64,000 nt of DNA. It comes from Arenicola marina (lineage: Eukaryota; Annelida; Polychaeta; Arenicolidae). The position numbers and the translations under genes are program-made. Below, piece after piece: positions 1 through 64,000 of this stretch. A model generated the notes under the pieces. It made no database searches and was not told the DNA's origin. It saw only the letters and a program-made list of their open reading frames with translations. The DNA lies in assembly GCA_964019135.1 (NCBI GenBank), contig OZ025258.1, forward strand, positions 6,653,961-6,717,960, in the 5' to 3' direction. How positions within the stretch are numbered: the first letter of the stretch is position 1; the number at the start of each line of letters is the position of its first letter.

Positions 1-1030
1 CAGCGACAGTCACGGTGTACAGCGAGTCAAGGTGTACAGCGACAGTCACGGTGTACAGCGAGTCACGGTGCACAGCGACAGTCACGGTGTACAGCGACAG
101 TCACGGTGTACAGCGACAGTCAAGGTGTACAGCGACAGTCACGGTGTACAGCGACACCCACGGTGCACAGCGACAGTCACGGTGCACAGCGACAGTCACG
201 GTGTACAGCGACAGTCACGGTGCACAGCGACAGTCACGGTGTACAGCGACAGTCACGGTGTACAGCGACAGTCAAGGTGTACAGCGACACCCACGGTGCA
301 CAGCGACACCCACGGTGCACAGCGACAGTCACGGTGCACAGCGAGTCACGGTGTACAGCGACAGTCACGGTGCACCGCGACAGTCACGGTGTACAGCGAC
401 AGTCACGGTGTACAGCGACACCCACGGTGCACAGCGACAGTCACGGTGTACAGTGACAGTTACGGTGTACAGCGACAGTCACGGTGTACAGCGACAGTCA
501 CGGTGCACATCGACAGTCACTGCACAGCGACAGTCACGGTGCACAGTGACAGTGACGGTGTACAGCGACAGTCATGGTGCACAGCGACAGTGACGGTGTA
601 CAGCGACAGTCACGGTGCACAGCGACAGTGTACAGCAACAGTCAAGGTGTACAGCGACAGTCACGGTGTACAGCGACAGTCACGGTGCGCAGCGACAGTC
701 AAGGTGTACAGCGACAGTCACGGTGTACAGCGACAGTCACGGTGCACAGCGACAGTCACGGTGTACAGCAACAGTCAAGGTGTACAGCGACAGTCACGGT
801 GCACAGCGACAGTCACGGTGTACAGCGACAGTCAAGGTGTACAGCGACAGTCAAGGTGTACAGCGACAGTCACGATGCACAGCGACAGTCACGGTGTACA
901 GCGACAGTCAAGGTGTACAGCGACAGTCACGGTGTACAGCGACAGTCACGGTGCACAGCGACAGTCACGGTGCACAACGACAGTCAAGGTGTACAGCGAC
1001 AGTCACGGTGCACAGCGACAGTCACGGCCC
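1..1030. repeat. 19-bp minisatellite array
   Basis: Tandem copies of a 19-bp unit (CAGCGACAGTCACGGTGTA and close variants such as GTGCA for GTGTA, CAAGG for CACGG, and CACCC for CAGTC) fill the first kilobase and run off the left edge. Occasional copies are shortened. Because 19 is not a multiple of three, each frame cycles through the same 19-residue pattern, and long open frames arise on the plus strand without being genes. The array ends about 100 bp beyond the PAGR1 stop codon, so it may lie in or just past the PAGR1 3' UTR. Confidence 0.97.
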
Positions 1031-1134
1031 ACATAGTCACGCTCCTATGGCGACAGTAAATCAATCGGTGAATTGGCACGTAAGTGTACTTTAGAACCCC
1101 TGAGTCTCAAAATGTTTATCGAACTCTTCCAAGA

Positions 1135-2563
1135 TCAAGAAAGTTTTTTCGGGGACATGCGCCCCTTGCCAGTAGGTTTCAGGGGTGTTGAGGCTTCCCC
1201 CGTGGCGGCCACTGGGGAGCCCGCCCTGGGAGACCCGGACCGGGACGAGCCCTTCTCGCGGGATTTAGACGTCTCCTCGATCTTCTTGTGTCGCCTTATG
1301 TCGTCCATAATCTTGTCCAATCGCGCGACTCGTTTCTGCGAGCTGCGGGGCGCCTTGGCACTTCCTGCAAAGACAATGACAGTACTTGGTTCGAGAAGGA
1401 CACTGTAAAGTCATATTGCGACAGTTAGACGGGTCACGAATTGACATTAATTAATCTTCTATGGCTCCCATATCTTAATGGTTATCTATCATTGTTTTCC
1501 GGTGTTTCTTTTTTGTCTCATATTCAGAAGACACATGTATTTCCAAAAAATACCTGTAAGCCTTTGGCTGCGGCGTATCTGTGCATAACGACATGCACCC
1601 AGAGTTATTACATATTGGGTTCAGTAATCTGGGTTAGGTCTCTTACCCGGTGTTCTTCTCGGGGTGATAGGGTTGGCATCAAAGCCAGCTTCATCAAAGT
1701 CAAACTCTGTTGGTTCCACCCTAGATAATAAATGTAATAATAGATCCATATTATCACTCTAGACACAATCTTACAACAATGTTAGCATCAACATTATTAT
1801 TATTGTCCTCGCATATTTCCTGACTCCCTATGAATGTACATATTCAATGAAGACTCTTTTAGCCCCCAAAGCCAAGGGCAGCTCTTCAAGAGGAGATCCT
1901 ACTTAGCATAATCATATCTTCAACTTAGAATCTCCGCTCTCGAACCAATCGTTCATAACAACCAAAGGGGATTGTCCTCTTGTGTGGCTAGCTTGGTAAC
2001 TGACATAGTTAAATATATCTGTTGCCACAAATCATAATTTGTCACCATGTACGTATGGAGCATAAAGTTCTATGTTGATGGGGCTTTGGAGAAGAACGTT
2101 TCAATGTTGTAGGTAATTGTTTGCGCCTACAAAGGCTAATTAAACTGGCCCAAGAAGTCTCCTGGGGGAATGAAATGGATAAAACATGCCCCATGTGTAA
2201 GTGCTAACGCAATTTTGTTTGGCACATGTATATACAAAGAACATATATTGATACAGAACTCATTATCCTAACCCAAGGGGTAAACACTTACTTTTCCTCC
2301 ATTTTTTCCTCCTTGCCAAGACCGCCATCCTCATCCATGGTCTCCTCCTTCCTCTCTGGGGTGAGAGACCGACGTCCTGGGCATTTCCATTCCAATTCCA
2401 GTCGCTCCCCTCTCGATAACTTCTCATACATTAATTTGATATCTTTAGGATCTGGTTCCCACTGTTTTGTCTCAGAGTTTGAGGGATTATACTTTTCCTC
2501 ATCACTACATTCACAACAGAAATCCTCATTGTCACTACCATTGCCTGGTATGATTTCACCCAT
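1135..2563 (-). CDS. PAGR1: PAXIP1-associated glutamate-rich protein 1 (PAGR1/PA1), 3 coding exons
   Basis: Seen: three minus-strand exons, 2563-2292, 1720-1647 and 1364-1135, with GT-AG introns and compatible phases (272+74+230 = 576 nt, 191 aa plus stop). Exon 1 begins at the first in-frame ATG after an in-frame TAA about 30 nt upstream and encodes an acidic block with EDFCCECSDEE, then LELEWKCPGRRSLTPE. Exon 2 encodes PTEFDFDE and TPRRTPG. Exon 3 encodes SSQKRVARLDKIMDDIRRHK followed by a Ser/Arg/Pro-rich basic tail. Known: the same blocks occur in the same order in human PAGR1 (CSDEE, RRPPTPE, PTEFDFDD, RRTPG, SSARSQKREARLDK). PAGR1 is a nuclear partner of PAXIP1/PTIP and a subunit of KMT2C/KMT2D H3K4 methyltransferase complexes. 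The protein is shorter than human PAGR1 (about 254 aa), mainly at the N terminus. The acceptor-like ttacacag 18 nt before the ATG suggests a separate 5' UTR exon. Identity rests on motif order recalled from memory, not on a search. Confidence 0.92.
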
Positions 2564-4985
2564 GATTGCAAATGTTCTCTGTGTAATATCACTTTAAAAT
2601 CATTTTGTGACTGTAAGTGATGTGTCACCTGCATAAGTGGAAGAGAAAGGCAAATAATATAGTATTATATGAAACTAAATATAAACTATACACCATTTTC
2701 CTGCTCATCTAAGCTTCTCCCCATCCAAGCGAGAGGAATATCCTTTCTGGTAAACTCTCAAGAACTGGTGAAAGCACGGCCCCCGCTCCTTTTTTTGAGC
2801 GTGGGGGCCTCTAATCGATGCTGACAGTGTGTCTATCCTAAATGTGGACCCCTTACATACATGCTTACGCTTCTCCAAAAGTGCCTCCCACTGTCATGAA
2901 AAACTAACCAGGTCCTGCAACAAACACTTTGCAAATTCCTGGATTAGCGCCTGAAGATCACCCAGAATTCCACCACAATAATTGTGGAACCTGAAAAAGG
3001 TATTCACCACGCCACTGCTAGCCTGTTGATGCTCCACTGTTATCTAGGCCGCCACCACAAGTAAGGTTATCATTCTGAACTCCCCCCGCCTCTCTACATC
3101 ATTTGCTTTCAAATAATTAAATGCAACAATGCAATTATACATGGAGACTGTGAAGTCTGATCATATGACATAAATGGCCATTGAACAACCATGGTATGCT
3201 GTTTGATGTGATCTAGAATTCATACTTTACATAATTTACATTCTCCCATCAAAAGAAATAGTGGAAAATATCCACTGCCCTAATGAAAAGAGATTGCAAG
3301 GAGATGTAATTGCTCGACTTTACCTATATCGGAATGGACTGCATTAGGTCTAAATCTATGGAACTAGAATATATAACCCACTTAGCCCTGGACTAGAGTA
3401 AAGTTGGTGGGCTGGTGTAACAGTCCATTATCCGACTGTCTAAACAAACACGTTTATGTTGATATCGTGAAGTACAAACTGTAAACTCCCATCAAAACTA
3501 ATTCTTATTCATTTGTCTCAGCAAAGTCAACTCAGAGCTTTATGACAGGCCACTTCATCACTCACAGGCTCGCACTAAAGTGGCAGCAGATACCAGCTTT
3601 TTTGCCTGTGAAACTCTTATAAAAAATAGCAATTTCACAATAACATCTTTGCTGTTTTCACATTTCTTTAAAACTAACAGAACTACAAATCATTCAACTT
3701 TTCATTTGTAGCTTGCTTTTTCGCAAATAAATATCATCTGTGCGAATCGCTGAGCTTTATAATGAGACACAGTGCTACACGGATTGGGGCCACTAACATT
3801 TGCCAACGGCAATGGCGGCCGAAAACAGTCCTTGCGACAGGGTGCTCTGACAAATATTTACAAGAGTCACTGGGACTATTGGACAAATATTTTTGAATTA
3901 TGAAAAGTTTTCAGTTATGTAGGTATTCATATATATGTGACAAACACATGACATAATTGAGCTTCTGGTGATTTTTTTTACGAACTCTCACGATTGCTTT
4001 CTGCAAGCTGTCGGCTCTGGCCTTTAGGCCAGCTCTGGTAACTCTGAGCTAAACAAAATCGTGCCACAAACGCTTTAAACAATTCAATTGGTCATGTGAA
4101 GTTAATTTTTCACTATAGAATGCTACATGGATAGCCTCTGCAATAGACGCTAGGTGCGCTGCGATTGACCCACTTTGGGCAGTCGCATTTCTGGTTTTTA
4201 GTGGGTGCCCTTACTTTTCGCATTTTCCGCTAGGTAAATTCAGCTTTTAAAAGTATTTTCTCTTTCTGGTTTGTTGCCAAATGCTTTGAGGTACAAGATG
4301 GCGACTGGAGCGAGTTGAAATATGCCTTCAGTTTTTTTTCATGGCGATTTGAAGTTTTAAAAGTGGTTAAATTTAAAGTAAATGTGTTATAGCAAATTTT
4401 TTGCGCGACTCATGAGAATCTTTGATGCCTATTGTCGTGGAATAACACATTTTCTTCATCATCCATCACATTGTAAACTTGCGCCAATGGCTTGAAAGTT
4501 GAAGCGCGAGGGCTAGTGAGCGATAATGGGTGATTTTTGAGCCGCAGAGTGTTGCCGTTATCCGTTATCATCCTCCGTTTATTCCTCTCCTTCTGTCCTA
4601 TTAAATACTAAAACTTATAAACAAAGGCTTATTTGCTACTTTGAGACAGTTTATATTCGTTCAATTTATCAATTTAATGTGAAAGTTTCTATTTTAAAAA
4701 TTACAATTTTTGGTCTTTGGTTGTAAATTTGTTCATTGCCTTATAGCCTTCCTGGCAGGCTTTGGCAAACTCTTGACCACATAGCAGCTTCATAAATCTT
4801 AGTTAATTAGTCAATTAATGAATAGTGAGTAAAAACTTATTTCATATGTGACAGGGGTTGCAGCGGGAGTTGGTGGCAGCCCCTCCTCCTCCCCCTACAC
4901 CAATCTTTCAACCGAGATCAGAGATAGGAATCCTAGAAACTACATGCTGGAGACTTGATAACTACTACAACCCCCTTCCCTACCT
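2564..4985. other. Non-coding stretch upstream of PAGR1
   Basis: No coding exon or repeat family is recognised. It should hold the PAGR1 promoter and any 5' UTR exon (PAGR1 reads leftwards from 2563), but no clear core promoter is visible. A small GC hairpin (GGCCCCCGCTC, T-run, GAGCGTGGGGGCC) lies at 2778-2809 and would form a bulged stem with a T-rich loop. Confidence 0.5.
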
Positions 4986-4989
4986 TTTT

Positions 4990-5270
4990 TGAGAACACCT
5001 TAAAAAAAAAAAAAAATTATTATTATTTTATTTTTTATTTATTATTTTATTAGCTAAATTTTAAACTTTGTAACCTTTTACCAGTTAAATTGAAAAGGTT
5101 TATACTATCATATCATACTATATATAATGTATATTTAATATTGAATAGCATTATTAAGGTCTTTTGTTATAAATTTTTATTATAAAAAAAGGGTATATAT
5201 ATTAAAATTTAAATTGAATTCTCATAATTATTTTTAATTATAACAGATGGGTAAATTTAGTGTGATATAG
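4990..5270. repeat. AT-rich low-complexity tract
   Basis: An A-run followed by TTATTATTTTATT-type sequence and long A/T stretches. No unit structure is strict enough to call a satellite. Confidence 0.75.
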
Positions 5271-5650
5271 ATCACTGTATGTATGTAGAAAATGTTATAC
5301 ATTTATCGCCAGCAATAATTGAGATACAGCTAAAACAAGTAGGCCTAAGAGTTATATTTTGGATTATATTTAACACAACTTATGCCAGAAACGCTGTCTA
5401 AAATCTAGAAAGTGGCATAACTTTTTATTTATTAATATTTTTTAATGAAATTTCATAGATATTCTGATGCACTCTAATTTGCAAGTAACCCAAGAAAAGG
5501 AGTATTGTTCTCATATAAAATTCTCTTCCGGAGAGGCTAACATGGATATGATTCTTCAAACATAGCTATGGATTTCTGGCTAAATAAGCAGATAAGGGCC
5601 CCTAAATAAGAGGAAACCAATAAGTGTCAGTTGCAGTGGTAGCCTAAAAG
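5271..5650. other. Non-coding, nothing recognised
   Basis: AT-rich single-copy-looking sequence with no exon, RNA gene or repeat that can be supported. Confidence 0.4.
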
Positions 5651-5657
5651 TTCAGAC

Positions 5658-5719
5658 GTTACAGTCCTGACACTTGTTCTTGTGACTGTAGTCACAAGAA
5701 CAAGTGTCAGGACTGTAAC
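5658..5719. repeat. Perfect 30-bp inverted repeat with 2-nt spacer
   Basis: The left arm starts GTTACAGTCCTGACAC and the right arm ends GTGTCAGGACTGTAAC. The arms (30 nt each) pair without mismatch around a central GT, giving a near-perfect palindrome of 62 bp. It is not followed by a T-run. No hairpin RNA family is recognised. Confidence 0.9.
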
Positions 5720-6360
5720 TATTGCAGTGGGCGATAATAGATCGAGCGCTGACCCGTTTTTTATAACTTATAAGTAATAACACAGAATTATCCTTGCACA
5801 CAACTGTATCAGATAGTATTGTTATCCAACTTACTCCATACGCATTTCAATACTTTAGACAGATTATCTAAGACTATGCGAGAAACTATAAACTAATGAG
5901 ATATAAACACTGGTGAAACTTTCCGCCAACAACAAAATGAACTGCAGCTGCTTGTTATTATCGTAAAAGCAAATTCGCTCGTCCCTGCAAGGGCTTACGC
6001 CAGCCGCTCCGCTCATCTGCTCACATGGGCCACATAACCGGGGGATGGGGGGGAGGGAGGGGCCCCGGGGAGGGAGGGGCCCCCCCGGGGTATTATACAA
6101 ATATTGTGTGTGTGTGGGGGGGGGGGGGGTGTTATACAAATATGATGATGGGCGCCCAGTAATACCTGAGAAAGCGGACATTTCTTACAACCTACAGAAG
6201 AAGGATATTTTTCCTAAACAAATTTAGCTTAGCCATATATTTATAGCCAATAAAGGGCCTGTAGGACGCCCAGTAAGTTACCAACACTCAGTATATAGCA
6301 CGACTGGAAAGTTAATTCTGGTATCATCCTAGCTGAGGTCACACAACATATCAACATATC
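5720..6360. other. Non-coding with G-rich tracts
   Basis: Holds G runs at 6038-6130 (GGGGGAGGGAGGGGCC-type and a TG/G tract) flanked by ordinary sequence. Open frames here come from the homopolymers. No gene is supported. Confidence 0.5.
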
Positions 6361-6384
6361 CGTGGAGTTGCCGCAAACATTTGC

Positions 6385-6560
6385 AAAGGGGGGGGGGGGG
6401 CGGTTGCTCTCTGAAAACTTGCGACCGGGGGGGGGGGGGGCGGGGCGGGTGCTAGGAGAACCCGACTTTTACAGTGTATATATGAGTTCAAGTTCCCAAG
6501 GGGAGGGGGTTACAACCCCCCTACCCCACCCCCCCCCCCCCCAACTAGATCCGCCCCTGC
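6385..6560 (-). mobile_element. hAT-like MITE fragment with long G/C runs
   Basis: The right end reads AACTAGATCCGCCCCTG, which in reverse is CAGGGGCGGATCTAG, the kind of end found on hAT-type non-autonomous elements. The inside (GGTTGCTCTCTGAAAACTTG, then long G runs and a CCGACTTTTACAGTGTATA stretch) matches the inverted sequence at about 56070-56165, so these are two copies of one family. The left end is not defined. Family assignment is inferred from the end sequence only. Confidence 0.6.
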
Positions 6561-6618
6561 TGGTCCCATATGTAGGCCCCATGTGGGTTGCACGATCCCA
6601 TCTGGGATGCCCACTTGG

Positions 6619-6985
6619 GACGCAACTGATTTTGTCCGCGGGTTTTTAAGTGGGCCAAACTTTGTTTTACGTACGTAGGTCCAATATGGGCAGGTCGATA
6701 TGTGGGTTGGAACTGCGTTTTAATCCAGTGGGCATTGAAAAAATAATCATTAATTAAATGCCACGGTCTCATTTGAAAAAGGGGGGGGGGGAGGGGTAAA
6801 AATGACGCAACTGATTTTGTCCGCGGGTTTTTAAGTGGGCCAAACTGGGTTTTACGTACGTAGGTCCAATATGGGCAGGTCGATATGTGGGTTGGAACTG
6901 CGTTTTAATCCAGTGAGCATTGAAAAAATAATCATTAATTAAATGCCCCGGTCTTATTTGAAAAGGGGGGGGGGGGGCGGGGGGG
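6619..6985. repeat. 185-bp tandem duplication
   Basis: The block starting GACGCAACTGATTTTG at 6619 is repeated from 6804 with few differences, both copies running into a G-run (6779 and 6965). The two copies are head to tail. Confidence 0.92.
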
Positions 6986-7149
6986 GGGAAATGGGTGTCC
7001 TCCAATGTTTTTACGACCAGCTAGGGGGGAGGGGGTCTACATACACATACAGTTCAGATGACCTTGATTTTGCATTGAAAAACAGCATTATTAAATGTTC
7101 CTCTATAAGAATCAAGGAACAAATTTCGACTTTAACAGACATTTAACAT

Positions 7150-7310
7150 GTCTGTGTGGCCCTCCCAATACCCCCCCCCCCCCCCCGCCCGTAGATCCGC
7201 CCCTGCCGTTTTATTGTACAAGCGGATGGGGGCTCCCCACGGGCGGGGGGTATTTAATGCATTGCCGTGGGCGGGGTGGTTCTGCGGTTAAACCTCTCCC
7301 CCTTTTTTAC
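7150..7310. mobile_element. hAT-like MITE end and C/G tracts
   Basis: A C-run followed by GTAGATCCGCCCCTG at about 7190-7205 is another copy of the TAGATCCGCCCCTG end motif seen at 6545-6560. Only the end is recognisable. Confidence 0.45.
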
Positions 7311-7495
7311 CGCCAAAATCCGCTCGGTCGAGGTTTTGCCGCCAAAATCCGTTCAGAAGGGGCGTTTTACGGCCAAAATCCGTATAGGAGGGGCGTTTTA
7401 CGGCCAAAATCCGTTCGGAAGGGGCGTTTTACGACCAAAATCCGTTCGTGAGGGGCGTTTTACGGCCAAAATCCGTTCAGAAGGGGCGTTTTACG
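7311..7495. repeat. 31-bp tandem repeat, about 6 copies
   Basis: Units of about 31 bp around CCAAAATCCGTTCAGAAGG and GGCGTTTTACG, with small differences per copy. The array ends at GGCGTTTTACGTATTTTTCG. Confidence 0.93.
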
Positions 7496-8127
7496 TATTT
7501 TTCGCGGCAACCCGCTCTAAGGACGCACATTTTCAGAGCCTCCCCCGGTCGCTCAAATATCCGCCCCAATAGGGGTATCTTTTTCATCGTAAATGTCCGG
7601 TCCCTCAGGCATCAAGGGGCACCCGCAGAGCCCCCCACCAGATTTGTATAACAGGGGGATCACTCTCGCTACCATACGACCCCCTAATGAAGACACAGTT
7701 TTAGCCTTAATTTTCAGATTTTTGAAAAGCTAAAAAGAGTGACGCCACGTGAGGTATTGGAAACATTTCAGATTCCACAGAAGTCACCGTCATTCATATG
7801 TTTATGAGCTATCGACAACTTAAGCTTAAATATACTAGAAACAAGAAATTTACGACATTTAACACCGAAACCGCACCCCCCCCGTATCCAGCATATCTGG
7901 ATCCGACCCTGAAACCGGGCCCCCCTATCCAGATGTTTTGGATCCGCCCCTGCGTCGCGACCAAGGATTTCAATTATTGGTGAAATGTGAACTTAAATAT
8001 TAAATAACCGTTAATTTGGAAAGCGCCAATTATTATCATGCATCCGCCCTTTCTTTATATGCTATAGCCTAGGATCGAGTTCTTTTTCTAATTTATTCTG
8101 ACCTGGGAATAAAGAAATTTATTCTTC
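7496..8127. other. Non-coding with MITE-like ends
   Basis: TGGATCCGACCCTG and TTGGATCCGCCCCTG near 7908-7955 resemble the hAT-like ends noted nearby and may bound a short decayed element. The rest holds nothing recognisable. Confidence 0.4.
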
Positions 8128-8132
8128 GTGAT

Positions 8133-8304
8133 TGTATAATGATAAAGTAGTCAACGAAAGGCGCTACTTTTACATCATTTAATATCAAATCAAGAACATC
8201 CTTCAAAGATCGAAAAGACAAAAGTTCCTCCCCCCACATCCGTTACAACGCGTAGCCATGACGCTCAATGCCAGGTTTTGTCATAACGTCCTCGTTATTC
8301 CACA
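8133..8304 (-). repeat. LTR (3' LTR of the minus-strand element)
   Basis: 172 bp, matching 11445-11616 without a visible difference. It is preceded, in element orientation, by the purine tract. The GTGAT duplication abuts at 8128-8132. Confidence 0.95.
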
Positions 8305-8560
8305 TCCCCCCTTCCCCCAACGGGGAGGCCCGAAGTGCTAGGGCCGATGCGGCAGCTGTAGTCGTGGAAGACCCCACGGAGAGATGGAGAGAGGGCGCGG
8401 CGTGGACGGCGCTCACGAGTGCTGCGGCGGGGCGGCTGGGGTGGGGAGGTGGTAGCAGGTGTGTCGGCCTTGGGCGACGCCGGCACAGGCTTGGTGGGCA
8501 CGAGGTCATTGACAACCGGCACGGCAGGAGGCGGCCCCTCGAGGACTGTCTCAGGGCAGA

Positions 8561-11335
8561 CTACCCTCGAGTCCTCGGGATTATTCTGCCCGGGAGGAGC
8601 GACCGGCGGGTCGGTGACCATGGGTGATGACGGAGCCGGGGTAAGGGGTAGGATTGTAGGTCGCGCATCGAAGGGTGTGTGCTTTCGTAGAAAGCGGCGG
8701 TTGCGTAAGGTGCACCTGCCCGATCCGTCCAAGCGAACGACATACTGATGGTGGTCACGTGACTCAACAATGCGGCCGGATTTGTCCCAGCGCCGAGGAT
8801 GATTGCCGGTCTGGTTCTGGACGGATACAAAGTCTCCAACCGTAAGCGGTGGCAGGAGGTTGGTGTGTTCGTTGTAGCGTTCGATGGCCTTGATGTGACG
8901 GTGAATCCGGCGAATTCTATCTCTGGCCTGGAGAACTTAAATTTTGAAGGGTTGAATACCACACCGTTCTTTGCACATAGGGCGATGTAATCGACGGTGT
9001 GCCAGAAGGCGTTTTCAATGGAACTGTCCCAGAGGAGGCTGTCATCGATACACTTAGTTTTACGTTCTACGTCGGTTGTGATGTCGTCATAACACTTGGT
9101 GTAGCCGTCCCCTGCCACATGAGATCCTTGTGGAGCACGTAGGTATCGATAGCGGCCCCATTCCGTGATGAAAGTGGTGGCGGCGCTAGCAGAGGGGTTG
9201 AGGCGCATCGAGTGGTATCCGTTCCAGCAGTCCAGAGTCGTCATCCAGCAGTTGCGTGGGACCTGAGAGACCTGGTGGAAAGGAGCGGGTGTGTGATGGG
9301 TGAGCCTGTAGGTGGCTGTGTTGAGAGCCTGTAGATCAACTGTGCGACGAGGTGAGCCATCCTTCTTAGGTACGACGACCATGCGCGAGCACCAGATGGT
9401 AGGGGTGCCAGGAGGCACCGCTTCAATGATCACAAGGCGGACGTCCCTGTCAAGGTCAGCCTTTACTTTTTCTTTCCAGTGGTGTGGCACTGGTATGGGT
9501 GTATGGTGAGCCATAGGTTTGGCGTCTGGGCGGAAGTGGATCTCTAGTGGGGCTCCAGTCATATGGGGCAAGGGCTGATGCTCGCATACGTTGAACGCGC
9601 TGCTTGCGTATCGTTTAAGAAGCCAGTTCTCTAGTTTGGTGATGTTGTCTGGATGTGGTGGGAAAGGCAGCTTGTCCGGTTTAGGAGGAGGTGCCTCGCG
9701 CGTCGGGCAATCACAGCTGGTGTTGGAAGCCGCAATGGTTGAGGGTGCTGCGTGAGGGAAGGTTTCCGATATGGCTCCCAGTTCCCTGAGGGCCTTCTCT
9801 GAGATGAACAGTCCCGCGACGTTGTCGGCGACGTAGATCTGTTGACGTGTGGTTCGTCCGCTCAACGTGATGGCCGCGTAGAATACCCCTCTGATGCTCA
9901 CAGATGATTGAGTCACACCATTGATGGTGTGTGAGGTGGGCACCAGCTCAGAGGGTTTGATGCCCATGGCCTGGGCAATATTAGGGCCGCATGCACACGT
10001 TTGGGCGCCGGTGTCAGCAATGGCTTCGACTTCTGTTTCGTGTACGGCCGATGAAAGGGGCTTATTGTAAGCTTTGTGAGTATCGGCCATGGGACGTAGC
10101 TGCACTTTTACTTTGGGAAGGCATCGAGGCGTCCTGTGGACGAAGCGGTTTTCTTCTGATGTCCACTCCATATGTGGGACGACTATAGTTTTGTGGAGTC
10201 TTGAGGAGTGAGACAACACGTGGGTAGCGCGACGCCAGGCCTTAGAGTTTTGGCGAAGGCTGTCAGCGGTATACGCCTGGTCTTGGGGAGTGTTTAACGA
10301 TAAGATCCATGAGGACGAGGAGGGGATAGCATTTACATCGCTCTTGATAGCCGGATGTGACGCATCCACTTTCTTCCTGCAGACAGTCGCGAGGTGTGCC
10401 TTGATGCCGCAGTGGTCGCATATTGAGTCCCGCGCCGGGCAGTGTAGGTGGCGCGGGTGATCAGTGCCACGGCCATGTTCTTTGCTGCCACATCCTGGAC
10501 AACCGACTGGTTTCAGTGCCTCCCTGTTCTTGTATTGCTGGGGGCCGCGTGATTTTTTAGACTTCTTGTATGAGGATTGGTGAGCAGCTAATGTCGAATC
10601 CCCACCGAGTTGTTCTTTCGCGCGCTTGCCGTCCTCCAGTGCTTGAACGAGGTCGAGCTTCTCTTGGAAAGAGCCCAACTGTGACGATTTAGCCAGGATT
10701 TCCCCTTGGATGTCTTTGTCCACCAGGCCTACGGTGAGCTGGTCGGAAACCATCTCCTGTGAGTAATTGTTGACGACGCCACAAGCGTGGTTGCAGCATG
10801 TGAAGGAGAAGTTGCAGTGCTCCGCCTTGGCTTTAAGTTTGGAGACAAATTGTTGGACGGGGCAATCTGGCTCTTGCTGTAGGGCATAGAATTCTTGGCG
10901 ATGCACCGATTGGTTTTTGCCTTTAACTGCGAGCCGTTTAATGTTTTGTGTGAGGGCTTCTTCGGACAGCGTGTCTATGGTGCCCGCGCCCACGTAGTTG
11001 AACAGCTCCAGCCTGAGGTCCTGGGAGCAACACGCACGTAACTCTTCCGCCGCTGAGGCCGGTAGATTCGCCCTGCGCTTGTACAATTGCCACTCGTTGA
11101 TGAAAAAAGCCCAGAATGACTCAGAGCAGCCCAGGTCTACTGATGGACGATCAGGGCGTTTGACAGACGTGGAGCCGGGTGCCGGGGGCGTGGTAGCTCT
11201 TTCCTGTTGCGTATGCTGAATCGTCAGGGTTTGGAGTAGCTGTGTGAATTGATCGGCCGTCAGGGTAATGGGGTTGGAGGGTGGTGTTGCAGCAGGTGTC
11301 CCCGAGGAAGTGTTGGCTTCCTCTTCATCGCCCAT
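8561..11335 (-). pseudogene. Gag-Pol region of the LTR element (fossil)
   Basis: A long minus-strand frame. The likely Gag start is the ATG at 11335 (MGDEEEANTSSG), after the LTR. In order it shows a capsid-like helical Gag region, two Cys/His clusters (CPGCGSKEHG and CDHCGIKAHLATVC), an aspartic protease core ADTGAQT, and a reverse transcriptase N-terminal part (WCSRMVVVPKKDGSPR, VDLQALN). No RNase H or integrase core is recognised. The order Gag, knuckle, protease, RT is that of Ty3/Gypsy elements. Treated as a fossil; not a host gene. Confidence 0.85.
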
Positions 11336-11444
11336 GATGTGTGTGGGGTGCGTTAAACAGACCCGGATGCTTACGTGTATGGCGACGAGAGGACCGATGG
11401 GGGTGCTGAACAATCTGTGGACGTTTCTTATGCCGACTGCGCCA

Positions 11445-11616
11445 TGTATAATGATAAAGTAGTCAACGAAAGGCGCTACTTTTACATCATTTAATATCAA
11501 ATCAAGAACATCCTTCAAAGATCGAAAAGACAAAAGTTCCTCCCCCCACATCCGTTACAACGCGTAGCCATGACGCTCAATGCCAGGTTTTGTCATAACG
11601 TCCTCGTTATTCCACA
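11445..11616 (-). repeat. LTR (5' LTR of the minus-strand element)
   Basis: 172-bp partner of 8133-8304. The primer-binding-site-like sequence follows it in element orientation, and the GTGAT duplication abuts at 11617-11621. Confidence 0.95.
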
Positions 11617-11621
11617 GTGAT

Positions 11622-12578
11622 CTGGGAACAACTCTTATTATAATATTTTTTGTTGGCTCTGTCGTGGCGGCTCAAAAAAAGTCTGACCTAGCTATATTAC
11701 CTGATTACTGCAATCATGTAGTTTTGCAGGAACGTACGATCGTTGGCTGAGCGCAGATGAAACGATGAAACGGCGCTGACAGGTCTCGTATGCATGTCCT
11801 GCCCATGCGATCGGCGACAGGTGACAATTAACCGCATTGTATGGTCACATAATGTGATATACAGGAAAGAAATTATATAATAAAATAAAATAAAAATATA
11901 AAATAATTAAATAAAATAAATTTGTACTTAACTGAATTAACTTTTAAGCTTATTAAACTGTCATTTTTGAATCTGAAAAATTTAGTCTTAAGATTGAAAA
12001 AACAAGTTTTTGACATTTACAAATGAAGTTGTAAATAATATAAATTTTGTAGTAATTTTAAATGATGTGCCGTGAAATAAACTTTAAATTAATAATTGTG
12101 TCTGCGCTTGCTGGCCAGAGGCACTCTCTGCCTTCGACTCACTCCGCTAGGGCTCCATTAGCTAGCTTGCGTAGCGCCACCGTGCGGGGAGCTTGGGCGA
12201 GAGGTTGAGAACTAGCGAAATAATGAATACGATAATAATAATTTCGGCAGTGGCGGAAGTGAGTTTTCGTGTGGGAAATTTAAAAGTTGTTATGTTTTCT
12301 CGAGTAACTTAAACCATGTAAACTTATTCTTACAATTGAAAAGTCTCTTTGTTGACTCATTGTAAACTGGTAACGGACAATTGCGTTATTTGGTAAGGTT
12401 TCTTGAGATAGAAATGTGTTTTGGTAGTGGTTAACGTTGTTTATTAGTGTAAAACTTAGCAGAAAAGCCAGAATAGATACGCCAACTTTGCGAATTTAAT
12501 CGGTGCACATCCGCCTGTCGCAGCACCAGTTACACAATCTTCTCAACCGATGTGAAGTTGGTTACTTATTCCTTATTC
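11622..12578. other. Non-coding, AT-rich in part
   Basis: 11870-12100 is AT-rich with short A/T runs. No exon, RNA gene or known repeat is recognised in the remainder. Confidence 0.45.
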
Positions 12579-12598
12579 CTTATTTGATATCAAATAAG
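12579..12598. repeat. 20-bp perfect palindrome
   Basis: CTTATTTGATATCAAATAAG is its own reverse complement. It sits just before the 21-bp repeats, which contain the same CTTATTTGATAT core. Confidence 0.9.
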
Positions 12599-12611
12599 TA
12601 ACTAACTTTCC

Positions 12612-12730
12612 TAGTTCCTTTTTTGATATTCTCAGTTCCTTATTTGATATTCTCAGTTCCTTATTTGATATTCTCAGTTCCTTATTTGATATTCTCAGTT
12701 CCTTATTTGATATTCTCAGTTCCTTGTTCT
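12612..12730. repeat. 21-bp tandem repeat, about 5-6 copies
   Basis: Units of AGTTCCTTATTTGATATTCTC (read in two parts, AGTTCCTTATTTG and ATATTCTC). The first copy has a T-run variant and the last is cut short. It lies about 340 bp outside the left satellite array. Confidence 0.93.
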
Positions 12731-12741
12731 TTATTTGATAC

Positions 12742-13072
12742 TGGTACTCTTGACAGTCTTGTAGTTGTAATGTGGTAATTATTTGTCAAATAAGGAATAA
12801 AGTAAACCACATGAGGTTATTGTTCTTCTGAACTCTGCAGAAGTGCTGTACAACAGTATACAAGCACCTGTTGAGATATATAGCCTGCAGCCGGAGATCG
12901 GCAAATACCAGTTGGCAAGTGAATCTATTGTTTATATATGGTATTAGTGAAAGCAGACAATGGGCTGTTGGGGACCTATAACTACAAAACCGATGATAGG
13001 TCATAAGTAAGGGATATGGTCTCCCTATCACTGGGATACAGACAGCGTAAAGTGACAGAGGTGGGTAGAGGT
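12742..13072. other. Non-coding spacer before the satellite
   Basis: No feature recognised. The left edge of the satellite begins at about 13073. Confidence 0.4.
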
Positions 13073-16000
13073 ATAAGGCATATATATATATACACTTAAA
13101 ATAAGTAATTGGACCCTATTTTGACCATATTTATCTCAAAGTGACCACTGGGCAGGGCAAATCTTCATCCCATAGACTTGGGATATCTATAATAAATGTC
13201 TCCACAGCTATTCATCACTTGCTGAACACCTAATTTAAAAAATAATGGCATAAATATACCCTAGATACCGTTAAAATAAGTAACTGGACCTTATTTTGAC
13301 TATATTTATCTCAAAGTGACCATTGGGCAGGGCAAATCTTCATCCCATTGACTTGGGACATCTATAATACATGTCTCCAAAGCTATTCATCACTTGCCCA
13401 ACACTTAATTTAAAAATTAACGGCATAAATATACCCCAGATACCATTAAAATAAGGAACTGGACCATATTTGGACAATTTTTCACCCAAACTAGTTACTG
13501 TGCAGGGCAAATCTTCATTCCATAGACTTGGGGGATGTATAATGCATGCCTCCAAAGCCATTCATCACTTGCCCAACACCTAATTTAAAAATTAAAGCCA
13601 TTAATGTACCCTTAGTCCCTTTATAATAAGTAAGTGGACCATATTTTGACCATATTTATCTCAAAATGACCACTGGGCAGGGCAATTCTTTATTCCATAG
13701 ACTTCTGACATCCATAATACATGTCTCCAAAGCCATTCATCACTTGCCCAACACATAATTAAAGAATTAAAGGCATCAATGTACCATCAATTCCTTTAGA
13801 ATAAGTAACTGGACTATATTTTGACCATATTTATGTCAAAGTGACCACTGGGCAGGGCAAATATTCATTCCATAGACTTGGGACATCTATTATACATGCC
13901 TCCCAAACCATTCATCACTTGTCCAACACATAATTAAAAAAATAAAGATATAAATGTACCCTAAATTCCTTTAGAATAAGTAACTGGACCATATTTTTAC
14001 CATATTTATCTCAAAGTAACCACTGGGCAGGGGAAATCTTGGTTCCATAGACTTGGGACATCCATAATACATGTCTCCAAAGCCATTCATCACTTGCCCA
14101 ACACTTAATTTAAAAATTAACGGCATAAATATACCCAAGATACCATTAAAATAAGGAACTGGACCATATTTTGACCATATTTATCTCAAAGTGACCACTG
14201 GGCAGGGCAAATCTTGGTTCCATAGACTTGGGACATCCATTATACATGTCTCCAAAGCCATGCATCACTTGCCCAACCCATACTTAAAAAATTAACAGCA
14301 TAAATGTACCCTAAATTCCTTGAGAATAAGTAACTGGACCATATTTTGATCATATTTATCTCAAATTCACCTCTGGGCAGGGCAAATCTTTGTTCCATAG
14401 ACTTGGGACATCCAATATACATGTCTCCAAAGCCATGCATCACTTGCCCAACACATAATTAAAAAATTAAAGGCATAAATGTACCCTAAATTCCTTGAGA
14501 ATAAGTAACTGGACCTTATTTTGACCATATTTATCTCAAATTGACCACTGGGCAGGGCAAATCTTGGTTCCATAGACATGGGACATCTATAATACATGTC
14601 TCCAAAGCCATGCATCACTTACCCAGCACTTAATTTACATATTGAAGGCATAAATGTACCCTAAATTCCTTGAGAATAAGTAACTGGACCATATTTTGAC
14701 CATATTTATCTCAAAGTGACCACTGGGCAGGGCTAATCTTCATTCCATAGACTTGGGGCATGTATAATACATGTCTCCAAAGCCATTCATCACTTGCCCA
14801 ACACCTAATTTAAAAGTTAAAAGCATAAATGTACCCTAAGTCCCTTGAGAATAAGTAACTAGACCATATTTTGACCATATTTATCTCAAAGTGACCACTG
14901 GGCAGGGAAAATCTTGGTTCCATAGACTTGGGACACCCATAATACATGTCTCCAAAGCCATTCATCACTTGCCCAACACTTAATTTAAAAATTAACGGCA
15001 CAAATATACGCCAGATACCATTAAAATAAGGAACTGGACCATATTTTGACCATATTTATCTCAAAGTGAACTCTGGGCAGGGCAAATCTTGGTTCCATAG
15101 ACTTGGGACATCCATTATACATGTCTCCAAAGCCATTCATCACTTGCCCAACACATAATTAAAAAATTAAAGGCATAAATGTACCCTAAATTACTTTAGA
15201 ATAAGTAACTGGAGCATATTTTGACCATATTTATCTCAAAGTGACCTCTGGGCAGGGCAAATCTTGGTTCCATAGACTTGGGACATCCATAATACATGTC
15301 TCCAAAGCCATTTATTATTTGCCCAACACCTAATTTAAAAATTAACGGCACAAATATACCCCAGATACCGTTAAAATAAAGAACTGGACCATATTTTGAC
15401 CATATTTATCTCAAAGTGACCTCTGGGCAGGGCAAATCTTGGTTCCATAGACTTCGGACATCCATTATACATGTTTCCAAAGCCATGCATCACTTGCCCA
15501 ACACCTAATTTAAAAATTAACGGCATAAATATACCCCAGATACCATTAAAATAAGGAACTGGACCATATTTTGACCATATTTATCTCAAAGTGACCACTG
15601 GGCAGGGCAATTCTTTATTCCATAGACTTCGGACATCCATAATACATGTCTCCAAAGCCATGCATCACTTGCCCAACATTTAATTTAAAAATTAACGGCA
15701 TAAATATACCCCAGATACCATTAAAATAAGGAACTGGACCATATTTTGACCATATTTATCTCAAAGTGAACTCTGGGCAGGGCAAATCTTTGTTCCATAG
15801 ACTTGGGACATCCATAATACATGTCTCCCAAGCCATTCATCACTTGCCCAACACATAATTAAAAAATTAAAGGCATAAATGTACCCTAAATTCCTTGAGA
15901 ATAAGTAACTGGACCATATTTTGACCATATTTATCTCAAAGTACCGGGGTAGTTACCATGCAGGGCAAATCTTTGTTCCATAGAATTGGGACATCCATTA

Positions 16001-16437
16001 GACCTGGCCCTAACGCCATTCATCACTTTCACAATATATAATATATTAATTAAAGGCCTAAATATACCCCCCATATCATTAAAATAAGCATTTTGACCCT
16101 ATTTTGACCATATTTATCTCAAAGTGACCACTGTGCCGGGCAAATCTTGGTTCCATAGACTTGGGGCATCAATAATACATGTCTCCAAAGCCATTCATCA
16201 CTTGCACATCTAATTTAATAATTTAAGGCCTAAATATACCCTAAATTCCTTTAGAATAAGCAACTGGACCATATTTTGACCATATTTATCTCAAAGTGAC
16301 CACTCTGCAGGGCAAATCTCACTTCCTTTGACTCGGGGCATCCATTAGACATGGCCCTAAAGCTATCCATCAATTGCATAAAGCCTAATTTAAAAATTAA
16401 AGGGATAAATATACCCCAGATATCAGGAAAATAAGGT
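13073..16437 (-). repeat. 175-bp satellite array, left (inverted) arm, about 19 units
   Basis: Head-to-tail units of about 175 bp. In this orientation each contains AATAAGTAACTGGACC, CATATTTTGACCATATTT, GGGCAGGGCAAATC, CCATAGACTTGGGACATCC and CCAAAGCCATTCATCACTTG. Units are diverged, with small indels. The innermost unit (about 16290-16437) is a distinct variant with CACTTCCTTTGACTCGGGGC. The orientation flips at about 16438 (AATAAGG, 7 bp, CCTTATT). Short open frames inside are by-products of the repeat. Confidence 0.96.
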
Positions 16438-16668
16438 CGAGTTCCTTATTCTAAAGGTAACTGGTATATTTATGGCTCTTGTTTGTAAATTAGTTGTTGT
16501 GTAAGTGATGAATGGCTTTGGGGACATATCTAATGCGTGCCCCGAGTCAAAGGAAGTGAGACTTTTCTCTGCTCTGTGAATAGTGTGGGTGATATATGGT
16601 CATGATATCGTCCAGTTACTTATTGTAAAGGTATCTGGGGTATCTTTATGCCTTTAATTTTTAAATCA
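16438..16668 (+). repeat. 175-bp satellite, first units of the right arm
   Basis: Plus-orientation satellite begins at once after the mirror point (TTCCTTATTCTAAAGG) and includes GCCCCGAGTCAAAGGAAGTG, the same rare variant found on the other side of the centre. It is cut at about 16668 by the 3' side of the LINE. Confidence 0.9.
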
Positions 16669-17300
16669 CTTCAACAGAATGTGCTCCACTGTCAGGGGTT
16701 CCTGACAGGGAACACATTCCGGAGGTGGTTCTGCTTTGACGAGATAGCGATGGGTGAGGTACGTATGTCCAATTCGGAGTCTCCGAATGACAACGTCCCT
16801 CCGCCTACCGCGTATTATTGGCCGTTTGGTACCCGCAGTAGGCCGAAGCCGTTGTAATTTGTTTGAGGATTGTTCGTCCCAGCACGATTGCCAATTTGCA
16901 TTTAATTCATTTTGGATGTACGTCTTCAAGTCCGAGTATAGACTGGAAGGACGTCGTCATTCAAAGCCTCTTTGGCGCAGCGTCTGCTAGACTATTGCCC
17001 TCTATGCCTCTATGGCTAGGGATCCAGCAGAACACTACCGCCTTCCCACTGGTGCTCACCAGCCACAGCTGCAGCGGCCACCCTGTGGGAGTCCTTTGAG
17101 CCATCGGCATATATAGGGAAATGGTTGGGGTGTTGATTGTGGATAGCATGTTGATAAATTGTGCTGGGTCTGTGTGTCAGATTTGTTGTGAGTTGCTAGT
17201 TCTAACATAACTTTTGGATAGTCTATTTCGCATGGTGGGATTTCTGGGAGGTGCCAGGTTCGTATATTGTTGAAATTGATATTGTTCTTTGTCAAAAGGT
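16669..17300 (-). pseudogene. LINE ORF2 C-terminal part: RNase H and Cys/His tail
   Basis: Minus-strand frames show RNase H hallmark WIPSHRGIEGNSLADAA (about 17026-16976), then a basic helix region and LRIGHTYLTHRYL with PPPECVPCQEPLTVEH, the usual C-terminal zinc-binding tail of I/Jockey-type ORF2. The segments fall in different frames, so the region is non-functional. Confidence 0.85.
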
Positions 17301-17380
17301 TATGAACTCGAATTCCAAAGGTGGGTATTGTCTTTGGTTTGTTTTCAACTAGTGTTGTAAACTTTGGATGGAATACGTCT

Positions 17381-18795
17381 TTAAATTGGGATTTGTCTTG
17401 AGCTTAAGTGCATATTGTTGTGCCAATTTATATCTACGGTAGTATAGAGATGGCTCAGCGGACTCCACGTAGAGGCTTTCCGTAGGAGATGTGCGGAAAG
17501 CTCCCAACGAAGTGCTTCGTTGTGCACTGGGTCCAGCAGCTGCAAGTATGATTTGCGTGCTGACCCGTAAATCATCGACCCATAATCCAGCCGTGACCGA
17601 ATCAGGGCTCTGTACATATTTAATAAAATCTCTCTTTCTGTTCCACATTCTGTATTAGATAGCACTTTAATTATATTAAGGGCTTTGGTACATTTTTGTT
17701 TTAATTGTTTGATATGGGGTATAAAATTCAGTTTTTTGTCGAATAAAAGACCGAGAAATTGTGTTTCTTGCACAACTGGTCCCCATACATTTTAAGTTCA
17801 GGTTCCGGATGGGGTTTCCTGAGTTGACAGAAGGACATACACACTGTTTTAGTTTTTGAAAATTTAAATCCATTTTCATCGCACCATTGTTGTAATTTAT
17901 TGAGGTTCATTTGTAGTTGCCTTTCTATTGCGTTCATGTTTGGACCTGAAACAGGTCAAAAAGTCATCAACAAAAAGAGAAGGATTTATGTTATTAGTGA
18001 GACATTTTATGATGCTGTTGATTTTAATACTAAAAAGGGTTACAGATAAGATGCTGCCTTGGAAAACCCCTATCTCCTGGTCGTATACTTTGGAGAGGCT
18101 AGTTCCGACTCTTGTCTGAAATAGACGCCCGTTTAAGAATTCTGGAATAAAATTGGCATATGACCTCTAAGACCCCTATCATGGAGGTCTTTTAAAATAC
18201 CATATTTCCATATGCTGTGATATGCCTTTTCAAGGTCAAAGAATACTGCCACCACGTGTTCTTTTTTGAAGAATGCCTCGCGTACATATTTCTCCAATCG
18301 GATTAAGTTATCTGTTGTATTTCTATTTTGTCGGAAGCCACTCTGGAACCTAGTGATGATATTGCTTGTTTATAGATAATAGGTAAGGCGGTTATTTATC
18401 ATCTTTTCTAGTGTTTTACATATGCAACTTATTAGAGCTATTGGTCGGTAGGAAGAAGGATTGGTGTGATCCTTTCCTGGCTTAGGGATAGGGATGACTA
18501 TCGCCTTTTTCCACGATGGAGGTATTTGCCCGGTTCGCCAAATGAAGTTGAATGTGTCGAGAAGAAGTTCCGTGGATGTATCGGGTAGCTGTTTCAGAAA
18601 TTGGTATGGGATATCGTCTGGCCCTGGTGAAGTTCTGTTAGTTTTCCTCAGGGCAGACTGGAGTTTCTCCATGGAGAAGAGGCTATTGTAATATTCCTCA
18701 TTTTTTAAATTTGAAATTGAGTTTTTTCCTCTCACCAACCGCCTTGTATCTTTGGAATTTAGCTGTGTAATTATTTGAGAAAGAATTTGTTGCAA
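17381..18795 (-). pseudogene. LINE ORF2 reverse transcriptase region
   Basis: In order on the minus strand: KTNRTSPGPDDIPYQFLKQL, PPSWKKAIVIPIPKPGKDH and SYRPIALISCICKTLEKMI (RT blocks 1-3) around 18650-18390; LFVDDF, the catalytic YADD-type box, at about 17977-17960; then FLGLLFDKKLNF and the thumb region SRLDYGSMIYGSA near 17750-17560. Multiple frame changes separate the blocks. RT copies the element RNA at the target nick. Confidence 0.88.
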
Positions 18796-19160
18796 AGGCT
18801 TTCGACAAAGTATTGGCTATTTGCACTGGTTCGGTGAGGGTTGGGTTTTCATGGATCATGTGGTTTATGCCGTTGTTTGCTTTTTGCCACTGATCTTCTG
18901 TATGGCTCGCCGCGTTTTCTTAGTTGTTGTTTTATTTCCAAGTTTGGAGACATATTTTTCCAGGATTCCCTTTTTGTTGTTCGTATTGTGCGGCGGGTCT
19001 GTGGTCGCACTTGTTTATATTTTAGGATATTTCCTGGACTAGGATGTATTTAGAGTTCTCGCCGAGCCTATTTTCGTTATTGTACGGCCTTACGGCATTC
19101 ATCGTTAAACCATGGTTTCTTTTGTAGTTTGAGATTGGTCGAGGTTTTGGGAATGGTGTT
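18796..19160 (-). pseudogene. LINE endonuclease-RT linker, decayed
   Basis: Lies between the first RT block and the endonuclease tail. Only scattered similarity to the expected linker is visible on the minus strand. Confidence 0.45.
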
Positions 19161-20080
19161 TTCAGCTATCAGCTAGTAAGAAGGATAGGAAAGTGATCAC
19201 TGCAGTGAACATAATCTTCCACTATCCAGTTGAAATCAAGGCATAGACTGGGTTGGGCTATAGATTGGTCTATAGCCGTTTTGGCACCATTCCCGGGGTG
19301 TATATAAGTTATTGAGCCATCGTTGAGCAGAACGGTCTTGTTTCTTAAGAATGGTCGAGGTTTTGGGAATGGTGTTTTCAGCTATTTTATGAAGTGTTTC
19401 GCTGGAGAGGGCTTTTGGGTCTGGTATACCTTGAAAGTTGGCTGTTGTGAGTTTTTCGAAGCACATTTCTTTAAAAGCAGTCCAGTCGGCCTTATTTAGC
19501 TTCCAGTGAGCAACATTTCCCTCTGGAGCGGGAAATTGGCTAGTAAGAAGGATAGAAAAGTGATCACTGCCGTGAAGATAATCTTCCACTTTCCAGTTGA
19601 AATCAAGGCATAGACTGGGATGGACTATAGATTGGTCTATAGCCGTTTTGGCACCATTCCCGGGGTGTATATAAGTTATTGAGCCAGCGATGAGCAGAAC
19701 GGTATTGTTTCTTAAGAATGGTCGAGATTTTGGGAATGGTGTTTTCAGCTATTTTATGAAGTGTTTCGCTGGAGAGGGCTATAGGGTCTGGTATACCTTG
19801 AAAGTTGGCTGTTGTGAGTTTTTCGAAGCACATTTCTTTAAAAGCAGTTCAGTCGGCCTTATTTAGCTTCCAGTGAGCAACATTTTCTTCTGGAGCGGGA
19901 AATTGGCTAGTAAGAAGGATAGGAAAGTGATCACTGCCGTGAAGATAATCTTCCACTTTCCAGTTGAAATCAAGGCATAGACTGGGTTGGGCTATAGATT
20001 GGTCTATAGCCGTTTTGGCACCATTCCTGGGGTGTATATAAGTTATTGAGCCATCGTTGAGCAGAACGGTATTGTTTCTT
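19137..20080 (-). repeat. 367-bp tandem triplication inside the LINE endonuclease/linker
   Basis: The landmark TATAGATTGGTCTATAGCC occurs at 19259, 19626 and 19993, exactly 367 bp apart. The repeated segment encodes (minus) VEDYLHGSDHFSI, the end of the endonuclease fold, followed by WKLNKADWTAFKEMCFEKL. The third copy stops at 20080 and a short partial copy precedes the first (about 19137-19170). Copies differ by only a few bases, so the amplification is much younger than the decay of the rest of the LINE. Confidence 0.93.
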
Positions 20081-20870
20081 TAGATAACTAGCCGCCCTGC
20101 GAGCGTTCGTAGTAATAAGCGAAAGAAATAACAGAATGACAGTATTTTGTTTTATACGTCAAATAGTAGCAAGCAGAAGGTAGACATAATATCGATAATT
20201 ATATTGACAGAAATTGATACGGGGAGCTACTGAATAACGGGACATAAATATTAAGGATATTTACCGGGTAAACACTTTCTGTGCAATTATTGTGCATCCA
20301 GTACAAAATACTCAAATTGCGGCTAAAGCACGCCAATAAACGAATATCAGTCCAGTAAAACTAAGGCCCAAGCTCATACATGGGTAAAAAAAAGGGGGTT
20401 GATTCAGTTAAAAAAGTGGCTGTTTCCCGTCCGTTGTTCGTCATTTAACGTAGTACCACTACCTTCAATGGATAAAATCTGCCTGACGTCTTGGTTGGAT
20501 CTATAGAATTGACGTGTAGTCAGCTTAACTATACTGTGAAATTGGATACTGCTGTGACTGATGTTAAGAGAAGCGTATTATAGGCAAGGTTCCCCGGGCA
20601 GAGTTCGTTCTCTTGCTACTGATGGGAAGTTGTGGGCGCGAGACAGTACGGGATTTGTTTGCTTTGATGACGGTTCGGGCGATAAGGCTTTGGAAGAAAC
20701 ATTATTAGTGTTGGCACCAAGCAAGGTAGCCCGCCGCAGACATGGTCACCATGCGGGATAATCACCCGAAAGCGATATAATGCGCGGGATAAGGTGATAA
20801 GCATGCAGTGGTTCGGTTGGATATACGTTCAAGGCGGCTGCTGTTGCCAATGTTGCTCTTGCATGCAGCG
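20081..20870. other. Foreign insert of about 0.8 kb within the LINE
   Basis: The LINE endonuclease stops at 20080 and its upstream part resumes near 20870. The DNA between has no LINE similarity that can be seen. A short plus-strand frame at 20561-20761 has no recognised domain. No inverted ends or target duplication were identified, so the insert cannot be classified. Confidence 0.55.
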
Positions 20871-21367
20871 GCATAGTGGGACAGACAGCTTTATTTTATT
20901 AGTATAGAAGTCTTCTAGCAGGCGGCCCTTGGGTTGTATGTCTTTACAACCCCATAGCGTATGATGGGCGTTGAAATCGCCAAGGAGTATATAGGGCGCT
21001 GGAAGTTGTTTCACTACATTTTCTAGTTCTAGTCGTGTAAGACGTAAATTAGGTGGAATATAGAGCACAGGGTTACGGTTTTGTGTAATGTTGTTCGTAT
21101 GGCTATAGCTTGCAGGTCGGTCTGTAAGGGTATTTGCCTGTGGGGAGTTTTCTCCTTTATAAGGATACTAACTCCGCCTGTGATTTTATCTCCCGTATTG
21201 AGTTCTAGATTATCATATGATGTATATCCATTAATTGTTATATCTTCTTGGTTTTTGATAAATGTTTCTTGGAGACAAAACGCTGTGGGGTTGTGGTAAT
21301 GATTTAATAAGAGGACTTCACGATTGGCTCTCATACCTCGACAATTCCATTGTATAATGGAAGCCAT
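20871..21367 (-). pseudogene. LINE ORF2 endonuclease, N-terminal part
   Basis: Begins MASIIQWNCRGMRANREVLL at 21367, the standard start of I/Jockey APE endonucleases. CLQETF (the QE metal-binding pair), then GGVSILIKE and PYILLGDFNAHHTLWG (GDFN box) near 20990 follow. Frame changes occur between the blocks. The enzyme nicks target DNA for reverse transcription. Confidence 0.88.
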
Positions 21368-21497
21368 GGTTTATTATATGGGTGGTGTATCTGCTTAGTG
21401 TTTTCTTTTGTCACTTCCTCTTTGTTGTATGTCTGTTTCCATTTATTCTTCTTCCTCCTCCTCTAATTGCGATTATTTGTTATGTACTTTGATGGGA

Positions 21498-22791
21498 TCA
21501 GTTGATCCCTTGGGTGGTCTGTTTAGTTTCGCTGGCTTCGATTTGATCAGTTTTTGGGTAGTGGGTTTTGTAATAGGTTTCTTTGTAGGTGTCTTTGATC
21601 GAATTTCTATTATGGGTTCTGTCTGGCTGGATGTTCCCGTCTCCTCTGGGGTTTCTGTTGTAATTATTGTGAATTCTGCATCTGGTGGCCAGGAATAAAC
21701 AATGTTTTCCTATGGAAATCATGTTTGGTTTTGGTGGTATTTCAGTGGTCTTGGTTTGGGATGAGACGTCACTTCAGCGAAAGTCTTGCTTCCAGTTTCA
21801 TTTGCAGTTTTACTTTCTATTATTTTTCTCGCTTCGGGATAGGATATGGAGTTTTCAGTTTTTTCTGTCTGTACTTCTTTTTCTTTTTGCCAGATTGGAC
21901 ACGGTTTTGTGTATGCGTAGTCATTGCCTTTGAAATTTACGCAGTGACTCGGTTTGCTGCTGGAGGTGTCTTCATGGCCATCGTCGCCACAGCGAGCACA
22001 GGTGACTTGCCTCCTGCAGTTGGTCTTGCCGTGGCCGAAGCGTTGGCATTGGAAACAGCGTAGAGGGTTGGGTATATATATATCGACTGGTATACGAAGG
22101 TAACCTGCTTTTATTGTTGTAGGAAGGATGTGGGATGCAAATGTGAGTATTATTGTATGTGTGGGAATTGTTTCTCCATTTTTGGTGAGGGATATCCGTT
22201 TGGCCTCCATGATATTCTGTGAGGCCAACTCGGAAACAATTTCAGTGTCAGAGCACATCTGAAGGTCACGGCATCGGATGACACCTCTGCTGTTGTTGAG
22301 GGTACGGTGAGCAGTTATCGTTACTGGGATATGGAGGAGAGCCGTGGCACGGAGGAGGTTGTCAGCATGACTCTTCCGTGTGACCTCGATGAGGAGGTCA
22401 CCGGAGCGGAGTCGCTTGACATCTTGTGGTTCTCCGGCCAGGCTTTGGATGGTGATAGTTTAGAAAGAGGAAAATCAAATGGTGATAGTTTAGAAAGAGG
22501 AAAATCAAATGGTGATAGTTTAGAAAGAGGAAAATCTGTATCCGTGGCGTGTGTCTTTAAATATTTTGCAAAGTTGTCGTTTGGTTCATGAATTGAAGAA
22601 CTAGTTCGAAGTTCCTTATTAGATCTTTCTTGTATTTCTCGTACTTTTATTTCTGCAGGTGTGGGCTTTATTTCTTGGGTATTCATATTTGGTTTAAAGA
22701 TTTTCATCGTCCGTACTCCCCACCCTCCCCGGAGCCCTCTCGGGACACTGATTTTGGAGCGGTACTCCAACACCCAGTGCCAGGGATACAC
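21498..22791 (-). pseudogene. LINE ORF1 (nucleic-acid-binding Gag-like protein)
   Basis: The minus frame at 22258-21719 carries LRCFQCQRFGHGKTNCRR followed by TCARCGDDGHEDTSSSKPSH, the CCHC knuckles of I/Jockey ORF1, then a Lys/Glu-rich tail. The N-terminal frame at 22791-22321 includes a threefold 10-residue repeat (FPLSKLSPFD). The two frames are out of phase. ORF1 coats the element RNA in autonomous relatives. Confidence 0.85.
22452..22541. repeat. 30-bp tandem repeat, 3 copies, within LINE ORF1
   Basis: Three identical head-to-tail units built from GGTGATAGTTTAGAAAGAGG and AAAATCAAAT. The length is a multiple of three, so the ORF1 frame is kept. Confidence 0.95.
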
Positions 22792-22799
22792 ACACGGTA

Positions 22800-23239
22800 T
22801 ACTCGCATAACATATACTTATTCTTCTGTGGGGAAAAAAGAGGTATTTGCCACTTGATTAGCCCAAGCCACTGTCCTAACAGTATCTTGTTCAGAGCAAC
22901 TGAAATATGAGGTGTCTGAAAGGACTCACTGAATACGGTTGTATGAATAATAGGGTGAAAATGTGTTTCATATGATGTTGCTGAACAGGAATCCTTGGGC
23001 TTGTCGCGACGAGCCGATTGCTCGGACCGGGCCAAATCTGACCTCCCGTCTAGGAGAAATAAGGGTCAAACTGGTATCTTGCAGAAACAGAGTTTCCACT
23101 CAACCAGTCCCGTCTTCCTCTGACACGGGTTGCGAACCACGGCCTACGCTTCGCCGCCTTTTATTCGCCTTTTACGACATGCAGATATTAAACATGGAGG
23201 TGCATCGGGCCTATTCTACTTTCCCCCGAACCCGCAGGG
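22800..23239 (-). mobile_element. LINE 5' untranslated region
   Basis: On the minus strand it starts CCCCCTGCGGGTTCGGGGG at 23239 and runs through AGAATAGGCCCGATG and TGTCGTAAAAGGCG. This head is commonly found at the 5' end of Nimb/I-type LINEs and marks a full-length 5' end. Satellite resumes directly at about 23240. Confidence 0.7.
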
Positions 23240-25844
23240 GGCTCAAAGAAAGTGACATTTGCCCTACACAGTGAATGGTTTGGGTGAAATATGGTCAAAA
23301 TATGGTCCAGTTACTTATTCTATAGGTATCTGGGATATATTTATGGCTTTTGTTTGTAAATTATGTGTTTTGCAAGTATGGTCCAGTTCCTCATTTTAAC
23401 GGTATCTGGGGTATATTTAGGCCGTTAAGTTTTAAATTAAGTGTTGGGCAAGTAATGAATGGCTTTGGAGCCATGTATTATGGATGTCCCAAGTCTATGG
23501 AACCAAGATTTCCCCTGCCCAGTGGTCACTTTGAGATAAATATGGTCAAAATATGGTCCAGTTCCTTATTTTAATGGTATCTGGGGTATACTATGCCGTT
23601 AATTTTTAAATTAAGTGTTGGGCAAGTGATGAATGGCTTTGGAGACATGTATTATGAATGTCCCAAGTCTATGGAACCAAGATTGCCCTGCCCAGTGATC
23701 ACTTTGAGATAAATATGATCAAAATATGGTCCAGTTACTTATTCTAAAGGAATTTAGGGTACATTTACGCATTTAAGTTTTTAATTATGTGTTGGGCAAG
23801 TGATGAATGGCTTCGGAGACATGTATTATAGATGTCCCAAGTCTATGGAATGAAGATTTGCCCTTCCCAGTGGTCACTTTGACATAAATATGGTCAAAAT
23901 ATGGTCCAGTTACTTATTTTAAGTGTATCTGCAGTATATTTAGGCCGTTAATTTGTAAATTAAATATTGGGCAAGTGATGAACGGCTTTGGAGACATGTA
24001 TTATGGATGACCCAAGTCTATGGAATGATAATTTGCCCTGCCCAGTGGTGACTGAGATAAATATGGTCAAATTAGGGTACATTTATGCCTTAAATATTTA
24101 AATTAGGTGTTGGGCAGGTTATACATGGCTTTGGAGGCATGTATTTTACATGCCCCCAAGTCTATGGAACGAAGATTTGCCCTGCCCAGTGGTCACTTTA
24201 AGATAAATATGGTCAAAATATGGTCCAGTTACTTATTCTCAAGGAATTTAGGGTACATTTATGCCTTTAATTTTTTAATTATGTGTTGGGCAAGTGATGA
24301 ATGGCTTTGGAGACATGTATTATGGATGTCCCAAGTCTATGGAATGAAGATTTGCCCTGCCCAGTGGTCACTTTGACATAAATATGGTCAAAATATGGTC
24401 CAGTTACTTATTCTCAAGGAACTTAGGGTACATTTATGCCTTTAATTTTTTAATTATGTGTTGGGCAAGTGATGAATGGCTTTGGAGACATGTATTATCG
24501 ATGTCCCAAGGCTATAGAACCAAGATTTGCCCTGCCCAGTGGTCACGTTGAGATAAATATGGTCAAAATGTGGTCCAGTTACTTATTCTCAAGGAATTTA
24601 GGGTACATTTACGCCTTTAATTTTTTTATTATCCGTTGGGCAAGTGATGAATGGCTTTGGAGACATGTATAATGGATGTCCCAAGTCTATGGAACAAAGA
24701 TTTGCCCTGCCCAGTGGTGAATTTGAGACAAATATGGTCAAAATATGGTCCAGTTACTTATTCTCAAGGAATTTAGGGTACATTTATGCTGTTAATTTTT
24801 TAATTATGTGTTGGGCAAGTGATGAATGGTTTTGGAGACATGTATAATGGATGTCCCAACACTATGGAACCAAGACTTGCCCCGCCCAGTGGTGAATTTG
24901 AGACAAATATGGTCAAAATATGGTCCAGTTACTTATTCTCAAGGAATTTAGGGTACATTTATGGTGTTAATTTTTTAATTATGTGTTGGGCAAGCGATGA
25001 ATGGTTTTGGAGACATGTATAATGGATGTCCCAACACTATGGAACCAAGACTTGCCCTGCCCAGTGGTGAATTTGAGACAAATATGGTCAAAATAGGGTC
25101 CAGTTACTTATTCTCAAGGAATTTAGGGTACATTTATGCTGTTAATTTTTTAATTATGCGTTGGGCAAGTGATGAATGGTTTTGGAGACATGTATAATGG
25201 ATGTCCCAACACTATGGAACCAAGACTTGCCCTGCCCAGTGGTGAATTTGAGACAAATATGGTCAAAATATGGTCCAGTTACTTATTCTCAAGGAATTTA
25301 GGGTACATTTATGGTGTTAATTTTTTAATTATGTGTTGGGCAAGCGATGCATGCCTTTGAAGACATGTATAATGGATATCCCAACACTATGGAACCAAGA
25401 CTTGCCCTGCCCAGTGGTGAATTTGAGACAAATATGGTCAAAATGTGGTCCAGTTACTTATTCTCAAGGAATTTAGGGTACATTTATGCTGTTAATTTTT
25501 TAATTATGCGTTGGGCAAGTGATGAATGGTTTTGGAGACATGTATAGTGGATGTCCCAACACTATGGAACCAAGACTTGCCCTGCCCAGTGGTGAATTTG
25601 AGACAAATATGGTCAAAATATGGTCCAGTTACTTATTCTCAAGGAATTTAGGGTACATTTACGCCTTTAATTTTTTTATTATGCGTTGGGCAAGTGATGA
25701 ATGGCTTTGGAGACATGTATAATGGATGTCCCAAGTCTATGGAACCAAGATTTGCCCTGCCCAGTGGTGAATTTGAGATTAATATGGTCAAAATGTGGTC
25801 CAGTTACTTATTCTCAAGGAATTTAGGGTACATTTACGCCTTTA
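23240..25844 (+). repeat. 175-bp satellite array, right arm, about 15 units
   Basis: Same family as 13073-16437 but in the opposite orientation (GGTCCAGTTACTTATTC, GTGTTGGGCAAGTGATGAA, GACATGTATTATGGATGTCC, CTGCCCAGTGGTCACTTTG). Units from about 24450 to 25720 are much more alike than the rest, and from about 24800 alternate between two subtypes, giving a 350-bp dimer. The array ends at GCCTTTA (25844), the same phase of the unit at which the left arm ends (13073). Confidence 0.96.
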
Positions 25845-28099
25845 TGCGAGCCATGTGAGCCAGGCGTCTTCCTCGACCCGCATCCCGCTCTGACCGACCT
25901 TGACCCCTGGCTGTGACGATACAGGGGCTTGTCAAGTCTGGCTTTAGTCTGGCTTGCCAGTCAGGTGGCAGGGCTTCAGCGCTGAATGGCTCCTGCACGG
26001 TTTGTTATTTTTGCTTGTTAGTGTCTTGCTGTGGGATCTAAGGTATCAAAATGTCAACCTGTTTTGCACCGAATTATAGGATAACCGAGAAAGCAAATCC
26101 TGGTACATTTTTAGCAGCCCTGGAAACAACCGGATGGCTTGCAAATTTGGATGCAAAAAAATTGTAGTCGGTAGGCCCACACGAACTAGCGCCATCAGCT
26201 CGTATATGTCAGATCACTTTGAGGAACAATGTTTGGTGGTTGAAGCGAAATAGTAAGCGCTTCATACATTGTCAGTTAATAGCGCGCAAGTGCTAAGCTT
26301 ACCCTGTCAACCGTTTGTACCAACGTTCAATACAATTTTATCTCAGCTTGTCTTAAATATAAACTGGCGCCACATCCGTACGACAAAGTAATAAGCTGTA
26401 AGCATATGTGACCTGACATATGATAATGTTATTTTATTATTTTATTTTATTCAACTTTTACATGTTACATTTCTTAATGCATGAACCAGTATTAACTGCA
26501 AATTATAGTTACTATTGCAACAAAATCTAAATGTAAAGCAAACTGGCGGGTCGCATGAATAGATATTTCTATGAGTTGAATAAATATCTTTGTATGAAGG
26601 GCCACATCAGGAAATAAGGTGTGTTACCATCCATATAAAAAAACATCATTTTAAATGAAACTATCTCAAAATTGTATGCCTAAAGGGCATTGGCCGAGCT
26701 ATGAAATCTTATTTATGACCTATCCTAGACTGGGGGTCGATCCAATCCCCCTCTTTCTTTCTCTTTCGGGGGAGGAGAGGGGGGTGGGGTGGCATAAGGG
26801 CACCTTCGGTCAACAGGATACGGTACCTAGTTGTCCTGTACCTCAACAGCTTGAACATCTTATATCTAGGGTTAGATGGATTGCAGAGGCTGCCAGGTAA
26901 CCAAAATATGAGGAGGGAGGGGGGGGGGGGGGGCTAACATTTGAGACTGATCACATATCTATGTGTCACATAAATGCCCGAATTCCATTATTCCTGATCC
27001 CCCCCCCCCCCCCCCACCGCCGCACTCACCCGCTCACTGGTCTCACTCTCAGACACCCCATGTGTCTGAGAGTGTTCGATGGGGGCTCAGGGATCTTCGA
27101 TGGGGGTCTCAGGGATCTCATCTGTTTGGCACCGAGATCTACTGTAATACTGAGCAATCATCTAACCGGGAAAGAATATTTTACTGGCAGCTTAATTTTG
27201 GATCCCCCCCCCCTCCCCCCTACCCCATTCTTGCATGTTGCATCCTGGCCAGACATTCATTAACGGACCTGTCTCTTACATCCCTGACTGCCGGTCTTAC
27301 GGCACACATGCTGCTTAGAAGCAGGCCTGGTAAAGACAGACACTGACCACACGAGCACCAATCCCGCCCTTCAAGGCGACTGTCAGGTGTCGTGCTTTCA
27401 CTTTATCCGGCCAATGTATTTTCTGGATCAGAGGCTTCTTGAGGAGCAGGCTGATTTGGTTCAGAGTCTAATAACCTCGATTCATAGGCATATGATACAA
27501 TATTCCGGGACACCGCCATCACTTCCCAGCATGTTTATACCGTGTTTACAACTCCCGCGCTGCGGCCTAAGCCCCCATTGCGTGACGCTCTCCCACTGGC
27601 TGGGAGCGCAGAATCTAGGTCAACACCATGTTGGCTCAGCCGAGCCAGAGAGGCTGCTATTTTGAGAGCGTTCTGTTGCATAGTAAGTGGCAGAGGTTTC
27701 ACGTGCGCTTTAGTAATATCGGAAACGGGTGGTCACAACGTTGTTTATGGAATAAACCATGTAAACGCCGTCGTATTTTCTGGACCGAAGGCCTCCTTTA
27801 ATGTGCAAAAAGTGATATTCCCTCAGGAAGCCCGACCACCCACCCCCCACTTCCGCCCCCTCCCAGTCGGCCGACACCCAATCGTCGAGGCGCGCAGACT
27901 AATCCGCTGGCTCGCTAGACCCCCCATCCCCTTCCCCCCTCCCCCCCACCCCATCCCTCCCATACCCCATCCCCTACCCCACACCCCGTCCCCCCCACCC
28001 CCCTTAAATCCTTCTGCTGTTTGGCCCTTCGGTCATTATGAGTGTACACCTATTCAGGCATCCCTGTCAGAGTTATGATTCATATAACTATATTTTCAG
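25845..28099. other. Intergenic region upstream of KIF22
   Basis: No exon is supported. It holds AT-rich DNA (26420-26460), several G or C runs (26917-26933, 27000-27016, 27900-28010), a perfect 11-bp hairpin with CTCTCAGACAC arms near 27046-27072, and short direct repeats of TTCGATGGGGGCTC type. Open frames at 27542-28078 are C-run by-products. A 5' UTR exon and the KIF22 promoter are expected here because an acceptor (TATTTTCAG, ending 28099) lies 7 bp before the start codon, but neither can be placed. Confidence 0.5.
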
Positions 28100-28106
28100 C
28101 TAAGCA

Positions 28107-31100
28107 ATGGAATCAAAGATTGGTGGATGCAGGCAACGTGTGAAAGTGGTTGTACGTGTGAGACCACAGGTTTTTGATGACAAGCTATGGGTTCAAGTAT
28201 GCGACCATAAAACCCTACAAACAGTCAACCACAGAAATACGGAAGAATCTCTACAATATGAGTAAGGATATCATATTCTAATCTTTAACTACACAATGAA
28301 ATATATTGTATATAATGAGTACATTATTACTTTCATAGTCACTTCTGAAGTAATAGTTTGGAGCTTCCACTTCTTTGAGAATATTAGACATATGTTGTGG
28401 TTGCTGCAGGATATTCCTGCTGGGTGCATTTTTATATTTTACAAGATCTATTAAATACAAGTGGGATATTTACTAATGCTTTTTCACATTCCTGCAGAAG
28501 CTCTGTAATTCTAAGATACATATTCAGCTTTCTGTATTTGCATTTCTCCAGCAACGTTTGTAACTAAAAGAGATTCCTTTGAAATTCAGTTAATTAAAGT
28601 TGCTCATGCAACCATTTTTTACTTAAATTATGGTTTTCGAAATATTTTGGAAATACGTTTAGAACACATTGCCTGACTGTATAAATTTTACCTTAAGATC
28701 TGTCATCGCATGATAAAAGGTATAAAACTGCCGCAATGTGCATATTTCGATGACATAGTACACAAGAAAGCCACACTTTTTTGTTTTACCTCTTAAACCT
28801 TAGGTCTATTATCAACCCTTGGTTCTTGTGCAACTGTTAAAGCAATATATTCCGTAATTTTTTGTGTTACCAACCTCTTCTCCATGTCAAATAAGTACAC
28901 TTTCTTGAGTTTAAATACTGAAAGCCTGCGGGCTATCCGGAGAGAAGCATTTTGGTCAACGGAGCAGAAGTTGGTGGCCGGCTTTATATCCCTACGCGCC
29001 TGTTCGCAGTTCGCTATTTTGTGTGTGATGTACACCGCGGCTCGCTATGACGTCCGTGCGCGATAAAAATAAACCGCGAAGTTTTATGTTGAAATGTTTG
29101 TTTACAGACTCAAAGAGATATAAAAACATACGCATCATATATTTTGAGATACTTTAGTCTTCATTTTAAAATGTAAAAAATCTAATAATGAAACTGGATG
29201 ACATTTACAATGAGGTTGTTATACAAATCATAGCAATACAAATTGATATCTGCTGAATGCACGTACATCAGTTGCATCATATGTGACATGGTTGTAATAC
29301 TTGCCTATTTTGCTGTTACAGATTTGAATCTGTGTATGGTCCTGCAGCAGATCAAGGAATCATATACAAGGAATGTGTTAAGCCACTGTTGCAGAAAACA
29401 CTCCTTGGGCAAAATGCAAGTGTCTTTGCCTATGGCCCAACTGGTGCAGGTATGTAGTTGCCCTTGTATGCAGTTTTGTTCCCAGTCCCTATAGTTTGCA
29501 TGATATTAATTTGCAGGCTGATCCTTCATATTGTAATATCAATCTAATCAATAATCATTTTTCTTTAGTTATTGACACAGTAAAGTATGCTATAGTTAAA
29601 CAATTCAATATCACAGTGTCTTTTCTTCACCGGTTTTAATGTCTTAATGTGCATTATACAGTACATTATTAATATAATATTTGAACGCATTGGTCTTGTG
29701 CTAGAAACCAACCAGTCTTAAATGTGGTCACCCAACCAATTGAGAGAATAACTTATTGTTCTTCTGTTGCTGGGGAACCTCCATAGCTTAGTTGGGTAAG
29801 CCGACGAGCTGGAGATCAACATTTCATGGGTTCGCACCTTGGCTCCTGCATCTGGGGCATGCTTCATCCAACCCCATGTCATTGGGCGCATTTCTTTGTG
29901 CCAGGTTTGGTATTACGCCCGGGACACGTAACACGTGACAGGATAGGGATGTGCCTATTCCAATGAAATGCACACACCGTTCACATCCGGTGCGCCTAGG
30001 GGCACTGGAACCAACCTACTTTCATCACCTTTCAGTCAGCCGCCTTCTGCTCCCGAATGTCCCGTGCTGTTTTGAACGGGCACATCGGCATACCGAATGG
30101 ATGCGCGCGCATCCTTCCCCGGCTGAATGAAGTGTCAGGCGGTATACCGATGCGTAATGTGCGTTTTCGGGTTACCGCAGGGATATACCGAGCTACCAAA
30201 GAAATGCGCCCATTGTCCCGGGAGGTGCTGTCTCGGCCCAGTTTAGCTAGCCCACATATGCACAAAAACGCAGCAAAGCAAAACTTCAACCAACCAACAT
30301 TCCATGTTTTCTGTGGCTGTATGGTGACGCGGTATGTTATAGGCTCATCCTGTTATTATTCACGTTGAGGTGCTATAGTCAGGAGAGATGCCCTATTCGC
30401 CTATGTCTGTGTCTCATTCTGTCAGTGTCATTCCACACAGGGAAGACGCACACGATTCTTGGTACCCCTGACAACCCTGGCGTCATACCACGGTGTGTGA
30501 AAGGCGTCTTTGCGGCCGCGGAGGAACAGAAACTCAAGCTGGCTGCGGCCGGGGAAGACTGGTCTTATCAAGTGTCCTACTCTTATCTGGAGATCTATCA
30601 GGAAAAGGTAGGTGCCAGCTAGACTGCCGTATATTCGGTGCTTACGTCGCAAAACAAATTAAATGCGTCTTATATGTAGGATGTTGCGGTAAATATTTAT
30701 GCATGAACAAGGCATACGCAATTATTACTATATTAAATACGTTAGACAATATTACGTTTTTAAAGTTTTTGCTCAGTGGTGATCTTTATTTTGTTTTCAC
30801 GTGATTATTGTATCAGGGTAAGGGCATTAATGTGGTTACAATTTACTATCGAAGTAGCGGCAGATGTGGAATTTTTTTGTAATGTTGAAGACGACATGTT
30901 CATAATTTGTTCAACATGTCACATTATTCTTAGTTCAGAAGCACGTTTTCTGCTTCCAAAACATTATGGTCATTAGATGAAGAATGTGGATAATATTGCG
31001 ATGTTTGTGACACATTGAAATATCTAATGATAATCTTATCCATTGGACTTTAGGTACAGGACCTGTTAAACCCAAGCGGCAGTGACCTGCCCATCAGGGA

Positions 31101-34100
31101 GGACCAGAACCATCACATCTTCGTGGCTGGACTTTCAGAAAAAGTCATTGATCGGGTGGAAGACTTCAATAAATCCTTTGGGCCGGCCTCCAAAAACAGG
31201 TACATTTATTTCGGAACTGCTCGAGATCTCTCATCAGGTGGGCTTTCGGGGTTTCCGGAGCGCCTTGCTATGTACGCACCCCGTACGTAATCAGGCTCTT
31301 TAAGCGACAGCAGCGGGAGCCCCTCTTTATCAGTTGGTATATAAGCAGGCTGAGGTACATATGAACAAGTCGGGGGTTTGAACCCTGACCTCTACATTTG
31401 TAGCAAATGTTCTCCAACCACATTTTACATGCACAAAAGCGGCCTAAAATACCAACATGCATTTCATTGTAGACTCTTTAGAAAGATCCCCCCCCCCATC
31501 CTCCCTGACTGTTTCGTATGTTGCCCAGGAAGACAGCGAGCACCAAGCTGAACGAGCGGTCGAGCCGCAGCCACAGCATCCTGGTGGTGAAGGTAGAGCG
31601 CCACCTGGCGGGGCCACCGCGACGGAGACTGACCGGCAAACTGTACATCATCGACCTGGCGGGCAGCGAGGACAACAGGAAGACCGGCAACCAGGGCATG
31701 AGGTATGTGGGGAGGGCGGGGGTGTCATGGTGTGATGTGTGGCATGAGGTATGTGGAGAGGGCGGGGGTGTGGTCAGTGGCATGAGGTATGTGGGGAGGG
31801 CGGGGGTGTGGTCAGTGGCATGAGGTATGTGGGGAGGGCGGGGGTGTGGTCAGTGGCATGAGGTATGTGAGGAGGGCGGGGGTGTCATGGTGTGATGTGT
31901 GGCATGAGGTATGTGGGGAGGGCGGGGGTGTGGTCAGTGGCATGAGGTATGTGGGGAGGGCGGGGGTGTGGTCAGTGGCATGAGGTATGTGGGGAGGGCG
32001 GGGGTGTGGTCAGTGGCATGAGGTATGTGGGGAGGGCGGGGGTGTGGTCAGTGGCATGAGGTATGTGGGGAGGGCGGGGGTGTGGTCAGTGGCATGAGGT
32101 ATGTGGGGAGGGCGGGGGTGTGGTCAGTGGCATGAGGTATGTGGGGAGGGCGGGGGTGTGGTCAGTGGCATGAGGTATGTGGGGAGGGCGGGGGTGTGGT
32201 CAGTGGCATGGGGTATGTGGGGAGGGCGGGGGTGTGGTCAGTGGCATGAGGTATGTGGGGAGGGCGGGGGTGTGGTCAGTGGCATGGGGTATGTGGGGAG
32301 GGCGGGGGTGTCATGGTGTGATGTGTGGCATGAGGTATGTGGGGAGGGCGGGGGTGTGGTCAGTGGCATGAGGTATGTGGGGAGGGCGGGGGTGTGGTCA
32401 GTGGCATGAGGTATGTGGGGAGGGCGGAGGTGTGGTCAGTGGCATGAGGTATGTGGGGAGGGCGGGGGTGTGGTCAGTGGCATGAGGTATGTGGGGAGGG
32501 CGGGGGTGTGGTCAGTGGCATGAGGTATGTGGGGAGGGCGGGGGTGTCATGGTGTGATGTGTGGCATGAGGTATGTGGGGAGGGCGGGGGTGTGGTCAGT
32601 GGCATGAGGTATGTGGGGAGGGCGGGGGTGTGGTCAGTGGCATGAGGTATGTGGGGAGGGCGGGGGTGTGGTCAGTGGCATGGGGTATGTGGGGAGGGCG
32701 GGGGTGTGGTCAGTGGCATGAGGTCTGTGGGGAGGGCGGGGGTGTGGTCAGTGGCATGAGGTATGTGGGGAGGGCGGGGGTGTGGTCAGTGGCATGGGGT
32801 ATGTGGGGAGGGCGGGGGTGTCATGGTGTGATGTGTGGCATGAGGTATGTGGGGAGGGCGGGGGTGTGGTCAGTGGCATGAGGTATGTGGGGAGGGCGGG
32901 GTGTGGTCAGTGGCATGAGGTATGTGAGGAGGGCGGGGATGTGGTCAGTGGCATGAGGTATGTGGGGAGGGCGGGGGTGTGGTCAGTGGCATGAGGTATG
33001 TGGGGAGGGCGGGGGTGTCATGGTGTGATGTGTGGCATGAGGTATGTGAGGAGGGCGGGGGTGTGGTCAGTGGCATGAGGTATGTGGGGAGGGCGGGGTG
33101 TGGTCAGTGGCATGAGGTATGTGGGGAGGGCGGGGGTGTGGTCAGTGGCATGGGGTATGTGGGGAGGGCGGGGGTGTGGTCAGTGGCATGGGGTATGTGG
33201 GGAGGGCGGGGGTGTGGTCAGTGGCATGAGGTATGTGGGGAGGGCGGGGATGTGGTCAGTGGCATGAGGTATGTGAGGAGGGCGGGGATGTGGTCAGTGG
33301 CATGAGGTATGTGGGGAGGGCGGGGGTGTGGTCAGTGGCATGAGGTATGTGGGGAGGGCGGGGGTGTGGTCAGTGGCATGAGGTATGTGGGGAGGGCGGG
33401 GGTGTCATGGTGTGATGTGTGGCATGAGGTATGTGGGGAGGGCGGGGATGTGGTCAGTGGCATGAGGTATGTGAGGAGGGCGGGGGTGTGGTCAGTGGCA
33501 TGAGGTATGTGGGGAGGGCGGGGGTGTGGTCAGTGGCATGAGGTATGTGGGGAGGGCGGGGGTGTGGTCAGTGGCATGAGGTATGTGGGGAGGGCGGGGG
33601 TGTCATGGTGTGATGTGTGGCATGAGGTATGTGGGGAAGGCGGGGATGTGGTCAGTGGCATGAGGTATGTGGGGAGGGCGGGGGTGTGGTCAGTGGCATG
33701 AGGTATGTGGGGAGGGCGGGGGTGTGGTCAGTGGCATGAGGTATGTGGGGAGGGCGGGGGTGTGGTCAGTGGCATGAGGTATGTGGGGAGGGCGGGGGTG
33801 TGGTCAGTGGCATGAGGTATGTGGGGAGGGCGGGGGTGTCATGGTGTCATGTGTGGCATGAGGTATGTGGGGAGGGCGGGGGTGTGGTCAGTGGCATGAG
33901 GTATGTGGGGAGGGCGGGGGTGTGGTCAGTGGCATGAGGTATGTGGGGAGGGCGGGGGTGTGGTCAGTGGCATGAGGTATGTGGGGAGGGCGGGGGTGTG
34001 GTCAGTGGCATGGGGTATGTGAGGAGGGCGGGGGTGTGGTCAGTGGCATGGGGTATGTGGGGAGGGCGGGGGTGTGGTCAGTGGCATGGGGTATGTGAGG

Positions 34101-37100
34101 AGGGCGGGGGTGTGGTCAGTGGCATGAGGTATGTGGGGAGGGCGGGGGTGTGGTCAGTGGCATGAGGTATGTGGGGAGGGCGGGGGTGTCATGGTGTGAT
34201 GTGTGGCATGAGGTATGTGGGGAGGGCGGGGATGTGGTCAGTGGCATGAGGTATGTGAGGAGGGCGGGGGTGTGGTCAGTGGCATGAGGTATGTGGGGAG
34301 GGCGGGGGTGTGGTCAGTGGCATGAGGTATGTGGGGAGGGCGGGGGTGTGGTCAGTGGCATGAGGTATGTGGGGAGGGCGGGGGTGTCATGGTGTGATGT
34401 GTGGCATGAGGTATGTGGGGAAGGCGGGGATGTGGTCAGTGGCATGAGGTATGTGGGGAGGGCGGGGGTGTGGTCAGTGGCATGAGGTATGTGGGGAGGG
34501 CGGGGGTGTGGTCAGTGGCATGAGGTATGTGGGGAGGGCGGGGGTGTGGTCAGTGGCATGAGGTATGTGGGGAGGGCGGGGGTGTGGTCAGTGGCATGAG
34601 GTATGTGGGGAGGGCGGGGGTGTCATGGTGTCATGTGTGGCATGAGGTATGTGGGGAGGGCGGGGGTGTGGTCAGTGGCATGAGGTATGTGGGGAGGGCG
34701 GGGGTGTGGTCAGTGGCATGAGGTATGTGGGGAGGGCGGGGGTGTGGTCAGTGGCATGAGGTATGTGGGGAGGGCGGGGGTGTGGTCAGTGGCATGGGGT
34801 ATGTGAGGAGGGCGGGGGTGTGGTCAGTGGCATGGGGTATGTGGGGAGGGCGGGGGTGTGGTCAGTGGCATGGGGTATGTGAGGAGGGCGGGGGTGTGGT
34901 CAGTGGCATGAGGTATGTGGGGAGGGCGGGGGTGTGGTCAGTGGCATGAGGTATGTGGGGAGGGCGGGGGTGTGGTCAGTGGCATGAGGTATGTGGGGAG
35001 GGCGGGGGTGTCATGGTGTCATGTGTGGCATGAGGTATGTGGGGAGGGCGGGGGTGTGGTCAGTGGCATGAGGTATGTGGGGAGGGCGGGGGTGTGGTCA
35101 GTGGCATGAGGTATGTGGGGAGGGCGGGGGTGTGGTCAGTGGCATGGGGTATGTGAGGAGGGCGGGGGTGTGGTCAGTGGCATGGGGTATGTGGGGAGGG
35201 CGGGGGTGTGGTCAGTGGCATGGGGTATGTGAGGAGGGCGGGGGTGTGGTCAGTGGCATGGGTTATGTGGGGAGGGCGGGGGTGTCATGGTGTGATGTGT
35301 GGCATGAGGTATGTGGGGAGGGCGGGGGTGTGGTCAGTGGCATGAGGTATGTGGGGAGGGCGGGGTGTGGTCAGTGGCATGAGGTATGTGAGGAGGGCGG
35401 GGATGTGGTCAGTGGCATGAGGTATGTGGGGAGGGCGGGGGTGTGGTCAGTGGCATGAGGTATGTGGGGAGGGCGGGGGTGTCATGGTGTGATGTGTGGC
35501 ATGAGGTATGTGAGGAGGGCGGGGGTGTGGTCAGTGGCATGAGGTATGTGGGGAGGGCGGGGTGTGGTCAGTGGCATGAGGTATGTGGGGAGGGCGGGGG
35601 TGTGGTCAGTGGCATGGGGTATGTGGGGAGGGCGGGGGTGTGGTCAGTGGCATGGGGTATGTGGGGAGGGCGGGGGTGTGGTCAGTGGCATGAGGTATGT
35701 GGGGAGGGCGGGGATGTGGTCAGTGGCATGAGGTATGTGAGGAGGGCGGGGATGTGGTCAGTGGCATGAGGTATGTGGGGAGGGCGGGGGTGTGGTCAGT
35801 GGCATGAGGTATGTGGGGAGGGCGGGGGTGTGGTCAGTGGCATGAGGTATGTGGGGAGGGCGGGGGTGTCATGGTGTGATGTGTGGCATGAGGTATGTGG
35901 GGAGGGCGGGGATGTGGTCAGTGGCATGAGGTATGTGAGGAGGGCGGGGGTGTGGTCAGTGGCATGAGGTATGTGGGGAGGGCGGGGGTGTGGTCAGTGG
36001 CATGAGGTATGTGGGGAGGGCGGGGGTGTGGTCAGTGGCATGAGGTATGTGGGGAGGGCGGGGGTGTCATGGTGTGATGTGTGGCATGAGGTATGTGGGG
36101 AAGGCGGGGATGTGGTCAGTGGCATGAGGTATGTGGGGAGGGCGGGGGTGTGGTCAGTGGCATGAGGTATGTGGGGAGGGCGGGGGTGTGGTCAGTGGCA
36201 TGAGGTATGTGGGGAGGGCGGGGGTGTGGTCAGTGGCATGAGGTATGTGGGGAGGGCGGGGGTGTGGTCAGTGGCATGAGGTATGTGGGGAGGGCGGGGG
36301 TGTCATGGTGTCATGTGTGGCATGAGGTATGTGGGGAGGGCGGGGGTGTGGTCAGTGGCATGAGGTATGTGGGGAGGGCGGGGGTGTGGTCAGTGGCATG
36401 AGGTATGTGGGGAGGGCGGGGGTGTGGTCAGTGGCATGAGGTATGTGGGGAGGGCGGGGGTGTGGTCAGTGGCATGGGGTATGTGAGGAGGGCGGGGGTG
36501 TGGTCAGTGGCATGGGGTATGTGGGGAGGGCGGGGGTGTGGTCAGTGGCATGGGGTATGTGAGGAGGGCGGGGGTGTGGTCAGTGGCATGAGGTATGTGG
36601 GGAGGGCGGGGGTGTGGTCAGTGGCATGAGGTATGTGGGGAGGGCGGGGGTGTGGTCAGTGGCATGAGGTATGTGGGGAGGGCGGGGGTGTCATGGTGTG
36701 ATGTGTGGCATGAGGTATGTGGGGAGGGCGGGGATGTGGTCAGTGGCATGAGGTATGTGAGGAGGGCGGGGGTGTGGTCAGTGGCATGAGGTATGTGGGG
36801 AGGGCGGGGGTGTGGTCAGTGGCATGAGGTATGTGAGGAGGGCGGGGGTGTGGTCAGTGGCATGAGGTATGTGGGGAGGGCGGGGGTGTGGTCAGTGGCA
36901 TGAGGTATGTGGGGAGGGCGGGGGTGTGGTCAGTGGCATGAGGTATGTGGGGAGGGCGGGGGTGTCATGGTGTGATGTGTGGCATGAGGTATGTGGGGAA
37001 GGCGGGGATGTGGTCAGTGGCATGAGGTATGTGGGGAGGGCGGGGGTGTGGTCAGTGGCATGAGGTATGTGGGGAGGGCGGGGGTGTGGTCAGTGGCATG

Positions 37101-40100
37101 AGGTATGTGGGGAGGGCGGGGGTGTGGTCAGTGGCATGAGGTATGTGGGGAGGGCGGGGGTGTGGTCAGTGGCATGAGGTATGTGGGGAGGGCGGGGGTG
37201 TCATGGTGTCATGTGTGGCATGAGGTATGTGGGGAGGGCGGGGGTGTGGTCAGTGGCATGAGGTATGTGGGGAGGGCGGGGGTGTGGTCAGTGGCATGAG
37301 GTATGTGGGGAGGGCGGGGGTGTGGTCAGTGGCATGAGGTATGTGGGGAGGGCGGGGGTGTGGTCAGTGGCATGGGGTATGTGAGGAGGGCGGGGGTGTG
37401 GTCAGTGGCATGGGGTATGTGGGGAGGGCGGGGGTGTGGTCAGTGGCATGGGGTATGTGAGGAGGGCGGGGGTGTGGTCAGTGGCATGAGGTATGTGGGG
37501 AGGGCGGGGGTGTGGTCAGTGGCATGAGGTATGTGGGGAGGGCGGGGGTGTCATGGTGTGATGTGTGGCATGAGGTATGTGGGGAGGGCGGGGATGTGGT
37601 CAGTGGCATGAGGTATGTGAGGAGGGCGGGGGTGTGGTCAGTGGCATGAGGTATGTGGGGAGGGCGGGGGTGTGGTCAGTGGCATGAGGTATGTGGGGAG
37701 GGCGGGGGTGTGGTCAGTGGCATGAGGTATGTGGGGAGGGCGGGGGTGTCATGGTGTGATGTGTGGCATGAGGTATGTGGGGAAGGCGGGGATGTGGTCA
37801 GTGGCATGAGGTATGTGGGGAGGGCGGGGGTGTGGTCAGTGGCATGAGGTATGTGGGGAGGGCGGGGGTGTGGTCAGTGGCATGAGGTATGTGGGGAGGG
37901 CGGGGGTGTGGTCAGTGGCATGAGGTATGTGGGGAGGGCGGGGGTGTGGTCAGTGGCATGAGGTATGTGGGGAGGGCGGGGGTGTCATGGTGTCATGTGT
38001 GGCATGAGGTATGTGGGGAGGGCGGGGGTGTGGTCAGTGGCATGAGGTATGTGGGGAGGGCGGGGGTGTGGTCAGTGGCATGAGGTATGTGGGGAGGGCG
38101 GGGGTGTGGTCAGTGGCATGAGGTATGTGGGGAGGGCGGGGGTGTGGTCAGTGGCATGGGGTATGTGAGGAGGGCGGGGGTGTGGTCAGTGGCATGGGGT
38201 ATGTGGGGAGGGCGGGGGTGTGGTCAGTGGCATGGGGTGTGTGAGGAGGGCGGGGGTGTGGTCAGTGGCATGAGGTATGTGGGGAGGGCGGGGGTGTGGT
38301 CAGTGGCATGAGGTATGTGGGGAGGGCGGGGGTGTGGTCAGTGGCATGAGGTATGTGGGGAGGGCGGGGGTGTCATGGTGTCATGTGTGGCATGAGGTAT
38401 GTGGGGAGGGCGGGGGTGTGGTCAGTGGCATGAGGTATGTGGGGAGGGCGGGGGTGTGGTCAGTGGCATGAGGTATGTGGGGAGGGCGGGGGTGTGGTCA
38501 GTGGCATGGGGTATGTGAGGAGGGCGGGGGTGTGGTCAGTGGCATGGGGTATGTGGGGAGGGCGGGGGTGTGGTCAGTGGCATGGGGTATGTGAGGAGGG
38601 CGGGGGTGTGGTCAGTGGCATGGGTTATGTGGGGAGGGCGGGGGTGTGGTCAGTGGCATGAGGTATGTGGGGAGGGCGGGGGTGTCATGGTGTCATGTGT
38701 GGCATGAGGTATGTGGGGAGGGCGGGGGTGTGGTCAGTGGCATGAGGTATGTGGGGAGGGCGGGGGTGTGGTCAGTGGCATGAGGTATGTGGGGAGGCCG
38801 GGGGTGTGGTCACTGGCATGAGGTATGTGGGGAGGGCGGGGGTGTGGTCAGTGGCATGGGGTATGTGAGGAGGGCGGGGGTGTGGTCAGTGGCATGGGGT
38901 ATGTGGGGAGGGCGGGGGTGTGGTCAGTGGCATGAGGTATGTGGGGAGGGCGGGGGTGTGGTCAGTGGCATGAGGTATGTGGGGAGGGCGGGGGTGTGGT
39001 CAGTGGCATGAGGTATGTGGGGAGGGCGGGGGTGTGGTCAGTGGCATGAGGTATGTGGGGAGGGCGGGGGTGTCATGGTGTGATGTGTGGCATGAGGTAT
39101 GTGGGGAGGGCGGGGATGTGGTCAGTGGCATGAGGTATGTGAGGAGGGCGGGGGTGTGGTCAGTGGCATGGGGTATGTGGGGAGGGCGGGGGTGTCCTGG
39201 TGTGATGTGTGGCATGAGGTATGTGGGGAGGGCGGGGGTGTCATGGTGTGATGTGTGGCATGAGGTATGTGGGGAGGGCGGGGGTGTCATGGTGTGATGT
39301 GTGGCATGAGGTATGTGGGGAGGGCGGGGGTGTCATGGTGTGATGTGTGGCATGAGGTATGTGAGGAGGGCGGGGGTGTGGTCAGTGGCATGGGGTATGT
39401 GGGGAGGGCGGGGGTGTCCTGGTGTGATGTGTGGCATGAGGTATGTGGGGAGGGCGGGGGTGTCATGGTGTGATGTGTGGCATGAGGTATGTGGGGAGGG
39501 CGGGGGTGTCATGGTGTGATGTGTGGCATGAGGTATGTGGGGAGGGCGGGGGTGTGGTCAGTGGCATGAGGTATGTGGGGAGGGCGGGGGTGTGGTCAGT
39601 GGCATGAGGTATGTGGGGAGGGCGAGGGTGTGGTCAGTGGCATGAGGTGTGTGGGGAGGGCGGGGGTGTGGTCAGTGGCATGAGGTATGTGGAGAGGGCG
39701 GGAGTGTCATGGTGTGATGTGTGGCATGAGGTATGTGGAGAGGGCGGGGGTGTCATGGTGTGATGTGTGGCATGGGGTATGTGGAGAGGGCGGGGGTGTC
39801 ATGGTGTGATGTGTCATGGTGTGATATGTGGCATGAGGTATGTGGGGAGGGCGGGGGTGTGGTCAGTGGCATGAGGTATGTGGGGAGGGCGGGGGTGTGG
39901 TCAGTGGCATGAGGTATGTGAGGAGGGCGGGGGTGTGGTCAGTGGCATGGGGTATGTGAGGAGGGCGGGGGTGTGGTCAGTGGCATGAGGTATGTGGGGA
40001 GGGCGGGGGTGTGGTCAGTGGCATGGGGTATGTGGGGAGGGCGGGGGTGTGGTCAGTGGCATGAGGTATGTGGGGAGGGCGGGGGTGTGGTCAGTGGCAT

Positions 40101-43100
40101 GGGGTATGTGGGGAGGGCGGGGGTGTGGTCAGTGGCATGAGGTATGTGGGGAGGGCGGGGGTGTGGTCAGTGGCATGAGGTATGTGAGGAGGGCGGGGGT
40201 GTGGTCAGTGGCATGGGGTATGTGAGGAGGGCGGGGGTATGGTCAGTGGCATGAGGTATGTGAGGAGGGCGGGGGTGTGGTCAGTTGCATGGGGTATGTG
40301 AGGAGGGCGGGGGTGTGGTCAGTGGCATGAGGTATGTGGGGAGGGCGGGGGTGTGGTCAGTGGCATGGGGTATGTGAGGAGGGCGGGGGTGTGGTCAGTG
40401 GCATGAGGTATGTGAGGAGGGCGGGGGTGTGGTCAGTGGCATGGGGTATGTGGGGAGGGCGGGGGTGTGGTCAGTGGCATGAGGTATGTGGGGAGGGCGG
40501 GGGTGTGGTCAGTGGCATGGGGTATGTGGGGAGGGCGGGGGTGTGGTCAGTGGCATGAGGTATGTGGAGAGGGCGGGGGTGTGGTCAGTGGCATGAGGTA
40601 TGTGGGGAGGGCGGGGGTGTGGTCAGTGGCATGGGGTATGTGGGGAGGGCGGGGGTGTCATGGTGTGATGTGTGGCATGAGGTATGTGGGGAGGGCGGGG
40701 GTGTGGTCAGTGGCATGGGGTATGTGGAGAGGGCGGGGGTGTCATGGTGTGATGTGTGGCATGAGGTATGTGAGGAGGGCGGGGTGTGGTCAGTGGCATG
40801 AGGTATGTGGGGAGGGCGGGGGTGTGGTCAGTGGCATGAGGTATGTGGGGAGGGCGGGGGTGTGGTCAGTGGCATGAGGTATGTGGGGAGGGCGGGGGTG
40901 TGGTCAGTGGCATGAGGTATATGGAGAGGGCGGGGGTGTGGTCAGTGGCATGAGGTATGTGGGGAGGGCGGGGGTGTGGTCAGTGGCATGGGGTATGTGG
41001 GAAGGGCGGGGGTGTCATGGTGTGATGTGTGGCATGAGGTATGTGGGGAGGGCGGGGGTGTGGTCAGTGGCATGGGGTATGTGGAGAGGGCGGGGGTGTC
41101 ATGGTGTGATGTGTGGCATGAGGTATGTGAGGAGGGCGGGGATGTGGTCAGTGGCATGAGGTATGTGGGGAGGGCGGGGATGTGGTCAGTGGCATGAGGT
41201 ATGTGGGGAGGGCGGGGGTGTGGTCAGTGGCATGGGGTATGTGGGGAGGGCGGGGGTGTCATGGTGTCATATGTGGCATGAGGTATGTGGGGAGGGCGGG
41301 GGTGTGGTCAGTGGCATGAGGTATGTGAGGAGGGCGGGGGTGTCATGGTGTCATGTGTGGCATGAGGTATGTGGGGAGGGCGGGGGTGTGGTCAGTGGCA
41401 TGAGGTATGTGGGGAGGGCGGGGGTGTCATGGTGTGATGTGTGGCATGAGGTATGTGGGGAGGGCGGGGGTATGGTCAGTGACATGAGGTATGTGGGGAG
41501 GGCGGGGGCGTCATGGTGTGATGTGTGGCATGAGGTATGTGGGGAGGGCGGGGATGTGGTCAGTGGCATGAGGTATGTGGGGAGGGCGGGGTGTGGTCAG
41601 TGGCATGGGGTATGTGGGGAGGGCCGGGGTGTGGTCAGTGGCATGAGGTATGTGGGGAGGGCGGGGGTGTGGTCAGTGGCATGAGGTATGTGGGGAGGGC
41701 GGGGGTGTGGTCAGTGGCATGAGGTATGTGAGGAGGGCGGGGGTGTCATGGTGTGATGTGTGGCATGAGGTATGTGAGGAGGGCGGGGGTGTGGTCAGTG
41801 GCATGAGGTATGTGGGGAGGGCGGGGGTGTCATGGTGTGATGTGTGGCATGAGTTATGTGAGGAGGGCGGGGGTGTGGTCAGTGGCATGGGGTATGTGGG
41901 GAGGGCGGGGGTGTGGTCAGTGGCATGAGGTATGTGAGGAGGGCGGGGGTGTCATGGTGTGATGTGTGGCATGAGGTATGTGAGGAGGGCGGGGGTGTGG
42001 TCAGTGGCATGAGGTATGTGGGGAGGGCGGGGGTGTCATGGTGTGATGTGTGGCATGAGGTATGTGAGGAGGGCGGGGGTGTGGTCAGTGGCATGGGGTA
42101 TGTGGGGAGGGCGGGGGTGTGGTCAGTGGCATGAGGTATGTGGGGAGGGCGGGGGTGTGGTCAGTGGCATGAGGTATGTGAGGAGGGCGGGGGTGTCATG
42201 GTGTGATGTGTGGCATGAGGTATGTGGGGAGGGCGGGGGTGTGGTCAGTGGCATGGGGTATGTGGGGAGGGCGGGGGTGTGGTCAGAGGCATGGCGTATG
42301 TGGGGAGGGCGGGGGTGTGGTCAGTGGCATGAGGTATGTGAGGAGGGCGGGGGTGTGGTCAGTGGCATGGGGTATGTGTTGAGGGCGGGGGTGTCATGGT
42401 GTGATGTGTGGCATGAGGTATGTGGGGAGGGCGGGGGTGTGATGTGTGGCATGAGGTATGTAGGGAGGGCGGGGGTGTGGTCAGTGGCATGAGGTATGTG
42501 AGGAGGGCGGGGATGTCATGGTGTGATGTGTGGCATGAGGTATGTGGGGAGGGCGGGGGTGTGGTCAGTGGCATGAGGTATGTGGGGAGGGCGGGGGTGT
42601 GGTCAGTGGCATGGGGTATGTGGGGAGGGCGGGGGTGTGGTCAGTGGCATGAGGTATGTGGGGAGGGCGGGGGTGTGGTCAGTGGCATGAGGTATGTGGG
42701 GAGGGCGGGGATGTGGTCAGTGGCATGAGGTATGTGAGGAGGGCGGGGGTGTGGTCAGTGGCATGAGGTATGTGGGGAGGGCGGGGGTGTGGTCAGTGGC
42801 ATGAGGTATGTGGGGAGGGCGGGGGTGTGGTCAGTGGCATGAGGTATGTGAGGAGGGCGGGGGTGTGGTCAGTGGCATGAGGTATGTGAGGAGGGCGGGG
42901 GTGTCATGGTGTGATGTGTGGCATGAGGTATGTGAGGAGGGCGGGGGTGTGGTCAGTGGCATGGGGTATGTGTTGAGGGCGGGGGTGTCATGGTGTGATG
43001 TGTGGCATGAGGTATGTGGGGAGGGCGGGGGTGTGGTCAGTGGCATGAGGTATGTGGGGAGGGCGGGGGTGTGGTCAGTGGCATGAGGTATGTGGGGAGG

Positions 43101-46100
43101 GCGGGGGTGTGGTCAGTGGCATGAGGTATGTGGGGAGGGCGGGGGTGTCATGGTGTGATGTGTGGCATGAGGTATGTGGGGAGGGCGCGGGTGTGGTCAG
43201 TGGCATGAGGTATGTGGGGAGGGCGGGGGTGTGGTCAGAGGCATGGCGTATGTGGGGAGGGCGGGGGTGTGGTCAGTGGCATGAGGTATGTGAGGAGGGC
43301 GGGGGTGTGGTCAGTGGCATGGGGTATGTGGGGAGGGCGGGGGTGTCATGGTGTGATGTGTGGCATGAGGTATGTGGGGAGGGCGGGGGTGTCATGGTGT
43401 GATGTGTGGCATGAGGTATGTGGGGAGGGCGCGGGTGTGGTCAGTGGCATGAGGTATGTGGGGAGGGCGGGGGTGTGGTCAGAGGCATGGCGTATGTGGG
43501 GAGGGCGGGGGTGTGGTCAGTGGCATGAGGTATGTGAGGAGGGCGGGGGTGTCATGGTGTGATGTGTGGCATGAGGTATGTGGGGAGGGCGGGGGTGTGG
43601 TCAGTGGCATGAGGTATGTGGGGAGGGCGGGGGTGTGGTCAGTGGCATGAGGTATGTGGGGAGGGCGGGGGTGTGGTCAGTGGCATGAGGTATGTGGGGA
43701 GGGCGGGGGTGTGGTCAGTGGCATGAGGTATGTGAGGAGGGCGGGGGTGTGGTCAGTGGCATGAGGTATGTGAGGAGGGCTGGGGTGTGGTCAGTGGCAT
43801 GGGGTATGTGAGGAGGGCGGGGGTGTGGTCAGTGGCATGGGGTATGTGGGGAGGGCGGGGGTGTGGTCAGTGGCATGAGGTATGTGAGGAGGGCGGGGGT
43901 GTGGTCAGTGGCATGAGGTATGTGAGGAGGGCGGGGGTGTGGTCAGTGGCATGGGGTATGTGAGGAGGGCGGGGGTGTGGTCAGTGGCATGAGGTATGTG
44001 GGGAGGGCGGGGGTGTGGTCAGTGGCATGGGGTATGTGAGGAGGGCGGGGTTGTGGTCAGTGGCATGAGGTATGTGGGGAGGGCGGGATGTGGTGTGTGG
44101 CATCAGGTATGTGGGGAGGGCGGGATGTGGTGTCTGGCGCCAGGTGTGTGGGGAAGGACGCTGCCTGGGGGGTGAGCACATTGAGATGATGGCTGACCAG
44201 CCCTTTCAATGGGTATAGCTCATCGTGGGGACGGGTAACCATGGCTTCACATGGAGTCCTTGACATCGTTGTTTACCTTTCAGACTGAAGGAGTCGGGGG
44301 CCATCAACGGTTCTCTCTTGGCGCTTGGACAGGTCGTGGACGCCTTGAACAAAGGACAGGTACTGAAGTCACGTGTTCTAAATGCTCCTTTAGTCCTGAC
44401 AACTCGCATATTGATAGGTGTATCAGCTATATTGAGCTTCTCAGTCTAAGATGCTATTGAAGTGTTTGTTACTGTATAGTTTGTGAATTTGATCTCATTA
44501 TATTACTGTTATTGTGTTATGAATATGCCGACACTTTGATGTTTCAGGTGTGTGTGCCATACAGAGGAAGTAAACTGACCAGACTTCTGCAGGTATGAAC
44601 ACACTGTTTATGTGCTATATACGTAGGATGGAGCTATGCACTTTAATACTCTGCTATTAAAACTTTAATATTTATGCTGATCATTATAGCGTGTATATTA
44701 AATTGAAAGTGGACACAACTAGAAACTTATAGTTAGCACTTGTAAAATGTCGAACAAAGAGCGACTAAATCAGTAATCTCAATGAGTGTCACGGTAGGTG
44801 AACTAATCTTATATTTGTGCATGTCACATATCACATGTTACCGGTCTTTAGGACAATCTGTGACTCCTTCGTTTTATCCCTCAATGTGATGAACTGTATC
44901 TTGAATATAGTTATGTTTTATCCTTTGTGGACAGGACTCTTTGGGAGGGAGTTGTCACAGCTGTATGATCGTCAATCTGTCCCCCGAAGAGCGTCATTAC
45001 TTCGACACTTACACGACACTGCACTTTGCTCGCAAAGCTAAGAAGATCGTTAACACTGTCAAGACAAATGAAGTCCTACGTGAGTCATGGTCTGTCCGCC
45101 ATTCTCCCGCCCTTCCCTTTATTCTAATTTTCTGTTTTATATCCTACATGACCATCGTCACGTTGCCGGCTGTGTGGCTCTTGTAGATGTTGGTTGTATA
45201 TTCAGGACGCTTTAAGCACATTTGGTCTTATCGCACCAATGGGAGAAGGGAGGGAGAGTGGGGCCATGTCCCCGGGGGTAACCCCCTACTCTTTACGAAG
45301 AAAGACATGGGATCTTTATCCTGCGACCACACAGAGATGGCCACATCAGGGCTCGAATCATCGATCCACGTGCCGTTATGTCTCAGGTGGCCAGAGCACT
45401 CAATGCGAGCGCTCTAGCCCACTGAGCTATCGCTCCGGCCCCCGCATCTGATAGAAGCTGTAGTTCTGTATTAGCATTTAACCATTTTTGCTTCGGAGTT
45501 ACACCATGCATGACGTCTTGGTTAGACTGTGTGGGTGCGTTCTAATCATTAAAGTAAAGTTTGTAAGCTGTACGTATCATTAATGACGATGATAACATAA
45601 CTCAATCCATAAAACTATTGCTGCCTTTTAGAAAAACCTCCGTCAGTTATTCAGATGAAGAGAAAGTTCGACGATGGGAAGGACCAGTCGGGTTCACGAA
45701 CGCCGCCGAAGATGCAGAAGGTCGACCCGGCGCCATTCCTGAGGTGAGGCAATGTCTCCCGCCTAGATATGTTGTGGTGTATATCGAGTGTCACCTGCCG
45801 GAGGACGGCTTGATGGCGGACGAAATTAAAGTTACGGTCGTTGGTTGCTGGACTACGATTGTCTCTTGTTTGACGAAAATCGGTCGCTCATTGTGCGACT
45901 GTCGCAATTGCTCCTAACGATCGTCGATTGAAACAGTATGGTTTCACGCCCCGTCACTGTCGGTCATCTGGAGCAAGTGGTCCCTGGGCACTGATCCCGA
46001 GAGACGACGAACCTTAGTTCAATGTTATCGTGTGGTTAATTGCCGATAGCCTATTGCTTATCCGGCTACATATAGTAAGTGTCTACCACAGCATATTTTT

Positions 46101-49100
46101 AACGCATTTTTCGATATATCTTTGTAGTTGAATTAATTATAACGTGCTGCGCTCTTTCCTATGAAGCCCTATCCTGCGGAAACAAGAGAAGTTTCGATCC
46201 GAATTGCGCGAAGAGGTGTTCTCGCGTCTGGAGGAGTTGGAAGGTCGACTTCTTCAGCAGATGAAGTTCCCATCACCAACGCCAGGTAAATGCCTTCTCC
46301 TTGTCTTAGGGTATCATTATCATTATTTAGGGTAAAATGTGGGTCTCTCAAAGTATTCGTATGTTTGCTTAGAGACGGTTGTTCGTTCTGTGGCAACGAT
46401 TTTGGCAACGAGTGTCTTGAGTTACGCGAGCCCTGAAACAAAGAGTAACTGCTTTCTTGTGACGGGAGCTCTAGGCAATGCACTCGTGGGCATTGATGCG
46501 TACAAAGACAGTAACACACATCAAGGACACGGCCGTGGGCTCTGTCTTTGTTGATGACACGTTTATTTTACAGATTAAAGGATACGAAGTAACCTCTTGT
46601 CGATTGATGTACGGTATTGATTCCGCTGTATGTGTGAACAATTGTCTGAGATGGTGCGGTTCAACTACACTGATTGCCCCCCCCCCCCCACCCAACCCAC
46701 ACACTGACATATCGAAATTGGGGAAGTTTCGCTAATGAGACCACTCAGTCCCATCGGTGATCTTATTTTTTTTTTTAATAGAGGGGTTCCACTGTATTTG
46801 TTACGGAACATTTTAATTCCCCCCCACCACCTGTAGCATGTTTTCTAATACTATTGCCCGAACATGGCCAGACCGTATTTGGTTCTCTTTGCCCACCCGA
46901 CGCTCCCACCAATCGCATCTTGCCACAACTTTATTAGTGACGCAGGTAAGCAAACAAATTCTGATTAGGTCTGTCGTAAGAAATCAATGGTTGGATTGAG
47001 CTGATGTGTCAGGTTTGCTCCACTCACCTACGATTCATACTGTCACATAAACTTGAATGATGTCAAAGAGTTTGCACTTCACAGGACTAATGGAAGTGAT
47101 TCAAACTTCCAAAAGACTTCCAAAAGACAGTTTGAATCACTCAGTTTAAATATGTTTAAACTAAGTGATTCAAACTGTCTTTTGGCGGGCCCTATCAGGA
47201 TAGCAATTCTTTATGAATATATGGACATAGTTTGTAATTGACCCCTTGCCATTTCCACAGGAAAACCGCTGCATGAAGTTCATATTCCTTTGATATTGTT
47301 GTCTGTTATAGAGAACTGTGAGAGTACTGATCCTGACAGCACGACACAGGATGCGAGTCCCCATCGCCGACGTTCGAGATCGGCCACCAGCGCCCTCAAC
47401 CCCCTGAATCCAGAAACCATTCAGCTCCTGGAGAACATCAAGTACCAGTTGCGTCACCTCAAGCAACCGGACGGGCACGTGGTCACGACAACATCCGGGT
47501 CACGGGAAAACTGTCGCCATGGTGCTGAGAAAAGCTCGGAATCGACCCGAGAAAAAAACAGGCGGAAATCACAACGTCTCGTTGTCAAGGAAACGGGTGG
47601 GTGGCACTCATTTTTGGAATTACGGTCTTTAGGACTTTTGATCTTTCCCAAAGAAGTTGGCATGGGAAGAATTACACACTGATCGTACTTCAAGCTTGTC
47701 CATATCTTCGAATTGGACAGAGACCTAACCGGCTTTTTCGCACTCTCTTGGCTGTGGCCCACTGTGACATCAGATACGGTATAAACCAAAATAATTCTAC
47801 AATTTTTGATTTAGTTGGCAATGAGATGGAGTTTACAGCTTGAGTGGAATAGAAATCCGCGGTGTTTTGTGTGAAGATGCCGTGGAACGTTGTCACAGCA
47901 CATTTTAATGGTTGTGCTATTTCGAACTTTCTTATTTTTCTTGTCGTTTTCAGTATTCTCCGATGGTTCAACCATGAATGACCTAAAGACACAAGACCTC
48001 AAGTATAGTCCCTTGTTCGCCAAACCTTTTCTATTGAAACGCAAAGGCTTCAAATCGACGGCGTCACGTTCTGGTAATACTATGAGATACAATTTATTTA
48101 TTCACGTGCAGTACGCAGTACTGCACGAGAATAAATCTATGACGCATGACAGCGACACTGAGGCTATTCCAGCAGCTATTCCCCGTCTTTCTAGTGTCTA
48201 ATTTGTTCACGTTTTATGCCCTGAAAATAAATCTATTTATGTGACTAAAATTCATTATATGAGCATCTTTATAATCTCCAAAACCGTGCAACATATCAGT
48301 CGGTGATGTGATAACCAAAATTTTCCCTCAGTTGTCCTGTTTTTTTGTCCATGTTGCACAAGTTACAGTTCTGTTAAATCCATCTTTAAATTCAGCATTT
48401 ATATGTAGAATGTTGTGAAATCTGTGGTTCAAGTGACTTTAAACTGGTATGGTTAAAGATCAATGCCTGTGTCCTAATAGGTTCATTTATAACATATTTC
48501 TAGATGTCCAATGCGCATGGTTGTCTATTATTCTTTTAATTGTTGAGTTAATTTGTTAAAATGTATTGGTGCTGACAACAGATGCTGACATGGATGCCTC
48601 CGAAAACGTGAGCTGCAACTCTGCTCGAAACCCAGAGTTCCAGAAATCACACAGTAATATTTTATTCGTCCATTGTCGAATATTTAATTACGTATCTTTA
48701 TCTAGCTGTTAGCTTGTGTGTCATAACGGTACTGTTATTACATATATAACACTAAGTCTACGTATAAATTTAACCTCGTCATTTACACTGCCACAGCCCA
48801 ACTGGTTCAGTCTCATGCGCCATTCTTCATAAAAAAATAAATAAAAATAAGTCAAGCATCGGATCTTATGACGGCAAGGGTATCATATTGATATTACCGT
48901 TTGTTGTAGCAAGCATTTGAGCTGGCAGAATTGTCCATTCATCATTTGCACTGAATCGCTTCAGACGCAGACATCCTCAAACTCCTGAACGAAGGCACGG
49001 TGAAGGAGCTGCAGAATCTGCAGACGGTGGGGGCCAAGCGGGCTAAGCTGATACACAGCTGGCGTGAGCTGAGCGGCCACTTCACCACGGTAAGGGACCT

Positions 49101-49946
49101 CATAAATAACCTCAGATGTAGATGAAAATTTCAGATGAAGATGAAAACTTCTTCACATAATATAATATTGGTATATATAGTATCTTTATAAATGTAATAT
49201 TGGCATACGTCATTTGGAATGTACATGATTATCTACAATGGGGGATAATCACTTCAATTTTTTTGTCGAGTGCGGTATAGCGTACACTACAATGCTACCC
49301 TTTAGTGGCTGAGCCATGCGTAGAGGACAGATTTGCGTACTTTTTTCGCATAGGTGATTGCCTCACCAGAGAATCCCGCTAATCTACTTTAAATCTGCGG
49401 CAATCGTCACCGAAATGAAAGTCCTGATCATCTCCCGTTTATCGCGAGTTCATCACTGACGCGAGTCAGTGTACAGACTACCTCCGGTTGCCCATCGGAG
49501 CTTTCCGCAGATCTCAATCGAAGTTATTGTCTCACCCCTGTATGAGATACATACGCAGTTGGTTTACAGGACTTCGCAACTTTATCAAATAGTTTGATCT
49601 CTTTCGAGCTGTGAGATGCAGCTTTATGCTTCACGCGCCTTAATGTGCGTCTACCTTCTCATTTTGATATTTCAGTTTCGAGACTTGGAAAACATTCACG
49701 GACTGACATCAAAATATGTTTCCAACTTCTTGCGAGTAAGTTTAGCGCATTAGATAATAATTCAGTCTGAACTTACTTCGTTTTATATTTACGACTGTAC
49801 ACGTTTTTTTAGTTTGTAGCTCTCATAAACACGACATTGCAGCATGTTATAAATCAATATATTATATAAATATATAAACTATCAGCAGATAATCAGTAAA
49901 TGTCGCTTTGCTTCTTTTGCAGAGTAACCTGATTCAGGAACTGTGA
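28107..49946 (+). CDS. KIF22: KIF22/Kid chromokinesin (kinesin-10), 16 coding exons
   Basis: Coding exons: 28107-28261, 29322-29449, 30441-30607, 31054-31199, 31529-31702, 44284-44359, 44548-44592, 44935-45079, 45632-45743, 46167-46285, 47312-47596, 47954-48073, 48582-48653, 48965-49089, 49676-49735, 49923-49946. All have GT-AG borders, phases agree, and they sum to 1953 nt (650 aa plus TGA); human KIF22 is 665 aa. Motor domain, residues about 10-345: P-loop GPTGAGKT (90-97), switch I NERSSRSHS (207-215), switch II DLAGSE (241-246), then LKESGAING and VPYRGSKLTRLLQDSLGG. A charged, probably coiled segment follows (about 385-415), then basic patches (LLKRKGFK). The C-terminal helix-hairpin-helix region (about 582-645; LLNEGTVKELQNLQTVGAKR, LIHSWRELSGHF, LENIHGLTSKYVSNFL) matches the DNA-binding end of vertebrate Kid. 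Known: Kid walks to microtubule plus ends and pushes chromosome arms to the spindle equator. Intron 5 is 12.6 kb of mostly tandem repeats. The exon-11 donor is chosen by phase. Confidence 0.97.
28968..29190 (+). repeat. Dispersed repeat in KIF22 intron 1
   Basis: AGTTGGTGGCCGGCTTTATA and CGCAGTTCGCTATTTTGTGT through TGTTGAAATGTTTGTTT and AAAGAGATATAAAA match, inverted, the sequence at 56190-56412 along about 220 bp. Two copies in one window suggest a moderately repeated non-coding element. No coding capacity or family is recognised. Confidence 0.8.
29776..30300 (+). mobile_element. tRNA-derived SINE in KIF22 intron 2
   Basis: The head reads CATAGCTTAGTTGGGTAAGC (A-box-like) and, about 35 bp on, ATGGGTTCGCACC (B-box-like), the spacing of an RNA polymerase III internal promoter. 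A body of about 430 bp follows and a tail of CAACCAACCAACA type ends near 30300. The tRNA-like head with an unrelated body is the structure of tRNA-derived SINEs. The element's exact ends are not fixed. Confidence 0.65.
31310..31395 (+). mobile_element. tRNA-like SINE head or tRNA relic in KIF22 intron 4
   Basis: TTATCAGTTGGTATATAAGC followed by GGGGGTTTGAACCCTGACC gives A-box-like and near-perfect B-box sequences at tRNA spacing. A full cloverleaf with a paired acceptor stem is not apparent, so a SINE head is more likely than a tRNA gene. Confidence 0.45.
31695..44157 (+). repeat. 12.5-kb minisatellite of 38/46-bp units made from the exon-5 splice junction
   Basis: About 300 head-to-tail units. 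The main unit is 38 bp: GGCATGAGGTATGTGGGGAG then GGCGGGGGTGTGGTCAGT. A 46-bp variant replaces the last part with GTCATGGTGTGATGTGT, and rare 37-bp copies lack one G. The first unit starts at 31695, inside exon 5: its GGCATGAG is the last 8 coding bases (31695-31702), and GTATGT is the authentic 5' splice site of intron 5. So nearly every unit carries an exon-end plus donor copy (GAG/GTATGT or GGG/GTATGT). Larger blocks repeat at 784 and 2464 bp. The array ends with diverged units (about 44080-44157) 126 bp before exon 6. The many open frames inside are products of the repeat. Confidence 0.98.
45221..45443 (-). mobile_element. tRNA-derived SINE, copy 1 (KIF22 intron 8)
   Basis: On the minus strand it begins GGGGCCGGAGCGATAGCTCA and contains TAGCTCAGTGGGCTAGAGCG (A box) and GATTCGAGCCCTG (B box), then a body ending near ATAAGACCAAA. 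The same family is at 61385-61563, sharing the head and the block with GGGGGTTACCCCC. Inserted antisense to KIF22. Confidence 0.85.
47120..47185. repeat. 31-bp inverted repeat (hairpin) in KIF22 intron 10
   Basis: Arms starting CCAAAAGACAGTTTGAATCA and ending TGATTCAAACTGTCTTTTGG flank a 4-nt spacer TATG, with one mismatch. A further partial copy of the arm (GATTCAAACTTCCAAAAGAC) lies just upstream at 47098-47117. No family recognised. Confidence 0.88.
48097..48135. repeat. 18-bp inverted repeat in KIF22 intron 12
   Basis: TTTATTCACGTGCAGTAC and its near-complement (GTACTGCACGAGAATAAA) surround a 3-nt spacer, with one mismatch. It lies about 25 bp after the exon-12 donor and could form a stem in the pre-mRNA. 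Confidence 0.8.
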
Positions 49947-51293
49947 ACAACGCTCGATGATGAAGAAGAGTGACGTTGCAACAATACGTGTATTGCATGC
50001 TGTTATATTGTTGTATGTATGAAGTATTAGTCAAACAAATGAAATGTATCCTATGCCATGTGACATAATAATAATATGACATTTGCAAACCATTGTTTCT
50101 TGCTTTTATATTTCTGTCAAAAGCGAAGATTGTTTATCATATGGCATGTAAGTTAATGTACAAGGAAAAAAACGTTTATTTGTATGGCTTTCTTCCATAG
50201 AGTCCGCTCTAGGCATAAGCATGCAATAGACATTCACTTACACAACAAATTAGTAGCGATTGGCACTTGGTAGTATGCACTCCAATCAAAGCTGTGTAGC
50301 CTTTCATCTTGTATAATGCCAGTAGTATTTTGATCAAAATGTTTGGTTAACGGATTTGTGTTCCATAATATTATTTATAACTTATAATGTAGGTATTTAA
50401 AGAAATACATGTACTCTTAAGCGAGGTTTACGGTCGGCCATCCTGGCAGGCAACTAGACAGGTCGAATTTTCCTTAATCTGAAGCAATAGTGCGCACACG
50501 TAAGCATCCCATACTTATCTGCATACAAGTGTCAATATATGCCATAGTATCATAGATATGTAAAGTATAATCTAGTTTGAATTATAAATGTGGTCACAAT
50601 CAAGGTAATATTGAACGTCCGGAAGGCATGATAAACTCAAGCGAGTGGCACTCCCAACATTTCTTTATTTCACGAATGAGAGACTGTACAAAATCAGGAA
50701 TTGCACTCTTGGGGTGGCCGCGGAACATCACTCGGCATAGCACTATATGGGTGACATGATGATGCAGACGGAATTACGATGTCCGCTCTTAATGTTAGCA
50801 ATGAGCAGATGTTAAACATTAAACTTCTCCATGGCGTCTGCGTCAATATCTCCGGCCCTAACACTTTCGCTTTCACGCCAAGCTAGATAGATAGGTTTCC
50901 CGCTAAAAGAAATCCAAAGCTTGTATTGGGTGTGAAGCCTTTGACGGGATCTCGGCATTACGATGAATGAGGTAAATCAGCAAGGATAATTAATGCGGCA
51001 CACACGGTCAGGTGAGCAGTCTTGATGTAAGATGTGAAAGCGCTGTCACAATGGGGCGGTCGTCCTATCAGTTTTGTTGACTTGTTCAAATACGTCTGTC
51101 CTCTATTGAAACTGGTACCCTGCAAAATCAATAGCCCAAAATGTTTTGACATACGATGTCATAATACAAACATTACATAAATTACTATTTCAACAAAATG
51201 TCAATGTAAACGAGCCGACCGGGGCCGCCTGAACTATATATTTCGATTGGTCTTCGAATAACCGATTACGTCATTTACCATGACGAAGCAGAT
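49947..51293. other. KIF22 3' side and spacer to the CHCHD gene
   Basis: KIF22 and the CHCHD gene converge here. The KIF22 3' UTR must start at 49947. No canonical AATAAA is seen in the first few hundred bases, so the end of the transcript is not placed. Short open frames at 50577-51152 have no recognisable product. Confidence 0.45.
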
Positions 51294-52580
51294 TTAATTA
51301 CCGTTTCTAAGTCTGCATTCTCGGAGAGCCTCGTTGAAGCCTTGACAGAGACTGATATCGGCCTGGCCTTGAGAGCACTCGATGAACTGCTTGAGCTCGA
51401 TACCACAGGGGCCGGCCATCTGGTCCGGCTGGGCCGCGTATTGCTGGGTGGGCAGGGGCTGGGGGGCGGTCGCAGGGGCAGGGGCGGCCGCCGGGGCAGG
51501 GGCGGCCTCCTGGTTGCTGCCACCGCCCCCACCGAACAGGGCACCAGTCACTGCGTGGCCCTAGAGGATGTGGGGGTAGAGATGGGAATCATAGTGAGAA
51601 TCGCAGTAAAACAACGCACCAGAAATGTTCATGCATTATTATAGAATGTCCTACTCTAATCGCTTAAACTGTCCCCTTGTCACCGCCACCCCTCCCCGCT
51701 CCACTGAGGACATGGCTCCGCTTCCCATTCACGGTATCAGTCTCATGACCTTACACGGTGAAGCGTCCTTCACGTACCAACCAACCAACTCGTAGAAGCT
51801 AAATGTCAACCATATCAATTTGTAATAATGTATTAACCTCGCCCGAAGGTAACATTGTAAAGGATAACGCCATTACACAGCATGCATTACATACAGTGGC
51901 AACAGATAGCGACAGGCAAAGTTCAAGCACATGACGTCACTTGTTGGGAAGTGCGCAAGGACCGGACAGAAACTTTAATGCGAGATAACGCTGACAATAA
52001 ATAGATCCTAATCACATCGTCAAAGTTCTCTGTATACATGGTTCACCAATTAGACTAATGGTTCATACGGGTACAGCTCATCGACATTCATTGTCTATTG
52101 TCCGGCTCATGCTAAGTGACATGCATTGATTTCAGCCCCCCTCAAAAACGTTGAAAATGAAACCCGAAATGGTGCAGCTAGACTGATTTTAGTGGCTACA
52201 TTGGGAGGGACATCTTGTAATGACGCAACAGTTTTCTTGCATCATCCTTCCAGTTACTGGCAGTAAATTCTGCACCTCCCCTCCCCACGACAACAACAGA
52301 TTATTGGTATCGGTTATTCTGCGACATACAACAAACTATATCAAACTGTACAGGACTTCTGAAATGACATGAAAATCAACGACTAAACGACCATGTTTTC
52401 TCAGTGAATCTTACCACAACAGAACCAACAGCCACGCCGGCAGCAGTGGTGGCAACCTGTGCCATCATTCCAGGTTGCTTCGGCTGTTGCTGCATCATCA
52501 TGGGTTGTTGCTGAACAGGCATGGGTGCGGGGGCCGGTGCCGGGGCCCTGGCCGGCGCCGCTTGCCTTGCCGGGGCCGGC
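51294..52580 (-). CDS. CHCHD2/CHCHD10-like twin-CX9C mitochondrial protein (partial, last two exons)
   Basis: Seen: minus-strand exons 52580-52415 (166 nt, entered in phase 2) and 51560-51294 (267 nt, ending TAA), with GT-AG borders. The first encodes a Pro/Ala-rich segment, a Gln/Met stretch ([18 protein letters not shown]) and [18 protein letters not shown], a hydrophobic helix. The second encodes [14 protein letters not shown], another Ala/Pro linker, and the CHCH domain with two CX9C motifs, [11 protein letters not shown] and [11 protein letters not shown]. Known: CHCHD2 and CHCHD10 share this layout. They are imported into the mitochondrial intermembrane space, form two disulphides and act near MICOS and complex IV; CHCHD2 also has a nuclear role. 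The CX9C cysteines are all present. The first coding exon, expected to carry an Arg-rich mitochondrial N terminus, was not found upstream. Which of the two vertebrate paralogues it matches cannot be said; one pre-duplication gene is likely. Confidence 0.93.
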
Positions 52581-53195
52581 CTGTAAAAGCGAATGATAAC
52601 ATGACAAGGTTAATGGTCTATGTAATTCAAAAGTCCATCCATTGTAAAAAATATATATATGTGGGGCATGGGTTACAATATAGTCACGGTCATTATAATA
52701 ACAGGAGTTGTGATATGGCATTTGAATAACAGTTGTTAACATGCTGAAAACAAAATATGACACAGTTAGTAATAAAAATGCATATATGCATAACTGATAT
52801 ATTGGAGATTGTTTATCAATTTCTGGGTTTCTCAGTATACAAAGACTACTTTAAAAAAGACTGCCAAGTGTGTGTGTGGGGGGGGGGGGGCAAGGATTGT
52901 CGATTGCATGGGCAGCAAGGCGGTTCGAGTGAGAATACTGCATTTCAGCAGCCTTCAGATTTAATGCTATTGTACTAGTTAACATGACCACCAACTCGTA
53001 ATAATACAGCATATCCAGTGAGCGTTTTGCATCTGTAGGGATGGAGTGTAAGGGGTCATCTATCATCATTGTAGGCAAGGTGCACAATTTTGACTTAACT
53101 TATAGAGTGGTGGGTCATGGCACGAGGAGCAGCTACAGCATTAGATTATATAACTTGATATAGCTGCCATATTTTACTAAGTGGGCCAGATAAAG
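52581..53195. other. Non-coding, probably first intron of the CHCHD gene
   Basis: Lies upstream of exon 52580-52415 and begins with its acceptor (TTTTACAG on the minus strand). A TG/G tract occurs at 52869-52890. No exon is seen. Confidence 0.45.
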
Positions 53196-54142
53196 TGTGT
53201 CGACACTAGGTTGTTTCGGTTATATTTTCGTGAACAAATGTTGGAGCATGTGACTTTTCCCTACCAACCGCCATGCGTATGCAGCGCCACCTGGCGAATC
53301 CCACCAACATTTGAACCATTTGTAGCCTGGGTCCCAAACTTTGTAACAGTCAATGACCTGTGAAAGAGGGTGCTGCTGTTGTCCTTAAAGTTGCATGTCG
53401 AGTTCTTTCCCGCCAAAACTAAGCCCAGGCAAAATTTATATCAAAATTTGCAGAAAACTCGATTGTTCCATTCCATAAATTCATAAACCTGATAAACCTC
53501 GCCGTTTCGGCTGTGGTGTGGCAAACGTGTCTATCCCGCGACACCACAGCACTCTGTCGCGGCACTGCTACTTATAACAAAGCATCGCTAAGCACACAAA
53601 CTGATGACGTTTACCACTGAAATGAAAATTTGTGGTAAATTGATATCACGGGCAAGGCTAAGAGACACTATTTGGCAGTCTGGCATGGATGGAGTATAGA
53701 CAAAACCAATCTTGAATAATTCAAGGACTGATTCCTATTTGTATTTTGACTTCTTTAGTTTTGGCGGGAAAGAACTCCACATGCAACTTTAAGTTCGAAG
53801 TGAGCGACTTACAAGGCCCTTTAGCGGAGAGTCATATGCCGAGTCACAGGTACCGGCATCCGCCAAAAACAAATATGGTGGACGGCTGGTCGGGAACAGT
53901 TGTGTGCTCCAACATTTCTTCGTGAAAATATAGCCGAAACAACCTAGTGTTGACACACTTTATTGATGTCAGATGATAGAACAAGGTGTATAGAATATGT
54001 AAATACTATGATTGCTCGAGCACACATTATAATAAAAGCTACAGTCGATTCCCTAATAACGTCGAAGGATTTTAACATTGTTACCGTTGACGGCGTTGTG
54101 CCCCCAAGAGAAGCGGGCTTGCCTGGGGGAACTTACGCAAGG
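53196..54142. mobile_element. Long-TIR MITE, copy 1 (left arm truncated, carries a nested MITE)
   Basis: GTGTGTCGACACTAGGTTGT through AATGTTGGAGCA at 53197-53250 is inverted at 53907-53961, and the right arm continues to 54142 (AGAAGCGGGCTTGCCTGGGG). The outer part of the left arm, present in copy 2 at 56463-56640, is missing. The centre matches copy 2 except for a 400-bp insertion at 53389-53788. Confidence 0.88.
53389..53788. mobile_element. 400-bp TTAA-type MITE nested in copy 1
   Basis: Ends are inverted repeats, AGTTGCATGTCGAG..TTTCCCGCCAAAAC and GTTTTGGCGGGAAAGAACTC..ATGCAACT. TTAA flanks both sides (53385-53388 and 53789-53792). Copy 2 of the host element has a single TTAA at the matching point (56826-56829), which is the empty site. 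TTAA duplication is the signature of piggyBac-type insertion; no transposase is present. Confidence 0.93.
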
Positions 54143-55490
54143 CTACCAAACTGATAATGTGATATCCTATCCTGAGATAAGAGTGAAACAATGGACAGGT
54201 GAAAGGATCATCACACAATAACTTGAACTTTAAGTTGTTGTGTTAGCTAAAAATGTGACTTGTCGAAATTGTCTCCATGATTACGACGATATCCTCTGTT
54301 GATTTTTCGAAGCAGCAGACAACTCAGTTCTGTCCACCACCTTGCCCACCCAGTGGAGAAATTGCATATGCGTGCATGTCGTTAAAACCACACCATTTGC
54401 TTGGTGGCGCTTCATACACCCAGCCATTGACATGCAATAAGGGAAACGCCACCTGGCGAAAGCCGCTGGTAAAGAATGACCAAATACGAAATGGCGTGAT
54501 AAACAACAAGAAAGTCTCATTTCAACCGACTTGATAGTAATGTGATACTTTGTTTGTTCATATGTATTTGGGTTTTGTGGTAAATATGAAGTTTAGGTAT
54601 CAGAGTACAAAATGACAAGGGTTTGATGGATCGTGTGATTAACATTTAGTCACCCAAAAAACAACACTTACACCTTCATTTTCTACATGAGGACATAAGA
54701 CTGTTGTGCGGAGCAACTGTCACATATGGGACTAGTACTACCAGAGCATCTGCATGCCGTATGGGTTAAGATTAAGGGTGGCGGTCTATGGCACCAGTCT
54801 ATGTGGATAGAAGGCGGGATGGAGGTAAGATCGGTAGTAAGCTTATGGCCATCCTGTCTATAACTATAATCGCAACGGAAACTCTCTGGACAACGAAATT
54901 TCCCGTTTACAAGAAAATATTCACCGATTCAAGGAAAAAATACTTTCTGTGTGAACTTCAAATCGGGGCCTAATAAGTGTATATCAACTCCGGCTTCCTG
55001 ATAGACTTGCAAATAAACTATAAGCAAATGGTGCTTTGCTGCACTTCGAAGCAGCTGATCGGCTTGATGCCGCCATTCACTGTTTACTGTGACGTCACTG
55101 GGCGATACCATTTACATCTTTGTAAGGGGTCATAGGTTTGAATTCTGTAGTGTTTTATTATTAACTCTGTTTTTAAGCATTGACACACACCTAAAGTGAC
55201 CCAGAGGGAACTGGAAATCAGTTGAGTATCAATTGAGGCTAAACTTAGATTCACTGCACCTCCTGCAAAAGTGGGTACAGCAGATCAACGGGTACATCGA
55301 TATACCAAAACCGACCAAAACCGGCCTGAATATACCAAAACCGAGTTGTGTGGAACAGTTTAACTTCACAGAAGATCGATTTCGGTTGGGATCTGGTCAC
55401 ACTTATACCTATATAGAAGATTGCTATAAGGTAGAAACATAAAAGGGCGGAATAAGCCATAACGGTCCAATACATGCGCCATCTTGTTTA
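54143..55490. other. Non-coding, nothing recognised
   Basis: Several open frames (for example 54277-54534) have no recognisable domain or splice context. No repeat family is identified. A 12-bp motif ATATACCAAAACCG occurs twice at 55300-55345. Confidence 0.4.
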
Positions 55491-55817
55491 TCACGTTCGC
55501 TGTGTCATTCGCCGCGAGGCGGAGCCACTTGTAGAATACGGGTAAACACAGAAGAATGACCAGGTGTCTGAACTCAGGCAGAATTTCTTGAACTGGTGGA
55601 CCACTTCGAACTCTCCCAAGCCTAGCAGACTTTGCCGCAGCTCCTGGTATTGACCCTCAAAAATGCTGTGCAGCATCTCGACTAAATCTGGGAGCTTCTG
55701 TGTCTTCCAGTACACAGCCTGTTTCAAGATGACTGCATGCAAGTTTTGTTGATCCGGGGAAAGCTTTGACAATGGCTGCTCGAATGGCTTTCTCCTCGAG
55801 CTGTTGGCATCGCTCAC
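55491..55817 (-). CDS. Hypothetical protein-coding exon, unrecognised
   Basis: A minus-strand frame of up to 108 codons begins ATG (MSDANSSRRKPFEQPLSKLS) at 55817. Its first 85 residues look protein-like: amphipathic helices such as LHAVILKQAVYWKTQKLPDL and EMLHSIFEGQYQELRQSLLG. The last 25 residues do not, so the real exon may end earlier, though no strong donor is obvious. It could be an exon of an unseen gene, a processed fragment, or chance. No family is recognised. Confidence is low because there is no second exon to support it. Confidence 0.3.
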   Translation of the reverse strand: MSDANSSRRKPFEQPLSKLSPDQQNLHAVILKQAVYWKTQKLPDLVEMLHSIFEGQYQELRQSLLGLGEFEVVHQFKKFCLSSDTWSFFCVYPYSTSGSASRRMTQRT

Positions 55818-55930
55818 AAAGGTGTCAATTGCTCAATTTAATTACCTATCGAGGTATTGGCATCGCTCACAAAACAGGTCAATTTCTCACTTAAATTGCC
55901 TGAGGTACTGCAAGGCATTGCTCTCAAAAG
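55803..55930. repeat. Degenerate ~55-bp tandem repeat, about 2.5 copies
   Basis: TTGGCATCGCTCACAAA recurs at 55804 and 55857, followed in each by GTCAATT..CTCA, and a weaker copy (GGCATTGCTCTCAAAAG) follows at 55914. Confidence 0.6.
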
Positions 55931-56189
55931 GATTGTGCCCCGTGTGAAGATGCCCCCCCCCCACCCCTGTATGTATCATAATGGCCCTGTACACGTGCAT
56001 GGAAAAATCAATTTCATGTACCAGTGGCAGATCTGGGGGGGGGGGGGGGGGGGGGGGGGGTACTGAACATATACTGCTAAAGTCAGGTTCTCTAAGCCCC
56101 CCCCCCGCCCCGGTCGCAAGTTTTCAGAGAGCAACAGCCGACTTGGGAACCTGAACATACACTGTTAAAGCAATATGCTTACATGCGCC

Positions 56190-56412
56190 ATCTTAGATTT
56201 TTTATATTTTAGAATCAAGACTGAAATATCTCAAAATTTATGATGCATATGTTTTATATCTCTTTTAGTCTGTAAAACAAACATTTCAACATCAAACTGC
56301 GCGATTTATTTATATCGCGCGCGGACGTGATAGCGAGCCGCTGTTGACATCACACACAAAATAGCGAACTGCGAAAAGGTGCGCAGGGATATAAAGCCGG
56401 CCACCAACTTCG
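56190..56412 (-). repeat. Dispersed repeat, second copy of the KIF22 intron-1 element
   Basis: Inverted match to 28968-29190, about 220 bp. It sits between the G-rich head of the hAT-like element and the nested long-TIR element, so it may be part of that element or an older insertion. Confidence 0.8.
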
Positions 56413-56462
56413 CAAGTTTCAAAGAGCAACCTCCCCCCCTTGGCAAATTCCTAGATCCACCC

Positions 56463-57192
56463 TTGGCGCAAGTGCCCCCAGGCAAGCCCGCTTCTCTAGG
56501 GGCACAACGGTAACAATGTTAAAATCCTTCGACGTTAGTAGGGAATCGACTGTAGCTTTTATTATAATGCGGGCGCGTACAATAATAGTGCTTACGTATT
56601 CTATATACCTTGTTCTATCTTCTGACATCAAGAAAGTGTGTCAACACTAGATTGTTCCAGTCATATTTTCGCGAACAAATGTTGGAGCATGCGACTTTTC
56701 CCTACCAACCGCCATGTATATGCAGCGCCACCTGGCGAATCCCGCCACCATTTGAACCATATGTAGCCTGGGTCCCAAACTTTGTAACAGTCAATGACCT
56801 GTGAAAGAGGGCGCTGCTGTTGTCGTTAAGTTCAAAGTGAGCGACTGACAAGGCCCTCTAGCGGAGAGTCATATGCTAACGGAGAGGAGGAACCAACTCG
56901 TATTCACAGGTACCGACATCCGCCAAAAACAAATATGGCGGATGGCTGGTCGGGAACAGTTGTGTGCTCCAACATTTCTTCGCGAAAATATAATCGAAAC
57001 AACCTAGTGTCGACACACTTTTTTGATCTCAGATGATAGAACAAGGTATATATAATACGTTAGCACTATTATTGTACGCGCCCGCATTATAATAAAAGCT
57101 ACAGTCGATTCCCTACTAACGTCGAAGGATTTTAACATTGTTACCGTTGTGCCCCTAGAGAAGCGGGCTTGCCTGGGGGCACTTGCGCCAAG
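56463..57192. mobile_element. Long-TIR MITE, copy 2 (complete, with target duplication)
   Basis: About 730 bp with terminal inverted repeats of roughly 240 bp: TTGGCGCAAGTGCCCCCAGG at the left, its complement ending GCGCCAAG at the right. ATCCACCC stands directly on both sides (56455-56462 and 57193-57200), a target duplication of 7 or 8 bp depending on whether the outer C belongs to the element. The unoccupied target would read TAGATCCACCCCTG, the hAT-like end motif. No coding region. The superfamily is uncertain; an 8-bp duplication would fit hAT. Confidence 0.9.
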
Positions 57193-57490
57193 ATCCACCC
57201 CTGTGTACAAACTCATATGGAACAATCTCAATATCATGTATTCTATACAAGGGGAATACTTTGTCCTCTACTTCTTTGGTGACTTGATAATACCAGGAGA
57301 AAGCGCTACAATATATGCAGTTGTGTATACATAAGAGGTGCTGGCAGCTAGGGGCGCCTAGTGGCCATTTGTCAACAAACAAGATGGCGTATGCATTCGC
57401 AGTTTGAACCAATTCTGCAGACAGAAGACAGGCATATCTGCTATTACTGGCAATAAATACAATTAATATTAGACGTATTTCTATATGTAC

Positions 57491-58169
57491 TAGGGGAGAG
57501 TCGGGGAAGTTCGGCAGGTAGGGGAAGTTCGGCAGGTTTTTATTTTAGTCTATTTTTTTAAATTAGATAACTAGATACTATTTTTTCCTGATAATTTAGT
57601 TTCTAAAATGATTATACGAGGTCTAAAGCATAGGTAAATAAAAATTGATAACTGTTAACTCATGAATATTCATGAGCTAAAGTAGGTGTGTCACTTTTCC
57701 CGCCAATTCCCGTCCTAGCTGATATTTGAAAAGTTGAAAGCTAAACTCTGCTACTGTCACCATTTCGACCATTTCTCACTCTCAGCTACCTTATACGAAA
57801 TCCGGATTGTATCTTATTTGTATATTAAGATCCCTAGATAAGGTTTCTCCATTTGTAGGTCAAATTTAATTCGCATAATCAATGATTAACTGAGAGAATG
57901 TCATTACCCTACCTGCCGAACTTCCCCGCACTACCTGCCGAACTTCCCCGCATATGCTACAAATGACACCACCTACACCTTAGGCATTACTCAAGCGCTT
58001 TTACAGCACTTAGCGTGTACATACAACCTCAAATGTACGTATGAACTGATGAAGTAGGCCAAGTGTATGCACTTTGCCGCGGAACTGCTGTTGAATAAAT
58101 GGTAACTGTCGTTGTGAAACGGGTGAGCAGAAAGGGATTTGGGTGCCGAATTTCCCCGAATTTCCCCTA
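57491..58169. mobile_element. TIR element with repeated GGGGAAGTTCGGCA motifs
   Basis: Left end TAGGGGAGAGTCGGGGAAGT and right end, in reverse, TAGGGGAAATTCGGGGAAAT, each followed by TCGGCA. GGGGAAGTTCGGCAGG occurs twice near the left end and twice inverted at 57908-57950, inside the right half. About 680 bp with no transposase. Family unknown. Confidence 0.75.
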
Positions 58170-59320
58170 ATGCTACATCCAGAGCTTTAGTGTCTTCAAC
58201 ATGCTAGCGGCTTGGTTTTGGTATAATTACGCCGGTTTTGGTTGGTTTCGGTATAACGATGTATGCATTTGTGCGACTGACAAGAAAATGATAAAAACAA
58301 CATCGTCTGCTCTCTTAAATAGCATGGCAGGTCATGTATTGTGAGGATCAGAGGATAGGAAGCTAACTGCAGATCGGATAAATAATTGTTCAGACAGGCC
58401 CCAGTTCATAGGTAAGGAATATGCATAGAATTCGTCCTCAACTCGTAGAGTAAACAAATAATTCGCAAATTTCGATGTCCGGAGAGTTTCCGTTTTGACT
58501 GTAGTATACAGCTGTATTGACCCAGGTCCCAGTTGAACAACCACAATTTACAACGGCGCAACTTCGACAAGGTCACATTTTGAAATGGGCCGAACTTTGC
58601 TTCATGCAATGCGCAATGTCGATTAATGGGCGAATTTCATAGGCTAGCTTTCACACCTTCTGCGAATCCATACCTGCTAAACGAAGACCTTCCAGCTGAT
58701 CTTCGAGGCATCTTGTCAGTTTACTATCGCTTACACAATGTTACAAGCGATTCTGCGTCTTATCCCCGGCGAGAACTTAAGTACACACGTGCTACTGCTC
58801 TCAGCAGTCAGTGACAGTGGGGGGCACAGTGGTCAATCTTTCGAGAAACAAATGTTGTGCTGCGCATCTCGTTGTGCGCATGGAGTAATTATTTTCCAAC
58901 TGCAATGAAAACGCGCGGAAACCGCGTTGTGGGCCAGTGTATATAACAAGCGGGGGCGATCCGCAGAATAATCACGAAAAAGTGAACATGAAAGCGGAAG
59001 ACTTCATGGGTTGGTGCTGAGCTCACATGAGGTAAACAGGGCCTAACCAGGCCTGGCTCACTGTAAGGAGATATATATCTATCAGACTATCTCCTTAATA
59101 GAGTGAGCCATAGAGTGAGAGTGAGCCCGTGTTACAGAGCCATGCTACAATGATACGAGAAACAAAGAGGAAACGGCACTAGACAAAAGTGAGATTGGAA
59201 CCTGCAACTTGTCTAGTTGTCAGTCATGTACCTCTTGAGCACGGCCATTCCCTATACCTAAGTAACCTTCCATTTGTCTTCAGGCATTGCCGGATAAGCC
59301 GCGGACTTGTATATTTCCTG
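58170..59320. other. Non-coding, nothing recognised
   Basis: Small open frames on both strands near 58332-58814 have no recognisable product. A short imperfect hairpin (GGAGATA..TATCTCC) lies near 59068-59094. Confidence 0.4.
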
Positions 59321-59324
59321 CAAT

Positions 59325-59515
59325 AATTTAATTATTAATTAATTGTAATCATTGATTAATGGTAATCATTGATTAATGGTAATCATTAATTAATAATTAG
59401 TGACAATCATTAATTATTAATTACTGGCAATCGTCAAATTATTAATTAATGGTAATCATTAAATAATGGTAATCATTAAATTGTTAATTAATGGTAATCA
59501 TCAAATTATTAAGTA
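59325..59515. repeat. Simple repeat of TTAATGGTAATCA type
   Basis: Irregular copies of ATTAATTAATGGTAATCATT with length changes. Much of it is self-complementary (AATGATT/AATCATT), so it can fold. Confidence 0.85.
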
Positions 59516-60705
59516 TTCTATTGCATGATTTACATTGTAAAAAAAATCCCCCCATGCCTGATCACGTATGCACGCCAAATAAGAAACGAACATTTTCAGA
59601 AAACAAACACTCCCTCTACGAACACTCTTAATGCGACTGGTTCCTTCTCTCGTTCATCTTGACGGGGAGCAAGCCATGCAGGTGCCCGAACGCGGGCAGC
59701 CGAAAGAAAAACAAAGGAAATTAATTAATGTGGCCCCCCTCTCCCTGTATTTGTACATTATGATCCCAATCTCACCATGATTAGTGACTTGCATAAAATG
59801 ACATGGCAAATGCAGACATCGACTTCGACAGGGGGATTTTATCATAAAATAATGAACTTGGCGCGAAATGTAAATAAACATTGGCCGTCTTGGCTGTTGC
59901 CTTGTTGGCTCGCCCCCAAGTCCAAGCGTCATAATGTAAACTGGGAAAGACGGCTGGCCGGCGGAAAGCCAAGGTTGGTGAAGTTTGCCTTAGCAACGTT
60001 CGCGCCGCATCAATACCTTCGACCGCTATCGCTATATTTATTGCACTTGCCATCCAGGTGCCACTGTTATGCATGGCTTTGTCCTGTCGGCGTGGCACAT
60101 GTACAGGTGGTCGGTCAGCCGTCAAATAGATCTAAGGCTAAGCTTAGTATAAACAAAGACGTACACTGGATGTGGCTTTTCTGTTGTACCTCATGCAGCT
60201 TTGGAAGTTTAAAGCAGCTAAGTAAGCCGTGACATTGTGACAGTAAATACATTTTGGATAACCCATATCATTGTGAAACACAGGTTATGTTATGTAACTT
60301 ATGTATAGATCTATAAACTGGTGGCAAGCAGGTTATAACCCTAGTTTCTTTTTTATTTGTGATAATTAAGTCTTATATAAGCTTAAGATTATCTATTATT
60401 ATTTAAAGACCTGTCTATCAATCCATGCAATATAATCTTGAAATATTTTAGAAACATTTTATAAATGTAAACCTTGATTCATAAATCTGCTTTAACCTAA
60501 TGGTAAGTTTTTTAAGTAAGTTATAATTATATTAATTAATTTTTATTATAAAATATTATTTAAGCTTACAAAGATGAATTATAATAAAAGTATTATTAAG
60601 TTATTAAACTATATTTTAATTATATAAGTATAAAAAGTATTATAAGTTACAAGTAATAACAATGATTTATATGTAAATATTTATCTTCCAGTGATATTTT
60701 TGCAG
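59516..60705. other. Upstream region and 5' intron of the unknown gene at 60706
   Basis: 59840-60130 is more GC-rich than its surroundings and could hold a promoter or 5' UTR exon for the gene that follows. It includes GTTTGCCTTAGCAAC (about 59987-60001), a sequence with two half-sites resembling an imperfect RFX X-box. 60330-60660 is AT-rich intron-like DNA ending in the acceptor TTTTTGCAG (60705). Confidence 0.4.
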
Positions 60706-60730
60706 CTGAAGATCTAAATTCTTCCATGCT

Positions 60731-61078
60731 ATGGCAGCGGTTGTTGCTTCCTTCAAGAAACCAGGAAATATATGTGAAAAACGTGTCAAGAAACAAAGTT
60801 GTAAAAAGGCAAAAGGAAAGAACAAAGATCGAAGAGTTCTCCAGGATAAAACTGTAAGCCCTAAGGCATTGGAGATCAAAAGGATTGGAAATCCAGATGT
60901 GGTGACTCCTGTTCTGACGGATGAAGAGATTGTTCAGGAGTCAAATCAGCATCGTTGCCACACAGCTCCAGTGAGCAGACCTGACAGTTTCAAATCTCTA
61001 GACAGCCGCAGTTATCATGGTTATACACACAATCCAAGCCGGGGAAACTCTGCCACATCTATTGAAAGTGCCAAACTT
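60731..61078 (+). CDS. First coding exon of an unrecognised gene
   Basis: The exon runs from the acceptor at 60705 to the donor CTT/GTAAGTAG (gt at 61079). An in-frame TGA at 60707-60709 shows that translation starts at the ATG at 60731. It gives 116 residues in phase 0: MAAVVASFKKPGNICEKRVK, a very basic stretch (KKQSCKKAKGKNKDRR, a possible nuclear signal), an acidic TDEEIVQESNQ, then a Ser/Arg/His-rich, probably disordered segment ending SIESAKL. A second ATG at 60726 opens an overlapping frame of about 37 codons in weak context. No later exon is recognised in the remaining 2.9 kb, so the gene probably continues beyond the window. Family and function are unknown. Confidence 0.7.
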
Positions 61079-61384
61079 GTAAGTAGAACACCAAATCATT
61101 CCTTGTGAAATTGTATATCAGTATGACAGTAGTTGAGTTCAGATCACATAATTTCTCAATGAATGGCTATTTATATGAATATCTCTTGTTCCTTATCTGT
61201 TTAATTATATAGCCATATCAATTAATTATCAATGTGGTGCAGCGCGCCATTTTGCCGGAGCAAGTGACGTATATTGTGACCCTTCATGTGGCACCGCCTT
61301 ACGTTATAACTGGAAATTTTCTCGCGGAGGGAACTCTTCACAGTGTAGGTACCTTCAAAGGAAACGCGTGGTTGGTTTTACCAC
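61079..61384. other. Intron of the unknown gene, nothing recognised
   Basis: Follows the donor at 61079. No exon or repeat is seen before the SINE. Confidence 0.4.
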
Positions 61385-61563
61385 TTTTGGTCATATCGCG
61401 TCAAGGGGAAAAGAAAGGGAGAGTGGAGCCATGTCTTCGGGGGTAACCCCCTACTCTTTACGACGAAAGACATGGAACCATCGATCCACGCGCCGTTAGG
61501 CTCTCAGGTGACCAGAGCACTCAATGCGAGCGCTCTAGCCCACTGAGCTATCGCGCCGGCCCC
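61385..61563 (-). mobile_element. tRNA-derived SINE, copy 2
   Basis: Same family as 45221-45443: on the minus strand GGGGCCGGCGCGATAGCTCA, then TAGCTCAGTGGGCTAGAGCG, then the GGGGGTTACCCCC block. It is about 45 bp shorter than copy 1: the part around the B box and ATCC is missing. Confidence 0.85.
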
Positions 61564-62100
61564 GAGGAAACTCGTGAGACGAGAGATCAAGGCCGCGATT
61601 TACGGATGAATTGCAGCAGTTCCAAGCCGCGCAGTAGACCATGATCTTTAGTGTTTCATGGAAAATTAGCAGCTAAACATATTAATATATATCTTGCAAC
61701 GATTGTCTTCGTGAAAAACCTTGATTTGAGTTAGAATCGCAGCTATATATCTTGGCAATGATCACGCGCTCTTGTTTTGCTCACACATTAGGTGTCATTT
61801 CCGGTTTGAATATAATCCTGATTGGTCATTCGCGGGCGCACCTCCAAATAGGGCTGCCGCCTGTTTAAGCGGCGAAATCGTGGCTGGCGGTCACTTCTAA
61901 ATTTTATTGTGAGGTACAGACAGGACGAAAAATTCTGTAATTTGGAGGATAGACACTTGGGTATTATATGAATCGATAAAACAGCGTTTGAGGCCAGGCA
62001 GGCAGCTTCATTTTTAACAAGGTAAATCAATCTTGCTCTCTGTTCTCTGCAATATAGTTTGTTAAAACAAACCTAGCTAGGGCCCCATAGGGGCTTTTTC
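61564..62100. other. Non-coding, nothing recognised
   Basis: No coding exon, RNA or repeat can be supported. Confidence 0.4.
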
Positions 62101-62102
62101 GA

Positions 62103-62312
62103 CACGGCGATTTTTAAAATCGACAACGCGACATTGCGGGTTTCTTAGAATCGATATGCGACATAAGACTTAGCGACACGCGACATGGAACTTTTCTTAA
62201 AATCGACTCGCGATATGGACCTTTTCTTAAAATCGCCATGCGACATGGACCTTTTCTTAAAATCGACACGCGACATGGACCGTTTTCTTAAAATCGACAC
62301 GCGACATGGCTA
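62103..62312. repeat. 30-31-bp tandem repeat, about 6 copies
   Basis: Units of TTTTCTTAAAATCGACACGC followed by GACATGGACC. The first copies are diverged, the last three nearly identical. Confidence 0.92.
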
Positions 62313-62964
62313 CCCCCCCTCAGGGGCCCTCTAGCTGGTAGGTCATAAATTTGTGATCTGCTTTCAGAGCTGATCATACATCATGTATAGCAGAATAGGC
62401 GCTTGAAATCATCTTTTAGATGGAACTTTGACATACAATATACAAGTCATTAGAAATAAATTATGATTATACACATTAGATCTAATCGGCGACTAACATT
62501 TACCAGACAGACAGTGGACTTATAGGCCCCAGGTCAAACACAAATCTTTACATACAGTCACCAACATTAAGTATGATTTCATTGATGTATCTATGGGAAA
62601 GGTTTGTTGACTGACTACCGTGCACTGAATGTGAATGGTTATTCACATGGACTGCTGTGCATACAGAGCTTCACTTGTGAGCTGGCCGGCCCTATGAATG
62701 ATTTATCATTGAACCCTTTGATACTCCTTAAGTTTGTTGATCTTGCTAAGGCACTTGTTTTCTGAGCTCTTCAGTTAGCGAGACCCATAGTCTTGATATA
62801 TTTTGGATACAAGGTCAACCTGTGGCTTTTTAGGTAAGTCGTTCAGCTATTGCCGAACGCGGGTTGCTTGGCCAGTCCAAGGGGGCGACGCGTGGTTCGA
62901 GCCCCACCTGTATCAATGTCTATGTGTGTGCCGGATAAAGATCCGAGGTTTTTCTCCGTAAAGG
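62313..62964. other. Non-coding, with a B-box-like motif
   Basis: GGTTCGAGCCCCACC at about 62894-62908 matches a polymerase III B box, and the preceding 60 bp may be a decayed tRNA-like head, but no convincing A box is present. It directly adjoins the 33-bp array. Confidence 0.35.
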
Positions 62965-64000
62965 GCATAAGGGTTTACTCCCGGAGACAGGTAAAGGGTA
63001 TAAGGGGCTACTCCCGGAGACAAGTAAAGGGTATAAGGGGCTACTCCCGGAGACAAGTAAAGGGTATAAGGGGCTACTCCCGGAGACAAGTAAAGGGTAT
63101 AAGGGGCTACTCCCGGAGACAAGTAAAGGGTATAAGAGGCTACTCCCGGAGACAGGTAAAGGGTATAAGGGGCTACTCCCGGAGACAAGTAAAGGGTATA
63201 AGGGGCTACTCCCGGAGACAAGTAAAGGGTATAAGGGGCTACTCCCGGAGACAGGTAAAGGGTATAAGGGGCTACTCCCGGAGACAAGTAAAGGGTATAA
63301 GGGGCTACTCCCGGAGACAAGTAAAGGGTATAAGGGGCTACTCCCGGAGACAAGTAAAGGGTATAAGGGGCTACTCCCGGAGACAAGTAAAGGGTATAAG
63401 GGGCTACTCCCGGAGACAAGTAAAGGGTATAAGAGGCTACTCCCGGAGACAGGTAAAGGGTATAAGGGGCTACTCCCGGAGACAAGTAAAGGGTATAAGG
63501 GGCTACTCCCGGAGACAAGTAAAGGGTATAAGGGGCTACTCCCGGAGACAGGTAAAGGGTATAAGGGGCTACTCCCGGAGACAAGTAAAGGGTATAAGGG
63601 GCTACTCCCGGAGACAAGTAAAGGGTATAAGGGGCTACTCCCGGAGACAAGTAAAGGGTATAAGGGGCTACTCCCGGAGACAAGTAAAGGGTATAAGAGG
63701 CTACTCCCAGGGACAAGTAAAGGGTATAAGAGGCTACTCCCGGAGACAAGTAAAGAAGGGTATAAGGGGCTACTCCCGGAGACAAGTAAAGGGTATAAAA
63801 GGCTACTCCCGGAGGCAAGTAAAGGGTATAAGGGGCTACTCCCGGAGACAAGTAAAGGGTATAAGGGGCTACTCCGGGAGACAAGTAAAGGGTATAAGGG
63901 GCTACTCCCGGAGACAAGTAAAGGGTATAAGGGGCTACTCCCGGAGACAAGTAAAGGGTATCAGGGGCTACTCCCGGAGACAAGTAAAGGGTATAAGGGG
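62965..64000. repeat. 33-bp minisatellite, at least 31 copies
   Basis: Units of GGCTACTCCCGGAGACAAGT plus AAAGGGTATAAGG run to the window edge. Variants (AGAGGC for GGGGC, ACAGG for ACAAG) recur 297 bp (9 units) apart, at 63135/63432, 63150/63447 and 63249/63546, so a 9-unit block was itself duplicated. Since 33 is a multiple of three, the minus strand stays open for more than 350 codons as an 11-residue repeat (SPGVAPYTLYL), which is not evidence of a gene. Confidence 0.97.

Follow-up and report, generated by a model that had tools for sequence, protein, structure and literature searches.

In the window, by which we mean the whole 64-kb stretch of DNA that was analysed, the boundary between exon 5 and intron 5 of a KIF22 gene lies inside the first unit of a tandem array that runs from 31695 to about 44150 (about 12.5 kb, 316 units, mostly of 38 or 46 bp), and of which all but the first 8 bases are intronic. 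Very probably, this array is a minisatellite that has incorporated a splice junction, with coding constraint maintaining the first copy while the others ride along in the intron. KIF22 intron 5 offers a natural experiment on donor choice by the spliceosome, which meets hundreds of near-identical donors there, all but two of them breaking the reading frame if used. We will first describe the gene, then the structure and probable growth of the array, and then the donors that it contains; finally, we will compare it with the arrays of this kind that have already been described.

The KIF22 gene and its exon 5/intron 5 boundary

Six exons can be joined at ag/gt borders, the first of them trimmed by two bases to fit the frame, to give a 250-residue kinesin motor piece on the + strand (Pfam kinesin motor, E 7.7e-79). 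The joined protein matches the KIF22 chain 6nje_A with 289.8 bits, against 178.8 bits for the next best kinesin, which supports the name that a first-pass annotation of this DNA had given to the gene. The alignment to 6nje_A is uninterrupted through the junction of exons 5 and 6, where KIF22 in 6nje reads ...TGNKGLRLKESGAIN and the gene of the window ...TGNQGMRLKESGAIN. The end of exon 5 at 31702, also proposed in that annotation, is upheld by this alignment and by the translation of the junction. The features of the gene and of the array are the following, the exons being numbered from the first one recognised and not from a transcript:

About 28108-28261, 29322-29449, 30441-30607 and 31054-31199, + strand: upstream exons of KIF22, with borders read by eye
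31529-31702, + strand: KIF22 exon 5, which ends in GGCATGAG and codes for ...DLAGSEDNRKTGNQGMR, placed by translation, by the PDB alignment across the junction and by the flanking ag/gt
31695-31740, + strand: array unit 1, of the 46-bp type, with the last 8 exon bases and the presumed true donor
31703-44283, + strand: KIF22 intron 5, 12,581 bp
31741-44153, + strand: array units 2 to 316, in all of which the exon end and the donor recur as copies
32837-38600 (right end approximate), + strand: region of large repeated blocks of units, a 17-unit block being present four times and a 34-unit block twice
44284-44359, + strand: KIF22 exon 6, which begins with ACTGAAGGAG after tttacctttcag
44548-44592 and 44935-45079, + strand: downstream motor exons of KIF22, included in the joined protein
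48966-49090 (approximate ends), + strand: probable C-terminal helix-hairpin-helix exon of KIF22, with a weak HHH_3 match

Among the four upstream pieces, the third and fourth are part of the joined protein and the second has a kinesin motor match of its own (41.5 bits), while the first, which has no Pfam match, is the least certain exon of the gene. The HHH_3 match of the probable C-terminal exon (E 1.5e-05, 25.4 bits) falls under the curated cut-off of 27. The six other KIF22 introns that were measured are 188 to 1,157 bp long, the borders of the first two being approximate.

Structure and growth of the array

The first-pass annotation had described a tandem array of about 12.5 kb at the exon 5 boundary, and this is borne out both by TRF, which places it at 31739-44131 with a period of 38, 314.9 copies and 89% matches, and by a fuzzy search with the 18 bases of the exon/intron boundary (at most 4 substitutions, without indels), which recovers 316 units, the first at 31695 and the last at 44136. 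The 315 spacings between units are of 38 bp (249 cases), 46 bp (57), 37 bp (8) and 61 bp (1). Every unit begins by repeating the last 8 bases of exon 5 and continues with the donor GTATGTGGGG or close variants of it. In unit 1, these 8 bases are the end of the exon itself: GGCATGAG closes exon 5 at 31702, and GTATGTGGGG opens intron 5. The identity between exon and units covers exactly 8 bases on the exon side, and farther to the left the two diverge. At the edges of the array, the last two units are diverged and the first is not. Elsewhere in the window, the unit core is found on the + strand at 6109 and 52871, and the - strand contains none (at most 4 substitutions in both cases).

The earlier proposal that the array arose by tandem duplication of the exon/intron boundary is supported. 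The 8 exon bases fall in a stretch of the motor that is shared with the KIF22 of known structure, which makes it most likely that the exon came first and that the array units were copied from it. The identity of the gene and the conserved residues at the junction likewise point to the exon copy as the constrained one. Two constraints would hold unit 1 in place: it encodes the motor residues Gly-Met-Arg, and it contains the donor with which the frame is preserved.

The order of the units is uneven. There are 49 distinct unit sequences among 315, and the private ones number 2, 1, 3, 15 and 9 in the successive fifths of the array (24 of 30 in the last two), which means that the part on the exon side is more homogeneous and the part on the acceptor side more diverged. 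The blocks include an exact repeat of 1,428 bp, at 33449 and 36811, and exact blocks of up to this size suggest recent amplification. Taken together, the block pattern and the gradient of private units would fit unequal exchange and local amplification. We thus envisage that a segment reaching across the junction of exon 5 and intron 5 was tandemly duplicated, giving a G-rich minisatellite, and that this minisatellite expanded to its 316 units via unequal exchange or slippage; its length would probably be unstable.

The exact 1,428-bp repeat and the other repeated blocks can also be read in another way, namely that the array is real but that its length is partly a product of the assembly, with blocks collapsed or multiplied, as in the case of one amphioxus array of this kind that was misassembled in a genome draft (PMC3087553). 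We consider this unlikely, as the window contains no N, and as the diversity of the units and their uneven order, with most private sequences towards the acceptor, fit a real array.

One first donor among 316

The donor 9-mer GAGGTATGT is present in 246 of the 316 units, unit 1 among them, and the GT at +1/+2 is retained in 313, in agreement with the roughly 300 near-identical donors initially reported. The 245 copies that follow unit 1 are to be compared with a mean of 0.7 and a maximum of 4 in 200 first-order Markov sequences modelled on the array. The frame stays open through the next three exons with only two of the 316 donors, those of units 1 and 3, the latter of which would insert 28 residues; retention of intron 5 meets a stop at 31821. 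The choice of donor 1 is therefore needed for the normal protein, and the first-pass view that it keeps this protein intact is supported, KIF22 being read across the junction with an open frame.

The strength of the donors, expressed as the energy of their pairing with the 5' end of U1, does not single out donor 1 as the strongest one, since it is equalled or surpassed by 209 of the 315 donors that come after it. The strongest of all 316 are the last two (44107 and 44144), with -9.4 and -8.8 kcal/mol versus -8.0 for donor 1, and they lie 177 and 140 bases before the acceptor, which is the length of the shorter introns of KIF22. A pure intron-definition rule would favour these two donors, which are both strongest and close to the acceptor. 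We expect the mRNA to join 31702 to 44284, probably through exon definition that acts before the later donors can compete.

This choice may be leaky, with some transcripts using unit 2, unit 3 or a 9-base microexon to give an altered KIF22. Such leakage, which is compatible with the minisatellite reading, is possible, but we would rather bet against it. Besides the open frame of unit 3, it could draw on the 248 sites of the array that read TCAG-TGGCATGRG, one such 9-base microexon adding three residues in frame, and a donor one unit downstream has been seen in use in human ABCA7 (PMC5954066). However, pyrimidines make up at most 45% of the 20 bases preceding any of the 896 AG sites that were examined within the array, versus 65-70% at the five KIF22 acceptors measured, so the microexon acceptors look weak; in addition, the published data on the amphioxus arrays suggest that regular splicing is undisturbed there (PMC3087553).

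Extra donors and the question of their function

No excess conservation of the donor columns could be detected across the units: 6 of 27 substitution kinds are found in the nine donor columns and 16 of 54 in the 18 others (Fisher p = 0.60), and 5 of 9 donor columns are variable as compared to 12 of 18 others (p = 0.68), in a test that is small, could miss weak selection and covers the array apart from the last 2 of the 316 units and columns 28-31. Position -2 of the donor, which is G in 64 of the 316 units, is among the two most variable columns. The donor positions thus do not stand out detectably in conservation from the other positions of the unit, and nothing suggests that the extra donors, which are carried along without detectable selection, have a function; selection on them was rejected as an explanation within the reach of this small test. 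Protection from premature polyadenylation was also rejected, the array being devoid of AATAAA and ATTAAA.

These results bear on the reading in which the array is functional, its hundreds of U1-pairing sites and its G-runs acting on the KIF22 pre-mRNA, for example by holding U1 so that premature polyadenylation within the long intron is prevented, or by tuning splicing according to copy number. The near-universal GT can be invoked for it, as can the G-richness of the coding-sense strand of the array, where 262 G-run clusters and 34 strict G-quadruplex patterns are found on the + strand and none of either on the - strand. Longer alleles of the ABCA7 array are, furthermore, accompanied by changed splicing (PMC5954066). 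Yet conservation does not detectably set the donor columns apart from the others, and the array contains no polyadenylation signal of the two kinds above to be silenced, so we judge a functional array to be very improbable. Its more specific form, a copy-number-dependent stretch that binds U1, forms R-loops and delays or tunes the splicing of KIF22, is a shade less probable still; if it were true, somatic changes in length would alter a mitotic kinesin cell by cell.

Surroundings of the array

Two stretches of the - strand, 1138-1410 and 2291-2593, carry pieces of a PAXIP1-associated protein 1 (PAGR1-like); in human, PAGR1 also lies near KIF22, in 16p11.2. This shared neighbourhood, taken by itself, would fit a chordate, and the mirage-like array described below would point to a lancelet, although the second argument is circular. 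A 19-bp tandem array (1-1027) is situated just past the apparent last PAGR1-like exon (- strand) and touches the edge of the window. Tandem arrays cover about 35% of the 64 kb, as the sum of twelve intervals. In particular, a 175-bp satellite forms two arrays of opposite orientation (13096-16416 and 23301-25845), which flank LINE-like frames (16669-22857), one of them with a weak reverse-transcriptase match under the curated cut-off. A 33-bp array (62958-64000) starts inside a stretch that matches, with 74% over 97 bases (62893-62989), part of a repeat located at about 45230-45460 and 61395-61563; this repeat looks by eye like a tRNA-derived SINE, and its tail seems to be the seed of the 33-bp array. 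The 997-residue open frame at 8564-11554 (- strand) is that of a retroelement: it matches a reverse transcriptase and, weakly and below the cut-off, aspartyl proteases. Neither Rfam at its gathering threshold nor ARAGORN gave any match for RNA genes or tRNAs in the window, and in a Pfam run on 20 pieces chosen from the 456 open frames of at least 45 residues, the nine pieces beyond 50 kb had no match.

Comparison with known boundary-spanning arrays

The first-pass annotation had considered such an amplified donor to be without described precedent. This claim fails, because the amphioxus "mirages" (PMC3087553, PMC3902484) and the human ABCA7 VNTR (PMC5954066) are of the same kind, and the KIF22 array is a large example of what has already been described in lancelets and in human ABCA7. 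As for other papers, passages of those on amphioxus huntingtin (PMC2206037) and on C. elegans minisatellites (PMC4039745) describe no boundary-spanning array.

In their published description, the mirages are minisatellite-like duplications of intron-exon boundaries, found in the globins BflGb6 and BflGb9 with units of 150-160 bp; the same account cites those of Adh3, whose units measure 10-72 bp and which are somatically unstable (PMC3087553). PGBD5 is a further mirage gene of amphioxus, and troponin C is cited too (PMC3902484). Like them, the KIF22 repeats span an exon-intron boundary and carry AG/GT splice signals within the units, whose length falls in the range given for Adh3. Mirages are further marked by cluster edges that escape homogenisation; in KIF22, divergence is seen in the last two units but not in the first. 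In contrast to the mirages of the globins and PGBD5, which have 2 to 7 units in the accounts cited, the KIF22 array has 316; and whereas regular splicing and length instability have been reported for amphioxus, the KIF22 array is described here from one haplotype.

The VNTR of ABCA7 intron 18 is made of a 25-bp unit whose first two bases are the donor of exon 18, and alleles with as few as about 12 and as many as about 427 units are known, the longest reported being 10,678 bp (PMC5954066). The KIF22 array resembles it in that it starts at an exon with a canonical donor, the GT at 31703 lying inside unit 1, and in that it contains hundreds of donor copies. It differs from it by its longer unit, which includes 8 exon bases where that of ABCA7 begins with the donor GT, and by the gene concerned, with no sign of common descent between the two. 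In ABCA7, the longer alleles have been linked to altered splicing that includes the skipping of exon 19, which, along with the use of a downstream donor, means that an array of this type need not be inert. The KIF22 case also suggests that long introns can originate from such arrays, and that these supply raw material from which new exons may form. With fewer copies than the about 427 of ABCA7, the KIF22 array is nevertheless longer in bases than the longest reported allele of that gene, which suggests that boundary-spanning minisatellites can exceed 10 kb outside humans.
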